Notes under the pieces: model-generated
Told to the model about the DNA's origin: nothing
The model's input: the letters and a program-made list of their open reading frames with translations, nothing else
Database searches by the model: none
Assembly (NCBI GenBank): GCA_902785905.1
Contig: CADAAM010000048.1
Coordinates: 1 to 58,101, forward strand
Source of the DNA: Oscillospiraceae bacterium
GTDB taxonomy: Bacteria > Bacillota > Clostridia > Oscillospirales > Oscillospiraceae
Direction: 5' to 3'
Length of the DNA stretch: 58,101 nt
Shown here: piece after piece, positions 1 through 58,101 of the stretch
How the letters are laid out: every line of letters starts with the position of its first letter
How positions within the stretch are numbered: the stretch's first letter is position 1
Made by a program: the position numbers and the translations under genes

Positions 1-21
1 ACTCACAATGGAGGGAACAAC

Positions 22-2127
22 ATGCTGCGTCACCGTATTTCAGATCTGGACATCTACCTCTTCGGAAGAGGAACGCATTACACCGTTTACGAAAAGCTCG
101 GCGCGCATCCGGCCTCGGAGAACGGGAAAGACGGCGTCTACTTTGCCGTGTGGGCCCCGAACGCCCGCTCGGTCAGCGTGGTGGGCGACTTCAACGGCTG
201 GACGCCGGGGCGGGACTGGATGCAGCCGCTCGAGGAATCCGGGATCTTCGACCTGTTCATCCCCGGGCTCGGCCCGCATACGCTGTACAAGTTCGCCGTG
301 GAAACGCAGAAAGGCGACATTCTCTTCAAGGCCGACCCCTACGGCAACCAGTGCCAGCTGCGTCCGGAAACCGCCTCCGTCGTGGCGGATCTCTCGTCTT
401 ATGTCTGGCAGGACGAGAGCTGGATGGGCTCCCGCACGGAGAACGATCCCAAGAAGCGCCCGCTGTCCATCTACGAGGTACATCTCGGCTCCTGGAAAAA
501 GGATGAGAGCGGGGCAAACTGCGGCTTCCGCAAGTACCGCGATCTTGCTCCGGAGCTGGCGGACTACGTCAACTACATGGGCTACACCCATGTGGAACTG
601 ATGGGCATTGCGGAGCATCCCTTCGACGGTTCCTGGGGCTACCAGGTCACCGGCTACTATGCCCCGACCGCTCGCTACGGCGACGCGGAGGACTTCATGT
701 ATCTGGTGGATTATCTGCACCAGCACGGCATCGGCGTGATTTTGGACTGGGTTCCGGCCCACTTCCCGCGCGACGCCTACGGCCTGGCCCGCTTCGACGG
801 CTACGCCGAGTATGAGCACGCCGACCCCCGCCAGGGCGAGCATCCCGACTGGGGCACCTATATCTTCAATTACCAGCGCCCGCAGGTCAAAAACTTCCTG
901 ATCGCAAACGCTCTCTTCTGGCTGGAGAAGTTCCATGTGGACGGCCTGCGCGTGGACGCCGTGGCCTCCATGCTCTACCTTGACTACGGCAAGAAGGACG
1001 GCCAGTGGGTCGCAAACGCCGACGGCGGCAACATCAACTACGACGCCATTGAGTTTCTCAAGCACCTCAACTCCATCGTCGGTCAGCGCGTGCCCGGCGC
1101 GATGGTCATTGCGGAGGAGTCCACCGCCTTCCCGATGGTGTCCAGACCGCCCGAGGACGGCGGCCTCGGCTTCACCTTCAAGTGGAACATGGGCTGGATG
1201 CACGACGTTCTGGAATACCTCAAGACCGACCCCTATCTGCGCAAATACAACCACAACAACGTGACCTTCAGCTTCACCTACGCCTTCAGCGAAAACTACG
1301 TCCTCCCCTTCTCCCATGACGAGGTCGTGCATCTCAAGTGCTCCATGATCAACAAGATGCCCGGCGACATGGACGCCAAGTTTGGTAACCTCCGCCTGGC
1401 CTACGGTCTGATGATGGCTCACCCCGGCAAGAAGCTCCTGTTCATGGGCCAGGATTTTGCCCAGCTCCGGGAGTGGAGCGAGGAGCGCAGCCTCGACTGG
1501 TACCTGCTGGACAACGAGCCGGCGCACCGCGCGCTCAACAACTACACGCGCGCCCTGCTGGAGATGTACCGCAGCTATCCGTCCCTTTATGAAAACGACT
1601 GCGAGAGCGTCGGCTTTGAGTGGATCAACGGCGCGGACGCCGACCACAACATGCTCAGCTTCTGCCGCATCAGCACCGACCACAAGAAGTGCCTGCTCTT
1701 CCACTTCAACTTCTCCCCCGTGCCCTATCCGAAGCACCGCATCGGCGCGCTGTGCGGAGGGACTTATCGCCAGGTTCTCAACAGTGACGACGCCGTTTTC
1801 GGCGGCACCGGGAACTACCCCTCCCGCAACGTCAAAGCCGATCCCATCCCCTGGGATAACAAGGAATACTCTGTGGAGTTTGACGTGCCGCCCTACTCCG
1901 TGACGGCCTTTGCTTTCAACTGGGTGCAGCCGAAGAGCGCTTCCGTCGAGAAGACCGCGCCGAAAAAGAGGACGGTCAAGGCCGTCGCTCCGAAGAAGGC
2001 GGCCACGAAAGCCGAACTCCGCGCCGCGAAGAAGGCTGAGGAGGAAAAGAAACTGGCGGCCATCCTCAAGGCGGTCAAAAAGAGCGGCAGATCCTACGAC
2101 GAAATCATGGCGTTTTTGGAGTCATAA
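22..2127 (+). CDS. glgB: 1,4-alpha-glucan branching enzyme with a Lys/Ala-rich tail
   Basis: Introduces alpha-1,6 branches into glycogen in the cytoplasm. A GGAGGG ribosome binding site precedes the ATG. The N-terminal CBM48-like beta domain (about residues 20-120) is followed by a GH13 barrel with the expected catalytic residues: Asp in GLRVDAV (near 310), Glu in IAEEST (near 364) and Asp in SHDEVV (near 432). The family is normally 630-660 residues. This protein has 701 because of an added tail from about residue 640, rich in Lys and Ala, that ends in a short helical segment (SYDEIMAFLES). The tail resembles a histone H1-like or nucleoid-type basic tail, and its role is unknown. The upstream gene lies outside the window. 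malQ near 23.4 kb would act in the same glycogen/maltodextrin pathway but is not in this operon. Confidence 0.95.
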   Translation: MLRHRISDLDIYLFGRGTHYTVYEKLGAHPASENGKDGVYFAVWAPNARSVSVVGDFNGWTPGRDWMQPLEESGIFDLFIPGLGPHTLYKFAVETQKGDILFKADPYGNQCQLRPETASVVADLSSYVWQDESWMGSRTENDPKKRPLSIYEVHLGSWKKDESGANCGFRKYRDLAPELADYVNYMGYTHVELMGIAEHPFDGSWGYQVTGYYAPTARYGDAEDFMYLVDYLHQHGIGVILDWVPAHFPRDAYGLARFDGYAEYEHADPRQGEHPDWGTYIFNYQRPQVKNFLIANALFWLEKFHVDGLRVDAVASMLYLDYGKKDGQWVANADGGNINYDAIEFLKHLNSIVGQRVPGAMVIAEESTAFPMVSRPPEDGGLGFTFKWNMGWMHDVLEYLKTDPYLRKYNHNNVTFSFTYAFSENYVLPFSHDEVVHLKCSMINKMPGDMDAKFGNLRLAYGLMMAHPGKKLLFMGQDFAQLREWSEERSLDWYLLDNEPAHRALNNYTRALLEMYRSYPSLYENDCESVGFEWINGADADHNMLSFCRISTDHKKCLLFHFNFSPVPYPKHRIGALCGGTYRQVLNSDDAVFGGTGNYPSRNVKADPIPWDNKEYSVEFDVPPYSVTAFAFNWVQPKSASVEKTAPKKRTVKAVAPKKAATKAELRAAKKAEEEKKLAAILKAVKKSGRSYDEIMAFLES

Positions 2128-2161
2128 GCCGCGCTTCCTCCCGCTGAATTGAAAACAGACG

Positions 2162-2196
2162 CCGCCCCGGGCAATTGCCCGGGGCGGTAGTTTTTG
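2162..2196 (+). terminator. Rho-independent terminator after glgB
   Basis: A perfect GC-rich palindrome (CCGCCCCGGGC / GCCCGGGGCGG around AATT, 2162-2187) is followed by TAGTTTTTG, 35 bases after the glgB stop codon. Confidence 0.85.
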
Positions 2197-2212
2197 CTGT
2201 TTGTTTTTTATA

Positions 2213-2360
2213 CCGGTCTCCCATAAAACGGCTTAAAGCCGTTTTATAGCGCCAACGGCGCGTCGGAGACCTGTGAGACGTGTTTTGTGCCCAAGGGCAC
2301 AAAACTGGCAGCGCGCTTTGCGCGATGCCTTTTCGTTAAAACGAGCCGTTATAACGAAAA
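2213..2360. repeat. Cluster of nested palindromes between glgB and sdaAA
   Basis: The stretch is almost entirely self-complementary. A GGTCTCC/GGAGACC stem (2215-2221 with 2265-2271) encloses two hairpins, 2223-2247 (10-bp arms) and 2249-2261. It is followed by a perfect GTTTTGTGCCC/GGGCACAAAAC hairpin (2282-2305), a small CGCG hairpin near 2312-2324, and TTTTCGTT/AACGAAAA (2330-2360). The last hairpin lies just beyond the sdaAA stop and may terminate the leftward operon. No coding sequence is supported here. Confidence 0.75.
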
Positions 2361-2366
2361 ACAGTA

Positions 2367-3248
2367 TTACTTCCCGAAGACCTGCTTGCGCAGCTTAACG
2401 CCTGTCGGGGTGGTGGCAAGGCCGCCGCCCGCCGTCTCCTTGAGGGCGGCAGGCAGGGCGTTGCCGACCTCGCGCATGGCGTCGACGCACTCGTCCACGG
2501 GGATTTTCGGCCCCACGCCCGCGAGGGCGAGGTCCGCGCTGGAAAAAGCGATCATCAGGCCCGAGACGTTGCGCTTGATGCAGGGGATCTCCACGAGGCC
2601 CGCCACGGGGTCGCAGACCAGGCCGAGCTGGTTTGCGATCGCGATGGCGCAGGCGTCGCCGCACTGGGAGGGCGTTCCGCCCATCACCTCGACCAGCGAG
2701 GCCGCCGCCATCCCGGCGGCGCTGCCGCACTCGGCCTGGCAGCCGCCCTGGGCGCCCGCAATGCTGGAATTGGCCGCGATGACCATGCCGAAGGCGCCGG
2801 CGGTGAAGATGGACATGACGATGTCCCGCTCCGGGATACCGCGATCCTCATGCAGGGAGACGAGGCAGCCGGGAAGGATGCCGCAGCTTCCCGCCGTCGG
2901 GGCGGCGACAATGCGGCCCATGGCGGCGTTGCAGCCCGCCACGGCCAGAGCGCGGGCGATGGCCTTCGACAGGAAATCTCCGCAGAGGCCGCCGTTGGTG
3001 CTCTCGGCGTATTGCTTCATCAGATAGCCCTCGCCGCCGGTGAGGCCGGACATGGAGCGCAGGTCCTTCTTCTGACCCTCCGCGACGGATTCGCGCATGA
3101 CCTCAAAGCTCCTGCGCATGCGCTCGTAAATCTCCTCGGGGGTCTGCTCCATAGCCTCCGCCTGGTCGAGCATGACAAGCTCGCTGATTTTGAGGCCGCG
3201 CTCCTCGGCGGCACTCACAAGCTCCTGGATGGATTGATATTTCAGCAT
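2367..3248 (-). CDS. sdaAA: L-serine dehydratase, iron-sulfur-dependent, alpha subunit
   Basis: Catalytic subunit of the two-subunit [4Fe-4S] serine dehydratase, which converts L-serine to pyruvate and ammonia. The 293-residue length is normal for the alpha subunit. Visible family signatures are SGLTGGEGYLMKQYAES, AAPTAGSCGILPGCLVSL and a C-terminal region with the conserved cysteines CDPVAGLVEIPC that hold the cluster. The ATG is preceded by a GGAGGGGAGGA ribosome binding site. It is the last gene of a leftward operon: symporter, sdaAB, sdaAA. Serine would be imported by the symporter and deaminated to feed pyruvate fermentation. The enzyme is oxygen-sensitive, which fits an anaerobe. Confidence 0.95.
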   Translation of the reverse strand: MLKYQSIQELVSAAEERGLKISELVMLDQAEAMEQTPEEIYERMRRSFEVMRESVAEGQKKDLRSMSGLTGGEGYLMKQYAESTNGGLCGDFLSKAIARALAVAGCNAAMGRIVAAPTAGSCGILPGCLVSLHEDRGIPERDIVMSIFTAGAFGMVIAANSSIAGAQGGCQAECGSAAGMAAASLVEVMGGTPSQCGDACAIAIANQLGLVCDPVAGLVEIPCIKRNVSGLMIAFSSADLALAGVGPKIPVDECVDAMREVGNALPAALKETAGGGLATTPTGVKLRKQVFGK

Positions 3249-3264
3249 ACTGCGTCCTCCCCTC

Positions 3265-3933
3265 CTACAGCCGCCGGATCAGCATGGCGTTTGTGACATG
3301 GTCCAGCTTGCGCACGTCCTCGATCAGGGTCTCCGGGGGCATGTTGTCGATCTCGATGGTCATGATGGCGTTGCCGCCGCGCTGCTCACGCGAGAGGTGG
3401 AAGTTGCAGATGTTCAGATCGGCGTACTCCCAGCGCATCAGGGTCGTGACCGCGGCGATGACGCCGGGACGGTCCAGGTGCATGACCAGCAGGGTATTGC
3501 TCTCGCCGCTGAAATCCACCTTCATGCCGTTGATGAGGTCGACACGGATGTTGCCGCCGCCGACGCTGGCCGCCTGGGCCGAGCCGGTCGAGCCGTCGGC
3601 CAGGGTGTAGGTGATGCGGGCGGTGTTGGGGTGCGCGCCGGGGATGTCCCTCTTGATAAACTCGTAGCTGATCCCGCGCTCCTTTGCGATCTCAAGCGCG
3701 TCGCGGATCTCCGCCGAGTCGCTGCGAAAGCCCATGATCCCGGCCAGCAAAGCGCGGTCCGTGCCGTGGCCGCGATAGGTCTGGGCGAAGGAGCCGGAGA
3801 GGACGATCTCCAGCTTTTCCGGGGTCTGCCCGTCCATCAGCTTGTTGACCACACGGCCGATGCGCACGGCCCCCGCGGTGTGGGAGCTGGACGGGCCGAT
3901 CATCACAGGGCCGATAATATCAAATACGTTCAT
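3265..3933 (-). CDS. sdaAB: L-serine dehydratase, iron-sulfur-dependent, beta subunit
   Basis: Regulatory/structural partner of SdaAA. The protein (222 residues) opens with the family signature DIIGPVMIGPSSSHTAGAVRIGR and ends with an ACT domain (about residues 145-222, including VMHLDRPGVIAAVTTLM), which usually senses an amino acid. I place the start at the ATG at 3933 (MNVFDIIGP) because GGGAG lies 8 bases upstream. A longer frame up to 3954 adds seven residues without family support. The gene is 16 bases upstream of sdaAA and 21 bases downstream of the symporter gene, so co-transcription is expected. Confidence 0.93.
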   Translation of the reverse strand: MNVFDIIGPVMIGPSSSHTAGAVRIGRVVNKLMDGQTPEKLEIVLSGSFAQTYRGHGTDRALLAGIMGFRSDSAEIRDALEIAKERGISYEFIKRDIPGAHPNTARITYTLADGSTGSAQAASVGGGNIRVDLINGMKVDFSGESNTLLVMHLDRPGVIAAVTTLMRWEYADLNICNFHLSREQRGGNAIMTIEIDNMPPETLIEDVRKLDHVTNAMLIRRL

Positions 3934-3954
3934 AGGTACTCCCTTGCAGAACAC

Positions 3955-5154
3955 TCAGGCCTTGATCCACTTGTTGTAGATCTTGTCGATAATGACGCCG
4001 ATGGCGTTGTCGCCGGAGACGTTGCAGGCGGTGCCGAAGGAGTCCTGCGTGATGTAGAGGGCGACCATGATCGCGCAGATCGGGCCGTTGGGATCACCGG
4101 CCTCCTGGCCGAAGATCATGTACAGGAAGGGCAGGGCTGTCATGATGGAGCCGCCGGGCGCACCGGGCGAGGCGACCATCGCGACGCCGAGGGTCATGAT
4201 GAAGGGGATGACCGTGCTGAGGGAGATAGGCAGCTGATTCATCAGGCACACGGCCGTTGCGCAGGCGGTGATGGTGATCATGGAGCCGCACATGTGGATG
4301 TTGGCGCACAGGGGAACCACAAAGTTGCGGATCTCCTCGCACACGCCGTCGGCCTCGGCGCACTGGAGGTTGACGGGGATGGTGGCGGCGGAGGACTGGG
4401 TGCCCAGGGCGGTGGTGTAGCCGGGGATCTGGTTCTTGATGAGCTTGAAGGGGTTCTTGCCGCTTATAGAGCCGGCGACCAGGAACTGGAGCACAATGAA
4501 GATCAGGTGCATGATGATGACGGTGAGGAAGACCTTCCACAGGATGCTCAGGATGGTGAAGGTCTTGCCGGAGTAGGTCATGTCAACGAAGGTACCGCAG
4601 ATGAAGAGGGGCAGCAGGGGGACAATGACCGTGTTGAGCACGGCGTCAACGATGCCGCTGAAATCCTTCATGGCGTTGTAGAGGGTCATGCCGATGGTCT
4701 TGCCCTTCATGGCGGACAGGCACAGGCCGAGAATGAAGGCCAGGACGACCGCGGAGAGCGTGTCGAGCACGGGAGGAATGGCGAGGGAGAAGTAGCTGTC
4801 GACGCTGTTGCCGGCGGTGGCGGCGATCTTCTCAAGCGCCTCGGCATTCATGAAGCTGGGGAAGAGATTGCTGGAAACGATAAAGGAACAGGTGCCGCCG
4901 ATCAGAGTGGAGGCGTAGGCGATGGCGACCGTGATAAGCAGCAGCTTGCCTGCGCCCTGGCTGAGATCCGCAATGCCCATGGTGACAAAGGCGAGAATCA
5001 GCAGGGGGATGACGAACTTGAGGAAGGTGCCGAAGAGGCTGGACGCTGTGACGATGATGCGGCAGAACCACAGGGGGGTGTACAGTCCGATCAGGATGCC
5101 CAAAATGATTGCGATAATGAGTTTGGGTACGAGACCGATCTTTGCTTTTTTCAT
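3955..5154 (-). CDS. Dicarboxylate/amino acid:cation symporter (SDF/DAACS family), probable serine uptake
   Basis: A 399-residue, very hydrophobic protein with the sodium:dicarboxylate symporter fold. Hallmarks include the serine-rich re-entrant loop near LGTQSSAATIPVNL, the conserved NIHMCGSMI segment on TM7 (normally NMDGT-like), the second loop ASPGAPGGSIM, and QDSFGTACNVSGDNA, whose Asp/Asn contact substrate and cation. The family carries glutamate, aspartate, serine or threonine. Substrate cannot be read from sequence, but being first in an operon with serine dehydratase points to serine/threonine import. The ATG has AGGAGT 8 bases upstream. The mRNA leader carries a long structured element (5181-5328), so expression is probably controlled at RNA level. 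Confidence 0.88.
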   Translation of the reverse strand: MKKAKIGLVPKLIIAIILGILIGLYTPLWFCRIIVTASSLFGTFLKFVIPLLILAFVTMGIADLSQGAGKLLLITVAIAYASTLIGGTCSFIVSSNLFPSFMNAEALEKIAATAGNSVDSYFSLAIPPVLDTLSAVVLAFILGLCLSAMKGKTIGMTLYNAMKDFSGIVDAVLNTVIVPLLPLFICGTFVDMTYSGKTFTILSILWKVFLTVIIMHLIFIVLQFLVAGSISGKNPFKLIKNQIPGYTTALGTQSSAATIPVNLQCAEADGVCEEIRNFVVPLCANIHMCGSMITITACATAVCLMNQLPISLSTVIPFIMTLGVAMVASPGAPGGSIMTALPFLYMIFGQEAGDPNGPICAIMVALYITQDSFGTACNVSGDNAIGVIIDKIYNKWIKA

Positions 5155-5180
5155 GTCTGACTCCTATTCTTTCTCTCTTT

Positions 5181-5328
5181 GGGGTTTCATACTATCCCCT
5201 AATAGAAACAGCAAAATCTTTCCGGCAGAATTTGTGCCATACTGCGTTGCCTTCCTTGACCATATATCTCCATTATGCTCTGCGGAAGAAATCTAATTGC
5301 ACTTTCTATCAGGGAATAGTATAACCCC
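5181..5328 (-). ncRNA. Candidate structured cis-regulatory RNA, copy 1 (leader of the serine operon)
   Basis: Read leftward, the ends of this segment pair over 20 consecutive positions (ATAC...GATAGAAA with TTTCTATTA...GTAT) and extend further through GGGGTT/AAACCCC. Inside lies a smaller helix (CTTCC/GGAAG) capped by a conserved loop containing GCAGAGCATAATGGA and GGTCAAG, then AACGCAG and TGCCGGAA. A second copy with the same layout and conserved loops lies at 49270-49434. Helix bases differ between the copies while pairing is kept. It starts about 35 bases after a sigma-70-type promoter and ends about 26 bases before the symporter start codon. I do not recognise a named riboswitch class; no T-box, SAM, glycine, lysine or THF core is visible. 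Confidence 0.7.
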
Positions 5329-5364
5329 GTAAATATTACCGCGAGTTTCCCCGCGGCATGTTGT

Positions 5365-5393
5365 AATATATACCAAATCATCGTTAAAATCAA
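5365..5393 (-). promoter_or_regulatory. Probable promoter of the symporter-sdaAB-sdaAA operon
   Basis: On the minus strand TTGATT (5393-5388), a 17-base spacer and TATATT (5370-5365). It would start transcription near 5358, just upstream of the structured leader. Confidence 0.6.
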
Positions 5394-5538
5394 GCCCCTT
5401 CCTTTGTCAAAATTGTCTCAGCTTTTTGCCGAACCCTTTCTTTTCAGTACAGCCCGGATTTTTGCGCACATTAGGCTTGCGCACACGGAAAAGGCGTGAT
5501 ACTCTCATATACAGAAAGAATTTGCGGGAGGGAAAGAT

Positions 5539-6210
5539 ATGGATCTGGAGCTGTTCAAGCAGGCGATGGTCAAGGTACTGGGCGGTATGCTGCTGGTGGG
5601 GCTGCTGCTCTTTCTTCCGGCGGGAAGCCTTCATTACTGGCAGGCTTGGCTGCTGATGGGCGTGCTGTTCGTCCCGATGCTGGCCGCGGGCTTTGTGATG
5701 CTGTTCAAGAGCCCGGAGCTTCTGCGAAAGCGGCTGAGTGCGAAGGAGGAGCAGGGCGAACAGCGGACCGTCGTCGCGCTGAGCGGGCTGCTGTTCATCG
5801 CGGCCTTTGTCCTGGCCGGGCTGAACCGGCGCTTCGGCTGGCTGATCCTGCCGGGTGCGGTCTCCTGGGCGGCGGCGCTTGTGTTCCTGCTTGGCTATGC
5901 CCTGTACGCGGAGGTCTTGAGGGAAAACGTCTGGCTCTCCCGCACGGTCGAGGTGCAGGAGGGGCAGAAGATTATCGACACAGGGCTCTACGGTCTTGTG
6001 CGCCACCCGATGTATATGAGCACGCTGCTGCTCTTTCTCTCGATGCCGCTGATCCTGGGCTCGCTGTATTCCTTCATCCTCATGCTGCTCTACATTCCGA
6101 TCATCGCCAAACGCATCCGGAACGAGGAGCAGGTGCTGGAGCAGGGTCTCGCGGGCTACGCTGACTACAAGCGCCGCGTGAGATACCGGATCATTCCCTT
6201 TGTGTGGTAA
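5539..6210 (+). CDS. Isoprenylcysteine carboxyl methyltransferase-family membrane protein
   Basis: A 223-residue polytopic membrane protein of the ICMT/PEMT-like family, members of which use S-adenosylmethionine to methylate lipids or other substrates at the membrane. Four to five hydrophobic segments are visible, including a first helix from about residue 12. The family core GLYGLVRHPMYMSTLL (near 150-165) supplies the conserved RHP and nearby Tyr/Gly residues, and a C-terminal RIRNEEQVLEQ...YKRRVRYRIIP segment carries the usual E-x(n)-Y-R pattern. The start ATG follows GGGAGG by 6 bases. Substrate is unknown. The gene stands alone, convergent with the flavoprotein operon and separated from it by a strong hairpin. 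Confidence 0.8.
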   Translation: MDLELFKQAMVKVLGGMLLVGLLLFLPAGSLHYWQAWLLMGVLFVPMLAAGFVMLFKSPELLRKRLSAKEEQGEQRTVVALSGLLFIAAFVLAGLNRRFGWLILPGAVSWAAALVFLLGYALYAEVLRENVWLSRTVEVQEGQKIIDTGLYGLVRHPMYMSTLLLFLSMPLILGSLYSFILMLLYIPIIAKRIRNEEQVLEQGLAGYADYKRRVRYRIIPFVW

Positions 6211-6213
6211 TTG

Positions 6214-6250
6214 TTTGGGCGGATACGTACCGTGTACGTATCCGCCCAAA
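6214..6250. terminator. Bidirectional hairpin terminator
   Basis: A perfect 17-bp stem (TTTGGGCGGATACGTAC and its complement) with a 3-base loop sits between two convergent genes. The T-run is short in both directions, so termination is likely but not strong on sequence grounds. Confidence 0.65.
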
Positions 6251-6271
6251 GGCTGTTTATCTCGTTTTTGA

Positions 6272-7465
6272 TCACATGATGGGGATCTTGATCTTGAGGT
6301 CGGTGAGGGGCCAGGAGGAGCAGGCGTGGAACCAGCCCATCTCCTTGTCCATCATGCGGCGTCCGTCGCCCACGGGGGAGACGAAAATCTCGCCCTCGAG
6401 CAGGTGGCTGCGGCAGAAGCCGCACTCGCCGTTGCGGCAGTGGGTGTCGATGGGGATGGCGGCGCGCTCCAGGGCGACGGCCACGGGCTCGCTGGCCTTG
6501 GCGTCGATGACGTCCTCGTGGATGCCGCGCACGACCGTGATCTTGAAGGTCTTGGTCTCGGTGCCCTTGGGGTAACCCGGCAGGGTGGAGACGTCGGCGG
6601 GGTTGTTGACCACGTCATGGCGGAAGCGGCGCACGGGCACGCCCATGTCGTCCAGGGCTTTCTTGACGAAGCGGAACATCGGCAGGGGGCCGCAGAACAT
6701 GTAGGTGCAGTCGGGCGTGGAGTACTTCTCGATGATCTCACGGGTGATAAAGCCCTTCTCCCCTTCCCAGTCGGGCTCATCCGAGAGGACGTGGACGACC
6801 TTCACGTCGGGGCAGTCGGCCTCGATTTTGGCGAGCTCGTCTTTCAGGACGATGTCGTTTGCCTTGACGGAGCCGTAGAGGATGGTGAGCTTGACGCCCT
6901 TCATCTTGCCGTAGGCGATCTCCTTGGCCATGGAGTGAAACGGCGTGATGCCCGAGCCGCCGGCCAGGGCCACGAGCTCTCTGGAATCGCGCAGGGGCTC
7001 CCAGTAGAAGAAGCCGAAGGGCAGCGCGCCCTCGAGAATGTCGCCGATCTTCACGTTCTCAAAGAGATAATCGGGGACGAGGTAGGGCACATTGCGGCGG
7101 ACGGTGATCTCGAAGAAGGGATTCTCCCCTCTCGCCTCGAAGGGGGCGGAGGAGATGGTGTAGGGCCTCGAGAGCAGGCTGTCGCCGATCTTGAGACGGA
7201 AGTTCACATACTGACCGCTCTGAAACGGGGGGATGTGCCCGTCAGCGGACTCAAAACGGAAGACGCGGGAGGAGAGGGACGCCTCGCGGATGCTCACGAC
7301 CTTGAAGAGCATATGCTCGGGGTGCAGGAGATCGGCAAGCTCGCGGATGGGGTCCTTGGGATCGGGGATGGGAGAGCCCTTGGCGAAGTTCTCCTCACGG
7401 AGCTTGACGACGCGGGATGCGCCGCCTACGTCCTGCAGAAAGCCTTTGACCTTGATGCTGCTCAT
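6272..7465 (-). CDS. Flavin/2Fe-2S NAD(P)H oxidoreductase (ferredoxin reductase-type electron donor)
   Basis: A 397-residue electron-transfer protein with three parts. An N-terminal extension (1-50) is followed by an FNR-type FAD domain (about 50-160, with RPYTISS) and an NAD(P)-binding domain (GGSGITPFH near 168, YMFCGPLPMF near 270). A C-terminal plant-type [2Fe-2S] ferredoxin domain has CRNGECGFC near 343 and the fourth Cys near 381. This layout is that of class IA/phenol-hydroxylase-type reductases, which pass electrons from NAD(P)H through FAD and the iron-sulfur centre to a partner enzyme. Its start codon overlaps the stop of the CrtI-like gene (ATGA), so the two are translationally coupled. 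I infer that it supplies electrons to one or both upstream flavoproteins. Confidence 0.88.
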   Translation of the reverse strand: MSSIKVKGFLQDVGGASRVVKLREENFAKGSPIPDPKDPIRELADLLHPEHMLFKVVSIREASLSSRVFRFESADGHIPPFQSGQYVNFRLKIGDSLLSRPYTISSAPFEARGENPFFEITVRRNVPYLVPDYLFENVKIGDILEGALPFGFFYWEPLRDSRELVALAGGSGITPFHSMAKEIAYGKMKGVKLTILYGSVKANDIVLKDELAKIEADCPDVKVVHVLSDEPDWEGEKGFITREIIEKYSTPDCTYMFCGPLPMFRFVKKALDDMGVPVRRFRHDVVNNPADVSTLPGYPKGTETKTFKITVVRGIHEDVIDAKASEPVAVALERAAIPIDTHCRNGECGFCRSHLLEGEIFVSPVGDGRRMMDKEMGWFHACSSWPLTDLKIKIPIM

Positions 7466-9015
7466 TTCCTCGCCTCCTTTTTCTTCTCGATGTCTTCCTT
7501 GACAGCCTTGGCCGCGGCGCGGCCGTTGGTGATCTGCGGGCCCATGCCGTCGCCGGACATGCCGTGCGCACCGGCAAACTCAAGGCCCTCGATGAAGTGA
7601 TCCTTCTCCTTCATCTGCAGTCTTGCCACGGCGTGGTCCTCCATGGAGTGGAGGTAGCCGTAGATATTGCCTTTCCATGCGCCCACATAGTGGGAGACGG
7701 TCATGGGCGTGGTGACCTCGATCTCGGTGATGCGCTTGCGGAAGTCTACCTTGGTAATCTTGATGCACTCGTCGATCATCTCGGAGGCGAGGCGGCGCTT
7801 GAGGTCGAAGTACTCCTCCTCCTTGACGCCCTCAAAGGGCTTGGAGGGGACGAGAGCCGTGATGGAGAGTTGGGTGTAGCCCTTGGGCAGGCCGGGATTG
7901 GCATAGTTTAAGCAGATGGTGGTGATGTAGTTATAGGGCTCGGTGATATTGGCGTAGTTCTCCCAGATCTTGTTGGTGTCCATGGTGGAGCCGGAGAAGG
8001 TAGAGTAGTCGGTGATGCCGTTTGACTCCGGGCTGCCCTCAATGAGCATGATGACGGACACGGGGACCACGGAGAGCTTGCGGTTATTGATCATGCGGAT
8101 CGCGCCCTCGGGCACCTCGCTCAGCGGCTCGATCATCTGGGAGTAGACGCGGTTGGGATAGGCGCCGGAGATGACGTAGTCGCAGTGGATCTCGTCGCCG
8201 CGGGCGGTGCGGACGCCATAGACCTTGCCGTCGCGGACCAGGATCTTCTCGACCTCCTGATTGAACTCATACTGCGCGCCGTTTTCCTCGCACTTGGTCT
8301 GGAGCTTCAGGCTCATCTCATGGCTGAAGCCGCGGCAGACGTAGGAGCCGGTGAAATAGTCGGCCATCAGGAAGGCGTAGATGGTGAAGGGCAGATCGTC
8401 CATGCGGTTGCCGACGTAGATCCAGTAGGGCGTCAGCATCTCGACGGCTTTCTTCGGCAGATCAAAGGTGTTGATGACCTCGGTCGCGGTGTAGCCCACG
8501 GTCTTGACAAAGTCCGGGTGCTTTAAGAGCATCATGGGCTTGCTCATCTGATGGGTGGAGAGGTAGTTCATGCTGTCGTAGACGCGGCGGCAGAGCAGCA
8601 TCAGCTCGTGCACCTTCTCATAGGTGCCGGGGCAGACCTCGTTGATCTCTCTGGCGACGGTGGTGTAGCTGTCGTCGTAGTCCGGGTGCAGCACCTTGTC
8701 GATGCCGGAATTCGGGAGGGCCACGCGGTAGCACTCGGGCACGGGCAGCCAGTCGATCTTGACGCCCATATCGTCAAAGAACTGGCCGACCTTGAGGCGC
8801 TTGTTCGGCTGGCCGATGGACATCATCTCATGCAGGGTCGCTTCGATCTCGAAGCCGTTGCGCACAAAATCGGTGGCGAGGCCGCCGGGCATGTTGTGCT
8901 TTTCAAGGATCAGGATATCCTTGATGCCCCAGGCCTGCAACTGCAGGCAGGCGGACATGCCGGCCAGCGCGCCGCCGATAATGACGACGTCGTAGTGGTC
9001 TTTGTAGAATTTCAT
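7462..9015 (-). CDS. CrtI/phytoene desaturase-like FAD oxidoreductase (possible saturase)
   Basis: A 517-residue member of the phytoene dehydrogenase/retinol saturase superfamily. The N-terminal dinucleotide-binding motif is VIIGGALAGMSA (residues 11-22) followed by EKHNMPGGLATDF, the usual PGG FAD contact. The C-terminal FAD segment is FAGAHGMSGDGMGPQITNGRAAA. The family includes enzymes that either introduce double bonds or, as in RetSat, reduce one bond of a conjugated polyene. The ATG follows AAGGAAG. It is the middle gene of a leftward three-gene operon between a fatty acid isomerase-like protein and a NAD(P)H/2Fe-2S reductase. I infer reduction of a conjugated fatty acid, but a desaturase or another isomerase remains possible. 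Confidence 0.82.
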   Translation of the reverse strand: MKFYKDHYDVVIIGGALAGMSACLQLQAWGIKDILILEKHNMPGGLATDFVRNGFEIEATLHEMMSIGQPNKRLKVGQFFDDMGVKIDWLPVPECYRVALPNSGIDKVLHPDYDDSYTTVAREINEVCPGTYEKVHELMLLCRRVYDSMNYLSTHQMSKPMMLLKHPDFVKTVGYTATEVINTFDLPKKAVEMLTPYWIYVGNRMDDLPFTIYAFLMADYFTGSYVCRGFSHEMSLKLQTKCEENGAQYEFNQEVEKILVRDGKVYGVRTARGDEIHCDYVISGAYPNRVYSQMIEPLSEVPEGAIRMINNRKLSVVPVSVIMLIEGSPESNGITDYSTFSGSTMDTNKIWENYANITEPYNYITTICLNYANPGLPKGYTQLSITALVPSKPFEGVKEEEYFDLKRRLASEMIDECIKITKVDFRKRITEIEVTTPMTVSHYVGAWKGNIYGYLHSMEDHAVARLQMKEKDHFIEGLEFAGAHGMSGDGMGPQITNGRAAAKAVKEDIEKKKEARK

Positions 9016-9036
9016 ACAAACTTCCTTTCAAGAAAC

Positions 9037-9058
9037 AGGGGGCAGATGCCTGCCCCCT
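9037..9058 (-). other. Intercistronic hairpin in the flavoprotein operon
   Basis: A perfect AGGGGGCAG/CTGCCCCCT stem with a 4-base loop lies in the 55-base gap between the isomerase-like and CrtI-like genes. On the minus strand it is followed only by GTTTCTTG, so it may act as a partial terminator or an mRNA stability element that makes the first gene more abundant. Confidence 0.5.
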
Positions 9059-9070
9059 ATTTTTAGTGTC

Positions 9071-10459
9071 TTAGAAGAATCTCTCCACCAGCTCGCGGGA
9101 GTACTCGGCCGTCTCGTCCATGTCGCCGAAGGCCATGATCTCGCCCGCGTAGTAGGTGTCGTACTTGCCCTGCATGGCCTCGACCTTGTCATACCAGCCG
9201 GCGGCGTAGTCGTCGGAGAAGACATGGGGGAAGTAGTAGACGGACCACTCGTTGACGACGTTGGAGGCGGGGTTGCGCATGATCTTGAGATCGTCCAGCA
9301 CCATGCGCTTGCAGGTGTCGTAGGGGACCTCGGCCATGTTCTTGTGCTTGCGCAGGGCGTAGGTGGTGATGACCTGGTCGACGCTCTGCTTCCAGCGGCG
9401 GTAGTAGACCATCAGGTGGCCCAGCTTCTCGGGCACCATGTTGTCGAAGACATAGTAGGAGATCTCGGGGTGATGCTCGGGCTTGGTCTCCACGGCCAGA
9501 ACGTCGTAGCGCTCGTAGTCGATCTTGGAGAAGAGGGCCTTCTCGTCCTCGCGGGCGTCGAAGTACTCGACCATGCCCTTCTGGCCGTCGGTGCGCTTGT
9601 TGGGGATGTAGAGGGGCGCGGTGACGATGACCTTGTCAAACTCCTCGACCTGGCCGTTGACGGTGACAAAGACCTTGCCGTCCTTGCGCTCGACTTTCTC
9701 GATGGCGGAGTTGAGGCGGGCGGGATTCTTGAGGTGGGCGTTGAGCTGCTCCCAGATGTACTGGGTGCCCTGCTCCCATGTCCAGAGGTTGACCTTGACG
9801 AAGTTCATGCAGGTCTGGAAGTCCAGATATTTCAGCACGTAGGCCGCGGGGATCTCGTCAAAGTAGCCGTAGCCGAAGGAGGTGAAGGGTCCGATCCAGA
9901 TCTTCTGCACCAGCTCGCAGCCGTTCTTCTCGCAGAAATCCTTGAAGGGCATGGCCAGATCCTTGAGGTTGGGGTTCTCGCCCTGGACTCTCTCGCGGCC
10001 CGGAGTCACGGCATAGCCGTCATAACGGCCCTCGGCGACGCCGCGGTGGCCGTTGAGGTCATAGCCCTTGTACTTGGTCTCCAGGAGCTCGCCGAACTTG
10101 GTGAGCTGCTTTTTCATCTTGAGCAGCCAGGGGTTCTTGATGATGTTGCCGAGGGTGCGGGCAAAGGGCTCGATCACGTTGCCCTGGGCGTCCTTGTAGT
10201 TGCGGTTGAGCTTGGGGCCGTCGTGGGTGATGCCGCAGAACTTCTCCACGTCTTCAACAGCGTAGTAGGACGGCACGCCCATGATGGCGCCCATCTCATA
10301 ACGCTTGCCGTTGTAGTGCGGGGACCAGCACTTGCCGCCGACGCGGTCAAGGCGCTCAAAAATCGTATAGTTGTTATACCCCTTCTGCTCGAGGTACATG
10401 CCCGCGGACAGGCCCGCGGGGCCGCCGCCGATGATGCAGATGCGCGTGTTTTTATCCAT
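9071..10459 (-). CDS. Polyunsaturated fatty acid isomerase-like FAD protein (linoleate isomerase family)
   Basis: A 462-residue FAD protein of the amine oxidase/PPOX fold. The Rossmann motif CIIGGGPAGLSAGMYLEQKG (residues 8-27) and the following ERLDRVGGKCWSPHYNGKR...MGAIMGVPSY closely resemble, from memory, the structurally characterised Cutibacterium acnes polyenoic fatty acid isomerase PAI. So do NGCE...PFTSFGYGYFDEIPAAYVLKYLDF, LWTWEQGTQ, PEKLGHLMVYYRRW and the C-terminal YAGEIMAFGDMDE. PAI moves a double bond of linoleate to give trans-10,cis-12 conjugated linoleate without net redox change. An AGGAGG site precedes the ATG. It is the first gene of the operon and has its own promoter (10549-10575). 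Activity on free acids or on acyl-ACP is not determinable here. Confidence 0.85.
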   Translation of the reverse strand: MDKNTRICIIGGGPAGLSAGMYLEQKGYNNYTIFERLDRVGGKCWSPHYNGKRYEMGAIMGVPSYYAVEDVEKFCGITHDGPKLNRNYKDAQGNVIEPFARTLGNIIKNPWLLKMKKQLTKFGELLETKYKGYDLNGHRGVAEGRYDGYAVTPGRERVQGENPNLKDLAMPFKDFCEKNGCELVQKIWIGPFTSFGYGYFDEIPAAYVLKYLDFQTCMNFVKVNLWTWEQGTQYIWEQLNAHLKNPARLNSAIEKVERKDGKVFVTVNGQVEEFDKVIVTAPLYIPNKRTDGQKGMVEYFDAREDEKALFSKIDYERYDVLAVETKPEHHPEISYYVFDNMVPEKLGHLMVYYRRWKQSVDQVITTYALRKHKNMAEVPYDTCKRMVLDDLKIMRNPASNVVNEWSVYYFPHVFSDDYAAGWYDKVEAMQGKYDTYYAGEIMAFGDMDETAEYSRELVERFF

Positions 10460-10548
10460 AGTGAACCTCCTGTAAAAATAGAATAAAAAAGGATATGTTT
10501 TTACACTAAAACTCTATGATAAATATACAACAAAAGCCCCGGTTTTGC

Positions 10549-10575
10549 ATTATACAATTGCCGCAGAAATGTCAA
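10549..10575 (-). promoter_or_regulatory. Promoter of the leftward flavoprotein operon
   Basis: Minus strand: TTGACA (10575-10570) and TATAAT (10554-10549) with a short 15-base spacer (16 if TTTGAC is used as the -35). The perfect -10 lies about 90 bases before the isomerase-like start codon. Confidence 0.6.
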
Positions 10576-10602
10576 ATTTTAATAATGCTCCGGAAAAAGT
10601 CC

Positions 10603-10631
10603 TTTGCATTCTCCCCGCGCTATGTTATAGT
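10603..10631 (+). promoter_or_regulatory. Promoter of the rightward acyl-activation operon
   Basis: TTTGCA (10603-10608), a 17-base spacer and TATAGT (10626-10631), 54 bases before the ligase start. It is divergent from the flavoprotein promoter only about 30 bases away, so one regulator could control both. Confidence 0.55.
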
Positions 10632-10684
10632 ATTGTCAGTTAAATATCGCTTTTCGGCAAATCTTTTGTAAGGGAGGCGAACGC

Positions 10685-12025
10685 TTGCGATTTGAGTCTT
10701 TTTCCCATATGCTCCGCCATTGGGCGGAGGTATCGCCGGAGCATCCGGCGCTGATCCATGACCGGGGCGAGCTGAGCTTTTCAGAACTGCTCACAGCTGT
10801 GGAAAAGCGGGCCGGGGAGCTGCGCGCCGACGGGGGAAGCTGCATCGGTATTCTCGCGGACGGGAGCGCGGCGTGCGTAATTGAAATCTTTGCCGCCACA
10901 CTTGCGGGAATGCAGGTTGTGCTGCTGGATGAAGCGCTGCCGGAGGCCGCGCTCGGCGCCCTGCTGCGCTACACGGACGCGGACAGGCTCTGGGGCGACG
11001 ACGATCTCTGTGAGGAGCTGCGCCCCTTCCTCACGCAGGGCGTACAGGACGGCGCGGGGAAGCTGCTCTTTTTCACCTCCGGCACGACGGAGCGCTCCAA
11101 GGCCGTCGTGCTCACCGATCACAGTCTCTGCCAGAGCGCGTACAACGGCGGGGCCAAGCTGCCGCTGACGCCGGAGGACAGGCTTCTCTGCCTGCTGCCG
11201 CTGGGTCATGTGTTCGGCTTCGTGTGCGGCCTGCTCTGGGGTTTGAGCTGCGGGGCCGCCGTCGCTCTCGGCAGGGGGGCGAGGCACTACGCCGACGACT
11301 GCGCGTTCTTCAAACCCACCGCCGTGTCGGTCGTGCCGCTGCTGCTGGGCTTTCTGCTCCAACACAGGCTGTTAAACCCCGAACTCCGGCTCGTGCTCGT
11401 CGGCGCGGGCGACTGTCCGAGGCCGCTTCTGGACGCGGCGGCCGCCGTGGGCGTGCGCGTGAGCTTCGGCTATGGCCTGACCGAGACGAGCTCCGGCGTC
11501 GCGATCAGCGTAACGGGCGATCCCTTCGCCATGGAGGTCTGCCCGGACGACACCATCACCCTCGCCGAGGACGGCGAAATCCTGATTCAGGCCCCCACCT
11601 GCATGATGCAGGGCTATTACAAGCGCCAGGCGGACACCGAGGCCGTGCTCAAAGACGGCGTACTGTATACCGGGGACCTCGGCCGCTTTGACGAGGACGG
11701 CAGGCTCCACATCACGGGGCGCAAGAAAGACATGCTGGTTCTGCCGGACGGAACCAAGCTCTTCCTGCCAGAGTATGAGGGCGAGATCATGCGCGTTCTC
11801 GGCTACCAGGAGCTGGCCGTCATTCTCAAAGGCGGCAAGCCCATCCTTGTCTTCTCCGGCGAGGGGGACGCGAAGGAGATCGAAAAAAGCCTCCGCCCGC
11901 TCATGGCGGAAAAACCGCGCGGGCAGCAGCTCAGCGGCGTCATTGTCACGGACCGCCCGCTGCCGAGAACAGCCACCGGAAAAATCAAACGTTGGGAATT
12001 ACAAAACGAAATGGAGACATTATGA
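10685..12025 (+). CDS. AMP-dependent acyl-CoA/acyl-ACP synthetase-like ligase
   Basis: A 446-residue ANL-superfamily enzyme that should activate a carboxylic acid as acyl-adenylate. Visible motifs are the P-loop FFTSGTTERSKAVVLTD (near 135-150), the adenine-binding FGYGLTETSSGVA (near 262), YTGDLGRFDEDGRLHITGRKKDM (near 325-345), and the C-terminal catalytic Lys in PRTATGKIKRWEL. At about 450 residues it is shorter than acyl-CoA synthetases and similar to stand-alone acyl-ACP ligases. The start is TTG at 10685, chosen because GGGAGG lies 7 bases upstream. The stop overlaps the next gene's ATG. The adjacent carrier protein suggests that it loads an acyl group onto that ACP. Confidence 0.85.
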   Translation: MRFESFSHMLRHWAEVSPEHPALIHDRGELSFSELLTAVEKRAGELRADGGSCIGILADGSAACVIEIFAATLAGMQVVLLDEALPEAALGALLRYTDADRLWGDDDLCEELRPFLTQGVQDGAGKLLFFTSGTTERSKAVVLTDHSLCQSAYNGGAKLPLTPEDRLLCLLPLGHVFGFVCGLLWGLSCGAAVALGRGARHYADDCAFFKPTAVSVVPLLLGFLLQHRLLNPELRLVLVGAGDCPRPLLDAAAAVGVRVSFGYGLTETSSGVAISVTGDPFAMEVCPDDTITLAEDGEILIQAPTCMMQGYYKRQADTEAVLKDGVLYTGDLGRFDEDGRLHITGRKKDMLVLPDGTKLFLPEYEGEIMRVLGYQELAVILKGGKPILVFSGEGDAKEIEKSLRPLMAEKPRGQQLSGVIVTDRPLPRTATGKIKRWELQNEMETL

Positions 12026-12273
12026 CCAGAGAAGAAGTACTGAACAAGATCCGCCAGGTTATCCGGGACTGCGTGCCCGAGATGGTAGGCGAAGAGCTGA
12101 ACGAAGACACCGTCATCAACACCGAGACCGCCATCGACTCCATGGGCTTCATCCTCGTCATCTGCAAGCTGGAGGCCCTGTTCAACGTCCGTATTCCCGA
12201 GCGGCAGTGGAAGAAGCTGTCCACCATGGGCGACGTGGCCGACGCCATCATCAAGTATCTGCCGAAGTCATGA
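12022..12273 (+). CDS. Acyl carrier protein
   Basis: An 83-residue acidic carrier protein. The phosphopantetheine attachment Ser lies in the motif TAIDSMGFILVICKLE (Ser near residue 40), and the surrounding helices fit the ACP fold. The start ATG overlaps the ligase stop as ATGA, and its own TGA overlaps the thioesterase ATG, so all three genes are translationally coupled. A housekeeping fatty-acid ACP would be expected beside fab genes; here it is dedicated to an isolated ligase and thioesterase, which suggests a specialised acyl pathway. Confidence 0.88.
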   Translation: MTREEVLNKIRQVIRDCVPEMVGEELNEDTVINTETAIDSMGFILVICKLEALFNVRIPERQWKKLSTMGDVADAIIKYLPKS

Positions 12274-12980
12274 GCGTGTTTTCAACGCAGCTTCGCCTGC
12301 GCAACAAGGACGTGAATCTCTACCGGCGTCTGCGCACCTCCAGGCTCTTTGAGCTGATGCAGGAGGCGTCGATCCGGCACACCGAGGAGCTGGGCATGGG
12401 CCGCGAGATGACCCTTGACCGGGGGCTTCTCTGGATGGTCACGCTCCAGCGGGCAGAGATCGCGCGTATGCCGGAGTATGACGAGCTCATCACGCTCGAG
12501 TCCTGGGCCGGCGAGACCATGCACCTGCTCTTCCCCCGCTACTACCGCGTATTGGACGAGAAGGGCGCGGTTCTGCTCTCGGCGAGCGCGCTCTGGGCTC
12601 TGGTGGATCAGGAGACGCGGCGCATGGTCTTCCCCGACCGCTACGGCGTGGTGATTGAGGGCGAGGTCACGGGGCATGAGATTGCCCTGCCCTCCCCGCC
12701 CAGGCGCGCCCAGGGAGAGGCGGTCGCGCGCTTCAAGGTTCCGTTCAGCTATGTGGATCTCAACGGCCATATGAACAACACCCGCTACTTCGACCTGGCG
12801 GAGGATTTGATCCCCGCCGCGTCGGAGGGGCGAAGCCTGCGCGAAATCGCCGTGGAATACGCAAACGAAGTCCGCCTCGGTGAGGAGATCAGCGTCTCGA
12901 TTGAAGAGACCGGGGCCGGGTACAGCCTCAGCGGCGACACGGAGAAAAAGATTTTCCGGATGCTGATACGGTACGCGTAA
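12270..12980 (+). CDS. Acyl-ACP thioesterase-like (FatA/FatB type, double hotdog) protein
   Basis: A 236-residue protein with two hotdog halves typical of acyl-ACP thioesterases. The first half contains RLRNKDVNLYRRLRTSRLFELMQEAS and the helix that follows. The second contains YVDLNGHMNNTRYFDLAEDL, the FatA/BaiA-like motif with the catalytic Asn/His pair (D-x-N-x-H-x-N-N-x-x-Y). The ATG at 12270 overlaps the ACP stop codon; the longer in-frame extension upstream is spurious. It would hydrolyse acyl-ACP to release free fatty acid. With the ligase and ACP it could make a closed cycle: activate, modify, release. Which of the divergent flavoproteins acts on the bound chain is inference. Confidence 0.85.
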   Translation: MSVFSTQLRLRNKDVNLYRRLRTSRLFELMQEASIRHTEELGMGREMTLDRGLLWMVTLQRAEIARMPEYDELITLESWAGETMHLLFPRYYRVLDEKGAVLLSASALWALVDQETRRMVFPDRYGVVIEGEVTGHEIALPSPPRRAQGEAVARFKVPFSYVDLNGHMNNTRYFDLAEDLIPAASEGRSLREIAVEYANEVRLGEEISVSIEETGAGYSLSGDTEKKIFRMLIRYA

Positions 12981-13001
12981 AGCCGGAGAGTATGCGCCCC
13001 C

Positions 13002-13037
13002 CTATCTTTCTTTTCGTCTTGCCGAAAAGAAAGATAG
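13002..13037. repeat. Palindromic intergenic repeat unit
   Basis: A perfect 15-bp stem (CTATCTTTCTTTTCG and its complement, loop TCTTGC) lies 21 bases after the thioesterase stop. No T-run follows, so it is better read as a dispersed palindromic unit than a classical terminator, though it may stop transcription. From 13038 to 13216 I see no gene and no clear structure. Confidence 0.6.
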
Positions 13038-13216
13038 CGCCGCGCCCGGTGTAAGAAAGAAAAGGGCGCTCAGACGCGGATTAGGTTCTCGTTCTTTTCG
13101 CTTGTCTCTCGCGGATAATTGAGGCTGTACATATTCGGTCACATGTCGATGCTTGCCTGCCTCATTTTCCGCGGAAGGCTTCGCTTTGCTCGCGCCGCTG
13201 CGTTTCTCTTCCCGTA

Positions 13217-13240
13217 GGGGCCGATGCCCTCATCGGCCCG
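13217..13240. repeat. Short palindrome GGGCCGATG/CATCGGCCC
   Basis: A 9-bp perfect inverted repeat (13218-13226 with 13231-13239) with loop CCCT, of a type repeatedly seen in intergenic DNA of this bacterial group. It adds to the repeat density of the 12981-13503 gap. Confidence 0.5.
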
Positions 13241-13298
13241 GCAGTAAATAACACGTTTTGTAAATCACTTCGGGCGCATACGCGGACGCTTCAAGTCT

Positions 13299-13442
13299 GT
13301 CATTGCGAACCAGTGACCGATGTCACTGGTGTGGCAATCCGTGATCCCGTGACTGCGTTGGATTTGCAAAGTCTTTCCTTTAAAGCTGGCCGCCGGGAGA
13401 TGCGGATTGCCACGCCAGTGTGAGCACTGGCGTGGCAATGAC
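13299..13442. repeat. REP/BIME-like element: two inverted copies of a palindromic unit
   Basis: Outer ends are GTCATTGC (13299-13306) and GCAATGAC (13435-13442). Each end is itself a hairpin built around CCAGTG/CACTGG and ending in GTGGCAATCC, and the two hairpins are mirror images about 60 bases apart. This is the architecture of REP pairs or small non-autonomous mobile palindromes. A 70-residue leftward frame over it is an artefact. Confidence 0.7.
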
Positions 13443-13503
13443 GGGATAACCCACCTCATTTCTTTTTTAAGAAGCATTATTCTTATGTTTGGGAGGCTTC
13501 TTT

Positions 13504-14358
13504 TTGGACAGAGAAGAAATATCTAGAGAAATCCAAATGTCCTATGAGGCATTATGTACATACTTGTTAAGCAAGTATGGCGGAGCAGTCGTTGATTTTT
13601 TTTATACGCCTGAATGTAAATCAAAAAACAAAAAAGTATCGCGCACAGGCGAAGGATTGTTTTGCCACCATATTGATGAGGACAAAGGCATTTGCTTAAG
13701 TGACAGAGCATTCGCAAAAACACAGCCATTTGAATGGCAAAAGAAAGAGCGTCTGGTTTATTGCAATATACTTGAACATCTGATTTTGCACCTAAAAATT
13801 AAAGCGTTGAATCCAAAAGAACAGTTAAAAGCACCTATTGAAATCCAGCGTTCCATTCCTTCTGGCATTTCTTTACTATGTCGCGATATTAATGATATGT
13901 ACATGAATGATGGAACTTCCCATGTATGGCGAAAGAGATGTTTTGAAGAAATTCGTGATAATTATTATGATTACATCAATTTGTTAAAAGCTCTAACATT
14001 GTACATTGACAAACATTATACTGGGAAGCGGGATGATTCGCCGTCTTTAGTTCCTGGATCCATAGTACACTTTGCGGGTTCTGATCATGAAATAATACTG
14101 CTTAACGAGGCAAAAGATAAATTCCTATTGAAATTGCCAAACGGAGAAAATAGATTTTTCTCAACATCCTTGGCAACTCAACAATTATCATATTTGGAGT
14201 CTTTTGATCGTATGGTCCGGATGTTGTCACACGGTTATAACTCGTTCTATGAAAAAATTCTTTCTGATATTACAAACGAAAGCGATAACATTATAGCTGC
14301 TGAGTATTGTAATGCACTTGATATCGATGATTATGGTTTTGCGCTTCCTCCATATTAA
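13504..14358 (+). CDS. HNH-endonuclease-like protein in an AT-rich island
   Basis: A 284-residue protein with codon and base use clearly more AT-rich than all neighbours, a sign of recent transfer. I place the start at TTG 13504, because GGGAGG lies 7 bases upstream; a TTG five codons earlier lies before the ribosome site. Residues 54-57 (CHHI) followed by LVYCNILEHLILH (84-96, with E91, H92 and H96) match the spacing of HNH/ββα-metal nucleases (HHI ... NLV-x-L-x-x-EH-x-x-x-H). The rest, including C-terminal ENRFFSTSLATQQLSYLESFDRM, is not recognised. It sits immediately after the REP-like element. Nuclease function is an inference from the motif; the protein could be a domesticated or unrelated family. 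Confidence 0.6.
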   Translation: MDREEISREIQMSYEALCTYLLSKYGGAVVDFFYTPECKSKNKKVSRTGEGLFCHHIDEDKGICLSDRAFAKTQPFEWQKKERLVYCNILEHLILHLKIKALNPKEQLKAPIEIQRSIPSGISLLCRDINDMYMNDGTSHVWRKRCFEEIRDNYYDYINLLKALTLYIDKHYTGKRDDSPSLVPGSIVHFAGSDHEIILLNEAKDKFLLKLPNGENRFFSTSLATQQLSYLESFDRMVRMLSHGYNSFYEKILSDITNESDNIIAAEYCNALDIDDYGFALPPY

Positions 14359-14382
14359 TTAGCGGCATTAATTAGCGGCAAA
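14355..14382. repeat. Tandem 13-bp duplication over the stop codon
   Basis: The string TTAATTAGCGGCA occurs twice in a row, the first copy overlapping the TAA stop of the HNH-like gene. Confidence 0.7.
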
Positions 14383-14443
14383 TCCCGACAGGAAAAGGTG
14401 AGATATTTGTACATAAACTTAGGAATCATAAAGGAGAAAATCA

Positions 14444-17116
14444 ATGGCTCATCTGAGACCGAAAATCGTTAAACTCTGCCACGTCATCGGCGGCATTTCC
14501 GGCGTCGTCAACAAGATTGACGAGAACGCCCCCGAGTACTACAGTCTCGCGGACATCGTCAGCGACGACGAGGCCGACATCGCCATCGCCGCCGGTCTGC
14601 GCAAGGAGCGCACCGCAGATTGGCTCGCCAAAAAGGTCGGCAAAACGGTGGAGGAGATCATGCCCTCCCTCGACAATCTCGTCTACTACGGCGTGTTCCG
14701 CCGCACCTACAGCGAGAAGGACGGGCAGGATGTCTACTACATGCAGATTTTTGCCCCCGGCATCCTTGAGATGATGGTCAACAACGTTCCCCTCATGACC
14801 GCCCACCCGGAGATCGGCCGCGCGTTTGAGGAATATACTCGCCTGCGCATGCAGTCCATGGGCCCCATTCTGCCCGACGGCTACGGCCTGATGCGCGTGG
14901 TGCCGGTGGAGAGCGCCATCAAGGACATTCCCGGCGTCAGCCCCTATGAAAAGCTCAGCTATTACCTCGACAAATACAAGACCTTTTCTCTCTCCCCCTG
15001 CTCCTGCCGCGCCTCCCGTACCAGCATCAATGACGGTTGCGGCCACCTCGACCAGGAGATGTGCATCCAGATGGGCAAGGGCGCGGAGCACTATATCCGC
15101 TCCGGCCGCGCCAGAGAGATCACAAAGGAGGAGGCGCTTGAGGTCATCAGGCGCGCAGAGGAAAACGGCCTCATGCACGACATGCCGAACATTGAGGAGG
15201 CGGGCGAATCCGCCGCTATCTGCAACTGCTGCGCCTGCGCCTGCTTCGGCCTGCGCGCGGGGCTGATGTTCGGCGCGCGCGACGCCATCCGCTCCAACTT
15301 CGTCGCCGTGGTGGACGAGGCCAAGTGCGTCGCCTGCGCCCAGTGCGTGGAAAACTGTCCGGCCAACGCCCTCAAGCTCGGCCAGAAGCTTTGCTCGAGC
15401 GAGGAGATCCCCGTGCCGGAGTATGCCTCCATCGTCAACACCTTCAACTTTAAAAACGCCTTCAACCCCGACTACCGCGAGAACCGCGAGGACGTGCTGC
15501 CCTCCGGCACCGCGCCGTGCAAGACCGCGTGTCCCGCGCACATCGCCGTACAGGGATACTTAAAGCTCGCAGCCCAGGGCCGCTACACCGACGCGCTGGA
15601 GCTCATCAAGAAGGAGAACCCCTTCCCCGCCGTCTGCGGCCGTATCTGCAACAAGCGCTGCGAGCAGGCCTGCACCCGCGGCAGTGTGGACGAGGCCGTC
15701 GCCATTGACGAGGTCAAGCGCTTCATTGCCGACCACGACCTCCACGAGGAGACCCGCTTCGTGCCCAAGATGCTCAACCAGATCGGCAGGCCATACGAAG
15801 AGAAGATCGCCGTCATCGGCGCGGGCCCCGCTGGTATGAGCTGCGCCTACTACCTCGCCAACAAGGGCTATCCCGTCACGGTCTTCGATAAAAACCCCGT
15901 CCCCGGCGGTATGCTGGTGCTCGGCATCCCGAACTTCCGTCTGGAGAAGGACGTGCTCAACGCCGAGATCGACATTCTGCGCGAGATGGGCGTGGAGTTT
16001 AAGTGCGGCGTCGAGGTCGGCAGGGACATCACCATCCAGCAGCTCCGCGACGAGGGCTACAAGGGCTTCTACCTCGCCATCGGCGCGCAGAAGTCCTCCC
16101 CGCTCAAGATCAAGGGTGAGGAGCTGGACGGCGTCTGGGGCGGCGTGGAGTTCCTGCGCGAAGTGAACCTCGGCGCGCGGCCCGACATCGGCAAAAAATG
16201 CGCGGTCATCGGCGGCGGCAACGTCGCCATGGACGTCGCCGTCAGACTCGGCGCGGACGAGACGACGATCATCTACCGCCGCTCCGAGGCCGAGCTGCCC
16301 GCCGACCCCGACGAAGTCAAAGAGGCCATGAAGGAGGGCGTCAAGTTCCGCTATCTCTGCGCCCCGGCCGAGATTACCGGCAAGGACGGCAAGGTCAGGC
16401 AGCTCATGGTCGAGGTCATGGAGCTCGGCGCGCCCGACGAGAAGGGCCGCCGCAAGCCCGTCGGCACCGGCAAATATGAGTTTATCGACGTGGACAGCGT
16501 TATCTCCGCCATCGGCCAGCAGGTCGACTGGGGCGGACTGGACGTCGGCGCGCTCCAAAAGCGCAAGAACGGCACCTGTGAAGCAAACGAGCTGACCTAT
16601 CAGTCCGGAGAGCCCGACATCTTTGTCGGCGGTGACGTGTACACCGGGCCGAAGTTTGCCATCGACGCGATTGCAGCCGGCAAGGAGGCCGCCATCTCCC
16701 TGCACCGCTATGTGCATCCCGGCCAGACCCTCACCATGGGCCGCGACCGCCGCATCTACCGCGAGCTCGACAAGACCCACGCCCTGGTCTCCCTCGGCGG
16801 CTTCGATACCGAACGCCGCCAGGAGCCCGGCTACAACGAAGCCAAGGCAAAGAGCTTCTCCGACGCCCGCGTCACCTTCACCGAGGAGCAGGTGCGCAGG
16901 GAGTGCGCGCGCTGTCTCGGCTGCGGCGCGACCAAGGTGGACGAATATCTCTGCATCGGCTGCGGCCTGTGCACCACCAAGTGCAAGTTCGACGCCATCA
17001 AGCTCAAGAAGGTCCGCGACTGGCATGCCGGCGCCTTCGAGACCATGCCCATTAAGGTTGCCGAGGGTCTTGTCAAGCGCACCGGCAAGATCATCCGCAA
17101 CAACCTCAAAAAGTAA
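14444..17116 (+). CDS. Multidomain iron-sulfur flavoprotein oxidoreductase (GltD-like core, extra N-terminal and 4Fe-4S domains)
   Basis: An 890-residue cytoplasmic redox protein. Residues 1-115 are helical, winged-helix-like. Residues 180-310 are Cys-rich (SPCSCRAS, CNCCACACF) and end in a 4Fe-4S motif, CVACAQCVENCP. The GltD-type 4Fe-4S domain follows (CKTACPAHIAVQGYL ... CGRICNKRCEQACTRG). The FAD motif is VIGAGPAGMSCAYYLANKG (near 453) and the NAD(P) motif VIGGGNVAMD (near 588). The C-terminus carries a cysteine cluster, CARCLGCG ... CIGCGLCTTKCKFDAI. The core matches glutamate synthase beta chain/NfnB-like NAD(P)H dehydrogenases, but the fused N-terminal module is unusual. AAAGGAG precedes the ATG. 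It overlaps hypA by one base (TAATG), suggesting a link to hydrogenase or ferredoxin metabolism. Its electron acceptor is unknown. Confidence 0.85.
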   Translation: MAHLRPKIVKLCHVIGGISGVVNKIDENAPEYYSLADIVSDDEADIAIAAGLRKERTADWLAKKVGKTVEEIMPSLDNLVYYGVFRRTYSEKDGQDVYYMQIFAPGILEMMVNNVPLMTAHPEIGRAFEEYTRLRMQSMGPILPDGYGLMRVVPVESAIKDIPGVSPYEKLSYYLDKYKTFSLSPCSCRASRTSINDGCGHLDQEMCIQMGKGAEHYIRSGRAREITKEEALEVIRRAEENGLMHDMPNIEEAGESAAICNCCACACFGLRAGLMFGARDAIRSNFVAVVDEAKCVACAQCVENCPANALKLGQKLCSSEEIPVPEYASIVNTFNFKNAFNPDYRENREDVLPSGTAPCKTACPAHIAVQGYLKLAAQGRYTDALELIKKENPFPAVCGRICNKRCEQACTRGSVDEAVAIDEVKRFIADHDLHEETRFVPKMLNQIGRPYEEKIAVIGAGPAGMSCAYYLANKGYPVTVFDKNPVPGGMLVLGIPNFRLEKDVLNAEIDILREMGVEFKCGVEVGRDITIQQLRDEGYKGFYLAIGAQKSSPLKIKGEELDGVWGGVEFLREVNLGARPDIGKKCAVIGGGNVAMDVAVRLGADETTIIYRRSEAELPADPDEVKEAMKEGVKFRYLCAPAEITGKDGKVRQLMVEVMELGAPDEKGRRKPVGTGKYEFIDVDSVISAIGQQVDWGGLDVGALQKRKNGTCEANELTYQSGEPDIFVGGDVYTGPKFAIDAIAAGKEAAISLHRYVHPGQTLTMGRDRRIYRELDKTHALVSLGGFDTERRQEPGYNEAKAKSFSDARVTFTEEQVRRECARCLGCGATKVDEYLCIGCGLCTTKCKFDAIKLKKVRDWHAGAFETMPIKVAEGLVKRTGKIIRNNLKK

Positions 17117-17457
17117 TGCACGAGCTCGGGATCTGCGACGCCATCCTCAAAACCGTGGACGGCATCGCCAGGGAGGAACAGCTGACCGTGGTCCACAAGG
17201 TCACGCTCGAGGTGGGCATGCTCTCGGGCGTGGTGCCTCGCTTTCTCACCGACTGCTGGCAGGCGGTCATCGACGGCACGCCCTATCAGGATACGGAGCT
17301 CTGCATCGAGACCGTCAACGGCCTTGCGCGCTGCGAGGATTGCGGGCATGAGTTCAGTGCCGATCTGGAAAAGCTCTGGTGCCCCAAATGTGCGGGCCGC
17401 CGGCTCACCCCGCTGACGGGCACGGATTTGACAATCAAGGAAATCGAGGCGGATTAA
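17116..17457 (+). CDS. hypA: Hydrogenase/urease nickel incorporation protein HypA
   Basis: A 113-residue metallochaperone. The N-terminal MHELGI supplies the nickel ligand His2 and the neighbouring Glu. A zinc ribbon is formed by CEDC (near residues 74-77) and CPKC (near 90-93). HypA delivers nickel to [NiFe] hydrogenase precursors or urease. No [NiFe] hydrogenase, urease or other hyp gene is visible in this window; the only hydrogenase here is of the [FeFe] type at 47.8-49.2 kb. The gene overlaps the end of the 890-residue oxidoreductase by one base and is followed immediately by the NimA-like gene. Confidence 0.92.
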   Translation: MHELGICDAILKTVDGIAREEQLTVVHKVTLEVGMLSGVVPRFLTDCWQAVIDGTPYQDTELCIETVNGLARCEDCGHEFSADLEKLWCPKCAGRRLTPLTGTDLTIKEIEAD

Positions 17458-17955
17458 ATGGTACATGAGATGCGGAGAAAACGGCAGGCCCTCTCCGAGC
17501 AGGAGACGTGGGAGGTATTGGAGCGCGGCAGCTCCGGTGTGCTCGCCCTCATTGACGAGGACGGTCTCCCCTATGCCGTGCCACTGAGTTATGTCTGTCA
17601 CGACGGGCGGATCTATTACCACTGCGCTAAAGTCGGTCACAAGCTGAACGCTGTGCGCGCCAACGGCAGGGCCAGCTTCTGCGTGATCGACAGGGACGAG
17701 GTGGTCCCGGAAAAGTTTACGACCAAGTACCGCAGTGCCATCGTCTTCGGCGTGATCCGGGAGGTCGTCAGCCCCGAGGAGATCATGCGCGCCATGCGGG
17801 CGCTGGCGGCCAAGTATTCGCCCGCGGAAGGCGAAGACGCTTTTCAGCGGGAGATGAAGAGCTCCGGGGCGTTGTGCGTGCTTGCCCTGGAGATCGAACA
17901 TCTCAGCGGCAAACAGGGTAAGGAACTATTAAAAGAAAAGGAGAATACACCATGA
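17458..17955 (+). CDS. Pyridoxamine 5'-phosphate oxidase-like, NimA-type flavoprotein
   Basis: A 165-residue split-barrel flavin-binding protein. The start RRKRQALSEQETWEVLERGSSGVLAL...GLPYAVPLSYVCHDGRIYYHCAKVGHKL and the later FTTKYRSAIVFGVI are typical of the NimA/5-nitroimidazole reductase-like branch, which binds FMN (or heme) and often reduces small nitro compounds. Endogenous substrates of most members are unknown. It begins directly after hypA and overlaps the HIT gene by 4 bases, so it is the third member of this compact operon. Confidence 0.85.
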   Translation: MVHEMRRKRQALSEQETWEVLERGSSGVLALIDEDGLPYAVPLSYVCHDGRIYYHCAKVGHKLNAVRANGRASFCVIDRDEVVPEKFTTKYRSAIVFGVIREVVSPEEIMRAMRALAAKYSPAEGEDAFQREMKSSGALCVLALEIEHLSGKQGKELLKEKENTP

Positions 17956-18398
17956 CACTGGAAGAAAGACAGGCCGCCGCGCCGCGCGAGGCGTGCGGGT
18001 ACTGCATGGGCGGTGAGCTGCTGGACGCCTTCGGCATCAAAATCTGTGACCTGAGCGTGAGTCAGCTCATCCTCTTCAAGGAGCAGAGCCACCCCGGCCG
18101 CTGCATCGTGGCCTACAAGGATCACGTCAGTGAGATCACCGACATCTCCGACGCGGAGCGCGACGCTTTCTTTGCCGACGTAAACCGCGCGGCGAAGGCC
18201 ATCCACGCGGTCTTCAAGCCCGAAAAACTCAACTACGGCGCCTATGGCGACACGGGCTGCCATCTGCACATGCACCTGGTACCCAAGTACCGCGACGGCT
18301 TTGAGTGGGGCGGCGTCTTTGCGATGAACCCCGGTAAGGTCTTCCTCACGGACGCGGAATACGCCGACATGATTGAAAAGATCAAGGCGGCGCTGTAA
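17952..18398 (+). CDS. HIT-family nucleotide hydrolase/transferase
   Basis: A 148-residue histidine triad protein. The catalytic motif HLHMHLVP (near residues 109-116) carries the H-x-H-x-H triad, and the N-terminal CGYC pair resembles the zinc-binding Cys of Hint/HinT-type members. Such proteins cleave nucleotide phosphoramidates, adenylates or dinucleoside polyphosphates. The ATG overlaps the NimA-like stop (ATGA), with AAGGAG upstream. A strong terminator follows the stop by 12 bases, ending the operon that starts at 14444. Confidence 0.88.
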   Translation: MTLEERQAAAPREACGYCMGGELLDAFGIKICDLSVSQLILFKEQSHPGRCIVAYKDHVSEITDISDAERDAFFADVNRAAKAIHAVFKPEKLNYGAYGDTGCHLHMHLVPKYRDGFEWGGVFAMNPGKVFLTDAEYADMIEKIKAAL

Positions 18399-18409
18399 AG
18401 CAAAGCCGA

Positions 18410-18458
18410 ACATAAAACGAGGGCAGGTCCGCAGGCCTGCCCTCGTTTTATGTTTTTT
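18410..18458. terminator. Strong bidirectional terminator
   Basis: An 18-bp perfect stem (ACATAAAACGAGGGCAGG and its complement, 18410-18427 with 18436-18453) is followed by TTTTT on the plus strand. It separates the convergent HIT and lyxose-isomerase genes and overlaps the end of the latter by two bases. Confidence 0.85.
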
Positions 18459-19143
18459 ACTTTGCCTTGGGGTATTCCGTACACAGGAGCCGGTACGGCG
18501 GCTCATCCTCCTCGATGGTGGGGAAGCGGCCCACCGGCGGGTTGAAGCGGTTGTCGCTTGCGTCGTCGTTGACCTGGCTCACCTCGCCCAGCAGCACCGG
18601 GCCTGTCCCCGGTTCGACCTCGAAGTCGTGGTAGAGATAGGGGTAGATGGTGATGCTCTGCCCCGGGCGGAGCCTGACCTGCGTCCCGGCGGGGACAGTC
18701 ATGGTGCGGCCGTCGATGTGGACGGTGACGGGGCTCTCTTTATCCAGCTCCTCGTCCGCCAGGGAGTTGTAGACCCGGATCAGCACCGTGCCGCCGCCGC
18801 GATTGATGATGTCTTCCATCTTTGTCCAGTGGAAGTGCATGGGGCTGTACTGCCCCTCCTTGAGGCAGAGCAGCTTTTCTGCGTAGGGCTTGGGGTATTT
18901 GTCTCTCATCTTGAGATTGCCGTTGCGGATGGTGATGAGGGAGAAGCCCACCTCGTCGAATTTTCCGAGGCCGTAATCCGTGATGTCCCAGCCGAGGAGA
19001 TTATCGCGCACCTCGTCATATTCATGGCCCTTGGTCTGCCAGTCCTCCGGCGTAAAATGGCAGAAGTCCGGCAGGGAGATGCGGTAGTCGCGGATCATCC
19101 CCTCCATCTCCCGGAGCGCTGCGTTGATCTCACTGCGTTTCAT
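18457..19143 (-). CDS. D-lyxose ketol-isomerase-family cupin
   Basis: A 228-residue cupin sugar isomerase. The metal-binding motif is PMHFHWTKMEDIINRGGGT (His, His, Glu), with a later His in YPYLYHDFEV, as in the D-lyxose isomerase (former DUF1498) family, which interconverts D-lyxose and D-xylulose (and D-mannose and D-fructose in some members). Length and N-terminal MKRSEINAALREM fit the family. The ribosome site AGAAGGGA lies upstream of the ATG at 19143. The start is only 13 bases from the end of the frameshifted ROK-like gene, so the two are probably co-transcribed; a sugar kinase-like and a sugar isomerase would belong together. Confidence 0.88.
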   Translation of the reverse strand: MKRSEINAALREMEGMIRDYRISLPDFCHFTPEDWQTKGHEYDEVRDNLLGWDITDYGLGKFDEVGFSLITIRNGNLKMRDKYPKPYAEKLLCLKEGQYSPMHFHWTKMEDIINRGGGTVLIRVYNSLADEELDKESPVTVHIDGRTMTVPAGTQVRLRPGQSITIYPYLYHDFEVEPGTGPVLLGEVSQVNDDASDNRFNPPVGRFPTIEEDEPPYRLLCTEYPKAK

Positions 19144-19156
19144 ATATATATCCCTT

Positions 19157-20780
19157 CTAACTTAAAGCGTAATACATTGCGCCGACAGCCTGCCCGAACT
19201 GGGCGACCGTGACCTCCGGCGTCTTGGCCAGCGCGCGCATGAGCGGCGTTTTGGCAAGCCCCTCGTCCGAGGGCAGCAGACGCAGCTCCGGCGCGTAAGT
19301 CCGAAAGCCCTCGTTCAGCAAAGCGAAGACAGCGGGTCTTTTCACAAAGCGTCCAAAGAGGAAGCGGGTGTCCGTCTCCGGGTGCACAAGATGCACCATC
19401 TCCTGCGAGACCACGGCGAGATTCTGACCGATCTCCCGAAAGACTTCACAGGCGGCGGGCTCGCCCTCTTCCGCGGCGCGCATGAGAGCTTCGAGGCAGG
19501 GCTTGCGCATGTCCTGCGGCTCGCCCGCAATACGCAGGCAATCCCCGTCGAGGGCCGTGAAGCCGTCAAGCAGCTTCGGCTCCAGCTTCCACGCGAGGCG
19601 GTAGGCTGCCGCCTGACCCATGTAGCGCCGCGCCCCGGCAAGGCCGGAGTTTTCGTTGCGCGTGCTTCGGAGATCTTCCGGGGGGAAGGCGCGGGACGGG
19701 AAGCTGCCGAGGTCGAGGATCAGGTCGTACATCTCCAGCGGCAGGGGCGGGATCTCCCCCTCCGCCGTGAGCACCCCGGTGCCGAGATCGCTCCCGGCAG
19801 AGACTGAGCAGCGCGTCGCCCAGGGTGCCCAATTTGGCAAAGGCCGTCTCATAATCGACCGCCGTGTTTTTCCTCATCTCGTCGGTCTTCGGGGTCTCAC
19901 CGCCGAGGATGCGGTCGCGGATGACGATGTCCGGAAAGCTCAGTCCCACGCCGTCAAGAACGTTCACCTTACCGCCGAGATAGTCCTCCACAGCCTCCAC
20001 CGCCGCGCGAACCCTCGGAAGCGGCGCGTCTTTTTCCAGCGCTTCGGTGAGCGCCGCGCTGGTCTCCACCGGCAGCAGGGCTTTCTCCGCCGCGACGCAG
20101 GCCCGCATGAGCCGGGTCAGCAGCAGGATGGGGCCGATGATCTCCTCGACGGTTTCACAGGCCGCGGGGTTCCAGTCAAATTCCCTGGTACAGATGAGGC
20201 GCTCCCCGTCCGAGGCGGCGAGCTTGATATCTGTGCCTCCCACGTCGATTCCGCACAGGCGCAGGGTTGAAGCGCCTCTGCATAATGCGCGGAGCTTTTC
20301 GTCGAGCGGCGCGGCAGCCTCTTTTTCCGCTTTCGCCGGGAGGGGCGCGTAGTCGGCGATGGCCTCCAGCACGAAGCGGAAGGCCGGGCCGCCGTAGCTT
20401 CGGGCAATGCGGTCGGCGATGCTGATGACCTTGCCGAAGCCCCGCCGCCTGGGCTCGTTCACCTGGAACACCGCGTCGAGCGTGCTGCCCAGGGCGAGCA
20501 GTTCCGTGTCGCCGATGTCGAAGAACAGCCGCAGCTCGCGCCCGCTGTAGGCCGCGAGACAGTTATACACACAGGCATAGAGAAATTCCGCGCAGAAATG
20601 CCTCTCTTCGTCGTTTTCCCATTTGGGAACGGCACAGGGAAAGTCCCGCTTTGTTCCGTCGCGCAGGGTCAGGCGCAGGATCACCGGCCTTGCGGTCGGA
20701 TCGTTCAGAAATACCTCGCGCAGCTCCGGCAGCCAGAGCGGGCTGTCTGCGCGCGCTTTGTCGAGCAGCTCAGAGAGCAT
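19157..20780 (-). pseudogene. ROK/ASKHA-like protein gene interrupted by a frameshift
   Basis: Two overlapping frames make one protein. The first frame begins at ATG 20780 (GGGAGG upstream). It has an N-terminal domain of about 180 residues that I do not recognise, then the ROK-type phosphate motif GIDVGGTDIKLAASDGERL. It reads on to LGTLGDALLSLC near 19815 and then loses sense (RERSRHRGAHGGG). The homologous continuation (AGSDLGTGVLTAEGEIPPLPLEMYDLILDLGSFPSRAFPP, here in pieces) is in another frame and runs to 19157. The switch point lies near 19795-19815. ROK proteins are sugar kinases or repressors. A single-base indel would restore a roughly 540-residue protein, so either the gene is broken or the read is wrong. 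Confidence 0.8.
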
Positions 20781-20814
20781 GGACGCCGCCTCCCGTTTTG
20801 ATTCCTTGTTTTCT

Positions 20815-20865
20815 ATTATACCGCAAATCCCGGCCTTGTAAAGCGCTGGCAGACTGTGCTATACT
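20815..20865. promoter_or_regulatory. Overlapping divergent promoters
   Basis: Rightward for the TIR gene: TTGTAA (20836-20841), 18 bases, TATACT (20860-20865). Leftward for the ROK-like gene: TTTACA (20842-20837), 16 bases, TATAAT (20820-20815). The two -35 boxes share bases, so the two genes cannot be transcribed fully at once. Confidence 0.55.
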
Positions 20866-20905
20866 GATTTTATCAATGTTATGATAATCTTCGGAGGCCC
20901 GGTTT

Positions 20906-22351
20906 ATGAACGGGATTACACCCTATGAGGGGACGCAGCCCTATATCTTTATCAGCTACGCCCATGCGGATGCCCCGGCGGTCATGGCGATCGGGGCGCG
21001 CCTGCAGGCGGCCGGGTGCCGCGTCTGGTACGACGGCGGCATCGAGGTCGGCAGTGAGTGGCCCGAGTACATCGCGGCCCACCTTGCGGGCGCTGCGGTG
21101 ATGCTGGCCTTTCTGTCCAAGGCCTACATCCGCTCAGACAACTGCCGCAAAGAGATGCACTTTGCCCAGACGCGGAAGATCAGGACCGTGAACATTTTTC
21201 TCGAGGAGACGGCTCTGACCCCCGGCATGGAGATGCAGATCGGCAGTCTTTTCGCCCTGATGAAATATACCATGCCTGAGGATGTTTTCTACGAAAAGCT
21301 CTTCGCTGCGCCGCAATTGGCCCCGCTGCTGGCCGAGGGCGCGGCGTGTGAGCCGTTTCAGCCGAGCGCGTCCTCAGCCAAAAAGAAAAAGAGCTGGCCA
21401 TGGCAGCGCATCGTGCTTCTCTGCGTGTCGTCGGCGCTGCTTGTGACCCTCGTCACACTCGGAATCGTCGGGTGGAGCACGGGCATCGCCCAGCGCATAT
21501 ATATTGAGAAGACCCAGCCGGCGATCACAGTCCCGCCGTACAATACGCCGGCGGTCTTTACAAGCGCCGCGCTGGAGAAGGCCGCCCGAGACTACGCCGC
21601 GAAGCCGGACGGTCCGCTCATGGTCGGAGACCTGGCGGAGCTGTATGAGCTGTGTCTCGAATCCCCGGAGCCCAGCGCCCTCTCCGAGCTTCGCTTTTTC
21701 CCCAATCTCAGCTCGCTGAGGCTCATTGGGTACGAGGCGGACAATCTCAAGGACCTGCCGGTCTGCGGAATTGAATCACTTGCGCTTATTGACTGCCATA
21801 TCCGTTCGCTCAGGGGCATCGGGAACCTGCCTCTTTTGCGCGTGCTGGACTGTGAGGGCAGCCCCATCCGCTCCCTCGGGAATCTGTCGCGCTGTCTTGA
21901 GCTGCGGCGGCTGAATCTCGGCAGCGCAAATGTGACGAACTTCACCGCCCTTGTCCCTCTGCGGGAACTCGCTGAGGCCGAGATTGCAAACGCGGCACTG
22001 GATGACCTGTGGCCTCTCCTGGCGCAGAACGAGCTGAGCGATCTGGTTTTCACTGACTGTGATCTGCGCGGGCGTTTCTTCAAGCGCTTTGACCGGGAGT
22101 GGAACATCGTGAGTCTCAAGCTTGTCGACTGTGAACTCAATTCCACCGTGAATCTTGAAGACTTCACAAGTCTGCGGGAGCTGACGCTGATCCGCAGCGG
22201 GGAAAAGCTCGACTGGTCGGCTCTGGCAGGGCTCCAATCCCTGCGTGTCGTTACAGCGGACGAAAGTATGGAGCCGGTTCTGTGCGAAGCTCTGGTCAGT
22301 ACGGAGGCGCTGGTTGAGCTGAATATACTGAAACAGGAGGCATCAGCATGA
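20906..22351 (+). CDS. TIR domain - transmembrane - leucine-rich repeat protein
   Basis: A 481-residue single-pass membrane protein. Residues 11-135 are a bacterial TIR domain (YIFISYAHAD, then RVWYDGGIEVGSEWPEYI, then FLSKAYIRSDNCRKEM), with Glu83 at the position of the NADase catalytic glutamate. A Lys-rich stretch (KKKKSWPW, 160-167) precedes one hydrophobic helix (168-190), which puts the TIR inside the cell by the positive-inside rule. About residues 245-475 form seven or more leucine-rich-like repeats (FFPNLSSLRLIGYE, CGIESLALIDCHI, LPLLRVLDCEGS, CLELRRLNLGS) that would lie outside. GGAGG precedes the ATG. The stop overlaps the hydroxyacid dehydrogenase start. The layout is a mirror of animal Toll receptors, and the function (defence or signalling) is unknown. 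Confidence 0.82.
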   Translation: MNGITPYEGTQPYIFISYAHADAPAVMAIGARLQAAGCRVWYDGGIEVGSEWPEYIAAHLAGAAVMLAFLSKAYIRSDNCRKEMHFAQTRKIRTVNIFLEETALTPGMEMQIGSLFALMKYTMPEDVFYEKLFAAPQLAPLLAEGAACEPFQPSASSAKKKKSWPWQRIVLLCVSSALLVTLVTLGIVGWSTGIAQRIYIEKTQPAITVPPYNTPAVFTSAALEKAARDYAAKPDGPLMVGDLAELYELCLESPEPSALSELRFFPNLSSLRLIGYEADNLKDLPVCGIESLALIDCHIRSLRGIGNLPLLRVLDCEGSPIRSLGNLSRCLELRRLNLGSANVTNFTALVPLRELAEAEIANAALDDLWPLLAQNELSDLVFTDCDLRGRFFKRFDREWNIVSLKLVDCELNSTVNLEDFTSLRELTLIRSGEKLDWSALAGLQSLRVVTADESMEPVLCEALVSTEALVELNILKQEASA

Positions 22352-23307
22352 AAATCGTCATTCTGGACGGCTACACCGAAAATCCCGGCGATCTGAGCTG
22401 GGCGCAGCTCGAGACCTTTGGCGAGCTCACGGTCTATGACCGCACACCGTATGAGACTTCTGAGATCATCCGCCGCATCGGGAATGCGGAGATCGTCGTC
22501 ACAAACAAGGTCCCTCTCACGCGGGAGGTGCTGACGGCCTGCCCGAATATCCGCTTCATCACAGTGCTCGCCACCGGCTACAATGTGGTGGACACGGCCT
22601 GCGCGCGGGAGCGCGGCATCCCGGTCTCGAACGTCCCGGCCTACGGCACGGCGGCGGTCGGGCAGTTTGCCATCGCGCTGCTGCTGGAAATCAGCTCCCA
22701 CGTCGCGCACCACTCCGAGGCCGTACACGCGGGCCGCTGGGAGAGCGCGCCGGACTGGACCTTCTGGGACTACCCGCTCATCGAGCTTGCGGGCAAGACC
22801 ATGGGCATTGTCGGCTTCGGGCGCATCGGCCAGACCACGGGCCGCATCGCGAAGGCTCTGGGCATGAACGTGCTCGCCGCCGGCAGCCGGGAGACCGAGG
22901 TGGGGCGCAAGATTGCCCGGTATGTCGACCGCAGCGAGCTCTTTGCCAGTTCGGACGTGATCTGCCTGCACTGTCCGCTGTTTCCGGAGACGGTGGGGAT
23001 GATCAACCGCGACACGATCGCGCAGATGAAGGACGGCGTCATCCTTATCAACAACAGCCGCGGCGGACTGGTGGTCGAGCAGGATCTTGCTGACGCCCTG
23101 AACAGCGGCAAGGTGCTGGCGGCGGGACTGGACGTGGTGTCCACCGAGCCCATCCGCGCCGACAATCCCCTGCTGAAAGCGAAAAACTGCTTCATCACGC
23201 CGCACATCTCCTGGGCCCCGAAGGAGACGCGGCAGCGGATTCTGGACTGTACGGCGGATAATTTGCGCGCTTTCCTTGACGGAAAGCCCATTCATGTGGT
23301 AAATTAA
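22348..23307 (+). CDS. D-isomer-specific 2-hydroxyacid dehydrogenase (glycerate dehydrogenase-like)
   Basis: A 319-residue NAD(H)-dependent enzyme that reduces 2-oxoacids to D-2-hydroxyacids; the closest feel is hydroxypyruvate/glycerate dehydrogenase. The NAD motif is GIVGFGRIGQTTGRIAKALG (near 148-167), the catalytic Arg lies in INNSRGG (near 233), the Glu in DVVSTEP (near 262) and the His in ITPHISWA (near 281). The ATG overlaps the TIR gene stop as ATGA, an odd partner for a metabolic enzyme. Overlap suggests that they are expressed together, but no shared role is evident. Confidence 0.9.
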   Translation: MKIVILDGYTENPGDLSWAQLETFGELTVYDRTPYETSEIIRRIGNAEIVVTNKVPLTREVLTACPNIRFITVLATGYNVVDTACARERGIPVSNVPAYGTAAVGQFAIALLLEISSHVAHHSEAVHAGRWESAPDWTFWDYPLIELAGKTMGIVGFGRIGQTTGRIAKALGMNVLAAGSRETEVGRKIARYVDRSELFASSDVICLHCPLFPETVGMINRDTIAQMKDGVILINNSRGGLVVEQDLADALNSGKVLAAGLDVVSTEPIRADNPLLKAKNCFITPHISWAPKETRQRILDCTADNLRAFLDGKPIHVVN

Positions 23308-23386
23308 TCAAGGTTTTAAATGGATTCCATTCGGCAATCCGACATAACAGGAAGCAGCGCTTCCGGAAAAGAAAAGAGTGATTTGC

Positions 23387-24862
23387 ATGAACCGCAGCAG
23401 CGGCGTCCTGATGCCCCTGAGCTCCCTGCCCTCCCCCTACGGGATCGGCACGATGGGAAAAAGCGCCTATGAATTCGTCGACTTTCTGAAAGCGGCGGGT
23501 CAGCGCTACTGGCAGCTTCTTCCTCTCGTCCCCACCGGCGCGGGCGACAGCCCCTATTCTTCCTTCTCCACCTTTGCGGGCAACCCCTTCTTTATTGACC
23601 TTGATATGCTGGTCAAGGACAAGCTTCTGAAAGCAAAGGAGATCGCGGCCTGCGACTGGGGCGACGATCCCGAGAAGGTCGACTACGGCAAGATGTACGA
23701 GCAGCGTCCCACCCTCCTGCGCCGCGCCTTTGAGCGCGGGCGCGAGACCTTTGCCGGCGAGCTCGCGGCCTTTCGTCAGGCAAACCGCTGGGTGGAGACC
23801 TACGGGCTCTATATGGCAGTCAAGGCGCATTTCGATATGAAGCCCTGGACCGAGTGGCCGGAGGAGGACATCCGCCTCCACCGCGATCACGCCGTCCGCC
23901 GCTGGTCGGAGGAGCTGCGCGGGGAGATCGAGTATTACATCTTTGTGCAGTTTTTGTTCTTCCGCCAGTGGGACAAGCTCAAGGAATATGCCCACAGCAA
24001 GGGCGTGCAGTTCATTGGCGACATCCCCATCTACGTCGCTCTCGACTCCGCCGACGTGTGGAGCGAGCCGCAGTTTTTCCAGCTCGACGAGAAAAACGTC
24101 CCCAAGGCCGTCGCGGGCGTGCCGCCCGATCCCTTTACGGCTGACGGGCAGCTCTGGGGCAACCCGCTGTATAACTGGGACGCGCTGGAACGCGACGGCT
24201 TCGGCTGGTGGATTCGCCGCGTCGAGGGCGCGCAGAAGCTCTACGACGTGATCCGCATCGACCACTTCCGCGGCTTTGAGAGTTACTGGTCCGTACCCTA
24301 CGGCGAGACGACCGCAAAGAACGGCACCTGGATGCCGGGCCCGGGCATGAAGCTGGTCGGCGTGCTGACCTCCTGGTTCCACGATCTGAGCTTTATTGCC
24401 GAGGATCTGGGCTACATCACCGAGGGCGTGCAAAAGCTGGTGCGCGACTCCGGTATGCCGGGCATGAAGATTCTGGAGTTTGCCTTCGACGCGCACGGCG
24501 ACTCGGCCTATCTGCCGCACTGCATCCCCTACAACAGCGTCTGCTACCTCGGCACCCACGACAACGACACGGTCATGGGCTGGCTTAAGACCACGGGCAA
24601 GCGCGACCGCGACTTCGCCGCCCGCTATATGCATATCACGGACGATGAGGGCTGGTGCTGGGGCATGATCCGCGCCGGCATGGCGACCTGCGCCGACCTC
24701 TTTGTGGTGCAGATGCAGGACCTCTTGGAGCTCGGCGGCGAGGCGAGGATGAACGTCCCCGGCAAGCCCTCCGGCAACTGGCGCTGGCGCATGCTCCCCG
24801 GCAAGGCCGACAAGGCGCTTGCCAAAAAGCTCGCGCTGTATACAAAGACCTTCAGACGATAA
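23387..24862 (+). CDS. malQ: 4-alpha-glucanotransferase
   Basis: A GH77 amylomaltase of 491 residues (usual length about 500) that transfers maltosyl and longer units between alpha-1,4 glucans in glycogen/maltodextrin turnover. Signature segments are SSLPSPYGIGTMG at the start, the active-site region RIDHFRGFESYWSVP carrying the nucleophile Asp (near 293), EDLG in FIAEDLGYIT with the acid/base Glu (near 341) and LGTHDNDTVMGW carrying the stabilising Asp (near 394). I choose the ATG at 23387 over a GTG three codons earlier, because only the ATG gives the family start MNRSSGVLMPLSSLPSPYG. A terminator follows 10 bases after the stop. Confidence 0.95.
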   Translation: MNRSSGVLMPLSSLPSPYGIGTMGKSAYEFVDFLKAAGQRYWQLLPLVPTGAGDSPYSSFSTFAGNPFFIDLDMLVKDKLLKAKEIAACDWGDDPEKVDYGKMYEQRPTLLRRAFERGRETFAGELAAFRQANRWVETYGLYMAVKAHFDMKPWTEWPEEDIRLHRDHAVRRWSEELRGEIEYYIFVQFLFFRQWDKLKEYAHSKGVQFIGDIPIYVALDSADVWSEPQFFQLDEKNVPKAVAGVPPDPFTADGQLWGNPLYNWDALERDGFGWWIRRVEGAQKLYDVIRIDHFRGFESYWSVPYGETTAKNGTWMPGPGMKLVGVLTSWFHDLSFIAEDLGYITEGVQKLVRDSGMPGMKILEFAFDAHGDSAYLPHCIPYNSVCYLGTHDNDTVMGWLKTTGKRDRDFAARYMHITDDEGWCWGMIRAGMATCADLFVVQMQDLLELGGEARMNVPGKPSGNWRWRMLPGKADKALAKKLALYTKTFRR

Positions 24863-24872
24863 AACGATCCAT

Positions 24873-24901
24873 CCCCGCGGCTTTCGCCGCGGGGAATTTT
24901 T
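24873..24901 (+). terminator. Rho-independent terminator after malQ
   Basis: A perfect CCCCGCGGC/GCCGCGGGG stem with a TTTC loop (24873-24894) is followed by AATTTTT. Confidence 0.9.
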
Positions 24902-24933
24902 CATATCATGTGTAAGATTCGGCTGCGAATCCT

Positions 24934-25377
24934 GTGTTACAGGGTGAGGCGGAAAGCGTGAACGATACCTATCTGGGGTGCTGGAACAGTATACCGCCTC
25001 AGCGTCCGAATCCCCTGATCGGCTACGTCTGCAAGATCGCCCGCAACCTGGCCGTGAACCGCTATCACGCGAACAAAGCCGAAAAGCGAAACGGCGGCTA
25101 TGATCTGGTCCTGGACGAGCTGGAGGAGAGCATCCCCTCCGGCATGGACGTGGAGACGGAGGCGGAGGCGAAGGAGCTGACCGGGGCGATCGACTGTTTT
25201 CTCCTGACGCTCAGCCGCGAGGACCGCTTTCTGTTCGTGCGGCGTTACTTTTACGCGGACGCGGTGAAAGACCTCGCCGCGATGACCGGCGACAGCGCGA
25301 ACCGCGTCTCTGTGCGCCTCTTCCGTATTCGGGAAAAACTGAAGAAAACGCTTGCAAAGGAGGGCTATCCGGTATGA
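24934..25377 (+). CDS. ECF-type RNA polymerase sigma factor, N-terminally truncated
   Basis: The frame from GTG 24934 encodes 147 residues that match sigma-70 region 2 from its middle (SVNDTYLGCWNSIPPQRP...LIGYVCKIARNLAVNRYHANKAEKR) through region 4 (LLTLSREDRFLFVRRYFYADAVKDLAAMTGDSANRVSVRLFRIREKLKKTL). Relatives with the VNDTYL...IPP signature begin about 45 residues earlier with core-binding helices of region 2. Here a TAA stop lies 21 bases upstream in frame and the malQ terminator just before that, leaving no room. The first helices are therefore lost, and I see no good ribosome site. Probably a remnant; it overlaps its partner gene by 4 bases, as intact pairs do. Confidence 0.7.
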   Translation: MLQGEAESVNDTYLGCWNSIPPQRPNPLIGYVCKIARNLAVNRYHANKAEKRNGGYDLVLDELEESIPSGMDVETEAEAKELTGAIDCFLLTLSREDRFLFVRRYFYADAVKDLAAMTGDSANRVSVRLFRIREKLKKTLAKEGYPV

Positions 25378-26303
25378 AGCGGGAACTTTTGTCCAAGGCT
25401 ATCGGCGATATCGACGAGAGCTTCGTCGCCGAGGCGTACCGTCCTGTCGAATCAGCGGCGGGCTCTCCGGAAAGGATCGTGCACATGAAAAAGAAACGGA
25501 TCATCTCGTTTGCCCTGGCGGCGGTGCTGCTGCTCGCGCTGGGAGCGGCGGCCTACGCGGTGAATCAGGCGGTCGGTACGCCCCAGGCGGCGGAGCGGGT
25601 GGCCCTGCAGGAGATCGAGGTCTGGAAGCAGATGGGCTTGCTGAACCCGGAGGTGCGCTTTGAGGGTAGCGCCTCGAAGATCGTGGAGCTTCAGGAGGAG
25701 CAGGGAAGCGAAAGCTACTGGTACGGCCGCCTCTTCAAGCACCACTACGACGTGCGCTGGTATCTGGGGCCGGTTGACCAGTTCTGGGGCGATCAGACCC
25801 CGCCGCCGGAGCTTGTGCGCCGCGACTACGGCTGCAATCTCAGCATTGACACGCTGTCCGGCAAAATCACGGCGGCGACCATCGACGCGCGCTCCGATCC
25901 AAACGCGGAGCCCGTGTGGGAAGACGCGCTGAGAGAACCCGTCGATCCCGAAAACCCGAAGGCCGGAGCGGTCGAGATAAGGCCGCTGTACTTCTACGAC
26001 AACTTCGAGGACATTTTCCCGGCGGATATGACGGTGGACCGCTTCTGCACCCTGCTCGCGGAATACTGGGGCTTCAGCGGCTACCGCCTCGCGGAGACCG
26101 TGGACGGTACGTATTTTGACGGGCCCCGGGAGCCTGTCGACCCCGATTCCCCGCTCAAGGACATGATCGCCAACCCCCTCGACAACTACTATCTCACGGT
26201 CTTCTTTGAGGGCGACCAGCCCGGCGCGCCGATGTATATCCAGCTCCACGAGTTCCCCGGCTATGTGACGCTGATGGTCGGCACCGGCCACGCGGTTGGA
26301 TAA
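25374..26303 (+). CDS. Membrane-anchored putative anti-sigma-like protein
   Basis: A 309-residue protein paired with the sigma factor through an ATGA overlap. Residues 1-22 (ELLSKAIGDIDESFVAEA) are a short helical segment often found at the start of proteins encoded next to this sigma type. A positively charged patch (KKKR) and one hydrophobic helix (about 41-60) follow, then an outer region of about 245 residues rich in Trp, Tyr and Pro that I do not recognise. Single-pass topology with a short cytoplasmic N-terminus fits a sigma-binding sensor. If the sigma factor is dead, this gene may be an orphan. A hairpin terminator follows. Confidence 0.65.
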   Translation: MKRELLSKAIGDIDESFVAEAYRPVESAAGSPERIVHMKKKRIISFALAAVLLLALGAAAYAVNQAVGTPQAAERVALQEIEVWKQMGLLNPEVRFEGSASKIVELQEEQGSESYWYGRLFKHHYDVRWYLGPVDQFWGDQTPPPELVRRDYGCNLSIDTLSGKITAATIDARSDPNAEPVWEDALREPVDPENPKAGAVEIRPLYFYDNFEDIFPADMTVDRFCTLLAEYWGFSGYRLAETVDGTYFDGPREPVDPDSPLKDMIANPLDNYYLTVFFEGDQPGAPMYIQLHEFPGYVTLMVGTGHAVG

Positions 26304-26312
26304 CAAGATTCG

Positions 26313-26357
26313 GAGCCTGCCTCTCCCCGATCGGAGCGGCAGGCTCTGTTTTGTTTT
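26313..26357. terminator. Hairpin terminator between convergent genes
   Basis: GAGCCTGCC/GGCAGGCTC (26313-26321 with 26338-26346) is followed by TGTTTTGTTTTG on the plus strand. Confidence 0.75.
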
Positions 26358-26371
26358 GTGTTGTGTCGTTC

Positions 26372-27187
26372 TCAATCAAAGCTCAGATTCCACACGCAGT
26401 CGGCGGGGATGCTGCCGGGCTGGGCGGCGATGTAGGACTCGCCCTCGCGGGAGGGGAGGTAATAGATACTCTTCTTTGCGCCGAGCTGCTTGCCGACCGA
26501 GGCGGCAATCGCCGCGCAGTCGTCCGGCTCGCGGGTGATGATCTCCTTGATGAGGCAGACGTCCCCGTCCAGCTCCGCCGTACAAATGCCGCTGCCGCAG
26601 GCATAGAGCCCGCCGCCGAAGAACTTGCAGAAGCGGCGCATGAACTCCATCGTCGGCTGCGAGGGGCGCAGATAGTTCTTCCCCGCAAGCAGGTTTTCCC
26701 GCCAGAGCAGGTACTCCGTGGCGCTCATCTCCATGACGTCGTCCAGAGCTTCGCACGTCACCTCATGCTCCGTGCGGTGCAGGACGCACTCAAAGCCCAG
26801 CAGGCGGTGATACCAGCCGTAGAGCGGCGCATCCGCCGGGAGGGTGCACAGAAGCGTGGACTCCCGCTTTTTTGCCAGGGCCGCCGCCTCCACGGTGAGG
26901 GCCTTACCGATGCCGAGACTGCGATACTCGGGCGCGACCATGACGGCGTAGATATAGCCGACGATCGGGGCCTTTTTGCGCCTGCCCGCCAGCTCAAAGC
27001 CGTTTAAGACGTGCGCCGCGCCGACGAGCTTGCCGTCGACCTCGGCCACGACTGCCGAGCCCATATCCGGCAGCATGGCGTAAAACTCCGCCGTGAAGGG
27101 CAGCGGATCCCCGAACACATCCCGCCACAGGTACGACAGGGCGGGCACGTCGCCGGGGCGGTATTCTCTCAGGCTGTAGTCTGACAT
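26372..27187 (-). CDS. GNAT-family N-acetyltransferase
   Basis: A 271-residue acetyltransferase. The acetyl-CoA-binding motif A is visible as VMVAPEYRSLGIGKALTVEAAALAKK (about residues 83-108), following the beta strand GYIYAV. A C-terminal domain of about 120 residues follows the GNAT core, as in larger Eis-like or two-domain members. I place the start at the ATG at 27187 (MSDYSLREYRPGD), just after the stop of the DUF2156 gene; a longer frame from 27205 overlaps that gene and adds nothing. Acceptor substrate is unknown. It is the third gene of a leftward operon: uracil-DNA glycosylase, DUF2156, GNAT. Confidence 0.8.
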   Translation of the reverse strand: MSDYSLREYRPGDVPALSYLWRDVFGDPLPFTAEFYAMLPDMGSAVVAEVDGKLVGAAHVLNGFELAGRRKKAPIVGYIYAVMVAPEYRSLGIGKALTVEAAALAKKRESTLLCTLPADAPLYGWYHRLLGFECVLHRTEHEVTCEALDDVMEMSATEYLLWRENLLAGKNYLRPSQPTMEFMRRFCKFFGGGLYACGSGICTAELDGDVCLIKEIITREPDDCAAIAASVGKQLGAKKSIYYLPSREGESYIAAQPGSIPADCVWNLSFD

Positions 27188-27189
27188 GT

Positions 27190-28092
27190 TCAGTCTCCTG
27201 TCCATTTCGCCGCGTATTTTTTCAGCAGATACGCGGGCTTGTAGCTCTCCTTCGAGCGGCGCAGGGACTCAAGGCCCATGTCGTCCTCTCGGTTGATCCA
27301 TTTGAGGTCCGGGTGGTTTTGCAGGAGCATCCGGGTCAGCTCCCGGCATACCATGGGGTATGCGCCGTTTACGTCCGCGGCGGCCTTCTCCACATGGACG
27401 TTGAAGCAGTCGGAGCTCGTCATTTCCCCGAAGGTGAAGCCCAGGAGCTTTCCGTCGGCAAAGAGGACGCCTCCCTCCATGCCCAGCTCCTCATAGTGGC
27501 GGAAGGCCCGCTCGATGGCGTCATGCTCATAGACGATGCTGTCGTCCAGGCGCTCGGCGTTATCCTCCGTCCATTCGGTGAGCATGGCTTCGCAGGCGGG
27601 GATGAGCTCTCTTGTCAGGGACTCAAAGCGCCAGTCGTGCTCCGCCTCGAAGCGGTTGCAGTGGTTCTTCTTCCCGTGAAGGGCCTTGCCCGCATAGGTG
27701 GCGAGCTTTTCCGCCTCGTAGATATAGTCGGCGTATTTTACCTCCTCACAGAAGCAGAAGCAGCCGGGAAACTCCTGTTCCAGCAGCTCCTTATGCCGCT
27801 CGGTGATGCCGCGCAGCAGGAAGGGGTAGCCCTTGGCCGCGGCGTACTCCCGCAGGGAGTCGATCGCCGGGCGCAGCGGGCCGCAGCCGATGGGATAGAC
27901 GAAGGCCGGCTCCCCGTGCAGGCGCACCTTGGTGAGGGTGCGCTCCCCCAGATCACAGACGAGCTGACGGTAGTGCTCGTCCCAGATATACATATTGCCG
28001 AAGTTGAAGTCCGCGCTGGGGGAATCCTCGCACCGCAGATGGCGGTCGATCCATTCCTTATCCAGTATGGAGATGGCGTGAAATTCGATCAT
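27190..28092 (-). CDS. DUF2156 (phosphatidylglycerol lysyltransferase C-terminal-like) protein
   Basis: A 300-residue soluble protein of the dual-GNAT DUF2156 fold found at the C-terminus of MprF-type aminoacyl-phosphatidylglycerol synthases but encoded here without the membrane flippase. Family features include SPSADFNFGNMYIWDEHY near the start, HGKKNHCNRFEAEH (near 140-155) and the C-terminal INREDDMGLESLRRSKESYKPAYLLKKY. Stand-alone members are common in Firmicutes, and their acceptor is mostly unknown. Its start overlaps the uracil-DNA glycosylase stop by 4 bases. Confidence 0.8.
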   Translation of the reverse strand: MIEFHAISILDKEWIDRHLRCEDSPSADFNFGNMYIWDEHYRQLVCDLGERTLTKVRLHGEPAFVYPIGCGPLRPAIDSLREYAAAKGYPFLLRGITERHKELLEQEFPGCFCFCEEVKYADYIYEAEKLATYAGKALHGKKNHCNRFEAEHDWRFESLTRELIPACEAMLTEWTEDNAERLDDSIVYEHDAIERAFRHYEELGMEGGVLFADGKLLGFTFGEMTSSDCFNVHVEKAAADVNGAYPMVCRELTRMLLQNHPDLKWINREDDMGLESLRRSKESYKPAYLLKKYAAKWTGD

Positions 28093-28658
28093 AGATACAC
28101 GCTGTCGCAGACAGCTCTGATTTCCTTTCTCAAACTGCGAAGATCCATAAACGCCTCCGGCCGCTTGCTCACGTCGCGCAGCAGGGCCGAGGGGTGGTAG
28201 GTCGCCATGACGCGGCGGCCGTCGATATCGTACCAGACGCCGTGCTCGCGCGTGATGCGAAAGTCCGGGTCAATGAGCGCTTTCGCGGAGATGCGCCCGA
28301 GGCAGACGATGATTTTGGGCTTTACCAGCGCGATCTGCCGGTCGAGCCAGCCGCGGCAGGCGTCCTGCTCGATGCCCAGAGGATCGCGGTTTCCGGGCGG
28401 GCGGCACTTGACGATGTTCGCGATATAGACCTTTGTGCGGTCGAGGTCGATCATCGCCAGCATGTCGTCGAGGAGCTTCCCCGCGGGGCCGACAAAGGGC
28501 ACGCCCTTGAGGTCCTCCTGCTCGCCCGGCCCCTCGCCGATGAGCATGAGCTCGGCGCTCTCGTTTCCGACGCCGAAGACGAGGTTATGCCGCCGCTCGC
28601 ACAGGGAGCAGCCCCGGCACCCGGCACATTCTCTTTTCAGTTCCTCCCAGGAGTCCAC
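28089..28658 (-). CDS. Family 4 uracil-DNA glycosylase (4Fe-4S)
   Basis: Removes uracil from DNA in base excision repair. The product (189 residues) has the [4Fe-4S] ligand set CAGCRGCSLCERR near the N-terminus with later cysteines in VKCRPPGNRDPLGIEQDAC, and the catalytic motifs GEGPGEQEDLKGVPFVGPAGKLLD and ATYHPSALLR. I place the start at GTG 28658 because GGGGG lies 7 bases upstream and the family begins near this point. The upstream in-frame extension of 39 residues would cross the promoter region. Confidence 0.9.
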   Translation of the reverse strand: MDSWEELKRECAGCRGCSLCERRHNLVFGVGNESAELMLIGEGPGEQEDLKGVPFVGPAGKLLDDMLAMIDLDRTKVYIANIVKCRPPGNRDPLGIEQDACRGWLDRQIALVKPKIIVCLGRISAKALIDPDFRITREHGVWYDIDGRRVMATYHPSALLRDVSKRPEAFMDLRSLRKEIRAVCDSVYL

Positions 28659-28688
28659 GGGCCTTCCCCCTTCGCGGATAACTCGCGC

Positions 28689-28717
28689 TTGCAAGTTGCG
28701 CGGCGCGGTATTATAAT
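28689..28717 (+). promoter_or_regulatory. Promoter of murC (with an overlapping leftward -10)
   Basis: TTGCAA (28689-28694), 17 bases, TATAAT (28712-28717). The same AT stretch read leftward gives TATAAT (28715-28710), which could serve the uracil-DNA glycosylase operon, although its -35 is poor. Confidence 0.6.
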
Positions 28718-28789
28718 AGCTGAGCTTGATTGTATCATTATTTATCTCTGTCCGCAACTGGTTTTCCGGCGGCAAAAAGGAGAAGCATT

Positions 28790-30166
28790 ATGGCTGAATT
28801 TGAAAATTTTCTGTCCCCCGGGCGCAAGGGGCATCTGATCGGCATCGGCGGCGTGTCCATGTCGTCGCTGGCCGAGGTGCTGGCCGGGATGGGACTTTGC
28901 ATCACGGGCTCGGACATGAACGAGGGCGCGAATGTGGAGAGCCTTCGGAAAAAGGGCATCCCGGTCCTGATCGGCCACCATGCCGAGAACATCACCGACG
29001 ACGTGGAGTTTGTCGTGCGCACAGCCGCTGTCCATGACGACAACCCCGAAATCCAGGCCGCCCGCTCAAAGGGCATCCCGGTGTTTGAGCGCACGCAGGC
29101 CTGGGGCGCGATCTCCAAGGATTACGCCAACGCCCTGTGCATCTGCGGCACCCACGGCAAGACCACCACGACCTCCATGTGCACTCACATCATGATGGCG
29201 GCAGACAAGGACCCCACCGTCATGATCGGCGGCACCCTGCCCCTGCTCAAGGCCGGGCACCGTGTGGGCCACGGCAACACCATCATCATGGAGGCCTGCG
29301 AGTATTATAACTCCTTCCTCTCCTTCCACCCCACCGTCGCCGTCATCCTGAACGTGGAGGCCGACCACCTGGACTTCTTCAAGGATCTGGACGACGTGAA
29401 GGCGTCCTTCCACAAGTTTGCCCAGCGCGTGCCGAAGGACGGCTATGTGATCGCAAACCTGGACGATCCCAACACCATGGACGTGGTGAAGGACATTGAC
29501 GGCCGGGTCATTACCTTCGGCCTGAGCGACAAGGCCGACGTCACCGCCGCGAACATCGAGTTTTTGGGCGCAAACTCCCGCTTTGACATTCTCTACAAGG
29601 GGAAACTCTTTACCGACGTGACCCTGCATGTGCCGGGCCTGCACAACGTCAAGAACGCTCTGGCTGCCACCGCCGCCTGCATCAGTCTCGGCGTGCGCCC
29701 CTTCGCCGTCAAGTACGGTCTCGCGGGCTTCAACGGCGCGGGACGCCGCTTTGAGTTCAAGGGCAAGTACAACGGCGCGGACGTGTATGACGACTACGCC
29801 CACCACCCGGGCGAGCTCAAGGTCCTGCTCGACGCGGTGGAGCAGCTCAACTACAAGCGCACGGTGCTGGTCTTTCAGCCGCACACCTACTCCCGCACCG
29901 CCGCCCTCTTCGGGGACTTTGTAACGCAGCTCCGGCGGCCCGACGTCGTTTTCCTCGCCGAAATCTTTGCCGCACGTGAGAAGAACACCATCGGCATCTC
30001 CTCGGCGGATCTTGCGAAGGAGGTTGACGGCTCCATCTTCTGCCCAACCTTCGACGTGATTGAAGACGCCCTGCGCGCCATCGCCCACCCCGGCGACATC
30101 GTCCTCACGGTCGGCGCGGGCGACGTGTACAAAATCGGCGAGCGGCTGATTGAGGAAGAGCGGTAA
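28790..30166 (+). CDS. murC: UDP-N-acetylmuramate--L-alanine ligase
   Basis: Adds L-alanine to UDP-MurNAc in the cytoplasmic stage of peptidoglycan synthesis. The 458-residue length is normal. Motifs in order: HLIGIGGVSMSSLAEVLAGMG (Rossmann-like UDP-binding), ATP loop CICGTHGKTTTTSM (near 118), a metal-binding EACEYYNSFL segment and NVEADHLDFF, then the C-terminal AGRRFEFKG and YDDYAHHPGE. I place the start at ATG 28790 with AAAGGAG 8 bases upstream. It stands alone, not in a dcw-type cell wall cluster. Confidence 0.95.
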   Translation: MAEFENFLSPGRKGHLIGIGGVSMSSLAEVLAGMGLCITGSDMNEGANVESLRKKGIPVLIGHHAENITDDVEFVVRTAAVHDDNPEIQAARSKGIPVFERTQAWGAISKDYANALCICGTHGKTTTTSMCTHIMMAADKDPTVMIGGTLPLLKAGHRVGHGNTIIMEACEYYNSFLSFHPTVAVILNVEADHLDFFKDLDDVKASFHKFAQRVPKDGYVIANLDDPNTMDVVKDIDGRVITFGLSDKADVTAANIEFLGANSRFDILYKGKLFTDVTLHVPGLHNVKNALAATAACISLGVRPFAVKYGLAGFNGAGRRFEFKGKYNGADVYDDYAHHPGELKVLLDAVEQLNYKRTVLVFQPHTYSRTAALFGDFVTQLRRPDVVFLAEIFAAREKNTIGISSADLAKEVDGSIFCPTFDVIEDALRAIAHPGDIVLTVGAGDVYKIGERLIEEER

Positions 30167-30176
30167 TACTATTTCT

Positions 30177-30791
30177 ATGAACAGAAAATATTTGATGTAT
30201 TTTTTCCTGAGTTTCTGCTTCTTTTTGTTTGGTTGTAGCCGTGAAGCAGCACCAGTAAAAATCAGTAGCGACATTGTAATCAGCGAAAACAGTGAGAACC
30301 ATGAATTTTCTTTTAGAGATATTCCTCTTGGAACCAATTATAAAGAAGCTAAGGAAGGATTAATTCAAAACTTAAAATCAGAAGGTTATAAATGCGATAT
30401 AAAAGAAAGAGTTTTTTATAAAATCGTTACCATTGATGATTATGAGTATATAACCGTTGCCGGTCATCAAGCAACATGGGCTGCAACATTCTGTATGCCT
30501 GACAGAAGCAATATTCAGCAAAAAAACCTAAAGCAGACCATCTTGCAAAATGGTACTTACACATTTTACCCCAGCTACGAAGAACTTGATAACGTCTATT
30601 ATGAGATCAGAGATAAGTTAATAGGTTTATATGGTAGGCCAGCTGAAGTTAGCGCTGATGGCAGTAAAATATGTAAGTGGAATAGCCTCTCCGGAAATTC
30701 ATCTATTTCAATAATGAAGAATAAAGACATGACCATAAGTGTTATTTATGAGTTAAATATAGATGATCCTGAAGAAACGAAAGGTTTATAA
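30177..30791 (+). CDS. Hypothetical lipoprotein, AT-rich
   Basis: A 204-residue protein with a lipoprotein signal peptide: MNRKYLMYFFLSFCFFLFGCS, with the lipobox Cys at residue 20. The mature part is polar and rich in Tyr, Lys and Asn, with no family I recognise. Base composition is much more AT-rich than the flanking murC and gltD-like genes, as in the HNH-like gene at 13.5 kb, suggesting transfer. The start is taken at ATG 30177 because it gives a complete signal peptide; no good ribosome site is visible, and GAGGAAG lies 22 bases away inside the murC end, so coupled translation is possible. Confidence 0.6.
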   Translation: MNRKYLMYFFLSFCFFLFGCSREAAPVKISSDIVISENSENHEFSFRDIPLGTNYKEAKEGLIQNLKSEGYKCDIKERVFYKIVTIDDYEYITVAGHQATWAATFCMPDRSNIQQKNLKQTILQNGTYTFYPSYEELDNVYYEIRDKLIGLYGRPAEVSADGSKICKWNSLSGNSSISIMKNKDMTISVIYELNIDDPEETKGL

Positions 30792-30874
30792 ATAACATAT
30801 CTAGCGCGCAGCAGTGCAGCTTATGAGAAAATGGTGGTCACAGGCTTGTTGTTTAATAAAGAAAAAATCAAAAA

Positions 30875-30900
30875 ACCTCCGGGGCGTCTGCCCCGGAGGT
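30875..30900 (-). terminator. Terminator of the nfnAB operon
   Basis: ACCTCCGGGGC/GCCCCGGAGGT with a 4-base loop. On the minus strand it is followed by TTTTTTGATTTTTTC, 23 bases after the stop codon of the leftward gene. On the plus strand the T-run is weak. Confidence 0.85.
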
Positions 30901-30922
30901 CGTCGTTTTGGAATAGGCCCGC

Positions 30923-32326
30923 TTATGCGTTCTTCTCCTTGATATACTTGTCGATGGAGACGGCGCCCGCCTTGCCTGCGCCCATGGCGAGGATGACGGT
31001 GGCCGCGCCGGTCACGGCATCGCCGCCGGCGAAGACGCCCTCGCGCGCGGTCACGCCGCCCTCGTCGGCCTCAATGCCGCCTTTGCGGGTGAAGGTCAGG
31101 CCGCCGGTGGTGTTGCGGATCAGGGGGTTCGGGCTGGTGCCGATGGCGATGATGACGGTGTCCACGTCCAGGACCCATTCGCTGCCCGGCACGGGGACGG
31201 GAGAGCGGCGGCCCTTCGCGTCGGGCTCGCCCAGCTCCTGACGCAGCAGCTCAATGCCGGTGACGAAGCCGTCCTCGCCCGCGAGGATGCGGGTCGGGTT
31301 ATTGAGCAGGTGGAACTCGATGCCCTCGGCCTCGGCATGCTCGACCTCTTCGAGACGGGCGGGCAGCTCGTCGCGGCCGCGGCGGTAGCAGATATAGACG
31401 TGCTCCGCGCCCAGACGCTTGGCGACGCGCGCGGCGTCCATGGCGACGTTGCCCGCGCCGACGACGGCCACGCGGTGGAAGTGCTTGATGGGGGTATCGT
31501 AGTCGTCGCGGTAGGCCTTCATGAGGTTGACGCGGGTCAGCAGCTCATTGGCGGTGTAGACGCCCAGCAGGTTCTCGCCGGGGATGTGCAGGAACTGGGG
31601 CAGGCCCGCGCCGGAGCCGATGAATACGGCCTCGAAGCCGTCCTCGAACAGCTCGTCCACGGTCTCGGACTTGCCGATAATGGCGTTGTTGACGATCTTG
31701 ACGCCCATGGCCTTGAGGTTGTCGATCTCCTTGGCGACGATCTCCTTCGGGAGCCTAAACTGCGGGATGCCGTAGACCAGCACGCCGCCGGACTTGTGCA
31801 GGGCCTCGAAGATCGTGACGTCGTAGCCCATCTTGCGCAGGTCGCCCGCGCAGGTCAGACCCGCAGGGCCGGAGCCGACAACGGCGATACGGTGGCCGTT
31901 GGAGGCGGGAACCTCAACCTCGACCTTCTCGAGCTTGGCCTGCTCGGCCATGTGCCAGTCGGCCACGAAGCGCTCGAGTCTGCCGATGCCGACGGACTCG
32001 CCCTTGACGCCGCGAACGCACTTGGACTCGCACTGCTTCTCCTGGGGGCAGACGCGGCCGCAGACGGCGGGCAGGGAGTTTGTGGAGGTGATGATGTCAT
32101 AGGCGGCCTCGAACTCGCCCTCGGCGACCTTGGCGATAAACTCGGGGATGCGCACGGCCACGGGACATCCGGTGCGGCAGGCGGGGTTCTTGCAGTTGAG
32201 GCAGCGCTTGGCCTCGTCGATGGCCATCTCGGGGGTATAGCCCAGGGCCACCTCGTCGAAGTTGCCGGCGCGGACGATGGGGTCCTGCTCGGGCATTTCG
32301 TTCTTGGTCAGTCTCATATTAGCCAT
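30923..32326 (-). CDS. nfnB: NfnB/GltD-like NADPH oxidoreductase, large subunit of the ferredoxin:NADP transhydrogenase
   Basis: A 467-residue flavoprotein of the glutamate synthase small-chain family. An N-terminal 4Fe-4S domain (CLNCKNPACRTGCPVAVRIPEFI and CGRVCPQEKQCESKCVRG) is followed by the FAD motif VVGSGPAGLTCAGDLRKMGYD (near 150) and the NADPH motif VVGAGNVAMDAARVAKRLG (near 286), then AGGDAVTGAATVILAMGAGK. It overlaps the small subunit gene by 8 bases. The pair matches NfnAB, which couples NADH and reduced ferredoxin oxidation to NADP reduction by electron bifurcation/confurcation in clostridia. A stand-alone glutamate synthase small subunit is less likely because no large subunit is present. 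Confidence 0.9.
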   Translation of the reverse strand: MANMRLTKNEMPEQDPIVRAGNFDEVALGYTPEMAIDEAKRCLNCKNPACRTGCPVAVRIPEFIAKVAEGEFEAAYDIITSTNSLPAVCGRVCPQEKQCESKCVRGVKGESVGIGRLERFVADWHMAEQAKLEKVEVEVPASNGHRIAVVGSGPAGLTCAGDLRKMGYDVTIFEALHKSGGVLVYGIPQFRLPKEIVAKEIDNLKAMGVKIVNNAIIGKSETVDELFEDGFEAVFIGSGAGLPQFLHIPGENLLGVYTANELLTRVNLMKAYRDDYDTPIKHFHRVAVVGAGNVAMDAARVAKRLGAEHVYICYRRGRDELPARLEEVEHAEAEGIEFHLLNNPTRILAGEDGFVTGIELLRQELGEPDAKGRRSPVPVPGSEWVLDVDTVIIAIGTSPNPLIRNTTGGLTFTRKGGIEADEGGVTAREGVFAGGDAVTGAATVILAMGAGKAGAVSIDKYIKEKNA

Positions 32327-33086
32327 TTCTCTTTCCTCCCGTCATCTTGCAGATGTGCTGGGCAGCACGGTCCTGCTCGTCCTTGTAGAAGGCGGCGCGC
32401 TTGAGCAGGGAGTCGAAATCGACCTGGTGCGCGTCAAAATCGGGGCCGTCGACACAGGCGAACTTGGTCTCGCCGCCGACGATGACGCGGCAGCCGCCGC
32501 ACATGCCGGTGCCGTCGACCATGATGGGGTCGAGGGAGATGATGGTGCTGATGCCGTAGGGGCGGGTCACGTCGGCCAGGAACTTCATCATCTCGCCGTA
32601 GGTGCCGTCGTCGGTGCACATGATGAGCTTGTCGGAGGCCTCCTTGAGCTCGTCCTTGAGGATGACGATGTCGGCGGAGCGGAAGCCGCCGATGAAGGTG
32701 ACCTCGATGCCACGCTTGTGCATCTCCTTGGCGATGGGGTACGCGATGGCGCAGCCGACGCCGCCGCCGACCACACAGACCTTCTTCAGGCCTTCCATCT
32801 CGGTGGCTCTGCCGAGGGGGCCGACGAAGTCGGAGATATAGTCGCCCTGCTCGACGGTGTGGAGCATCTTGGTGGTGCGGCCCGCGGCCTGCACCATGAC
32901 GGAGACAGTGCCCTTCTCGCGGTCCCAGTCCGCGACGGAGACGGGGACTCGCTCGCCCTGCTCGTCCAGGCGGAAGATCACGAACTGACCGGCCTGTGCA
33001 TGTCTGGCGGCCAGCGGCGCCTCGATCTCAAACAGGCAGATGGTCTTGGCGTCGTTGAGGAAACGCTTGGTTACGACCTTGTACAT
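32319..33086 (-). CDS. nfnA: NfnA-like FAD/NAD-binding, 2Fe-2S small subunit
   Basis: A 255-residue protein related to the dihydroorotate dehydrogenase electron-transfer subunit. An N-terminal FNR-like FAD domain with FRLDEQGERVPVSVAD is followed by an NAD-binding motif (VCVVGGGVGCAIAYPIAKEM, near 103-122). The C-terminal [2Fe-2S] ligand set has Asp in place of one Cys (VDGTGMCGGCRV...FACVDGPDFDAH), as in the structurally known NfnA, where one Asp and three Cys hold the cluster. That feature, together with the NfnB partner immediately downstream, favours NfnA over a PyrK role. It is the first gene of the operon. Confidence 0.9.
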   Translation of the reverse strand: MYKVVTKRFLNDAKTICLFEIEAPLAARHAQAGQFVIFRLDEQGERVPVSVADWDREKGTVSVMVQAAGRTTKMLHTVEQGDYISDFVGPLGRATEMEGLKKVCVVGGGVGCAIAYPIAKEMHKRGIEVTFIGGFRSADIVILKDELKEASDKLIMCTDDGTYGEMMKFLADVTRPYGISTIISLDPIMVDGTGMCGGCRVIVGGETKFACVDGPDFDAHQVDFDSLLKRAAFYKDEQDRAAQHICKMTGGKRNG

Positions 33087-33145
33087 GGAAACACCTCTAT
33101 AATATTTATTGATTGCTGATGGTACTGTCGTTCGACAACAGAATT

Positions 33146-33174
33146 ATTTTACGCTTTTTCAGGTATTAAGTCAA
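33146..33174 (-). promoter_or_regulatory. Promoter of nfnAB
   Basis: Minus strand: TTGACT (33174-33169), 17 bases, TAAAAT (33151-33146). A small inverted repeat CTGTTGTCG/CGACAG follows at about 33125-33141, placed where an operator or leader hairpin could act. Confidence 0.65.
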
Positions 33175-33206
33175 TGTTTTCCGAATCTTTTACACTGTTA
33201 AAGTAA

Positions 33207-33560
33207 TCACACGTACAGAATCAGGGCGATCATCTCCAGCGGCTCGTCCCCGACGGCCTTCATACTGTGGCCCTCGCCGTCGCCGACGTACATCACGTCG
33301 CCGGGGCCGACCTCGATGAGCGTGCCGTTGTCACTGTACTCGCCGCGGCCCCTGAGAATGTAGTAGGTCTCGCCGTCGCCGTGGTGGACATGCCAGCCGA
33401 GCTCACAGCCGGGCCGGATGACCACATGGTTGAAGAGCCGCCCCTTGCCGTACATCTCCTCCGCGCCCAGCAGGAGTCTGTGGTGCTCGACCTCGCCCGC
33501 GCCGCCGAACATCTTCTTCATCTCCACCGGGACTTCGTCTTTACGTCTGATAACGCTCAT
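33207..33560 (-). CDS. Small cupin-domain protein
   Basis: A 117-residue single-domain cupin. The metal-binding motifs are GCELGWHVHHGDGETYYILRG (motif 1: H, H, E) and YVGDGEGHSMKAVGDEP (motif 2 His). The start is ATG 33560, with GGAGGAG 4 bases upstream; the longer frame to 33635 runs into the neighbouring gene. Function is not specified; small cupins include sensors, isomerases and binding proteins. It lies 11 bases after the LUD-domain gene and is probably co-transcribed with it. Confidence 0.82.
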   Translation of the reverse strand: MSVIRRKDEVPVEMKKMFGGAGEVEHHRLLLGAEEMYGKGRLFNHVVIRPGCELGWHVHHGDGETYYILRGRGEYSDNGTLIEVGPGDVMYVGDGEGHSMKAVGDEPLEMIALILYV

Positions 33561-33571
33561 GTTCTCCTCCT

Positions 33572-34162
33572 TTACATGCCGAGTTCTTCGTCGATCAGCA
33601 CGACTTCCGTCTCCATGCCGTTCATCGGGGCCCACAGCACCGTGAGCGCCCGGCAGATGCGCTCCGGACTGCGGCAGTCGTGGCAGACGCCGTCGGTCTG
33701 GCAGGGCGTCTTCTTGCCGAAGCGTGCGCAGTTTTTCACCGCCGCGACGTTGCGCGCCCGTTTCAGCGCCGCGTCGAAGTCCGGGGCGATCTTGTTGACG
33801 CCCGCGACGATGAAGACCTTCTCATGCCCGAAGACCGTGGCCGCGATGCGGTTGCCGGTGCCGTCGATGTTGAAGATTTCGCCGTCCTCGCTGATGGCGT
33901 TGGCGCTGCACAGATACACGTCCGTCAGCGCCGCGCTCTTGAGCGTCTCGCGCCCCGGAGTCTTCCAGTGCCAGTATACCGTGTTGTCCTCCGAGAGCTT
34001 TTCAAAAAGCCCCAGCGCCTCGACCGTCTTGCTGCCGCCTATGCCCACGGTTTTGCCGCTGACCTGCCCGGCGATCCAGGCCGCCGCCTCCTGCGCGTTT
34101 TCAAAGTGTGAGACTTTGAAGCCGCGCGCTTCCAGATTGTGAATGGTTTTGTTCAGGTCCAT
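33572..34162 (-). CDS. LUD-domain (LutC-like) protein
   Basis: A 196-residue protein of the LUD/DUF162 family, which includes LutC of the lactate oxidation system. Typical segments are GKTVGIGGSKTVEALGLFEKL, VYLCSANAISEDGEIFNIDGTGNRIAATVFG and VFIVAGVNKIAPDFDAALKRARN. The C-terminus has several cysteines (NCARFGKKTPCQTDGVCHDCRSPERICRA), suggesting a metal centre. No LutA or LutB is present, so lactate oxidation is not implied. The ribosome site GGGGGAGG precedes the ATG, behind a highly structured leader of about 180 bases. Confidence 0.82.
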   Translation of the reverse strand: MDLNKTIHNLEARGFKVSHFENAQEAAAWIAGQVSGKTVGIGGSKTVEALGLFEKLSEDNTVYWHWKTPGRETLKSAALTDVYLCSANAISEDGEIFNIDGTGNRIAATVFGHEKVFIVAGVNKIAPDFDAALKRARNVAAVKNCARFGKKTPCQTDGVCHDCRSPERICRALTVLWAPMNGMETEVVLIDEELGM

Positions 34163-34345
34163 AGGACCGCCTCCCCCTGTTCGTTTTGTTTTTTATTGCT
34201 CCGCCAATAAATTCTTAAATTTGTTGGGGAGCAATTTTGCCATGTTTCGCGGTTACCCCGCCAGGGGCGAGCGAAACGGCAATTAAATCAATATTGATGT
34301 GCCTGCATTTGTCTCTGTCTTGATTCAAGATTCAATTGGCACATC
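34163..34345 (-). other. Structured mRNA leader of the LUD/cupin operon
   Basis: Reading leftward from the promoter there are three consecutive foldable units. The first is GATGTGCC/GGCACATC closing a 34-base loop. The second is a nested AATTGCC-GTTTCGC/GCGAAAC-GGCAA stem enclosing CCCCTGGCGGGG. The third is a long ATTGCTCC/GGAGCAAT stem with AAATT arms, ending about 30 bases before the ribosome site. The third hairpin is followed by A-rich sequence, so it is not a leftward terminator; read rightward it is followed by TTTT. I do not recognise a known leader class. Confidence 0.5.
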
Positions 34346-34348
34346 AAC

Positions 34349-34377
34349 ATTATACAAAAGCCCCGCGCGCATGTCAA
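34349..34377 (-). promoter_or_regulatory. Consensus promoter of the LUD/cupin operon
   Basis: Minus strand: TTGACA (34377-34372), 17 bases, TATAAT (34354-34349): both boxes perfect. Confidence 0.75.
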
Positions 34378-34396
34378 AGCCGCGGGGAAATTTTTC

Positions 34397-34425
34397 TTGA
34401 CAGTGTCGCTTTAGTGTGCTAATAT
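34397..34425 (+). promoter_or_regulatory. Promoter of the first amino-acid ABC importer
   Basis: TTGACA (34397-34402), 17 bases, TAATAT (34420-34425). Between this and the divergent promoter lies CCCCGCG/CGCGGGG (34361-34387), an inverted repeat that could be an operator or hairpin. Confidence 0.75.
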
Positions 34426-34479
34426 GCTAAATCGTTAAGAGAACCGCAAAAACCATTTTGAAAATAAGGAGACAACACC

Positions 34480-35298
34480 ATGAAAAAAATCATCTGCCTT
34501 ACGCTGACCCTCGTCATGATGGCCGCCCTGTTCGCCCCCGGCGCCTTTGCCGCCGAGAAGACCTTCATCATGGGCATTGACCCCGAGTATCCCCCGTTCA
34601 GCTACCTCGGCGACGACGGTGAATACACCGGCTTTGACGTTGAGGTCTGCAAGGCCGTCTGCGATTACCTCGGCTGGGATCTGGAAATCTTCGGCGTCAA
34701 CTGGGACGAGAAGCTGGTTCAGCTCGACTCCATGGAGTGCGACTGCGTCTGGTCCGGCATGACCATTCTCGACAGCATGAAGGAAGCCGGCTATGTGATT
34801 TCCGAGCCCTACTATGACAACACTCAGGTTCTGGTCGTCAAGGCCGACAGCGGCTTCAAGTCCTCCAAGGACCTCGCCGGCAAGATCGTCGCGGTCCAGC
34901 TCGGCACCTCCGGCGAGAGCCTGCTCAACGGCGACCTGGCCGATCTGGCGGCCACCTTCGACAATGTCCTGACCTGCGACAGCTTCCTCAAGTGCTTCAC
35001 CGAGCTGCAGGGCGGCGCGGTTGACGCCGTGTTCGTCGACATGCCCGTCGCGGCGAGCTACGTTGCCAAGCACGACGGCCTCGCCATCATCGACGAGCAG
35101 CTCGGCGCCGAGCAGTACGGCATCGCCTTCCGCTCCGGCGACGCCGAGCTCTGCAAGGCTGTTGACGACGCCGTTCAGGCCCTGGTCAAGGACGGCACCT
35201 ATGCCAAGATCGCCGAGAAAGAGGATTACGCCGACATCGTCAACAACCTCCTCTTCCTGAACGCCGCCGCTGATGCCGACGCGGAGAAGGCCGCCTGA
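34480..35298 (+). CDS. Amino-acid ABC transporter, extracellular substrate-binding protein
   Basis: A 272-residue family 3 periplasmic-type binding protein. A signal peptide (MKKIICLTLTLVMMAALFAPGAFA) has an Ala-x-Ala cleavage site rather than a lipobox, unusual for a Gram-positive binding protein, which normally needs a lipid anchor. The mature start is typical: FIMGIDPEYPPFSYLGDDGEYTGFDVEVCKAV. The later WSGMTILDSMKEAGYVISEPYYD replaces the usual Arg-containing loop, so the ligand's carboxylate site may differ. It is followed by a hairpin, then permease and ATPase genes; the hairpin would make the binding protein the most abundant product. Confidence 0.9.
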   Translation: MKKIICLTLTLVMMAALFAPGAFAAEKTFIMGIDPEYPPFSYLGDDGEYTGFDVEVCKAVCDYLGWDLEIFGVNWDEKLVQLDSMECDCVWSGMTILDSMKEAGYVISEPYYDNTQVLVVKADSGFKSSKDLAGKIVAVQLGTSGESLLNGDLADLAATFDNVLTCDSFLKCFTELQGGAVDAVFVDMPVAASYVAKHDGLAIIDEQLGAEQYGIAFRSGDAELCKAVDDAVQALVKDGTYAKIAEKEDYADIVNNLLFLNAAADADAEKAA

Positions 35299-35328
35299 GC
35301 TTTCACGGCTAAACAGCATTGACTCAAA

Positions 35329-35358
35329 CCCGAAAGCGCAGAAATCTGCGCTTTCGGG
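35329..35358 (+). terminator. Attenuating hairpin between binding protein and permease genes
   Basis: Perfect CCCGAAAGCGCAG/CTGCGCTTTCGGG stem followed by ATATTGTTCTATTT. Its position inside an ABC operon suggests partial termination. Confidence 0.7.
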
Positions 35359-35419
35359 ATATTGTTCTATTTCCCGCTTTTCCCCGTACACACAATCAAA
35401 AAGAAAATGAGGGTTCCCT

Positions 35420-36067
35420 ATGTCGCTGATGACAATGATCGTCAAGATGAGCGAGGGTCTGGGCAAGACCTGCGCCATCTTTTTTCTGACGCTGCTTTTC
35501 TCGCTCCCGCTGGGCATGATCGTCGCCCTGCTGCGCATGAGCAAGGTGAAGGTGGTCTCCGCGGTCACGCGCTTCATCATCACCGTGCTGCGCGGTACGC
35601 CGCTGATGCTCCAGCTCCTCGCGGTCACCTACGGCCCTTACTACCTCTTTGGGGCGACGGTCGCGCGCAACAAGCTCATCCCCGTCGTGATCGCCTTCTC
35701 CATCAACTATGCCGCCTACTTTGCGGAGATTTACCGCGGCGGCATTGAGTCCATCCCCATCGGCCAGTACGAGGCGGCAGAGGTTTTGGGCTACACGAAG
35801 GTGCAGACCTTCATGCGCATCATTCTGCCGCAGGTCATCAAGCGCATCATGCCGAGCGTCACCAACGAGGTTGTGACTCTGGTCAAGGATACCTCGATGG
35901 CCTTCACGGTCTCCTATCAGGAGATGTTCACCATCGGCAAGCAGATCGCAAACTCCCAGACCAGCTTTACGCCCTTCCTTGTCGCGGGTGTCTTCTACTA
36001 CGTGTTCAACGTGGTCGTCGACTATGTGATGGGCCGGATCGAAAAGCGGCTGGATTACTACAGGTGA
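35420..36067 (+). CDS. Amino-acid ABC transporter permease
   Basis: A 215-residue inner-membrane permease of the His/Glu/Gln/Arg/opine type (about five helices). The EAA loop that docks the ATPase is visible as YEAAEVLGYTKVQTFMRIILPQVIKRIMPS (about residues 115-145), and VLRGTPLMLQLLAVTYGPYY precedes it. The start ATG lacks a strong ribosome site (GAGGG 8 bases upstream). The gene is 12 bases upstream of the ATPase gene. Confidence 0.93.
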   Translation: MSLMTMIVKMSEGLGKTCAIFFLTLLFSLPLGMIVALLRMSKVKVVSAVTRFIITVLRGTPLMLQLLAVTYGPYYLFGATVARNKLIPVVIAFSINYAAYFAEIYRGGIESIPIGQYEAAEVLGYTKVQTFMRIILPQVIKRIMPSVTNEVVTLVKDTSMAFTVSYQEMFTIGKQIANSQTSFTPFLVAGVFYYVFNVVVDYVMGRIEKRLDYYR

Positions 36068-36079
36068 GAAGGGGGAAAC

Positions 36080-36856
36080 ATGATGAACGCAAACAACACG
36101 ACAAACGCTGACGCCCCCATTCTCTCTATCCGGAACCTCCAGAAATCCTTCGACTCCCTCCACGTGCTGGAGGATATCTCCCTCTCCGTTGAGCGCGGCA
36201 ACGTCGTCTCGATCATCGGGCCCTCCGGCTCGGGCAAATCCACCCTCCTGCGCTGTGCCTCCTTCCTGGAACACGCCGACGGCGGCGATATCCTCTACGA
36301 CGGACAGTATGCCCTCAAAAACGGAGTCTACGCCCACCGGTCGGAGCTCAACCGCTTCCGCACTCGCTTCGGGCTGGTGTTCCAGAACTTCCAGCTTTTC
36401 CCACACTACTCGGTGCTGCGCAACATCTCCGAAGCCCCGATCCTCCACGGCGAGGACAAGGCCGAGGTGCTTGAGCGCGCCATGGAGCTTTTGAAGAAGA
36501 TGGGGCTTGACGGCAAGGAGAAGTCCTACCCCTTCCAGCTCTCCGGCGGCCAGCAGCAGCGTGTCGCCATTGCGCGTGCCCTGTGCATGCGCCCCGAAAT
36601 CTTGTATTTCGATGAGCCCACCTCCGCCCTCGACCCCGAGCTCACGGGCGAGGTTTTGAAGGTCATCCGCCAGCTTGCGGATGAGAAGATGACCATGGTG
36701 GTCGTCACCCACGAGATGCCCTTCGCCAAGGCGGTCAGCAACCGTGTCATCTTCATGGCGGGCGGCGTGATCGTGGAGCAGGGTGACCCGAAGGAGGTCT
36801 TTGAGAATCCCCGTGAGGAACGCACCCGGCAGTTCCTGCGCGTGTTCGAGCGCTGA
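36080..36856 (+). CDS. Amino-acid ABC transporter ATP-binding protein
   Basis: A 258-residue ABC ATPase with Walker [11 protein letters not shown]-loop [17 protein letters not shown], signature [15 protein letters not shown] and Walker [15 protein letters not shown], followed by the switch His in VVTHEM. It energises the permease encoded just upstream. Two adjacent ATGs (36080 and 36083) are possible starts. The racemase-like gene begins 4 bases after its stop. Confidence 0.95.
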
Positions 36857-36859
36857 GCC

Positions 36860-37690
36860 ATGGAGCTGCAAGTCAGCATCCTCGACCCCACGGGCAACAT
36901 CACCGCCCTGGTGGAGAGCGAGGTTGAGATCGCCCGTCAGCCCTCCGTCGCCGCGGAGATCATGCGCCGCCATCCGGAGGTGGAGCAGGTCGGTTTCCTG
37001 CGCCCCGCCTCCGGGGACGGCGTCGCGGCGGAGCTGCGCATGGCCGGGGGCGAGTTCTGCGGCAACGCCTCCATGTGCGCCGCCGCGCTCTGCCGCCTGA
37101 ATGGCATTCAAGGAGACGAAGCGATTCGTCTCCGGGTCTCCGGGACAAAGCAGCCGGTGTCGGTCCGTCTCAGGCGTGAGGCGTCAGACCGTTTCCTTGC
37201 CGAGCTGACCATGCCGCCCGCGCTGGGCATTGAGGAGAGAGTCTTCCGCCTTGAAGGTATTAGCGGCGTGCTTCCCCTTGTCCGCCTCGAAGGGATCTCC
37301 CACGTCATTGTGGAACCCGCCTCCCCCTTCTTTTCACTCCTTGAAAACCGGGTAGCCGCCGAGCGCGCTGTGCGCTCTTTCTGTAAAGAGCTCCGCGCCG
37401 AAGGTCTGGGCCTGCTGTTTTTGGACGGGAGCGGAGCCGAACGGCGCATGACGCCGCAGGTATATATCCCCGGCAGCGGGACGGTCTTCTGGGAAAACTC
37501 CTGCGCCAGCGGCAGCGCCGCGGTAGGCATCTATCGTGCGAAAAAGAGCGGTGCGCCGGTCGATCTTTGCCTCCGTCAGCCCGGCGGAATCCTCCGCGTG
37601 AGCGCCGATCCCGCAAGCGCTGAAACGCGCCTTATCGGCAGTGTCAAACTTGTTTCGAGCTTTTCGGAAAAATTTTCAGAAAGCTGTTGA
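36860..37690 (+). CDS. DapF-fold amino-acid racemase/epimerase (CntK-like)
   Basis: A 276-residue two-lobed PLP-independent racemase. The first catalytic Cys lies in [19 protein letters not shown] (Cys near 69) and the second in [16 protein letters not shown] (Cys near 217). The GGEFCGNA and NSCASGSAA variants differ from true DapF (MCGNG, ACGTGACA) and match the CntK-type histidine racemase group used in staphylopine-like metallophore synthesis, as recalled. No cntL or cntM partner is present; instead the gene is coupled to an amino-acid ABC importer. A role in converting an imported D- or L-amino acid is inferred. Confidence in the fold is high, in the substrate low. Confidence 0.8.
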
Positions 37691-37716
37691 CAAGTGGGAC
37701 TTTTATATGGTATATT
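37687..37716 (+). promoter_or_regulatory. Promoter of the tRNA cluster
   Basis: TTGACA (37687-37692), 18 bases, TATATT (37711-37716), overlapping the last codon of the racemase gene and starting about 25 bases before tRNA-Gly. Confidence 0.7.
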
Positions 37717-37740
37717 CTCAAGGCTGAATGGGGACGACGT

Positions 37741-37814
37741 GCGGGTGTAGTTCAATGGTAGAACACCAGCCTTCCAAGCTGGATACGTGGGTTCGATTCC
37801 CATCACCCGCTCCA
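37741..37814 (+). tRNA. tRNA-Gly (anticodon TCC)
   Basis: Complete cloverleaf: acceptor GCGGGTG/CACCCGC, anticodon loop CTTCCAA, T-loop GTTCGATTC, encoded CCA at the 3' end. Confidence 0.95.
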
Positions 37815-37823
37815 GCGTCGGAA

Positions 37824-37900
37824 GAAGCAATAGCTCAGCAGGATAGAGCAACTGCCTTCTAAGCAGTAGGTCGGGGGTTCGAATCCCTCTTGGCGTGCCA
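37824..37900 (+). tRNA. tRNA-Arg (anticodon TCT) with a defective acceptor stem
   Basis: D-arm, anticodon stem (ACTGC/GCAGT, loop CTTCTAA), T-arm and encoded CCA are all good. However, the 5' acceptor GAAGCAA does not pair with the 3' strand TTGGCGT at positions 2, 3 and 4 (A-G, A-C, G-G). An intact gene would begin ACGCCAA. It may be a pseudo-tRNA whose 5' end was replaced by recombination, or a sequence error. Confidence 0.7.
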
Positions 37901-37902
37901 GA

Positions 37903-38030
37903 ACGTCAGAAGAAACTTACTCCGTTCCGCTTTCGCGGTTTGCGTAAGTGCCGCGAAAGCTCCACATCCGTAAGTTCCTTCTTCCTTTCAAACACAAACC
38001 CGCTTCGCTGGGCTTTGTGTTTGGCAAGGG
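37903..38030 (+). repeat. Structured repeat after a tRNA, copy 1
   Basis: Begins CGTCAGAAGAAAC directly after tRNA-Arg. Three stems are visible: an outer AACTTAC/GTAAGTT with AGAAG/CTTCT, a central TTTCGCGG/CCGCGAAA with loop TTTGCGTAAGTG, and AAACACAAA/TTTGTGTTT capped by CCGCTTCGC. Copy 2 at 38371-38496 has the same order and loops but different stem bases. Confidence 0.65.
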
Positions 38031-38165
38031 AATAAACCTGTTCCGTTTCACGAGGTCGTGCGGTCAGGTTTTTGATATAGACTCTCCGCCGGGAGAGCAG
38101 CAGAACAACAACTTCAAAGCTTGGCTTTGAGTTTATGATAGGACGTGTGGGAAACCGCACGGACA
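38031..38165. other. Run of small hairpins before tRNA-His
   Basis: No gene. Successive inverted repeats: CTCTCC/GGGAGAG (near 38085-38100), AACTTCAAAGC/GCTTTGAGTT (near 38111-38132) and CGTGTGG/CCGCACG (near 38143-38161). They may separate tRNA precursors for processing. Confidence 0.45.
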
Positions 38166-38170
38166 GATAT

Positions 38171-38247
38171 GGTGGGATTAGCTCAGTTGGCAGAGCACCG
38201 GATTGTGGTTCCGGGTGTCGTGGGTTCGAGCCCCATATCCCACCCCA
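38171..38247 (+). tRNA. tRNA-His (anticodon GTG)
   Basis: Acceptor GTGGGAT/ATCCCAC with the extra G at -1 opposite discriminator C that marks tRNA-His. Anticodon loop TTGTGGT, encoded CCA. Confidence 0.95.
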
Positions 38248-38296
38248 CTGAAAACGAGCCGAGGCCGGCCTCGCCGGTCTCGGTTTGCAATATCAT

Positions 38297-38370
38297 TGGG
38301 ATGTAGTGTAATGGTAACACACCGGACTTTGACTCCGATATAGTGGGTTCGAGTCCCGCCATCCCAGCCA
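38297..38370 (+). tRNA. tRNA-Gln (anticodon TTG)
   Basis: Acceptor TGGGATG/CATCCCA, anticodon loop CTTTGAC, T-loop GTTCGAGTC, discriminator G and encoded CCA. A GC hairpin (near 38258-38283) lies between tRNA-His and this gene. Confidence 0.95.
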
Positions 38371-38496
38371 CGTCAGAGGAAGCTCGCACCGCTTTGTTTC
38401 CGCGGTTTCCGTAAGTGCCGCGAAAACTGCGCTATGCTCCTTTCCTCTTCCTTTCCAAATCGAAACCGCTTCGCCGGGTTTCGATTTGGGGAGAGG
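38371..38496 (+). repeat. Structured repeat after a tRNA, copy 2
   Basis: Begins CGTCAGAGGAAGC directly after tRNA-Gln. Same three-stem order as copy 1: GAGGAA/TTCCTC, TTCCGCGG/CCGCGAA with loop containing CGTAAGTG, and CAAATCGAAACC/GGGTTTCGATTTG capped by GCTTCGCC. Confidence 0.65.
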
Positions 38497-38514
38497 CGAC
38501 AAAGCAATTGATTT

Positions 38515-38590
38515 GCCCCAGTAGCTCAGGAGGTAGAGCACCTGCCTTTTAAGCAGGGTGTCCGGGGTTCGAGTCCCCGCTGGAGCACCA
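38515..38590 (+). tRNA. tRNA-Lys (anticodon TTT)
   Basis: Anticodon loop CTTTTAA, T-loop GTTCGAGTC and encoded CCA. The acceptor GCCCCAG/CTGGAGC pairs except for one C-A mismatch at position 3. Last gene of the cluster, followed by a terminator. Confidence 0.92.
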
Positions 38591-38593
38591 AAA

Positions 38594-38620
38594 ACACCGC
38601 CTTTCGGCGGTGTTTTTTTT
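38594..38620 (+). terminator. Terminator of the tRNA cluster
   Basis: ACACCGCC/GGCGGTGT with loop TTTC, followed by eight T residues. Confidence 0.95.
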
Positions 38621-38840
38621 GGTACCCGGCGGGGGCTCGAATCATAATCGCGCAGGCCGGGGGCCTGCGCATGAGCCAGTGCGCACACCTGGCAAATTCA
38701 TTTATTTGCGCCGATCTCACGCGAGGCGCAAATGCACGCGAGTCCCTCGCTGGTGCGCTGCTTCACTTGTACTTGCGCCGCTTCGACGGCACCGTCAAAA
38801 AGCAGCGCTTTTTTGGCGCCCTGCGGAGACTCGAATTGCG
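38621..38840. other. Non-coding stretch with tRNA-like debris
   Basis: No gene is supported. It contains GCGCAGGCC/GGCCTGCGC (near 38651-38669), CCAGTGCGCAC and TTTGCGCC/GGCGCAAA (near 38704-38740) inverted repeats. GGGGCTCGAATC and GAGACTCGAATT strings read like T-arm fragments and may be relics of lost tRNA genes. Confidence 0.4.
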
Positions 38841-39494
38841 CTATTCTCCAAGCCACGCCGCGAGTTCCGATACCTTCTTGAAGTACAGTGGGCAATTCTG
38901 CCGCATGAAAGTTTCGATCTCCGGGATCTCATAGGCCCAGCCGACGGCGGCGAAGTCCACCCCCGCAGCGGCGGCCATGTCATAGCCTGGCTTGAGATCA
39001 TCGATCATCAAAAGCTCCGAGGGCTTCAGGTCAAAGCGCGCCATGATGTCGTCGAGCGGAAAGGTGTTGGGCTTGCGCTGGTGCTCGGGCCGCTCCCAGC
39101 CGTAAACCGCGTCGGGCGACGGCAGGCCGTTTGCCTTGTAATCCCGGCGGATGTTGTAGTCAAAGGAGTGGGACACGACGCACACAAGGCCGCCCTCCGC
39201 CTTCTGCCGCTCCATGATCTCCCGCAGGCCGGGGTAGGCCGTGGGGATATGGCTCCTCACATAGTTCTGCCAGTATTTTGCCTCGTGCGCAAGGTCCTCG
39301 TCCGTCATGCCGTAGCGCTCCCGGCACATGGGGACGAAGCCCGGATCGAAGTTTAAGAGGAAATACTCCTCCAGCCCCATGGTCTCTCCGGGGTAAAACT
39401 CTTTCAGATATTCGGCAAAGCAGGGGTGATGGATGGTGGCGGTGGAGTTGACGACGGTGTCGTCGTGGTCAAAGACCAGGCAGTTGTATTTCAT
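38841..39494 (-). CDS. HAD-superfamily hydrolase (phosphatase)
   Basis: A 217-residue HAD hydrolase. Motif I is CLVFDHDDTVVNS (nucleophile Asp near residue 9). The motif II region is CVVSHSF, the motif III Lys lies in HQRKPNTF, and motif IV is LMIDDLKPGYDMAAAAGVDFAAVGWAY. The helical cap between motifs I and II fits the phosphoglycolate phosphatase-like (subclass I) group. The start is ATG 39494 with GGAG 7 bases upstream; the longer frame would run through the glyQS promoter. Substrate unknown. Confidence 0.87.
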   Translation of the reverse strand: MKYNCLVFDHDDTVVNSTATIHHPCFAEYLKEFYPGETMGLEEYFLLNFDPGFVPMCRERYGMTDEDLAHEAKYWQNYVRSHIPTAYPGLREIMERQKAEGGLVCVVSHSFDYNIRRDYKANGLPSPDAVYGWERPEHQRKPNTFPLDDIMARFDLKPSELLMIDDLKPGYDMAAAAGVDFAAVGWAYEIPEIETFMRQNCPLYFKKVSELAAWLGE

Positions 39495-39590
39495 AATCGG
39501 CTCCGTTCTCGGTTTTGGTGACAGTATAGCATAAAGCGCGTGCCTTGCATAGCACGTCTTTGTTATCTTTTTCTCACACGCAGTTTTGTA

Positions 39591-39619
39591 TTGAATCCCG
39601 GCCCTGTTTCTGATAGAAT
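39591..39619 (+). promoter_or_regulatory. Promoter of glyQS
   Basis: TTGAAT (39591-39596), 17 bases, TAGAAT (39614-39619), 67 bases before the start codon. Confidence 0.55.
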
Positions 39620-39685
39620 ACATTTTTGTCGGATTACCGGCGAAAAACATCTCCGCGGCATCCAGCCGTGGGAAAGGAAGTAAAA

Positions 39686-41110
39686 ATGGAACACAACGAA
39701 AAGACAATGGACAAGATCGTCGCCCTGTGCAAAAACCGCGGCTTCGTCTACGCGGGCAGCGAGATCTACGGCGGCCTCGCCAACTCCTGGGACTACGGCC
39801 CCCTCGGCGTGGAGTTCAAGAACAACGTGAAGAAGGCATGGCTCAAGAAGTTCGTGCAGGAGAGCGAGTATAACGTCGGCCTCGACGCCGCCATCCTCAT
39901 GAACCCCCAGACCTGGGTCACCACCGGCCACGTCTCCAGCTTCTCCGACCCCCTGCTCGACTGCAAGGCGTGCAAGGCCCGCCACAGAGCCGACAAGCTC
40001 ATCGGGGACGAGCATCCCGAGGTCAATGTCGACGCCATGAGCTTCGACGAGATGGACGCGTTCATTGCCGAGCATAACGATATCATCTGCCCCATGTGCG
40101 GCAAGCATGACTTCACCCCCATCCGCAAGTTCAACCTCATGTTCAAGACCGCCATCGGCGTGACCGAGGACTCCTCCTCCGTCTGCTATCTGCGCCCCGA
40201 GACCGCGCAGGGCATCTTTGTAAACTTCGCCAACATCCAGCGCACCACCCGCCGCAAGCTGCCCTTCGGCGTCTGCCAGGTGGGCAAGGCCTTCCGCAAC
40301 GAGATCACCCCGGGCAACTTCACCTTCCGCACCAGAGAGTTTGAGCAGATGGAGTGCGAGTTCTTCTGCAAGCCCGGCACCGACCTCGAGTGGTTTGCCT
40401 ACTGGAAGGACTACTGCCGCAACTGGCTTGTGTCCCTCGGCATCAAGGAGGAGCACCTGAGACTGCGCGACCACGAGAAGGCGGAGCTGGCCTTCTACTC
40501 CCGCGCCACCACTGACATTGAGTACGCCTTCCCGTTCACCGACTGGGGTGAGCTCTGGGGCATCGCCGACCGCACGGACTACGACCTCGGCCGTCACCAG
40601 GAGGCCAGCGGCAAGGATCTGACCTACTACGATCAGGACGCGAACGAGCATTACATCCCCTACGTCATTGAGCCGTCCCTTGGCTGCGACCGCGTGGCCC
40701 TCGCCTTCCTGTGCGAGGCCTATGACGAGGAAGTCGTCGGCCAGGACAAGAAGGGCAACCCCGACGTGCGCACGGTCCTGCACCTGCACCCGGCCCTCGC
40801 CCCCTTCAAGTGCGCGATTCTGCCGCTTTCCAAGAAGGAAGTCCTCACCGGCCCCGCGATGGAGCTCTACCGTGAGCTTTCCAAGGAGTTCATGTGCGAC
40901 TACGACGAGACCGGCTCCATCGGCAAGCGCTACCGCCGCGAGGATGAGATCGGCACGCCGTTCTGCATCACCTTCGACTTCAACACCGTCGGCACCGAGA
41001 CCGACGTCGCCGACCACTGCGTCACCATCCGCGAGCGCGACACCATGCAGCAGGTCCGCATCCCCATCACCGAGGTCAAGAGCTACATCGCCGAGCGCGT
41101 GAAGTTCTGA
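39686..41110 (+). CDS. glyQS: Glycyl-tRNA synthetase, single-chain class II
   Basis: Charges tRNA-Gly. The 474-residue alpha2-type enzyme shows class II motifs: [18 protein letters not shown] (motif 1 area), [25 protein letters not shown] (motif 2) and [15 protein letters not shown] (motif 3, near 325-340). It ends in an anticodon-binding domain ([15 protein letters not shown]...). The Cys residues [10 protein letters not shown] and CPMCGKHD form a zinc-ribbon-like insert. I place the start at ATG 39686 with GGAAAGGAAG upstream; a longer frame back to 39626 lacks family similarity. tRNA-Gly(TCC) is encoded 2 kb upstream but on its own promoter. Confidence 0.96.
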
Positions 41111-41121
41111 TAACAAGCGCA

Positions 41122-41240
41122 CCCTCTCCGTCCCGATGTGCGCAACGGGACACCTCCCCCGGAGGGGGGAGGCAGGGCTTGGCTCCCCCTTTGGGGGAGC
41201 TGTCGCGGCGCGTCCCCCGCAAGCGCCGTGACTGAGAGGG
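41122..41240. repeat. Dispersed palindromic module, copy A
   Basis: Bounded by CCCTCTC/GAGAGGG. Contains CCTCCCCC/GGGGGGAGG, GGCTCCCCC/GGGGGAGC and CGGCGCGTCCCCCGCAAGCG followed by CCGTGACTGAGAGGG. The same modules recur at 47664-47786 and 55674-55850. It fills the gap between glyQS and nadE. Confidence 0.7.
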
Positions 41241-41270
41241 CAAATAACATCAGAAAGTAAGGTACCTTCT

Positions 41271-43160
41271 GTGAAAAACGGATTTATCAAAGTTGCCGCG
41301 GCGTCGCCCGTGATTCGGGTGTGCGACTGCGACTATAACGCGGACCGCGTGATCGAGTGCATCGAAAAGGCGGACGCGCTCGGCGTGAAGGTGCTGGCCT
41401 TCCCGGCGCTGACGCTGACCGGAGTGGAGTGCCGCGACCTCTTCCGGCATAGGGTTTTGCTTGACGGGGCGGAAAAGGCGCTTGCCAAGGTAGTCAAAGC
41501 TACCGAGGGGAAGGACATGCTGGTGCTTGTCGGCGCGCCGGTCTCCCTGGGCCATGCGGTCAACAGCGCTGCCGCCGCGGTGTCTGACGGCAAGCTTCTG
41601 GGCTTCATCCCCCAGCGGACGCAAACCGGGCAGTTTGTCGGCGACGACGGCGAGCCAAGCGCCATTGACAACGAGCCGACCGGCTTCGACGCCGTGCCCT
41701 ACAGTGCCGATTCCGTCATCTGGTGCCAGGCGCTCCCGGCTCTCGGTATCGCCGTGGAACTGGGCCCGGACACAGACGGCGTCTGGTCCCGCGAGGCCCG
41801 CAGCGCCCGCGCGGGCGCGACGCTCATCGTCAAGATGGCGGACTTTCCGCAGACGGTGTACTCCACCCGGGACGCGGAGCTGAACGCCAGGTACGAATCC
41901 CGTCACAATACCGCTGCCGTTCTGCTCGCCGCCCCCGGCAGGGGAGAGAGCAGCACCGACAATTCCTATTCCGGTCTGTGCATGGCTGCGGAAAACGGCG
42001 TTATTCTTGCCGAGACCGAGGGTGAGGACAGCTTTGCCGTCACGGAGATCGACGTGGAATATCTCGAAAACCTCCGCCGCCAGAGCGGAGATTTCGATTG
42101 GATTGACGAAGATTACACTGCCATCGCCTGGGATTGCGCGCCGGTCGACACCGCCCTCACCCGCCGTTACAGCAAGCACCCGCACCTGCCCGAGAACCCC
42201 GCCGAACTGCCCGCCTATTGCGAGCGGATGCTGGACATCCAGGTCTCGGCTCTCGTCAAGCGCATGACCTACGCCCACCTCGACCACTGCGTCGTCGGCA
42301 TCTCCGGCGGCGTGGACTCGACCCTCGCGGTCATGGTCTCGGCCATGGCGGTCAAGCGCATGGGGCTTCCGTCTACGAACGTCGTAGCCTGCACCATGCC
42401 CTGCTTCGGCACCTCCAGCCGCACCAAGTCCAACGCCGTTGTGGTGGCCGAGCAGTGGGGCTGCGAGGTGCGGGTCATCGACATCACCAAGGCCGTTTTG
42501 CAGCACTTCGACGACATCGGCCACGCCCACGACGACTACTCCCTCGCCTTTGAAAACGCCCAGGCGCGCGAACGGACGCAGGTGCTCATGGACATCGCCA
42601 ACAAGTGCAACGGTCTCGACGTCGGCACCGAGGACTTAAGCGAGTTCATCGACGGCTGGTGCACCTACAACGGCGACCACACCAGCATGTACGACGTAAA
42701 CCTCGGCCTCACGAAGACCCAGGTCCGCGCCAACGTCAGCCACATCGCGGCGACGACGGAGGACAAGGTGCTCAAAGCCGCGCTCTACGACGTGCTGGAC
42801 TGCCCCGTGACCCCGGAGCTTCTGCCCATCCACGACGATCTGATCGAGCAGAAGAGCGAGGACGCCGTCGGTTCCTACGCCCTGCAGGACTTCTTCACCC
42901 ACCACATCCTCATCAACGGTTTCACCCCGTCCAAGGTCTTCCGCCTGGCGAAGGCGGCCTATGCCGACGAGTTTACGGATGAGGAATTGAAGCGCTGGCT
43001 CACGAGCTGGTGCAAGCGCCTGTTCTCCCAGCAGTTCAAGCGCTCCTGCCTGATGGACGGCCCCGCGGTGGAGGCCTTCACCGTCTCCCCCCGCACCGGC
43101 TTCCGCATTCCCTCCGACGGCGAAGCCACGCTGTTTCTGAAAGATCTGGAGAATATTTGA
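41271..43160 (+). CDS. nadE: NAD synthetase with a degenerate glutaminase domain
   Basis: A 629-residue two-domain enzyme that amidates nicotinate adenine dinucleotide to NAD. The C-terminal synthetase domain looks intact: PP-loop GISGGVDSTLAV (Ser345-Ser350), CTMPCFGTS, TEDLSE and TYNGDHTSMYDVN. The N-terminal nitrilase-type domain (1-270) should carry a Glu-Lys-Cys triad in PEL, PK and ICED contexts. Here these read FPALTL (Ala46), FIPQRTQ (Gln115) and AVELGPD (Gly165), so all three catalytic residues are missing. The enzyme would then depend on free ammonia, plausible beside heavy amino-acid deamination. The start is GTG 41271 with AAGG upstream. A terminator follows. Confidence 0.9.
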   Translation: MKNGFIKVAAASPVIRVCDCDYNADRVIECIEKADALGVKVLAFPALTLTGVECRDLFRHRVLLDGAEKALAKVVKATEGKDMLVLVGAPVSLGHAVNSAAAAVSDGKLLGFIPQRTQTGQFVGDDGEPSAIDNEPTGFDAVPYSADSVIWCQALPALGIAVELGPDTDGVWSREARSARAGATLIVKMADFPQTVYSTRDAELNARYESRHNTAAVLLAAPGRGESSTDNSYSGLCMAAENGVILAETEGEDSFAVTEIDVEYLENLRRQSGDFDWIDEDYTAIAWDCAPVDTALTRRYSKHPHLPENPAELPAYCERMLDIQVSALVKRMTYAHLDHCVVGISGGVDSTLAVMVSAMAVKRMGLPSTNVVACTMPCFGTSSRTKSNAVVVAEQWGCEVRVIDITKAVLQHFDDIGHAHDDYSLAFENAQARERTQVLMDIANKCNGLDVGTEDLSEFIDGWCTYNGDHTSMYDVNLGLTKTQVRANVSHIAATTEDKVLKAALYDVLDCPVTPELLPIHDDLIEQKSEDAVGSYALQDFFTHHILINGFTPSKVFRLAKAAYADEFTDEELKRWLTSWCKRLFSQQFKRSCLMDGPAVEAFTVSPRTGFRIPSDGEATLFLKDLENI

Positions 43161-43173
43161 GCTTATATTTGAG

Positions 43174-43207
43174 CGTCCCGATGCGCAATGCACCGGGACG
43201 CTTTTTT
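43174..43207 (+). terminator. Terminator after nadE
   Basis: CGTCCCG/CGGGACG (43174-43200) followed by CTTTTTT. Confidence 0.85.
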
Positions 43208-43252
43208 GTTTTATGCTTTACATGCAGGACGCGGTGCCAGGTGGCTTGCCGC

Positions 43253-46111
43253 TCAGGGCAGCGCGATGTCCGTCCAGCCGCCGACGTCGCACTGGCCGGA
43301 GGCGTTAGACCCTGTGGCGACAAGCGTGCCGTCCGACTTCAGGCCTACAGTATAAGAGTTGCCCGCAGCGATTGCGACAATGTCTGTCCAATCGCCGACA
43401 TCACACTGATCGCGGATATTTGACCCGACTGCAACAACTGTACCGTCTGATCTTAAGCCAACGGTATGTAAGGTTCCGGCCGCAATAGCCACAATGTCCG
43501 TCCAATCGTCAACCGCACATTGACCGTATGTATTCGATCCTGCGGCGACGACCGTTCCGTCTGACTTTAGGCCAACCGCATGTGAGTTTCCGGCTGCAAC
43601 AGCCGTGATGTCCGTCCAATCGTCAACTGCAAAGTTGTCAGAGGTAGTCATTCCGACAGCGACAACCGTGCCGTCCGATTTAAGACCCAAGGTATGCCCA
43701 TATCCTGCGGCAACGGCAACAATATCTGTCCAGCCGCTGTCTTTGCAACTTGTATATAAATTTGCTCCTGCAGCAACAACTGTTCCGTCAGACTTTACGC
43801 CAACGGTATAATACGTTCCAGCCGCAATGGCAATAATATCCGTCCACTCACTAACATCGCACTTGCCGGACATTGTTGATCCCACAGCTACGACGGTACC
43901 ATCTGCCTTTAGCCCTACCGTGTGAGCGTCTCCTGCGGCGACAGAAACAATATTCGCCCAATCGTTGACATTGCATTGGTGAATGCTGTTCTCCCCGACA
44001 GCAACCACAGTGCCGTCCTCTTTCACAGCCACGGTATGCTTTGCCCCCGCGGCAATCGTGCTCACTCCGCCAAGTGCTCTCCCGCCGAACAGGCGTTCCT
44101 TTCGCTCCTCCTTGCAGGCCGCGAGCTGCTCCGCACTGTCGCGGTAATCGCCCAGAAGCTCATAGGCGGCGATGGCCTCTCGGAAGTGCCAGGCCTCCCG
44201 CTCCGCTTTTGCCGAGGCGTAGAGCGCCTCCTTCGCGGCGACGGCCTTTTCCGCGCTGTCTTCAAAGCCGCCCAGCGCTTCGAATCCGGCAATGGCTTTC
44301 TCGTACTTTCCGTCCGTCAGCAACTGTTTTGCCGCAAGATAGTCGCGGGTATTGATCGCGACGTTCAGCCGCTCCTTGCTGTCCCGATAGTCCTTGAGCG
44401 CCCGGAAAGCGTTAATGGCCCGCTTGACCTCTCCCGTTTTCAAAAACTCCTCAGCTTCGGCGTAGTCCCGCGCGAGCTCCACTTCCCTGATCTGCGCCGC
44501 GCTGTCCTTGTAGCTGCCCAGCGCCTCATAGGCAGCGATGGCCTCCTCGTACTTCCCGGCGTTGAGCAGCGCCCCGGCGTTCTCATAATCGCGGACGAGG
44601 ATTGCGGCCCGCGCCTCTTCAATTTTCGCCGTGCTGTTCTTGTAGCTGTCCAGCGCGCGGAAGGCTTCGATGGCCTCCTCATACTTTCCTGTGTTCAGCA
44701 GCATCTCGGCCGCGCCATAGTCCCGGGCGAGGATCGCGGCCCCGGCCTCCTCAATGCGTGCGAGGCTGTTTCCGTACCCGTCCATGGCGCGGAAAGCGTC
44801 GATCGCTTGTTCATATTTTCCGGCCTCGAACAGCGCCTCCGCAGCCTTGTAATTGCTCTCCGGGATCGCGGTCTCGGCATCTTCGGCCCTTGCCGCGGCG
44901 TCTCTGTAGCCGCCCAGCTTTATAAAGGCTTCGGCAGCCTGCTGGCATTTTCCGGCTTCAAGCAGCGCCTCAGCGGCTTTATAGTCGCGCTCAAGAATGG
45001 CCGTCTTGATTTCGTCGGCCCGCGCCGCGCTGTCCTTATAGTCGCCCAGCTTCTTAAAGGCTTCGGCGGCTCGCTTGTATTCTCCTGCTTCAAGCAGCGC
45101 CTCGGCGGCCTTGTAGTCCCGCTCCGGGATCGCGGCCTCGGCCTCTTCGGCCCGCGCTGCGCTGTCTTTATAGTTGCCCAGCTTCTTGAAGGCTTCGGCG
45201 GCCTGCTCATATTCTCCCGCCTCAAGCAGCGCCTCGGCGGCCTTGTAGTCCCGCTCCGGGATCGCGGCCTCGGCCTCTTCGGCCCGCGCCGCGCTGTCCT
45301 TGTAGTCGCCCAGCTTTTTAAAGGCTTCGGCGGCTCGCTTGTATTCTCCCGCTTTGAACAGGGCTTCGGCGGCTTTATAGTCGCGCTCCGGGATTGCGGC
45401 CTTGGCCTTCTCTGCCCGCGCCGCGCTGTCCTTATAGTTGCCCAGCTTCTTGAAAGCCGCTGCAGCGTCCTCATACTTTTCCGCCTCGAAAAGCATTTCC
45501 GCTGTCCTGTAATCCGGACCGTACAGCGCGTCCTCACAGGCGCTCAGCAGAGAAGCGCTGTCGCGGTAGCTGCCCAGCGCCCGGAAGGTCTCAATCGCGG
45601 ACGCATAGCGCTTTGCCTCCATCTGCGATACGGCGCTGGCATAGCTCGCCGCGAGGAAGGTCTCCTCCGCTTTATCGCGGCTGTCCCTGTAGTCGCCCAG
45701 TGCCGCAAACGCTGCGCGCGCCTGCTCGAAGCGCCCCTCATCCATCAGGGTCTGCGCTGCGGCATAATCCCAGGCGTACATTGCATCCCGCGCTTCTTCC
45801 GCCTTTTCGGCGCTGTCCTTGTAATCGCCCAGCACCATAAAGGCCACCATCGCCTCACGATACTCACGCTGGGCCATCAGTTCCAGCGCGCGGGCATACT
45901 CCTCGTCCCGAATGATATTCCGGGCCTTCTCCGCACTGTCTCTGTACCCGCCCAGCAGGTCGAATGCCGTGCGTGCCTTTTCATACTCACCGTTGACCAG
46001 CAGCTCCCCGGCCGCCCGGTACTGCTTTTCGAGGATGACGACCTGGGTGATGCCCAGCGTCAGCGCCGCGCAGAGGATGACGGCAAACGCAATCAATATT
46101 CCTTTTTTCAT
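43253..46111 (-). CDS. Large repeat protein: helical TPR-like repeats followed by RCC1 repeats
   Basis: A 952-residue protein anchored or secreted by an N-terminal hydrophobic helix (about residues 5-27, no lipobox). Residues 30-660 contain about 15 repeats of 38-44 residues with consensus AAEALLEAGEYEQAAEAFKKLG-YKDSAAR (short loops between), a TPR-like helix pair. Repeats 5-8 are nearly identical in protein and DNA. Residues 670-952 hold seven RCC1-type repeats (IVAIAAG--HTVGLKSDGTVVAVGSN---QCDV-DWTD), enough for one beta propeller. Such proteins usually mediate binding outside the cell. AAAGGA precedes the ATG and a promoter lies at 46158-46186. It stands alone, facing nadE. Function is unknown. 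Confidence 0.85.
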   Translation of the reverse strand: MKKGILIAFAVILCAALTLGITQVVILEKQYRAAGELLVNGEYEKARTAFDLLGGYRDSAEKARNIIRDEEYARALELMAQREYREAMVAFMVLGDYKDSAEKAEEARDAMYAWDYAAAQTLMDEGRFEQARAAFAALGDYRDSRDKAEETFLAASYASAVSQMEAKRYASAIETFRALGSYRDSASLLSACEDALYGPDYRTAEMLFEAEKYEDAAAAFKKLGNYKDSAARAEKAKAAIPERDYKAAEALFKAGEYKRAAEAFKKLGDYKDSAARAEEAEAAIPERDYKAAEALLEAGEYEQAAEAFKKLGNYKDSAARAEEAEAAIPERDYKAAEALLEAGEYKRAAEAFKKLGDYKDSAARADEIKTAILERDYKAAEALLEAGKCQQAAEAFIKLGGYRDAAARAEDAETAIPESNYKAAEALFEAGKYEQAIDAFRAMDGYGNSLARIEEAGAAILARDYGAAEMLLNTGKYEEAIEAFRALDSYKNSTAKIEEARAAILVRDYENAGALLNAGKYEEAIAAYEALGSYKDSAAQIREVELARDYAEAEEFLKTGEVKRAINAFRALKDYRDSKERLNVAINTRDYLAAKQLLTDGKYEKAIAGFEALGGFEDSAEKAVAAKEALYASAKAEREAWHFREAIAAYELLGDYRDSAEQLAACKEERKERLFGGRALGGVSTIAAGAKHTVAVKEDGTVVAVGENSIHQCNVNDWANIVSVAAGDAHTVGLKADGTVVAVGSTMSGKCDVSEWTDIIAIAAGTYYTVGVKSDGTVVAAGANLYTSCKDSGWTDIVAVAAGYGHTLGLKSDGTVVAVGMTTSDNFAVDDWTDITAVAAGNSHAVGLKSDGTVVAAGSNTYGQCAVDDWTDIVAIAAGTLHTVGLRSDGTVVAVGSNIRDQCDVGDWTDIVAIAAGNSYTVGLKSDGTLVATGSNASGQCDVGGWTDIALP

Positions 46112-46157
46112 TTCAAGCTGTCCTTTCTATGTCAAATCGGTCGGCTTTACTGTTTTT

Positions 46158-46186
46158 ATAATACCATGGCTGTAAGATCGCCGCAA
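46158..46186 (-). promoter_or_regulatory. Promoter of the RCC1 repeat protein
   Basis: Minus strand: TTGCGG (46186-46181), 17 bases, TATTAT (46163-46158). Confidence 0.5.
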
Positions 46187-46221
46187 TCACTTTTCGGCGA
46201 TCTACGGTAAAATTTCACAAG

Positions 46222-46270
46222 AAAAAGCGCGTGTCCCCTCTGAATTTTTACACGGGGACATGCGTTTTTT
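46222..46270. terminator. Hairpin with flanking A and T runs
   Basis: AAAAAGCGCGTGTCCCC pairs with GGGGACATGCGTTTTTT with one mismatch around a 13-base loop. It looks like a bidirectional terminator but sits between divergent promoters, so it may insulate them. Confidence 0.55.
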
Positions 46271-46271
46271 C

Positions 46272-46301
46272 TTGTATGTTTCAGGCCTTTTGCAGTATAA
46301 T
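46272..46301 (+). promoter_or_regulatory. Promoter of gdhA
   Basis: TTGTAT (46272-46277), 18 bases, TATAAT (46296-46301), 33 bases before the start codon. Confidence 0.55.
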
Positions 46302-46319
46302 TTCTGCATCCGAATGTAA

Positions 46320-47660
<1,341 letters not shown>

Positions 47661-47663
47661 TTC

Positions 47664-47786
47664 TTGGCTCCCCCTCCGGGGGAGCTGGCAAGGCGCGTCC
47701 CCCGCAAGCGCCTTGACTGAGAGGGCACGTCGTCGTACAGCCGTTTGCAGGCCGGAGCACCTCCCCCAGGAGGGGGGAGGCAAGCT
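47664..47786. repeat. Dispersed palindromic module, copy B
   Basis: Starts TTGGCTCCCCCTCCGGGGGA, continues with GGCGCGTCCCCCGCAAGCGC then CTTGACTGAGAGGGC, and ends with GCACCTCCCCCAGGAGGGGG. The module order is changed from copy A. Confidence 0.7.
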
Positions 47787-47796
47787 CTTAAAAATT

Positions 47797-47827
47797 AACA
47801 GCGGCAGGCACACGGCCTGCCGCTGTT
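47797..47827. terminator. Bidirectional terminator between gdhA and the hydrogenase gene
   Basis: A perfect 13-bp AACAGCGGCAGGC/GCCTGCCGCTGTT stem with a 5-base loop, followed by TTCC on the plus strand and TTAATTTTTAAG on the minus strand. Confidence 0.8.
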
Positions 47828-47842
47828 TTCCTTATGTGATGA

Positions 47843-49219
47843 TTACTCTCTGTGCATATGCACGTTCTCGGCGTCCATCAGCTTGAGGTTTTCGTGGACG
47901 CCTCTCGAGTCCGCGAGGCCGATCATGGCGTCGCGGTCTTTTTTCAGTTCCGCGACCGCCTTCTGCCGCGCCGGGCCGCCGACGCAGCCGCCCTCGCAGA
48001 CCATGCCCTCGATAAAGCTCTCGGGCAGTCTGCCGAGCTTCATCATGGTCAGGGCGGTCTTGCACTCCTGCGCGCCGTTGCAGACCTTGACCTTGAGCTG
48101 ATCGGGGTCGAAGTTCTGCTCCTTGAGACACTGGACCACGGCGGCAGTGACGCCCGCGCTGTTGCCGAAATACTTGCCGTAGGTCGAGCCCTGCTGCGTG
48201 TATCCCGACGCGGGCTCAAGCTCGATATCCTTGCCGTGCAGGAGCTCCACCGCCTCGTCAAAGGTGAGGACAAAGTCGGCGTTGCCTTCGATCTGCTGAT
48301 CCTGCGCCTCGCTCTTCTTGGCCTGGCAGGGACCGACAAAGACGGTGACCGCCTCGGGATCGCGGCTCTTGATCAGGCGCGAAACGGCGCACATGGGGCT
48401 GACCGTTGTGGAGATGTTCCCGGCGAGCTCCGGGAAGTGCTTGCGGATCATGTTGACGAAGGCCGGGCAGCAGGAGGTCGTCTTCTTCTCGCCCTTCTGG
48501 AAGGCCTCGGCCCATTCGTCCGCCTCCGCAGCGGCGGTCAGGTCGCCGCCCAAAGACACCTCGATCATGTCCGCAAAGCCCGCCTTTTCAAGCGCCTCGC
48601 GCCAGGAGTCGGGGGTGATGTTCTTGCCGAACTGTCCCTCCACCGCCGGGGCCACCATGGCATAGACGCGCTTCCCGGCGAGGATCGCCTGGATCACGTC
48701 CACCAGGCGAGTCTTCGCGCCGAGCGCGCCGAAGGGGCAGGCCTGGATGCAGTGGCCGCACTGGATACACTTGCTCTCGTCGATCACGCACAGCCCCGTG
48801 TCCGGATCCATGGTGATCGCGTTGGCCGGGCACGCCTGCTTGCAGGGGCGCACCTGGTGCACAATGACCTGATAGGGGCAGTTTTTCGCGCACATGCCGC
48901 ACTCCCGGCATTTCTGCGGGTCGATATGGGCGCGGATGCGGCCGCGCTCACGCACGATGGAGACGGCCTGAAAACGACAGGACTCAAAACAGGCGTGGCC
49001 CAGACATCCGTGGCAGTTGTCCGTCACGGTGTAGGAGGAGATGGCGCAGTCATCGCAGGCGGCGGGGATGACGTGCACGATGTTCTTTGTGTCGTTCGCT
49101 GCGGGGCTCAGGCCGCGCACCAGGCGCACGCGCTGGCGGATGATCTCGCGCTCACGGTAGATACAGCAGCGAAACTGCGGCAGCGGCCCCGGAATGATGG
49201 TCTCCGGCAGGAGTTCCAA
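47843..49219 (-). CDS. Monomeric [FeFe] hydrogenase-type iron-sulfur protein
   Basis: A 458-residue protein with several [4Fe-4S] sites (CDDC and CHGCLGHACFESC at 55-81; CRECGMCAKNCP at 104-115; CIQCGHCIQACP at 151-162) and an H-cluster domain. The three hydrogenase motifs are TSCCPAF (248-254), VGPCQAKKSE (295-304) and EGMVCEGGCVGG (404-415). TSCCPAF instead of TSCCPGW fits the less studied group B enzymes. The likely reaction is proton reduction with ferredoxin. The usable frame can only start at TTG 49219, without a ribosome site. An ATG with perfect GGAGGAG lies at 49256 but in another frame, so a one-base indel near 49217-49230 probably breaks the start. The leader carries RNA element copy 2. 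Confidence 0.85.
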   Translation of the reverse strand: MELLPETIIPGPLPQFRCCIYREREIIRQRVRLVRGLSPAANDTKNIVHVIPAACDDCAISSYTVTDNCHGCLGHACFESCRFQAVSIVRERGRIRAHIDPQKCRECGMCAKNCPYQVIVHQVRPCKQACPANAITMDPDTGLCVIDESKCIQCGHCIQACPFGALGAKTRLVDVIQAILAGKRVYAMVAPAVEGQFGKNITPDSWREALEKAGFADMIEVSLGGDLTAAAEADEWAEAFQKGEKKTTSCCPAFVNMIRKHFPELAGNISTTVSPMCAVSRLIKSRDPEAVTVFVGPCQAKKSEAQDQQIEGNADFVLTFDEAVELLHGKDIELEPASGYTQQGSTYGKYFGNSAGVTAAVVQCLKEQNFDPDQLKVKVCNGAQECKTALTMMKLGRLPESFIEGMVCEGGCVGGPARQKAVAELKKDRDAMIGLADSRGVHENLKLMDAENVHMHRE

Positions 49220-49269
49220 TGGTGATGTTGCTGGTTGTGCGGTCGTTTGTAATCATATAGCTCCTCCTT

Positions 49270-49434
49270 CATACGACGCCTTAATAGAAATCTGACAGGT
49301 CTTCCGGCAAAATTCAAGCCGGCCTGCGTTAGCTTTCTTGACCTTATATATCCATTATGCTCTGCGAAAGCTGCCTTGCCTGACTTGAATTTTGCTCGAA
49401 ATTTCACGTCAGCTTCCCATCAAGGCGCCGTATC
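49270..49434 (-). ncRNA. Candidate structured cis-regulatory RNA, copy 2 (hydrogenase leader)
   Basis: Same architecture as 5181-5328. The ends pair over 20 positions (ATACGGCGCCTTGATGGGAA with its partner, four G-U pairs). A second helix GCAAAATTCAAG/CTTGAATTTTGC and a third GCTTTC/GAAAGC enclose the conserved loop with GCAGAGCATAATGGA and GGTCAAG, followed by AACGCAG and TGCCGGAAG. The outer helix ends three bases before GGAGGAG, so folding could directly hide or free the ribosome site of the ATG at 49256. Confidence 0.7.
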
Positions 49435-49474
49435 AGATCGCAGGCAATCAGGTTCAATAAAGATTTGTGTATCT

Positions 49475-49503
49475 ATTGTATAGGCTCCCCCGCCCGGGGT
49501 CAA
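49475..49503 (-). promoter_or_regulatory. Promoter of the hydrogenase gene
   Basis: Minus strand: TTGACC (49503-49498), 17 bases, TACAAT (49480-49475). Transcription would begin about 34 bases before the structured element, the same distance as for copy 1. Confidence 0.6.
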
Positions 49504-49524
49504 GCAAATCTTTCGTGAATACGA

Positions 49525-49557
49525 CAAAAAACGGGGACAAATCTGCCCCGGTTTTTT
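49525..49557 (-). terminator. Terminator after the carB-dapF gene
   Basis: CGGGG/CCCCG hairpin (49532-49550) flanked by A and T runs. On the minus strand it is followed by TTTTTTG. Confidence 0.85.
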
Positions 49558-49568
49558 GTCTGTTCAGT

Positions 49569-50403
49569 TCAGTATTCAAACTGTCCCTCGTACACGACGC
49601 TCGCCCCGCCGGTGAGAAGGACGCGCGCGTCGGTGTAGTTGACGGTGAGCTCGCCGCCGAGAACGCTGACCTTCACGTCGCTGCCCTTGTCGCACAGGCC
49701 GTTTTCGCACGCCGCCACGACCGCCGCGCACGCGCCGGTGCCGCAGGCGAGGGTCTCGCCGCTGCCGCGCTCCCAGACCCGCATGCGTAAGGTGAAACTC
49801 AGCGTTGACCCGCTCGGGGAACATGGCGTCGTGCTCAAAGAGCGGGCCGACCGTCTCGAGATCAAGGCCGTCGATCGCGTCGCAGAACACCACGCAGTGG
49901 GGGTTGCCGACGTTCACGCAGGTGACGCGGTAATCCGCCCCGCCGATGGTGACGGGCGCGTCGACGATGATCTCCCCGCCGTAGACCGCCGGGATCTCCG
50001 CCGCCTTGAGCGAGGCCTTCCCCATATCTACCTCCACGGAGCTGACCCTCTCGTCACGCAGGAAGAGGCGCAGGGACTTGACGCCGCTGCCGGTCTCGAC
50101 GGTCATGCGCTCCCTGGACACGATACCCCGGTCGTAGACATATTTTGCGACGCAGCGGATGTTGTTGCCCGCCATTTTGCCCTCGCTGCCGTCGCGGTTG
50201 AAGCTGCGCATCCTGACGTCGGCGACCTTGGATTTTTCGATCAGCACAATGCCGTCGCTTCCGACGCCGGTGTGGGGCCTGCACAGGTTTACGCACAGAG
50301 ACTCCGGGCAGGTGATCGCGCCGTCAAAGTTTTCAATGAAGATATAGTCGTTGCCGCAGTCCTGCATCTTGGTGAAGCGGATGAGCTGCCGCCGGGTGCG
50401 CAT
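49569..50403 (-). pseudogene. dapF: DapF domain of the fusion, frameshifted and lacking a catalytic Cys
   Basis: From Met1065 the domain follows DapF: FTKMQDCGND, HTGVGSDGIVLI, then RDGSEGKMAGNNIRC where the family has MCGNG-x-RC, so the first catalytic Cys is Ala. After CVNVGNPHCVVFCDAIDGLD and FPERVNAEF the frame loses homology. TLRMRVWERGSGETLACGTGACAAVV, with the second catalytic Cys, continues one frame over. About seven residues expected between AEF and LRMRV are also missing, consistent with a short deletion of about 20 bases not divisible by three. Confidence 0.8.
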
Positions 50404-53400
50404 GGCGTTGATGTCCACGAGCTCGGTGCTGCTCTCATGGAAGCGGCTCTCGATGATCTCGGCCAGGGCGTTCGCGGTATCGAGCGACGTGAGGCACGGC
50501 ACGCCCCGCTGCATGGCGCGGCGGTGAAGCGCGATGTAGTCCCCCATCGTCCCATCCTTGACCGCGCCGGTATAGACAAGGTAGCGCAGAGCTCCGCTGT
50601 CCATCAGTGCTTCGATCTCCCCGCTCTCCCCGGCATTCGCCACAGAGACGACCGGGATGCCGAGGGAGGCGATGGCCGCCGCCGTGTCGGTGGTGGCGTA
50701 GAGCGTGAGCCCCAGCTTGTAAAAGCGCCGCGCGAGAGACAAAATCTCCTGGCTGTCCTCGTTCTCCACGCTGATGAGCACACCGCGCTGCGCATCATAG
50801 CGCTCCGGGAGCTTAAAGCCCGCGGCGGTCAGCCCCTTGAAGAGGGCCTCCGCCAGCGTCCGGCCGATACCCAGCACCTCACCTGTGGACTTCATCTCCG
50901 GGCCGAGGATGGAGTTTGCGTCGGAGAGCTTTTCAAACGAGAAGACCGGCACCTTGACGGCGTAATAGGGCGGCGTGCGGTAGAGCCCCGTGCCCCAGCC
51001 GAGATCACGCAGCTTTGCCCCCAGCATGATCCGGGAAGCGAGGTCCACCATCGGTACGTCCGTCACCTTGCTGATATAGGGCACGGTGCGGGAGGCGCGG
51101 GGGTTTACCTCGATGACATACAGCTCGTCCTGCCAGATGAGGTACTGGATGTTGACCAGCCCTTTTGTCCCCAGCGCGAGGGCCAGCTTTTCGGACACGT
51201 CCGCGATACGCTTTAAGAACTTGTCGCTGAGGTTCCAGGGCGGATAGACGGCGATGGAGTCGCCGCTGTGGACGCCCGCGCGTTCGATATGCTCCATGAT
51301 GCCGGGGATGAGCACGTCTTCCCCGTCGGAGATCACATCCACCTCCAGTTCCGTGCCGGGCATATACTTGTCCACCAGCACGGGGTTTTCGATGCCCTGG
51401 GCGAGGATTCCGTTCATATAGCGCACGGTACTCTCCTTGTCGCGGGAGATGCACATATTCTGCCCGCCGATGACATAGGACGGGCGCAGCAGCACGGGAT
51501 AGCCCAGATCCTCCGCGGCGGCGACGGCCTCGTCCAGTGTCAGCACGCCGTGGCCCCGCGGTCTGCGGATGCCGAAGCGCTCCAGCAGCGTGTCAAAGCG
51601 GGCGCGGTCCTCGGCGGTGTCGATGCTGTCGGCGGAGGTGCCGAGAATTTGCACGCCCTTCTTGTCCAGAAATTCCGTGAGCTTGATAGCCGTCTGCCCG
51701 CCGAAGGCCACGACTACGCCCACAGGCTTTTCAAGCTGTACGATGTTCCACACGTCCTCGCGGCACAGGGGCTCAAAGTAGAGCCTGTCCGCCGTGTCGT
51801 AGTCGGTGGAGACGGTCTCGGGGGAGACGGTCTCGGGGTTATTGTTGACGATGACCACGTCGTATCCCAGCTCCCGCAGGGTCCAGACGCAGTGGACCGA
51901 GGAATAGTCAAACTCGATGCCCTGGCCGATACGGATGGGGCCGGAGCCCAACACCATGACCACAGGCTTGCCGGAGCGAGGGAACAGGCGGCTCTCGCAC
52001 TCCGAGTCGAAGGTAGAATAGAAGTACGGCGTCTCGGCCTCGAACTCCGCGCCGCAGGTGTCTACCATCTTATAGTGCATCTCCATGCCCGGCACGGAAT
52101 CCACGCCGCAGAGCCTGCACAGCGCCTCGTCCGTATAGCCGAGGCGTTTCGCTTTTTTGTAATCCTCACCGCTGAGCCCGTCGGCCTTCAAATGGGCTTC
52201 AAACGCCGCAAGCCCCTGCAGCTTCCATAAAAACCAGCGGTCGATTTTGGTGATCTCGAAAATCTCATCGACGCTGACGCCGGTCTTCAGCGCCTCAAAG
52301 ACGGTGAAAATGCGCCGGTCGTCCTGGGCCGCCAGGCGCTCACGCACCGGCGCGTCGGAGAGGGGCGGGGCGTTCAGGGTATCAAGGCCCAGTTCCGCGC
52401 CGCGCACGGCCTTCATCAGAGCCATCTCGAAGGAGGGCGCGATGGCCATAACCTCGCCCGTGGCCTTCATCTGGGTGCCGAGCCTGCGGCTGGCCCCGTG
52501 GAACTTTTCAAAGGGCCATTTGGGGAACTTCACCACCACATAGTCGATGGTCGGCTCAAAGCAGGCGCAGGTCTTGCCCGTGATGTCGTTTTTGATCTCG
52601 TCGAGGGTATAGCCCAGGGCGATGCGGGTGGACATCTTGGCAATCGGATAGCCAGTCGCCTTGGAGGCAAGAGCCGAGGAACGGCTCACACGGGGGTTGA
52701 CCTCGATGACCGCATACTCGAAGCTGTCGGGATTTAAGGCAAACTGCACGTTGCAGCCGCCCTCGATGCCGATGGCGGTCACGATGTTCAGCGCCGCCGA
52801 GCGCAGCATCTGGTATTCCTTATCCGCCAGCGTCAGCGCCGGGGCGACGACGATGGAGTCGCCCGTGTGAATGCCGACGGGGTCGACATTCTCCATGGAA
52901 CAGACCGCGATCACGTTGCCCGCGCTGTCGCGCATGGTCTCAAACTCGATCTCCTTCCAGCCGGAGACACACTTCTCGATCAGCACCTGCGTGATGGGCG
53001 ACAGGTCGAGCCCCTGCCGGGAAATCTGCGCAAGCTCGTCGGCGTTCTGGGCAATGCCGCCGCCCGTGCCGCCCAGGGTATAGGCCGGGCGCACGATGAC
53101 GGGGTAGCCGATTTTGTCCGCGATCGCAAGGCAGGTCTCCACATCCTCCGCCGTGGCCGAGGGGATGACGGGCTGGCCCATCTCGGCGAGGGTTTCGCGG
53201 AAGCGCTCGCGGTCCTCGGCGCGCTCGATGGCGTCGATGCCGGAGCCGAGCAGCTTCACGCCGTACTTTTCCAGCGTCCCGTCCTTCGTCAGCTGCATGG
53301 CGAGAGTCAATCCTGTCTGCCCGCCGAGACCGGCAAGCAGGCCGTCCGGACGTTCCAGCGCGATAATGCGGCGCAGGGTTTCGGCCGTCAGCGGCTCAAG

Positions 53401-53595
53401 ATAAATGGCATCGGCGAGGTGCTTGTCGGTCATAATGGTGGCCGGGTTGGAGTTGACCAGCACGGTCCGAATGCCCTCCTGCCGCAGCACGCGGCAGGCC
53501 TGGGCCCCGGCGTAGTCAAATTCCGCCGCCTGGCCGATCACAATGGGGCCGGAGCCGATGACCAGCACCTTGCGGATATTCAGATTTTTAGGCAT
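49569..53595 (-). CDS. carB: Carbamoyl phosphate synthase large subunit fused to diaminopimelate epimerase
   Basis: Residues 1-1064 are a full CarB. Two ATP-grasp halves start KVLVIGSGPIVIGQAAEFDYAG and VMVLGSGPIRIGQGIEFDYSS, and the C-terminal allosteric MGS-like domain (about 930-1055) ends DTANALAEIIESR. CarB makes carbamoyl phosphate for arginine and pyrimidines with CarA ammonia transfer. With no stop codon the frame runs on through MRTRRQLIRFTKMQDCGNDYIF, the start of a DapF domain, so the protein is a CarB-DapF fusion of about 1340 residues. The DapF part is frameshifted near 49795, and the homologous end lies in another frame finishing at 49569. The carB start overlaps the carA stop by 8 bases. 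Confidence 0.9.
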
Positions 53596-54664
53596 AGTCC
53601 TCGCCTCCCATCATGGCGACAAAGCGGTCAAAGAGAAAGCCGGTATCGTGCGGCCCGGCGCTGGCCTCGGGGTGAAACTGCACCGTGAAGCAGCGCTTGC
53701 CGGGGTAGTCCAGCCCCTCGCAGCTAAAGTCATTAGCGTTGATATAGCGGAGCTCCGCGATATCCGACACGCTGTCGGCCAGCACCGCATAGCCGTGGTT
53801 CTGGCTGGTGATGAAGCAGCGCCCGGTTTTGAGGTCCTTCACCGGCTGATTGGCCCCCCGATGGCCGTACTTGAGCTTGACGGTCTCTCCGCCGAGGGCG
53901 AGGGCCGTGAGCTGATGGCCCAGGCAGATGCCGAAGACCGGCAGCCTGCCCATGAGCTTTTTGAGCTGTTCGATCTCGAAGACGTTCTCCTTCGGATCTC
54001 CGGGGCCGTTGGAGAGCATGAGGCCGTCCGGGCTCAGGGCCAGGATTTTCTCCGCCGGGGTATCGTGCGGAAGCTCGGTCACGCGGCAGCCGCGCGCCGT
54101 CAGGTTCTCCACAATGTGGTGCTTCGCGCCGTAGTCCATGAGGGCGACATGAAAGCGCTCCTCCCCGACGGCCGGGAAGCTCCGCGCCTGATGGCAGCTC
54201 GCGGCGGCGACCACACCCCGCACCGCGCAGGCCTGTATGTACGTCAAATCCGCCGGTATCTCATCGCAGATCACGGCGTTCATCACGCCCTCCTCACGGA
54301 TGATGCGGGTGAGGGCGCGGGTGTCCACGCCCGTGATGCCGGGAATGTTGTGTTCTTTTAAAAATCTGTCCAGCGCATATTCGCTCCGGAAGTTGGAGGG
54401 GGTCTCGCAGAGCTCGCGCACAACGTAGCCCTTTGCCAGACATGCCCCCTCAAAGTCCTCGGGGATGACCCCGTAGTTGCCGATCAAAGGGAAGGTCTGC
54501 AGGATGATCTGCCCTGCGTAGCTGGGGTCGGTCAGTGTCTCGAGGTAGCCGGTCATGCCGGTGGTGAACACCAGCTCGCCGAGGCCCTCCCCCTCCGCGC
54601 CGATACGGACGCCCTCGAAAGCGCGTCCGTCGGATAATACAAGATAAGCCTTTTTCATGTTCAT
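53588..54664 (-). CDS. carA: Carbamoyl phosphate synthase small subunit
   Basis: Glutaminase subunit that feeds ammonia to CarB. The 358-residue protein has the N-terminal CarA domain (LSDGRAFEGVRIGAEGEGLGELVFTTGMTGY, in part) and a class I amidotransferase domain with nucleophile Cys in VFGICLGHQLTAL (near 246). The His-Glu pair is in FTVQFHPEASAGPHDT. I place the start at ATG 54664 (MNMKKAYLVL), one base from the argF stop codon; a second ATG at 54658 is possible. Upstream in-frame sequence overlaps argF and is not used. Order argF, carA, carB suggests carbamoyl phosphate directed to citrulline and arginine. Confidence 0.95.
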   Translation of the reverse strand: MNMKKAYLVLSDGRAFEGVRIGAEGEGLGELVFTTGMTGYLETLTDPSYAGQIILQTFPLIGNYGVIPEDFEGACLAKGYVVRELCETPSNFRSEYALDRFLKEHNIPGITGVDTRALTRIIREEGVMNAVICDEIPADLTYIQACAVRGVVAAASCHQARSFPAVGEERFHVALMDYGAKHHIVENLTARGCRVTELPHDTPAEKILALSPDGLMLSNGPGDPKENVFEIEQLKKLMGRLPVFGICLGHQLTALALGGETVKLKYGHRGANQPVKDLKTGRCFITSQNHGYAVLADSVSDIAELRYINANDFSCEGLDYPGKRCFTVQFHPEASAGPHDTGFLFDRFVAMMGGEDYA

Positions 54665-54665
54665 T

Positions 54666-55649
54666 TTACAGTGTAGCGGCCATGATGGCCTTGATGGTGT
54701 GCATACGGTTTTCGGCCTCGTCAAAGACGAGAGATTGCGGGCTTTCAAACACCTCGTCCGTGACCTCCATCTCGGTTCTGTCGAAGCGCTCGCCCATCTC
54801 CTTCCCGATCCCGGTCTTGAGATCGTGGAAGGCGGGCAGACAGTGGAGAAACACGGCCTGGGGGCCCGCCGCGTCCATCAGGGCCTTGTTCACCTGATAC
54901 GGGGCGAGGGCCGCGATACGCTCTGCCCAGACCTCCATCGGCTCGCCCATGGACACCCAGACGTCGGTGTACAGCACATGCGCGCCCTGCACAGCCTTTA
55001 TGGGATCGGTCTCAAAGTCCAGTACAGCCCCGGTCTCCGCGGCAATCGCCTGACACTTCGCGATCAGCGCCGGGTCGGGGAAGTATGCCTCCGGCGCGGC
55101 GGCGACAAAGTGCATCCCCATCTTCGCGCAGCCCACCATCAGAGAGTCGCCCATGTTGTAGCGCGCGTCGCCGAGGTAGACGAGCTTGATCCCCCGAAGC
55201 TGCCCGAAGTGTTCCCGGATTGTGAGGAAGTCGGCCAGTATCTGCGTCGGGTGAAACTCGTTTGTCAGGCCGTTCCACACCGGCACGGAGGCATATTTCG
55301 CCAGCTCCTCCACAATGGCCTGTCCGTAGCCCCGGTACTCGATGCCGTCGAACATGCGGGAGAGGACGCGGGCGGTGTCGGCAATGCTCTCCTTTTTCCC
55401 GATCTGCGAGCCTGTGGGGTCCAGATAGGTCACGCTCATGCCGAGATCGTGCCCCGCCACCTCAAAGGAGCAGCGGGTCCGGGTGCTGGTCTTCTCGAAG
55501 ATCAGGGCGATGTTCTTTCCCTCGTGCAGCTTATGCGGGATTCCCGCCTTCTTCTTTGCCTTGAGCTCCGCCGCGAGATCAAGCAGATATGTGATCTCAG
55601 ACGGTGTATAGTCAAGCAGGGTGAGAAAATCTCGTCCGTGCAAGTTCAT
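54666..55649 (-). CDS. argF: Ornithine carbamoyltransferase
   Basis: Joins carbamoyl phosphate and ornithine into citrulline. The 327-residue enzyme has the carbamoyl phosphate loop [16 protein letters not shown] (near 55-70), the [12 protein letters not shown] motif (near 133), the ornithine-binding SMGEP and the catalytic HCLPAFHD (near 270). The start is ATG 55649 with GGAG 8 bases upstream; the longer frame runs into dispersed repeat C. It is first in an argF-carA-carB operon. Reverse, catabolic use cannot be excluded, but arcA and arcC are not seen here. Confidence 0.95.
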
Positions 55650-55673
55650 GGTTGTTTCTCCTTTTGCGAAAAC

Positions 55674-55850
55674 TTGCCTCCCCCCAGAGGGGGGAGGTGC
55701 CCCAGTGCGCACACTGGGGCGGAGAGGGTTATGAAATGACGAACACCCTCTCAGTCACGGCGCTTGCGGGAGACGCGCCGCGACAGCAGAGCTTTGATCG
55801 TCGCGCGTTTCTCGCGCGTCGCTATGCTCCCCCGGTGGGGGAGCCAAGTT
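55674..55850. repeat. Dispersed palindromic module, copy C
   Basis: Contains GCCTCCCCCC/GGGGGGAGG, CCCCAGTGCGCACACTGGGG, ACCCTCTCAGTCACGGCGCT followed by TGCGGGAGACGCGCC (reverse complement of the copy A/B core), GCGCGTTTCTCGCGCG and GCTCCCCC/GGGGGAGC. It fills the space between argF and the ABC importer. Confidence 0.7.
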
Positions 55851-55851
55851 C

Positions 55852-56595
55852 TCAAAGTACCTTTGACAAAAAGCTCTTGAGTCTGTCGCTCTGCGGGTGG
55901 TCGAAGATCTCTTCGGGCGTGCCCTGCTCGACGATGACGCCCTCGTCCATGAAGAGGACGCGGTCTGCCACCTCACGGGCAAAGCCCATCTCGTGCGTGA
56001 CCACGACCATGGTCATGCCCACCTTTGCAAGCTCCTTCATGACATCCAGCACCTCGCCCACCATCTCAGGGTCGAGGGCGGAGGTCGGCTCATCAAAGAG
56101 CATGACGTCCGGCTCCATGCACAAGGCACGGACAATGGCGATACGCTGCTTCTGTCCGCCGGAGAGCTGCGAGGGGTAGGCGTCCGCGCGGTCGGCAAGG
56201 CCGACGCGCTCCAGAAGCTGCATAGCCTTTTGATTTGCCTCGGCCTGGCTCTTTTTTAGAAGCTCCGTCGGGCCGAGGGTCAGGTTTTTCAGCACTGTCA
56301 TGTGCGGGAAGAGGTTGAAGTGCTGGAATACCATACCCATGCGGCGGCGGCAGAGGTTGATGTTGGTGCGTGGGGCGGTGATGTCGGTGCCCTCGAAGAT
56401 AACCTTACCGCCTGTGGGGCGCTCCAGCAGGTTCAGGCAGCGCAGGAAGGTGGACTTGCCGGAGCCGGAGGGGCCGATCACGACCAGCACCTCTGACCGC
56501 TCGATATCGACCGACACGCCGTTGAGCGCGTGGACCGCGCCGGCGTTGAAGTGCTTTTCCAGATCCTTGACGGAGATGATAATATCAGCGCTCAC
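55852..56595 (-). CDS. Amino-acid ABC transporter ATP-binding protein
   Basis: A 247-residue polar amino-acid-type ABC ATPase: Walker [11 protein letters not shown]-loop [22 protein letters not shown], signature [15 protein letters not shown], Walker [24 protein letters not shown] and [22 protein letters not shown]. Some recalled relatives of this GlnQ-like type handle glutamine, arginine or cystine. It overlaps the permease gene by 11 bases and is the last gene of the leftward importer operon. Confidence 0.95.
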
Positions 56596-57313
56596 TGCTC
56601 CTCAGCCTCCTTTCCAGTTTGCCGATCAGCCAGCTGAAGAAGATGACCAGCAGCAGATAAATCAGGGCCACAGCGATCAGCGGCATAAATGCGGAAAACG
56701 TGCGCCCGCGGATCACGTCGCCGCCCTTGGTGAGGTCCATCAATCCGATGTAGCCGCAGACGGCGGTCTCCTTCAAAAGGGCGATAAACTCATTGGCCAG
56801 CGACGGCAGCACATTCTTGAACGCCTGTGGGATGATGATGAAGCGCATCGTCTGGATATAGGTAAAGCCGATGCTGCGCCCCGCTTCAAACTGGCCGTGG
56901 TCAATGCTCATGATGCCGCCGCGGATGATTTCGGTGATGTACGCGCCTGAGTTGATGCCGAAGACCATGGACGCGACAAAGACCGTGTTCGTCGTCGAGA
57001 CAAAGATGACAAAGTAGCCGATCAAAAGCTGCACGACGACGGGTGTGCCGCGTATGACCGTGAGGTACAGCCGCGCCAGGGTGTTGAGCGCCGTCATCAG
57101 CGTCTTGCCGAGACCGGGCTTCATTTCGTCCTTCATCTGGTCGTAGGAGGAGCGGACCATCGCCACCACCACGCCGATCACGATGCCGAGCAGCAGCGCA
57201 AAGAAGGTGACCTTCAGCGTGACCCACAGGCCGTTCGTGATATACTTCCAGCGCGAACCCTCAATAAAGTTAAAAATAAAGCTCTCTTTGAGCTCCGCAA
57301 AGGCTTGTGCCAT
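56585..57313 (-). CDS. Amino-acid ABC transporter permease
   Basis: A 242-residue His/Glu/Gln/Arg-type permease with a soluble N-terminal stretch ([26 protein letters not shown]), hydrophobic helices, [19 protein letters not shown], and the ATPase-docking EAA loop [30 protein letters not shown] (near 140-170). The gene is 73 bases downstream of the binding protein gene and overlaps the ATPase gene. Confidence 0.94.
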
Positions 57314-57386
57314 AGGAAAATCCTCCGGATATCAGAAATCCCGGGGACGCCGAGGCGCCCCCGGATATGTTCATTTTTGCGTCAGA

Positions 57387-58101
57387 TCAGTCGGCGCTGA
57401 TGTACTTGTCGATGATTTTCTGGACGGTGCCGTCCTTAAGCAGCTCCTCGAGCGCGCCGTTGAACTCCTCATAGAGCTCGGTGGCGTCCTTGTTCAGCTC
57501 GAAGCCGTAATCCTCCTCGGCGTAGACGGTGGGCAGGATCTTCAGGCCCTTGTTCTGAGCAACAAAGGTCTCGGCGGGGCTGTTGTCGATGATGACGCAG
57601 CTGACCTTGCCGGTGATCAGCGCCTGAACAGCGTCAGCGCCCTTGTTGAAGCGGGCCATGTGGTCCTCGCCGAAGTCGCCGGTGGCGTAGATATCGCCGG
57701 TGGTATCCTGCTGCACGCCGATCTTGATCTTGTCGCCGTGGAGATCCTCAACGGAGGTGATGGGAGAGTCTTCCTTGACGATGATGGACTGGATGCCGGT
57801 GGAGTAGCTGGTGGTAAAGTTCACGCTCTTGGCGCGTTCCTCGGTGATGGTGATGGCACCGAAGCCGACATCAACCTTGCCCGCGGCCACAGCGGTGATA
57901 ATGGAACCAAACTCCATGTCGCTCAGCTCCATCTTGTAGCCGAGCTTATCGCAGATGGCCTGGATGATGTCGACATCAATGCCGACGACCTTCTCGTCCT
58001 CATAGTACTCATAGGGAGGGAACGCAACGTTGGTGGCAACTTTCAGAACCTTGTCGGCGGCCAGCGCGGACGGGGCGAAACACGCAAAGCAGAACACCAG
58101 G
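57387..58101 (-). CDS. Amino-acid ABC transporter substrate-binding protein (5' end beyond the window)
   Basis: At least 237 residues of a family 3 binding protein; the signal peptide is cut by the window edge (visible remnant LVFCFACFAPSALAADK, with an Ala-x-Ala-type cleavage site). The mature region VLKVATNVAFPPYEYYEDEKVVGIDVDIIQAICDKLGYKMELSDMEF and GFGAITITEERAKSVNFTTSYS, with the ligand carboxylate-binding Arg in EERAK, is complete and ends DGTVQKIIDKYISAD. It forms an importer with the permease and ATPase downstream. Ligand is not determinable. Confidence 0.93.
   Translation of the reverse strand, partial: LVFCFACFAPSALAADKVLKVATNVAFPPYEYYEDEKVVGIDVDIIQAICDKLGYKMELSDMEFGSIITAVAAGKVDVGFGAITITEERAKSVNFTTSYSTGIQSIIVKEDSPITSVEDLHGDKIKIGVQQDTTGDIYATGDFGEDHMARFNKGADAVQALITGKVSCVIIDNSPAETFVAQNKGLKILPTVYAEEDYGFELNKDATELYEEFNGALEELLKDGTVQKIIDKYISAD

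What the first reader, a model, noticed from the sequence alone, without database searches (positions are those of the whole stretch)
6272..10459. Three-gene flavoprotein operon built around a PAI-like polyunsaturated fatty acid isomerase
The first gene closely matches, by remembered motifs along its whole length, the linoleate isomerase PAI. It is followed by a CrtI/RetSat-like FAD enzyme and a translationally coupled NAD(P)H-FAD-2Fe-2S reductase. The order suggests isomerisation to a conjugated diene, then saturation with electrons from the reductase, a compact route for biohydrogenation. I know of no described system with exactly this set.
Basis: partly seen in the sequence, partly recalled or inferred. 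Interest (0 to 1): 0.87.

Follow-up and report, generated by a model that had tools for sequence, protein, structure and literature searches.

The report
Gene set for hydrogenating rumen fats
Uncultured gut bacteria, mostly from ruminants, carry a conserved six-gene block built around a known fatty-acid isomerase and a dedicated reductase pair; it probably isomerises and then reduces polyunsaturated plant fat, a rumen step whose bacteria and reductase genes are still poorly known.

Summary
The three genes are real and lie where stated. The first is 52% identical to the Cutibacterium acnes isomerase PAI (PDB 2b9w), with three active-site residues kept in 82 of 82 relatives. The second has a CrtI-type fold but scores below the curated family cut-offs. 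The third is an FAD-NAD-2Fe-2S reductase overlapping the second by 4 nt. Among 80 loci CRT is found in 79 and RED in 72 (all misses at contig ends), the ligase in 76. A distant member (PAI 53%) has all six. CRT and RED distances correlate at 0.96, PAI and CRT at only about 0.4: an exchangeable cassette. Nearby lies a gene with the architecture of IsrA, a proposed conjugated-diene reductase, and HypA. Best reading: linoleate is isomerised to a conjugated diene, then reduced with NAD(P)H, perhaps on the carrier protein. PAI homologues in rumen genomes are already published; I saw no account of this gene set. No enzyme activity is shown.

The parts
9071..10459 (-). PAI: FAD polyunsaturated fatty acid isomerase homologue, 462 aa
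   Evidence: 2b9w E 7.7e-133; 51.8% identity; R86, F195, F220 invariant in 82 of 82 rows, one contig counted twice
9037..9058 (-). hairpin in the PAI-CRT gap; possible attenuator or mRNA stabiliser
   Evidence: Watson-Crick stem of 8 bp or more in 40 of 67 gaps of at least 30 nt, 0.5 expected from simple shuffles; with G-U 56 of 67 against 10.5 expected and 8 of 66 in PAI coding controls
7462..9015 (-). CRT: CrtI-fold FAD oxidoreductase, 517 aa, proposed C=C reductase
   Evidence: crtI_fam 92.7 bits, below cut-off; AF2 pLDDT 82.8; Foldseek 4rep TMq 0.77
6272..7465 (-). RED: FAD-NAD(P)H-2Fe-2S reductase, 397 aa
   Evidence: Pfam domains; C343, C348, C351, C382 invariant in all RED rows aligned; 4-nt overlap with CRT
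6214..6250 (.). 17-pair terminator-like stem between RED and the convergent ICMT-like gene
   Evidence: terminator-like sites are not enriched in the region overall (15 found, 11.2 expected, sd 3.8)
10460..10684 (.). divergent intergenic region
   Evidence: TATAAT-type 8-mer in 37 of 69 gaps against at most 7 in one shuffle set; the rule-based scan lists two promoter-like sites towards AMPL and none towards PAI
10685..12025 (+). AMPL: AMP-binding acyl ligase, TTG start, 446 aa
   Evidence: PF00501 6e-39; found in 76 of 80 loci, one of them about 8 kb away
12022..12273 (+). ACP: acyl carrier protein, 83 aa
   Evidence: PF00550 21.5 bits, cut-off 20.8; DSM site invariant in 74 of 74 rows; 4-nt overlap with AMPL
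12270..12980 (+). TE: acyl-ACP thioesterase, 236 aa
   Evidence: PF01643 1.8e-20 and PF20791 1.2e-11; D163, N165, H167, E200 invariant
14444..17116 (+). IsrA-like Fe-S flavoprotein, 890 aa; a variable neighbour, not part of the six-gene core
   Evidence: domains; CxC at 186/188 and 260/262; a homologue lies within 1.2 kb after RED in 20 of 28 testable type-B loci, 17 of these within 300 bp
17116..17457 (+). HypA-like metallochaperone next to the IsrA-like gene
   Evidence: PF01155 1.9e-31

Best explanation
The locus encodes a fatty-acid biohydrogenation pathway of uncultured, mostly ruminant-gut, Clostridia. PAI uses FAD to move a double bond of a free polyunsaturated acid (linoleate, perhaps linolenate), giving a conjugated diene, most likely trans-10,cis-12 as in C. 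acnes. CRT, fed by electrons that RED takes from NAD(P)H, then reduces that diene to a monoene (trans-10 18:1) or further. AMPL, ACP and TE form a load-and-release cycle: the ligase charges the acid onto the dedicated ACP and the thioesterase frees the product, so the reduction may take place on an ACP thioester. The purpose would be detoxification of unsaturated fat and disposal of electrons. Shown here: the genes, their homologies, conserved catalytic residues, linkage and co-evolution. Inferred: substrate, regiochemistry, direction of CRT, and the ACP tether.
For: PAI: 52% identity to a solved isomerase with gating and pocket residues kept; its C. acnes relative makes trans-10,cis-12 CLA (PMC2885616, abstract in listing). 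Two distant homologues at 26-28% lose R86 and one of the two Phe each, on a rough alignment. Linkage: CRT 79, RED 72, AMPL 76, ACP 71, TE 71, ICMT-like control 0 of 80. The same six genes lie in a genome of another family at PAI 53%, CRT 56%, RED 55%, AMPL 46%, ACP 49%, TE 44%. Among 37 congeneric genomes, all 22 with AMPL also have a PAI match. Reductive direction: RED lies directly downstream of 36 of 39 CRT paralogues and 20 of 24 CRT orthologue matches, and CRT and RED distances correlate at 0.96. Some paralogous pairs lie near genes whose tested representatives are a long-chain acyl-CoA ligase, enoyl-CoA hydratase, 3-hydroxyacyl-CoA dehydrogenase, thiolase or FadR-like GntR regulator. Habitat: 33 of 80 record titles name a ruminant. 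Physiology: a sheep-rumen anaerobe called R. albus made trans-10 18:1 from 18:2 (Kemp et al., as told in PMC7339423, section 11 part 1 read).
Against: No activity data. CRT is closest in fold to a carotenoid desaturase, so an oxidative or isomerising role is not excluded. The IsrA-like neighbour is itself a candidate diene reductase. A free-acid isomerase and an ACP cycle fit together only if loading follows isomerisation. L051, with 8 kb of flank, has PAI-CRT-RED but no AMPL-ACP-TE, and in L010 AMPL is about 8 kb away. Some CRT-RED pairs sit by aconitase X genes, which does not suggest fat. Loci were the best 80 of 246 by PAI similarity. The R. albus strain tested in PMC7339423 itself did not convert 18:2. 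PAI matches are interrupted in G292 (one stop), G306, G313 and G321 (two pieces), by decay or assembly error.
Confidence: 0.55

Rival explanations
1. The IsrA-like protein with its HypA partner reduces the conjugated diene made by PAI, and CRT-RED does another step, such as reducing the remaining isolated double bond.
For: Same architecture as IsrA, proposed to hydrogenate conjugated C=C bonds (PMC10134865 passages): 4Fe-4S near 295, DPD domain II, FAD/NAD domain, C-terminal 4Fe-4S, two CxC motifs 74 residues apart as reported for IsrA. A homologue lies within 1.2 kb after RED in 20 of 28 testable type-B loci (17 within 300 bp), and beyond TE in L004, L014 and L047.
Against: Within 1.2 kb after RED in only 3 of 30 testable type-A loci, the window's own type. 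Homologues occur in 37 of 37 congeneric genomes, 14 of them without a PAI match, so they are not tied to PAI as CRT-RED is.
Confidence: 0.2
2. A biosynthetic cluster: PAI, CRT and RED modify an acyl chain held on the dedicated ACP to make a special lipid, which TE releases; dietary fat is not the substrate.
For: A ligase, a dedicated ACP and an acyl-ACP thioesterase suit a tailoring cassette; AMPL and TE diverge faster than PAI.
Against: None of the six core genes is a chain-building enzyme by Pfam; wider flanks were not scanned in full. PAI keeps the residue recalled to meet a free carboxylate.
Confidence: 0.12
3. CRT is a desaturase or cis-trans isomerase rather than a reductase, with RED keeping its flavin reduced, as carotenoid isomerases need reduced FAD (recalled).
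For: Best fold match is a carotenoid desaturase; TIGR02730 carotenoid isomerase scores 80.3 bits.
Against: Both family scores lie far below the curated cut-offs; a desaturase would not need an NAD(P)H-driven electron input.
Confidence: 0.1

Closest known systems
PAI of Cutibacterium (Propionibacterium) acnes, PDB 2b9w
   Same: 52% identity over 421 residues; R88, F168 and F193 equivalents kept
   Different: Here accompanied by CRT-RED and faced by AMPL-ACP-TE; the C. acnes gene context was not seen here
PAI homologues in rumen MAGs (PMC10019597, 2023; passages and section 19 read)
   Same: Same isomerase family, in Lachnospiraceae, Oscillospiraceae and unclassified bacteria: 7 of 228 MAGs
   Different: The passages read treat the isomerase gene; the word reductase occurs 0 times in the main text
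IsrA / isr operon of Acetobacterium wieringae (PMC10134865; passages read)
   Same: The neighbour at 14444-17116 has IsrA-type architecture, CxC motifs and an adjacent HypA
   Different: Not part of the six-gene core; substrate here presumably a fatty acid, not isoprene
CLA reductase of Butyrivibrio fibrisolvens (Fukuda 2007, cited in PMC2654759 and PMC4478896; passages read)
   Same: Proposed function: reduction of a conjugated fatty acid made by an isomerase
Lactobacillus CLA-HY/DH/DC/ER pathway (PMC13365329; passages read)
   Same: Saturation of linoleate by gut bacteria
   Different: Begins with a hydratase; the own genome has no PF06100 match
CrtI / CrtD / carotenoid isomerase / RetSat flavoproteins (RetSat from recall only)
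   Same: Fold (4rep TMq 0.77)
   Different: Below curated cut-offs; paired with its own NAD(P)H reductase

Membership tests
PAI polyunsaturated fatty acid isomerase | Full-length homology to 2b9w | tested here: met
   E 7.7e-133, 51.8% identity over 421
PAI polyunsaturated fatty acid isomerase | Gating and pocket residues R88, F193, F168 (roles recalled) | tested here: met
   R86, F220, F195, in 82 of 82 rows
PAI polyunsaturated fatty acid isomerase | Linoleate to trans-10,cis-12 CLA | not testable with these tools
   needs enzyme assay
CrtI phytoene desaturase family / carotenoid isomerase (for CRT) | NCBIfam score above curated cut-off | tested here: not met
   92.7 of 238.1 and 80.3 of 586.9 bits
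CrtI phytoene desaturase family / carotenoid isomerase (for CRT) | CrtI-type fold | tested here: met
   AF2 pLDDT 82.8; 4rep TMq 0.77, 4dgk TMq 0.57
IsrA family (for 14444-17116) | Architecture: N-terminal CxC region, 4Fe-4S, DPD domain II, FAD/NAD, C-terminal 4Fe-4S | tested here: met
   CxC 186/188 and 260/262; six N-terminal Cys invariant in 13 of 13 sequences, C-terminal Fe-S cysteines in 12 of 13
IsrA family (for 14444-17116) | HypA neighbour (73% of 988 homologues within five genes) | tested here: met
   HypA at 17116-17457
IsrA family (for 14444-17116) | Direct sequence comparison with IsrA | not tested
   IsrA sequence was not at hand
Acyl-ACP thioesterase (TE) | PF01643 above cut-off and D-x-N-x-H site (site recalled) | tested here: met
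   73.4 bits, cut-off 23.7; D163, N165, H167 invariant
Acyl carrier protein | Phosphopantetheine serine in DSM | tested here: met
   74 of 74 rows; PF00550 just over cut-off
Lactobacillus CLA-HY pathway | Oleate hydratase PF06100 in the genome | tested here: not met
   none in G000, a genome 84.77% complete
Butyrivibrio CLA reductase | Sequence homology to CLA-R | not tested
   sequence not available

The most novel reading that the evidence does not exclude
A complete, previously undescribed biohydrogenation pathway of uncultured rumen Clostridia in which the fatty acid is isomerised free, then loaded on a dedicated acyl carrier protein and reduced there by a new two-component CrtI-fold reductase, and released by a thioesterase. 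It would name the long-sought trans-10 biohydrogenating bacteria and a gene family of CLA reductases tied to them, with exchangeable reductase cassettes setting the product.
Probability: 0.33. Interest if true: 0.87.

Novelty: new variant of a known kind. Interest (0 to 1): 0.72.

Why it matters
[quoted passage not shown] In that study C. acnes was the only producer among 28 species and was judged unlikely to be the only or predominant one in vivo (abstract). This locus supplies concrete genes, a marker set (PAI with CRT-RED) and a testable enzyme order. It also points to a CRT-RED module that recurs in other gene settings, so the benefit could extend beyond one pathway.

Tried and rejected
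AlphaFold model of PAI: mean pLDDT 60.4 from a shallow alignment, not used; identity to the crystal structure was used instead. PAI in viral contigs: 43 pattern matches, no relatives. Plasmids: two distant homologues (27.5% Photobacterium, 25.6% Nostoc), judged outside PAI because on a three-row alignment R86 is lost in both, F220 in the first and F195 in the second. Shared operator in the divergent gap: k-mers gave promoter-like words only; the palindrome count was swamped by a run of N in L094 and is no evidence either way. Lactobacillus-type hydratase route: not supported in the own genome. ICMT-like gene as part of the operon: rejected, 0 of 80. PAI merely slow-evolving: not a full account, because PAI is 84% where CRT is 55% (L058) yet 53% where CRT is 56% (L094). 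On quick trees the A/B cassette label needs 3 changes on PAI and 6 on AMPL-ACP-TE against 1 on its own tree. Wider sampling at E 1e-40: PAI in 2 of 291 genomes of the class and 1 of 398 of the phylum, own genome included, and 1 of 13 in the family of G251, which is G251 itself; the tool scores few candidates per genome there, so these are lower bounds.
Full report
What is there. Three genes on the - strand run PAI (9071-10459), CRT (7462-9015), RED (6272-7465). PAI matches 2b9w at E 7.7e-133 and is 51.8% identical over 421 aligned residues. The equivalents of R88, F168 and F193 are R86, F195 and F220, kept in 82 of 82 rows (81 distinct contigs), and 154 columns are invariant across window, 2b9w and all 82. 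The roles of these residues are recalled from the 2006 structure paper, which was not held. CRT has a CrtI-type fold but scores below the curated cut-offs of the families shown. RED has the order FAD, NAD, 2Fe-2S, with four invariant cysteines.

The real unit. A scan of one genome per species found 246 loci encoding relatives of PAI, of which the best 80 (83-93% identity) were returned and examined. CRT is next to PAI in 79 of 80; the miss, L083, ends at PAI. RED is in 72 of 80; the other eight contigs end within PAI or CRT. On the other side, transcribed away, lie AMPL (76 of 80), ACP (71) and TE (71). Misses are contig ends except L051, which lacks the arm within 8 kb, and L010, where AMPL is about 8 kb away and the rest lies beyond the stretch held. 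The ICMT-like gene that follows RED in the window is in 0 of 80, a built-in control. In G251, from another family of the class, PAI is 53% identical and all six genes are present in the same arrangement. CRT-RED spacing is -4 to +4 in 70 of 70 loci (-4 in 54); AMPL-ACP is -4 in 44 of 71 and ACP-TE -4 in 52 of 72. Start codons there were picked by script to match the aligned start.

Genus survey. Among 60 relatives (37 of the own genus, own genome included), a PAI match is in 23, AMPL in 22, CRT-like in 29, RED-like in 29. All 22 with AMPL have PAI. The one without AMPL, G306, has PAI in two overlapping frames with stops and only a 47-residue CRT remnant. This is suggestive only, since G313 and G321 also have PAI in two pieces and G292 has one stop, with AMPL kept. 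Five PAI genomes lack a CRT orthologue match (G303, G306, G307, G309, G325); in all of these but G306 the PAI match itself is cut short. CRT orthologues without a PAI match occur in G310 and G312, both truncated at the CRT start, and RED fragments at 91-94% in G295 and G318; these genomes are 57-79% complete. PAI is rare beyond the genus: 2 of 291 genomes in the class and 1 of 398 in the phylum, own genome included, as lower bounds.

CRT and RED are a module. Besides the PAI-linked copies, these genomes hold 39 CRT paralogues (27-37% identity, one in another genus); 36 have RED directly downstream. Of the three others, one starts near a contig start, one has a RED piece further off, and one (G300:C116) is unexplained. 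Some lie near a long-chain acyl-CoA ligase, enoyl-CoA hydratase, 3-hydroxyacyl-CoA dehydrogenase, thiolase or a GntR regulator of FadR type; others near aconitase X genes, so the module may not serve fat alone (one representative of each neighbour cluster was tested). In 61 sequences with all six genes (60 loci plus the window), CRT and RED distances correlate at 0.96, PAI with CRT at 0.34 (0.41 without L094), AMPL with TE at 0.83. At a 70% cut CRT falls into types A (30), B (28), C (2) and one lone (L094), while PAI forms one cluster plus L094. On quick trees without the duplicate L097, the A/B label needs 1 change on CRT-RED, 3 on PAI and 6 on AMPL-ACP-TE; well-supported branches alone force at least 2 changes on PAI and 4 on the other arm. 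I read this as exchange of the reductase pair as a unit under one isomerase.

The second arm. AMPL is an AMP-binding ligase, closest to MenE-type and acyl-CoA ligase models but below their cut-offs. ACP carries DSM in 74 of 74 rows. TE is an acyl-ACP thioesterase with D163, N165, H167 and E200 invariant. A ligase and a thioesterase on one ACP would be a futile cycle unless something happens to the chain in between, hence the ACP-tether idea. It is inference.

The neighbour at 14444-17116. This 890-aa protein has an N-terminal region with CxC at 186/188 and 260/262, 4Fe-4S near 295, DPD domain II, FAD/NAD and a C-terminal 4Fe-4S. The paper on IsrA, a putative isoprene reductase, gives CxC at 180/182 and 254/256 and the same domains, and HypA within five genes of 73% of 988 homologues (PMC10134865, passages). 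HypA follows here. Homologues lie within 1.2 kb after RED in 20 of 28 testable type-B loci (17 within 300 bp; most 40-46% identical to the window's) but 3 of 30 type-A loci, and within 2 kb after TE in 3 of 30 type-A and 7 of 29 type-B loci. All 37 congeneric genomes have homologues, so the link to PAI is recurrent but not exclusive.

Expression signals. The PAI-CRT gap often holds a hairpin: a Watson-Crick stem of at least 8 bp in 40 of 67 gaps of 30 nt or more (the window included, shorter gaps dropped) against 0.5 expected from simple shuffles. Allowing G-U, it is 56 against 10.5 expected, and 8 of 66 in PAI coding controls. The arms differ in sequence (48 distinct of 56), so structure rather than sequence recurs; 31 of 56 are followed by at least four T in eight bases. 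It may lower CRT-RED relative to PAI. A 17-pair stem at 6214-6250 may end the operon, though terminator-like sites are not enriched in the region. A TATAAT-type word recurs in the divergent gap, but the rule-based scan found no PAI-directed promoter there, and two directed to AMPL.

Host and habitat. Of 80 record titles, 33 name a ruminant, 37 carry RUG or RUI codes (rumen genome sets by recall) and 10 name no host. The association could partly reflect the genus rather than the genes.

What is known. [quoted passage not shown] The trans-10 formers of the rumen are described as not unambiguously identified; the same text reports a rumen anaerobe called R. albus that made trans-10 18:1, while the strain tested there did not convert 18:2 (PMC7339423). 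No listing or passage that I saw in ten paper searches of an open-licence library describes the PAI-CRT-RED set or the six genes; subscription papers were mostly out of reach.

Verdict. The finding is real and larger than reported. The isomerase assignment is strong, the reductase assignment plausible, and the ACP tether a guess worth testing.

Noticed in passing
window 49576-53595: One 1339-aa ORF joins the large subunit of carbamoyl-phosphate synthase to a diaminopimelate epimerase domain; an unusual fusion.
   Followed up: no
window 13489-14358: ORF of 289 aa without Pfam match, AT-rich by eye, between TE and the IsrA-like gene; in L004 these two are 126 bp apart, so it looks inserted.
   Followed up: partly
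L096 (G306:C13) 7917-9501: PAI in two overlapping frames with stops, CRT reduced to a 47-residue remnant, no AMPL match in that genome: a decaying copy, or assembly error.
   Followed up: partly
L112, L116, L119: CRT-RED paralogues beside genes clustering with aconitase X; in L119 large and swivel subunits were confirmed by Pfam, hinting at non-fatty-acid substrates.
   Followed up: partly
L114:10694-12457 and L124:4913-6697: RED homologues of 587 and 594 aa, about 190 aa longer than usual.
   Followed up: no
L134 (Photobacterium plasmid) 6448-9233: A distant PAI-like gene (27.5%) follows a distant CRT-like gene (21%); possibly a chance pairing within one fold family.
   Followed up: no
L130 (G302), L131 (G296): Oleate hydratase PF06100 over cut-off in 2 of 25 congeneric genomes searched, both without a PAI match; perhaps alternative strategies.
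   Followed up: no
window 30923-33086: Pair resembling NfnB and NfnA (Fer4_20 with Pyr_redox_2; DHODB Fe-S domain).
   Followed up: no
L018: The set appears on a 4.3-kb contig labelled Coriobacteriales, with CRT only 51% identical but PAI 87%: transfer or binning error.
   Followed up: no
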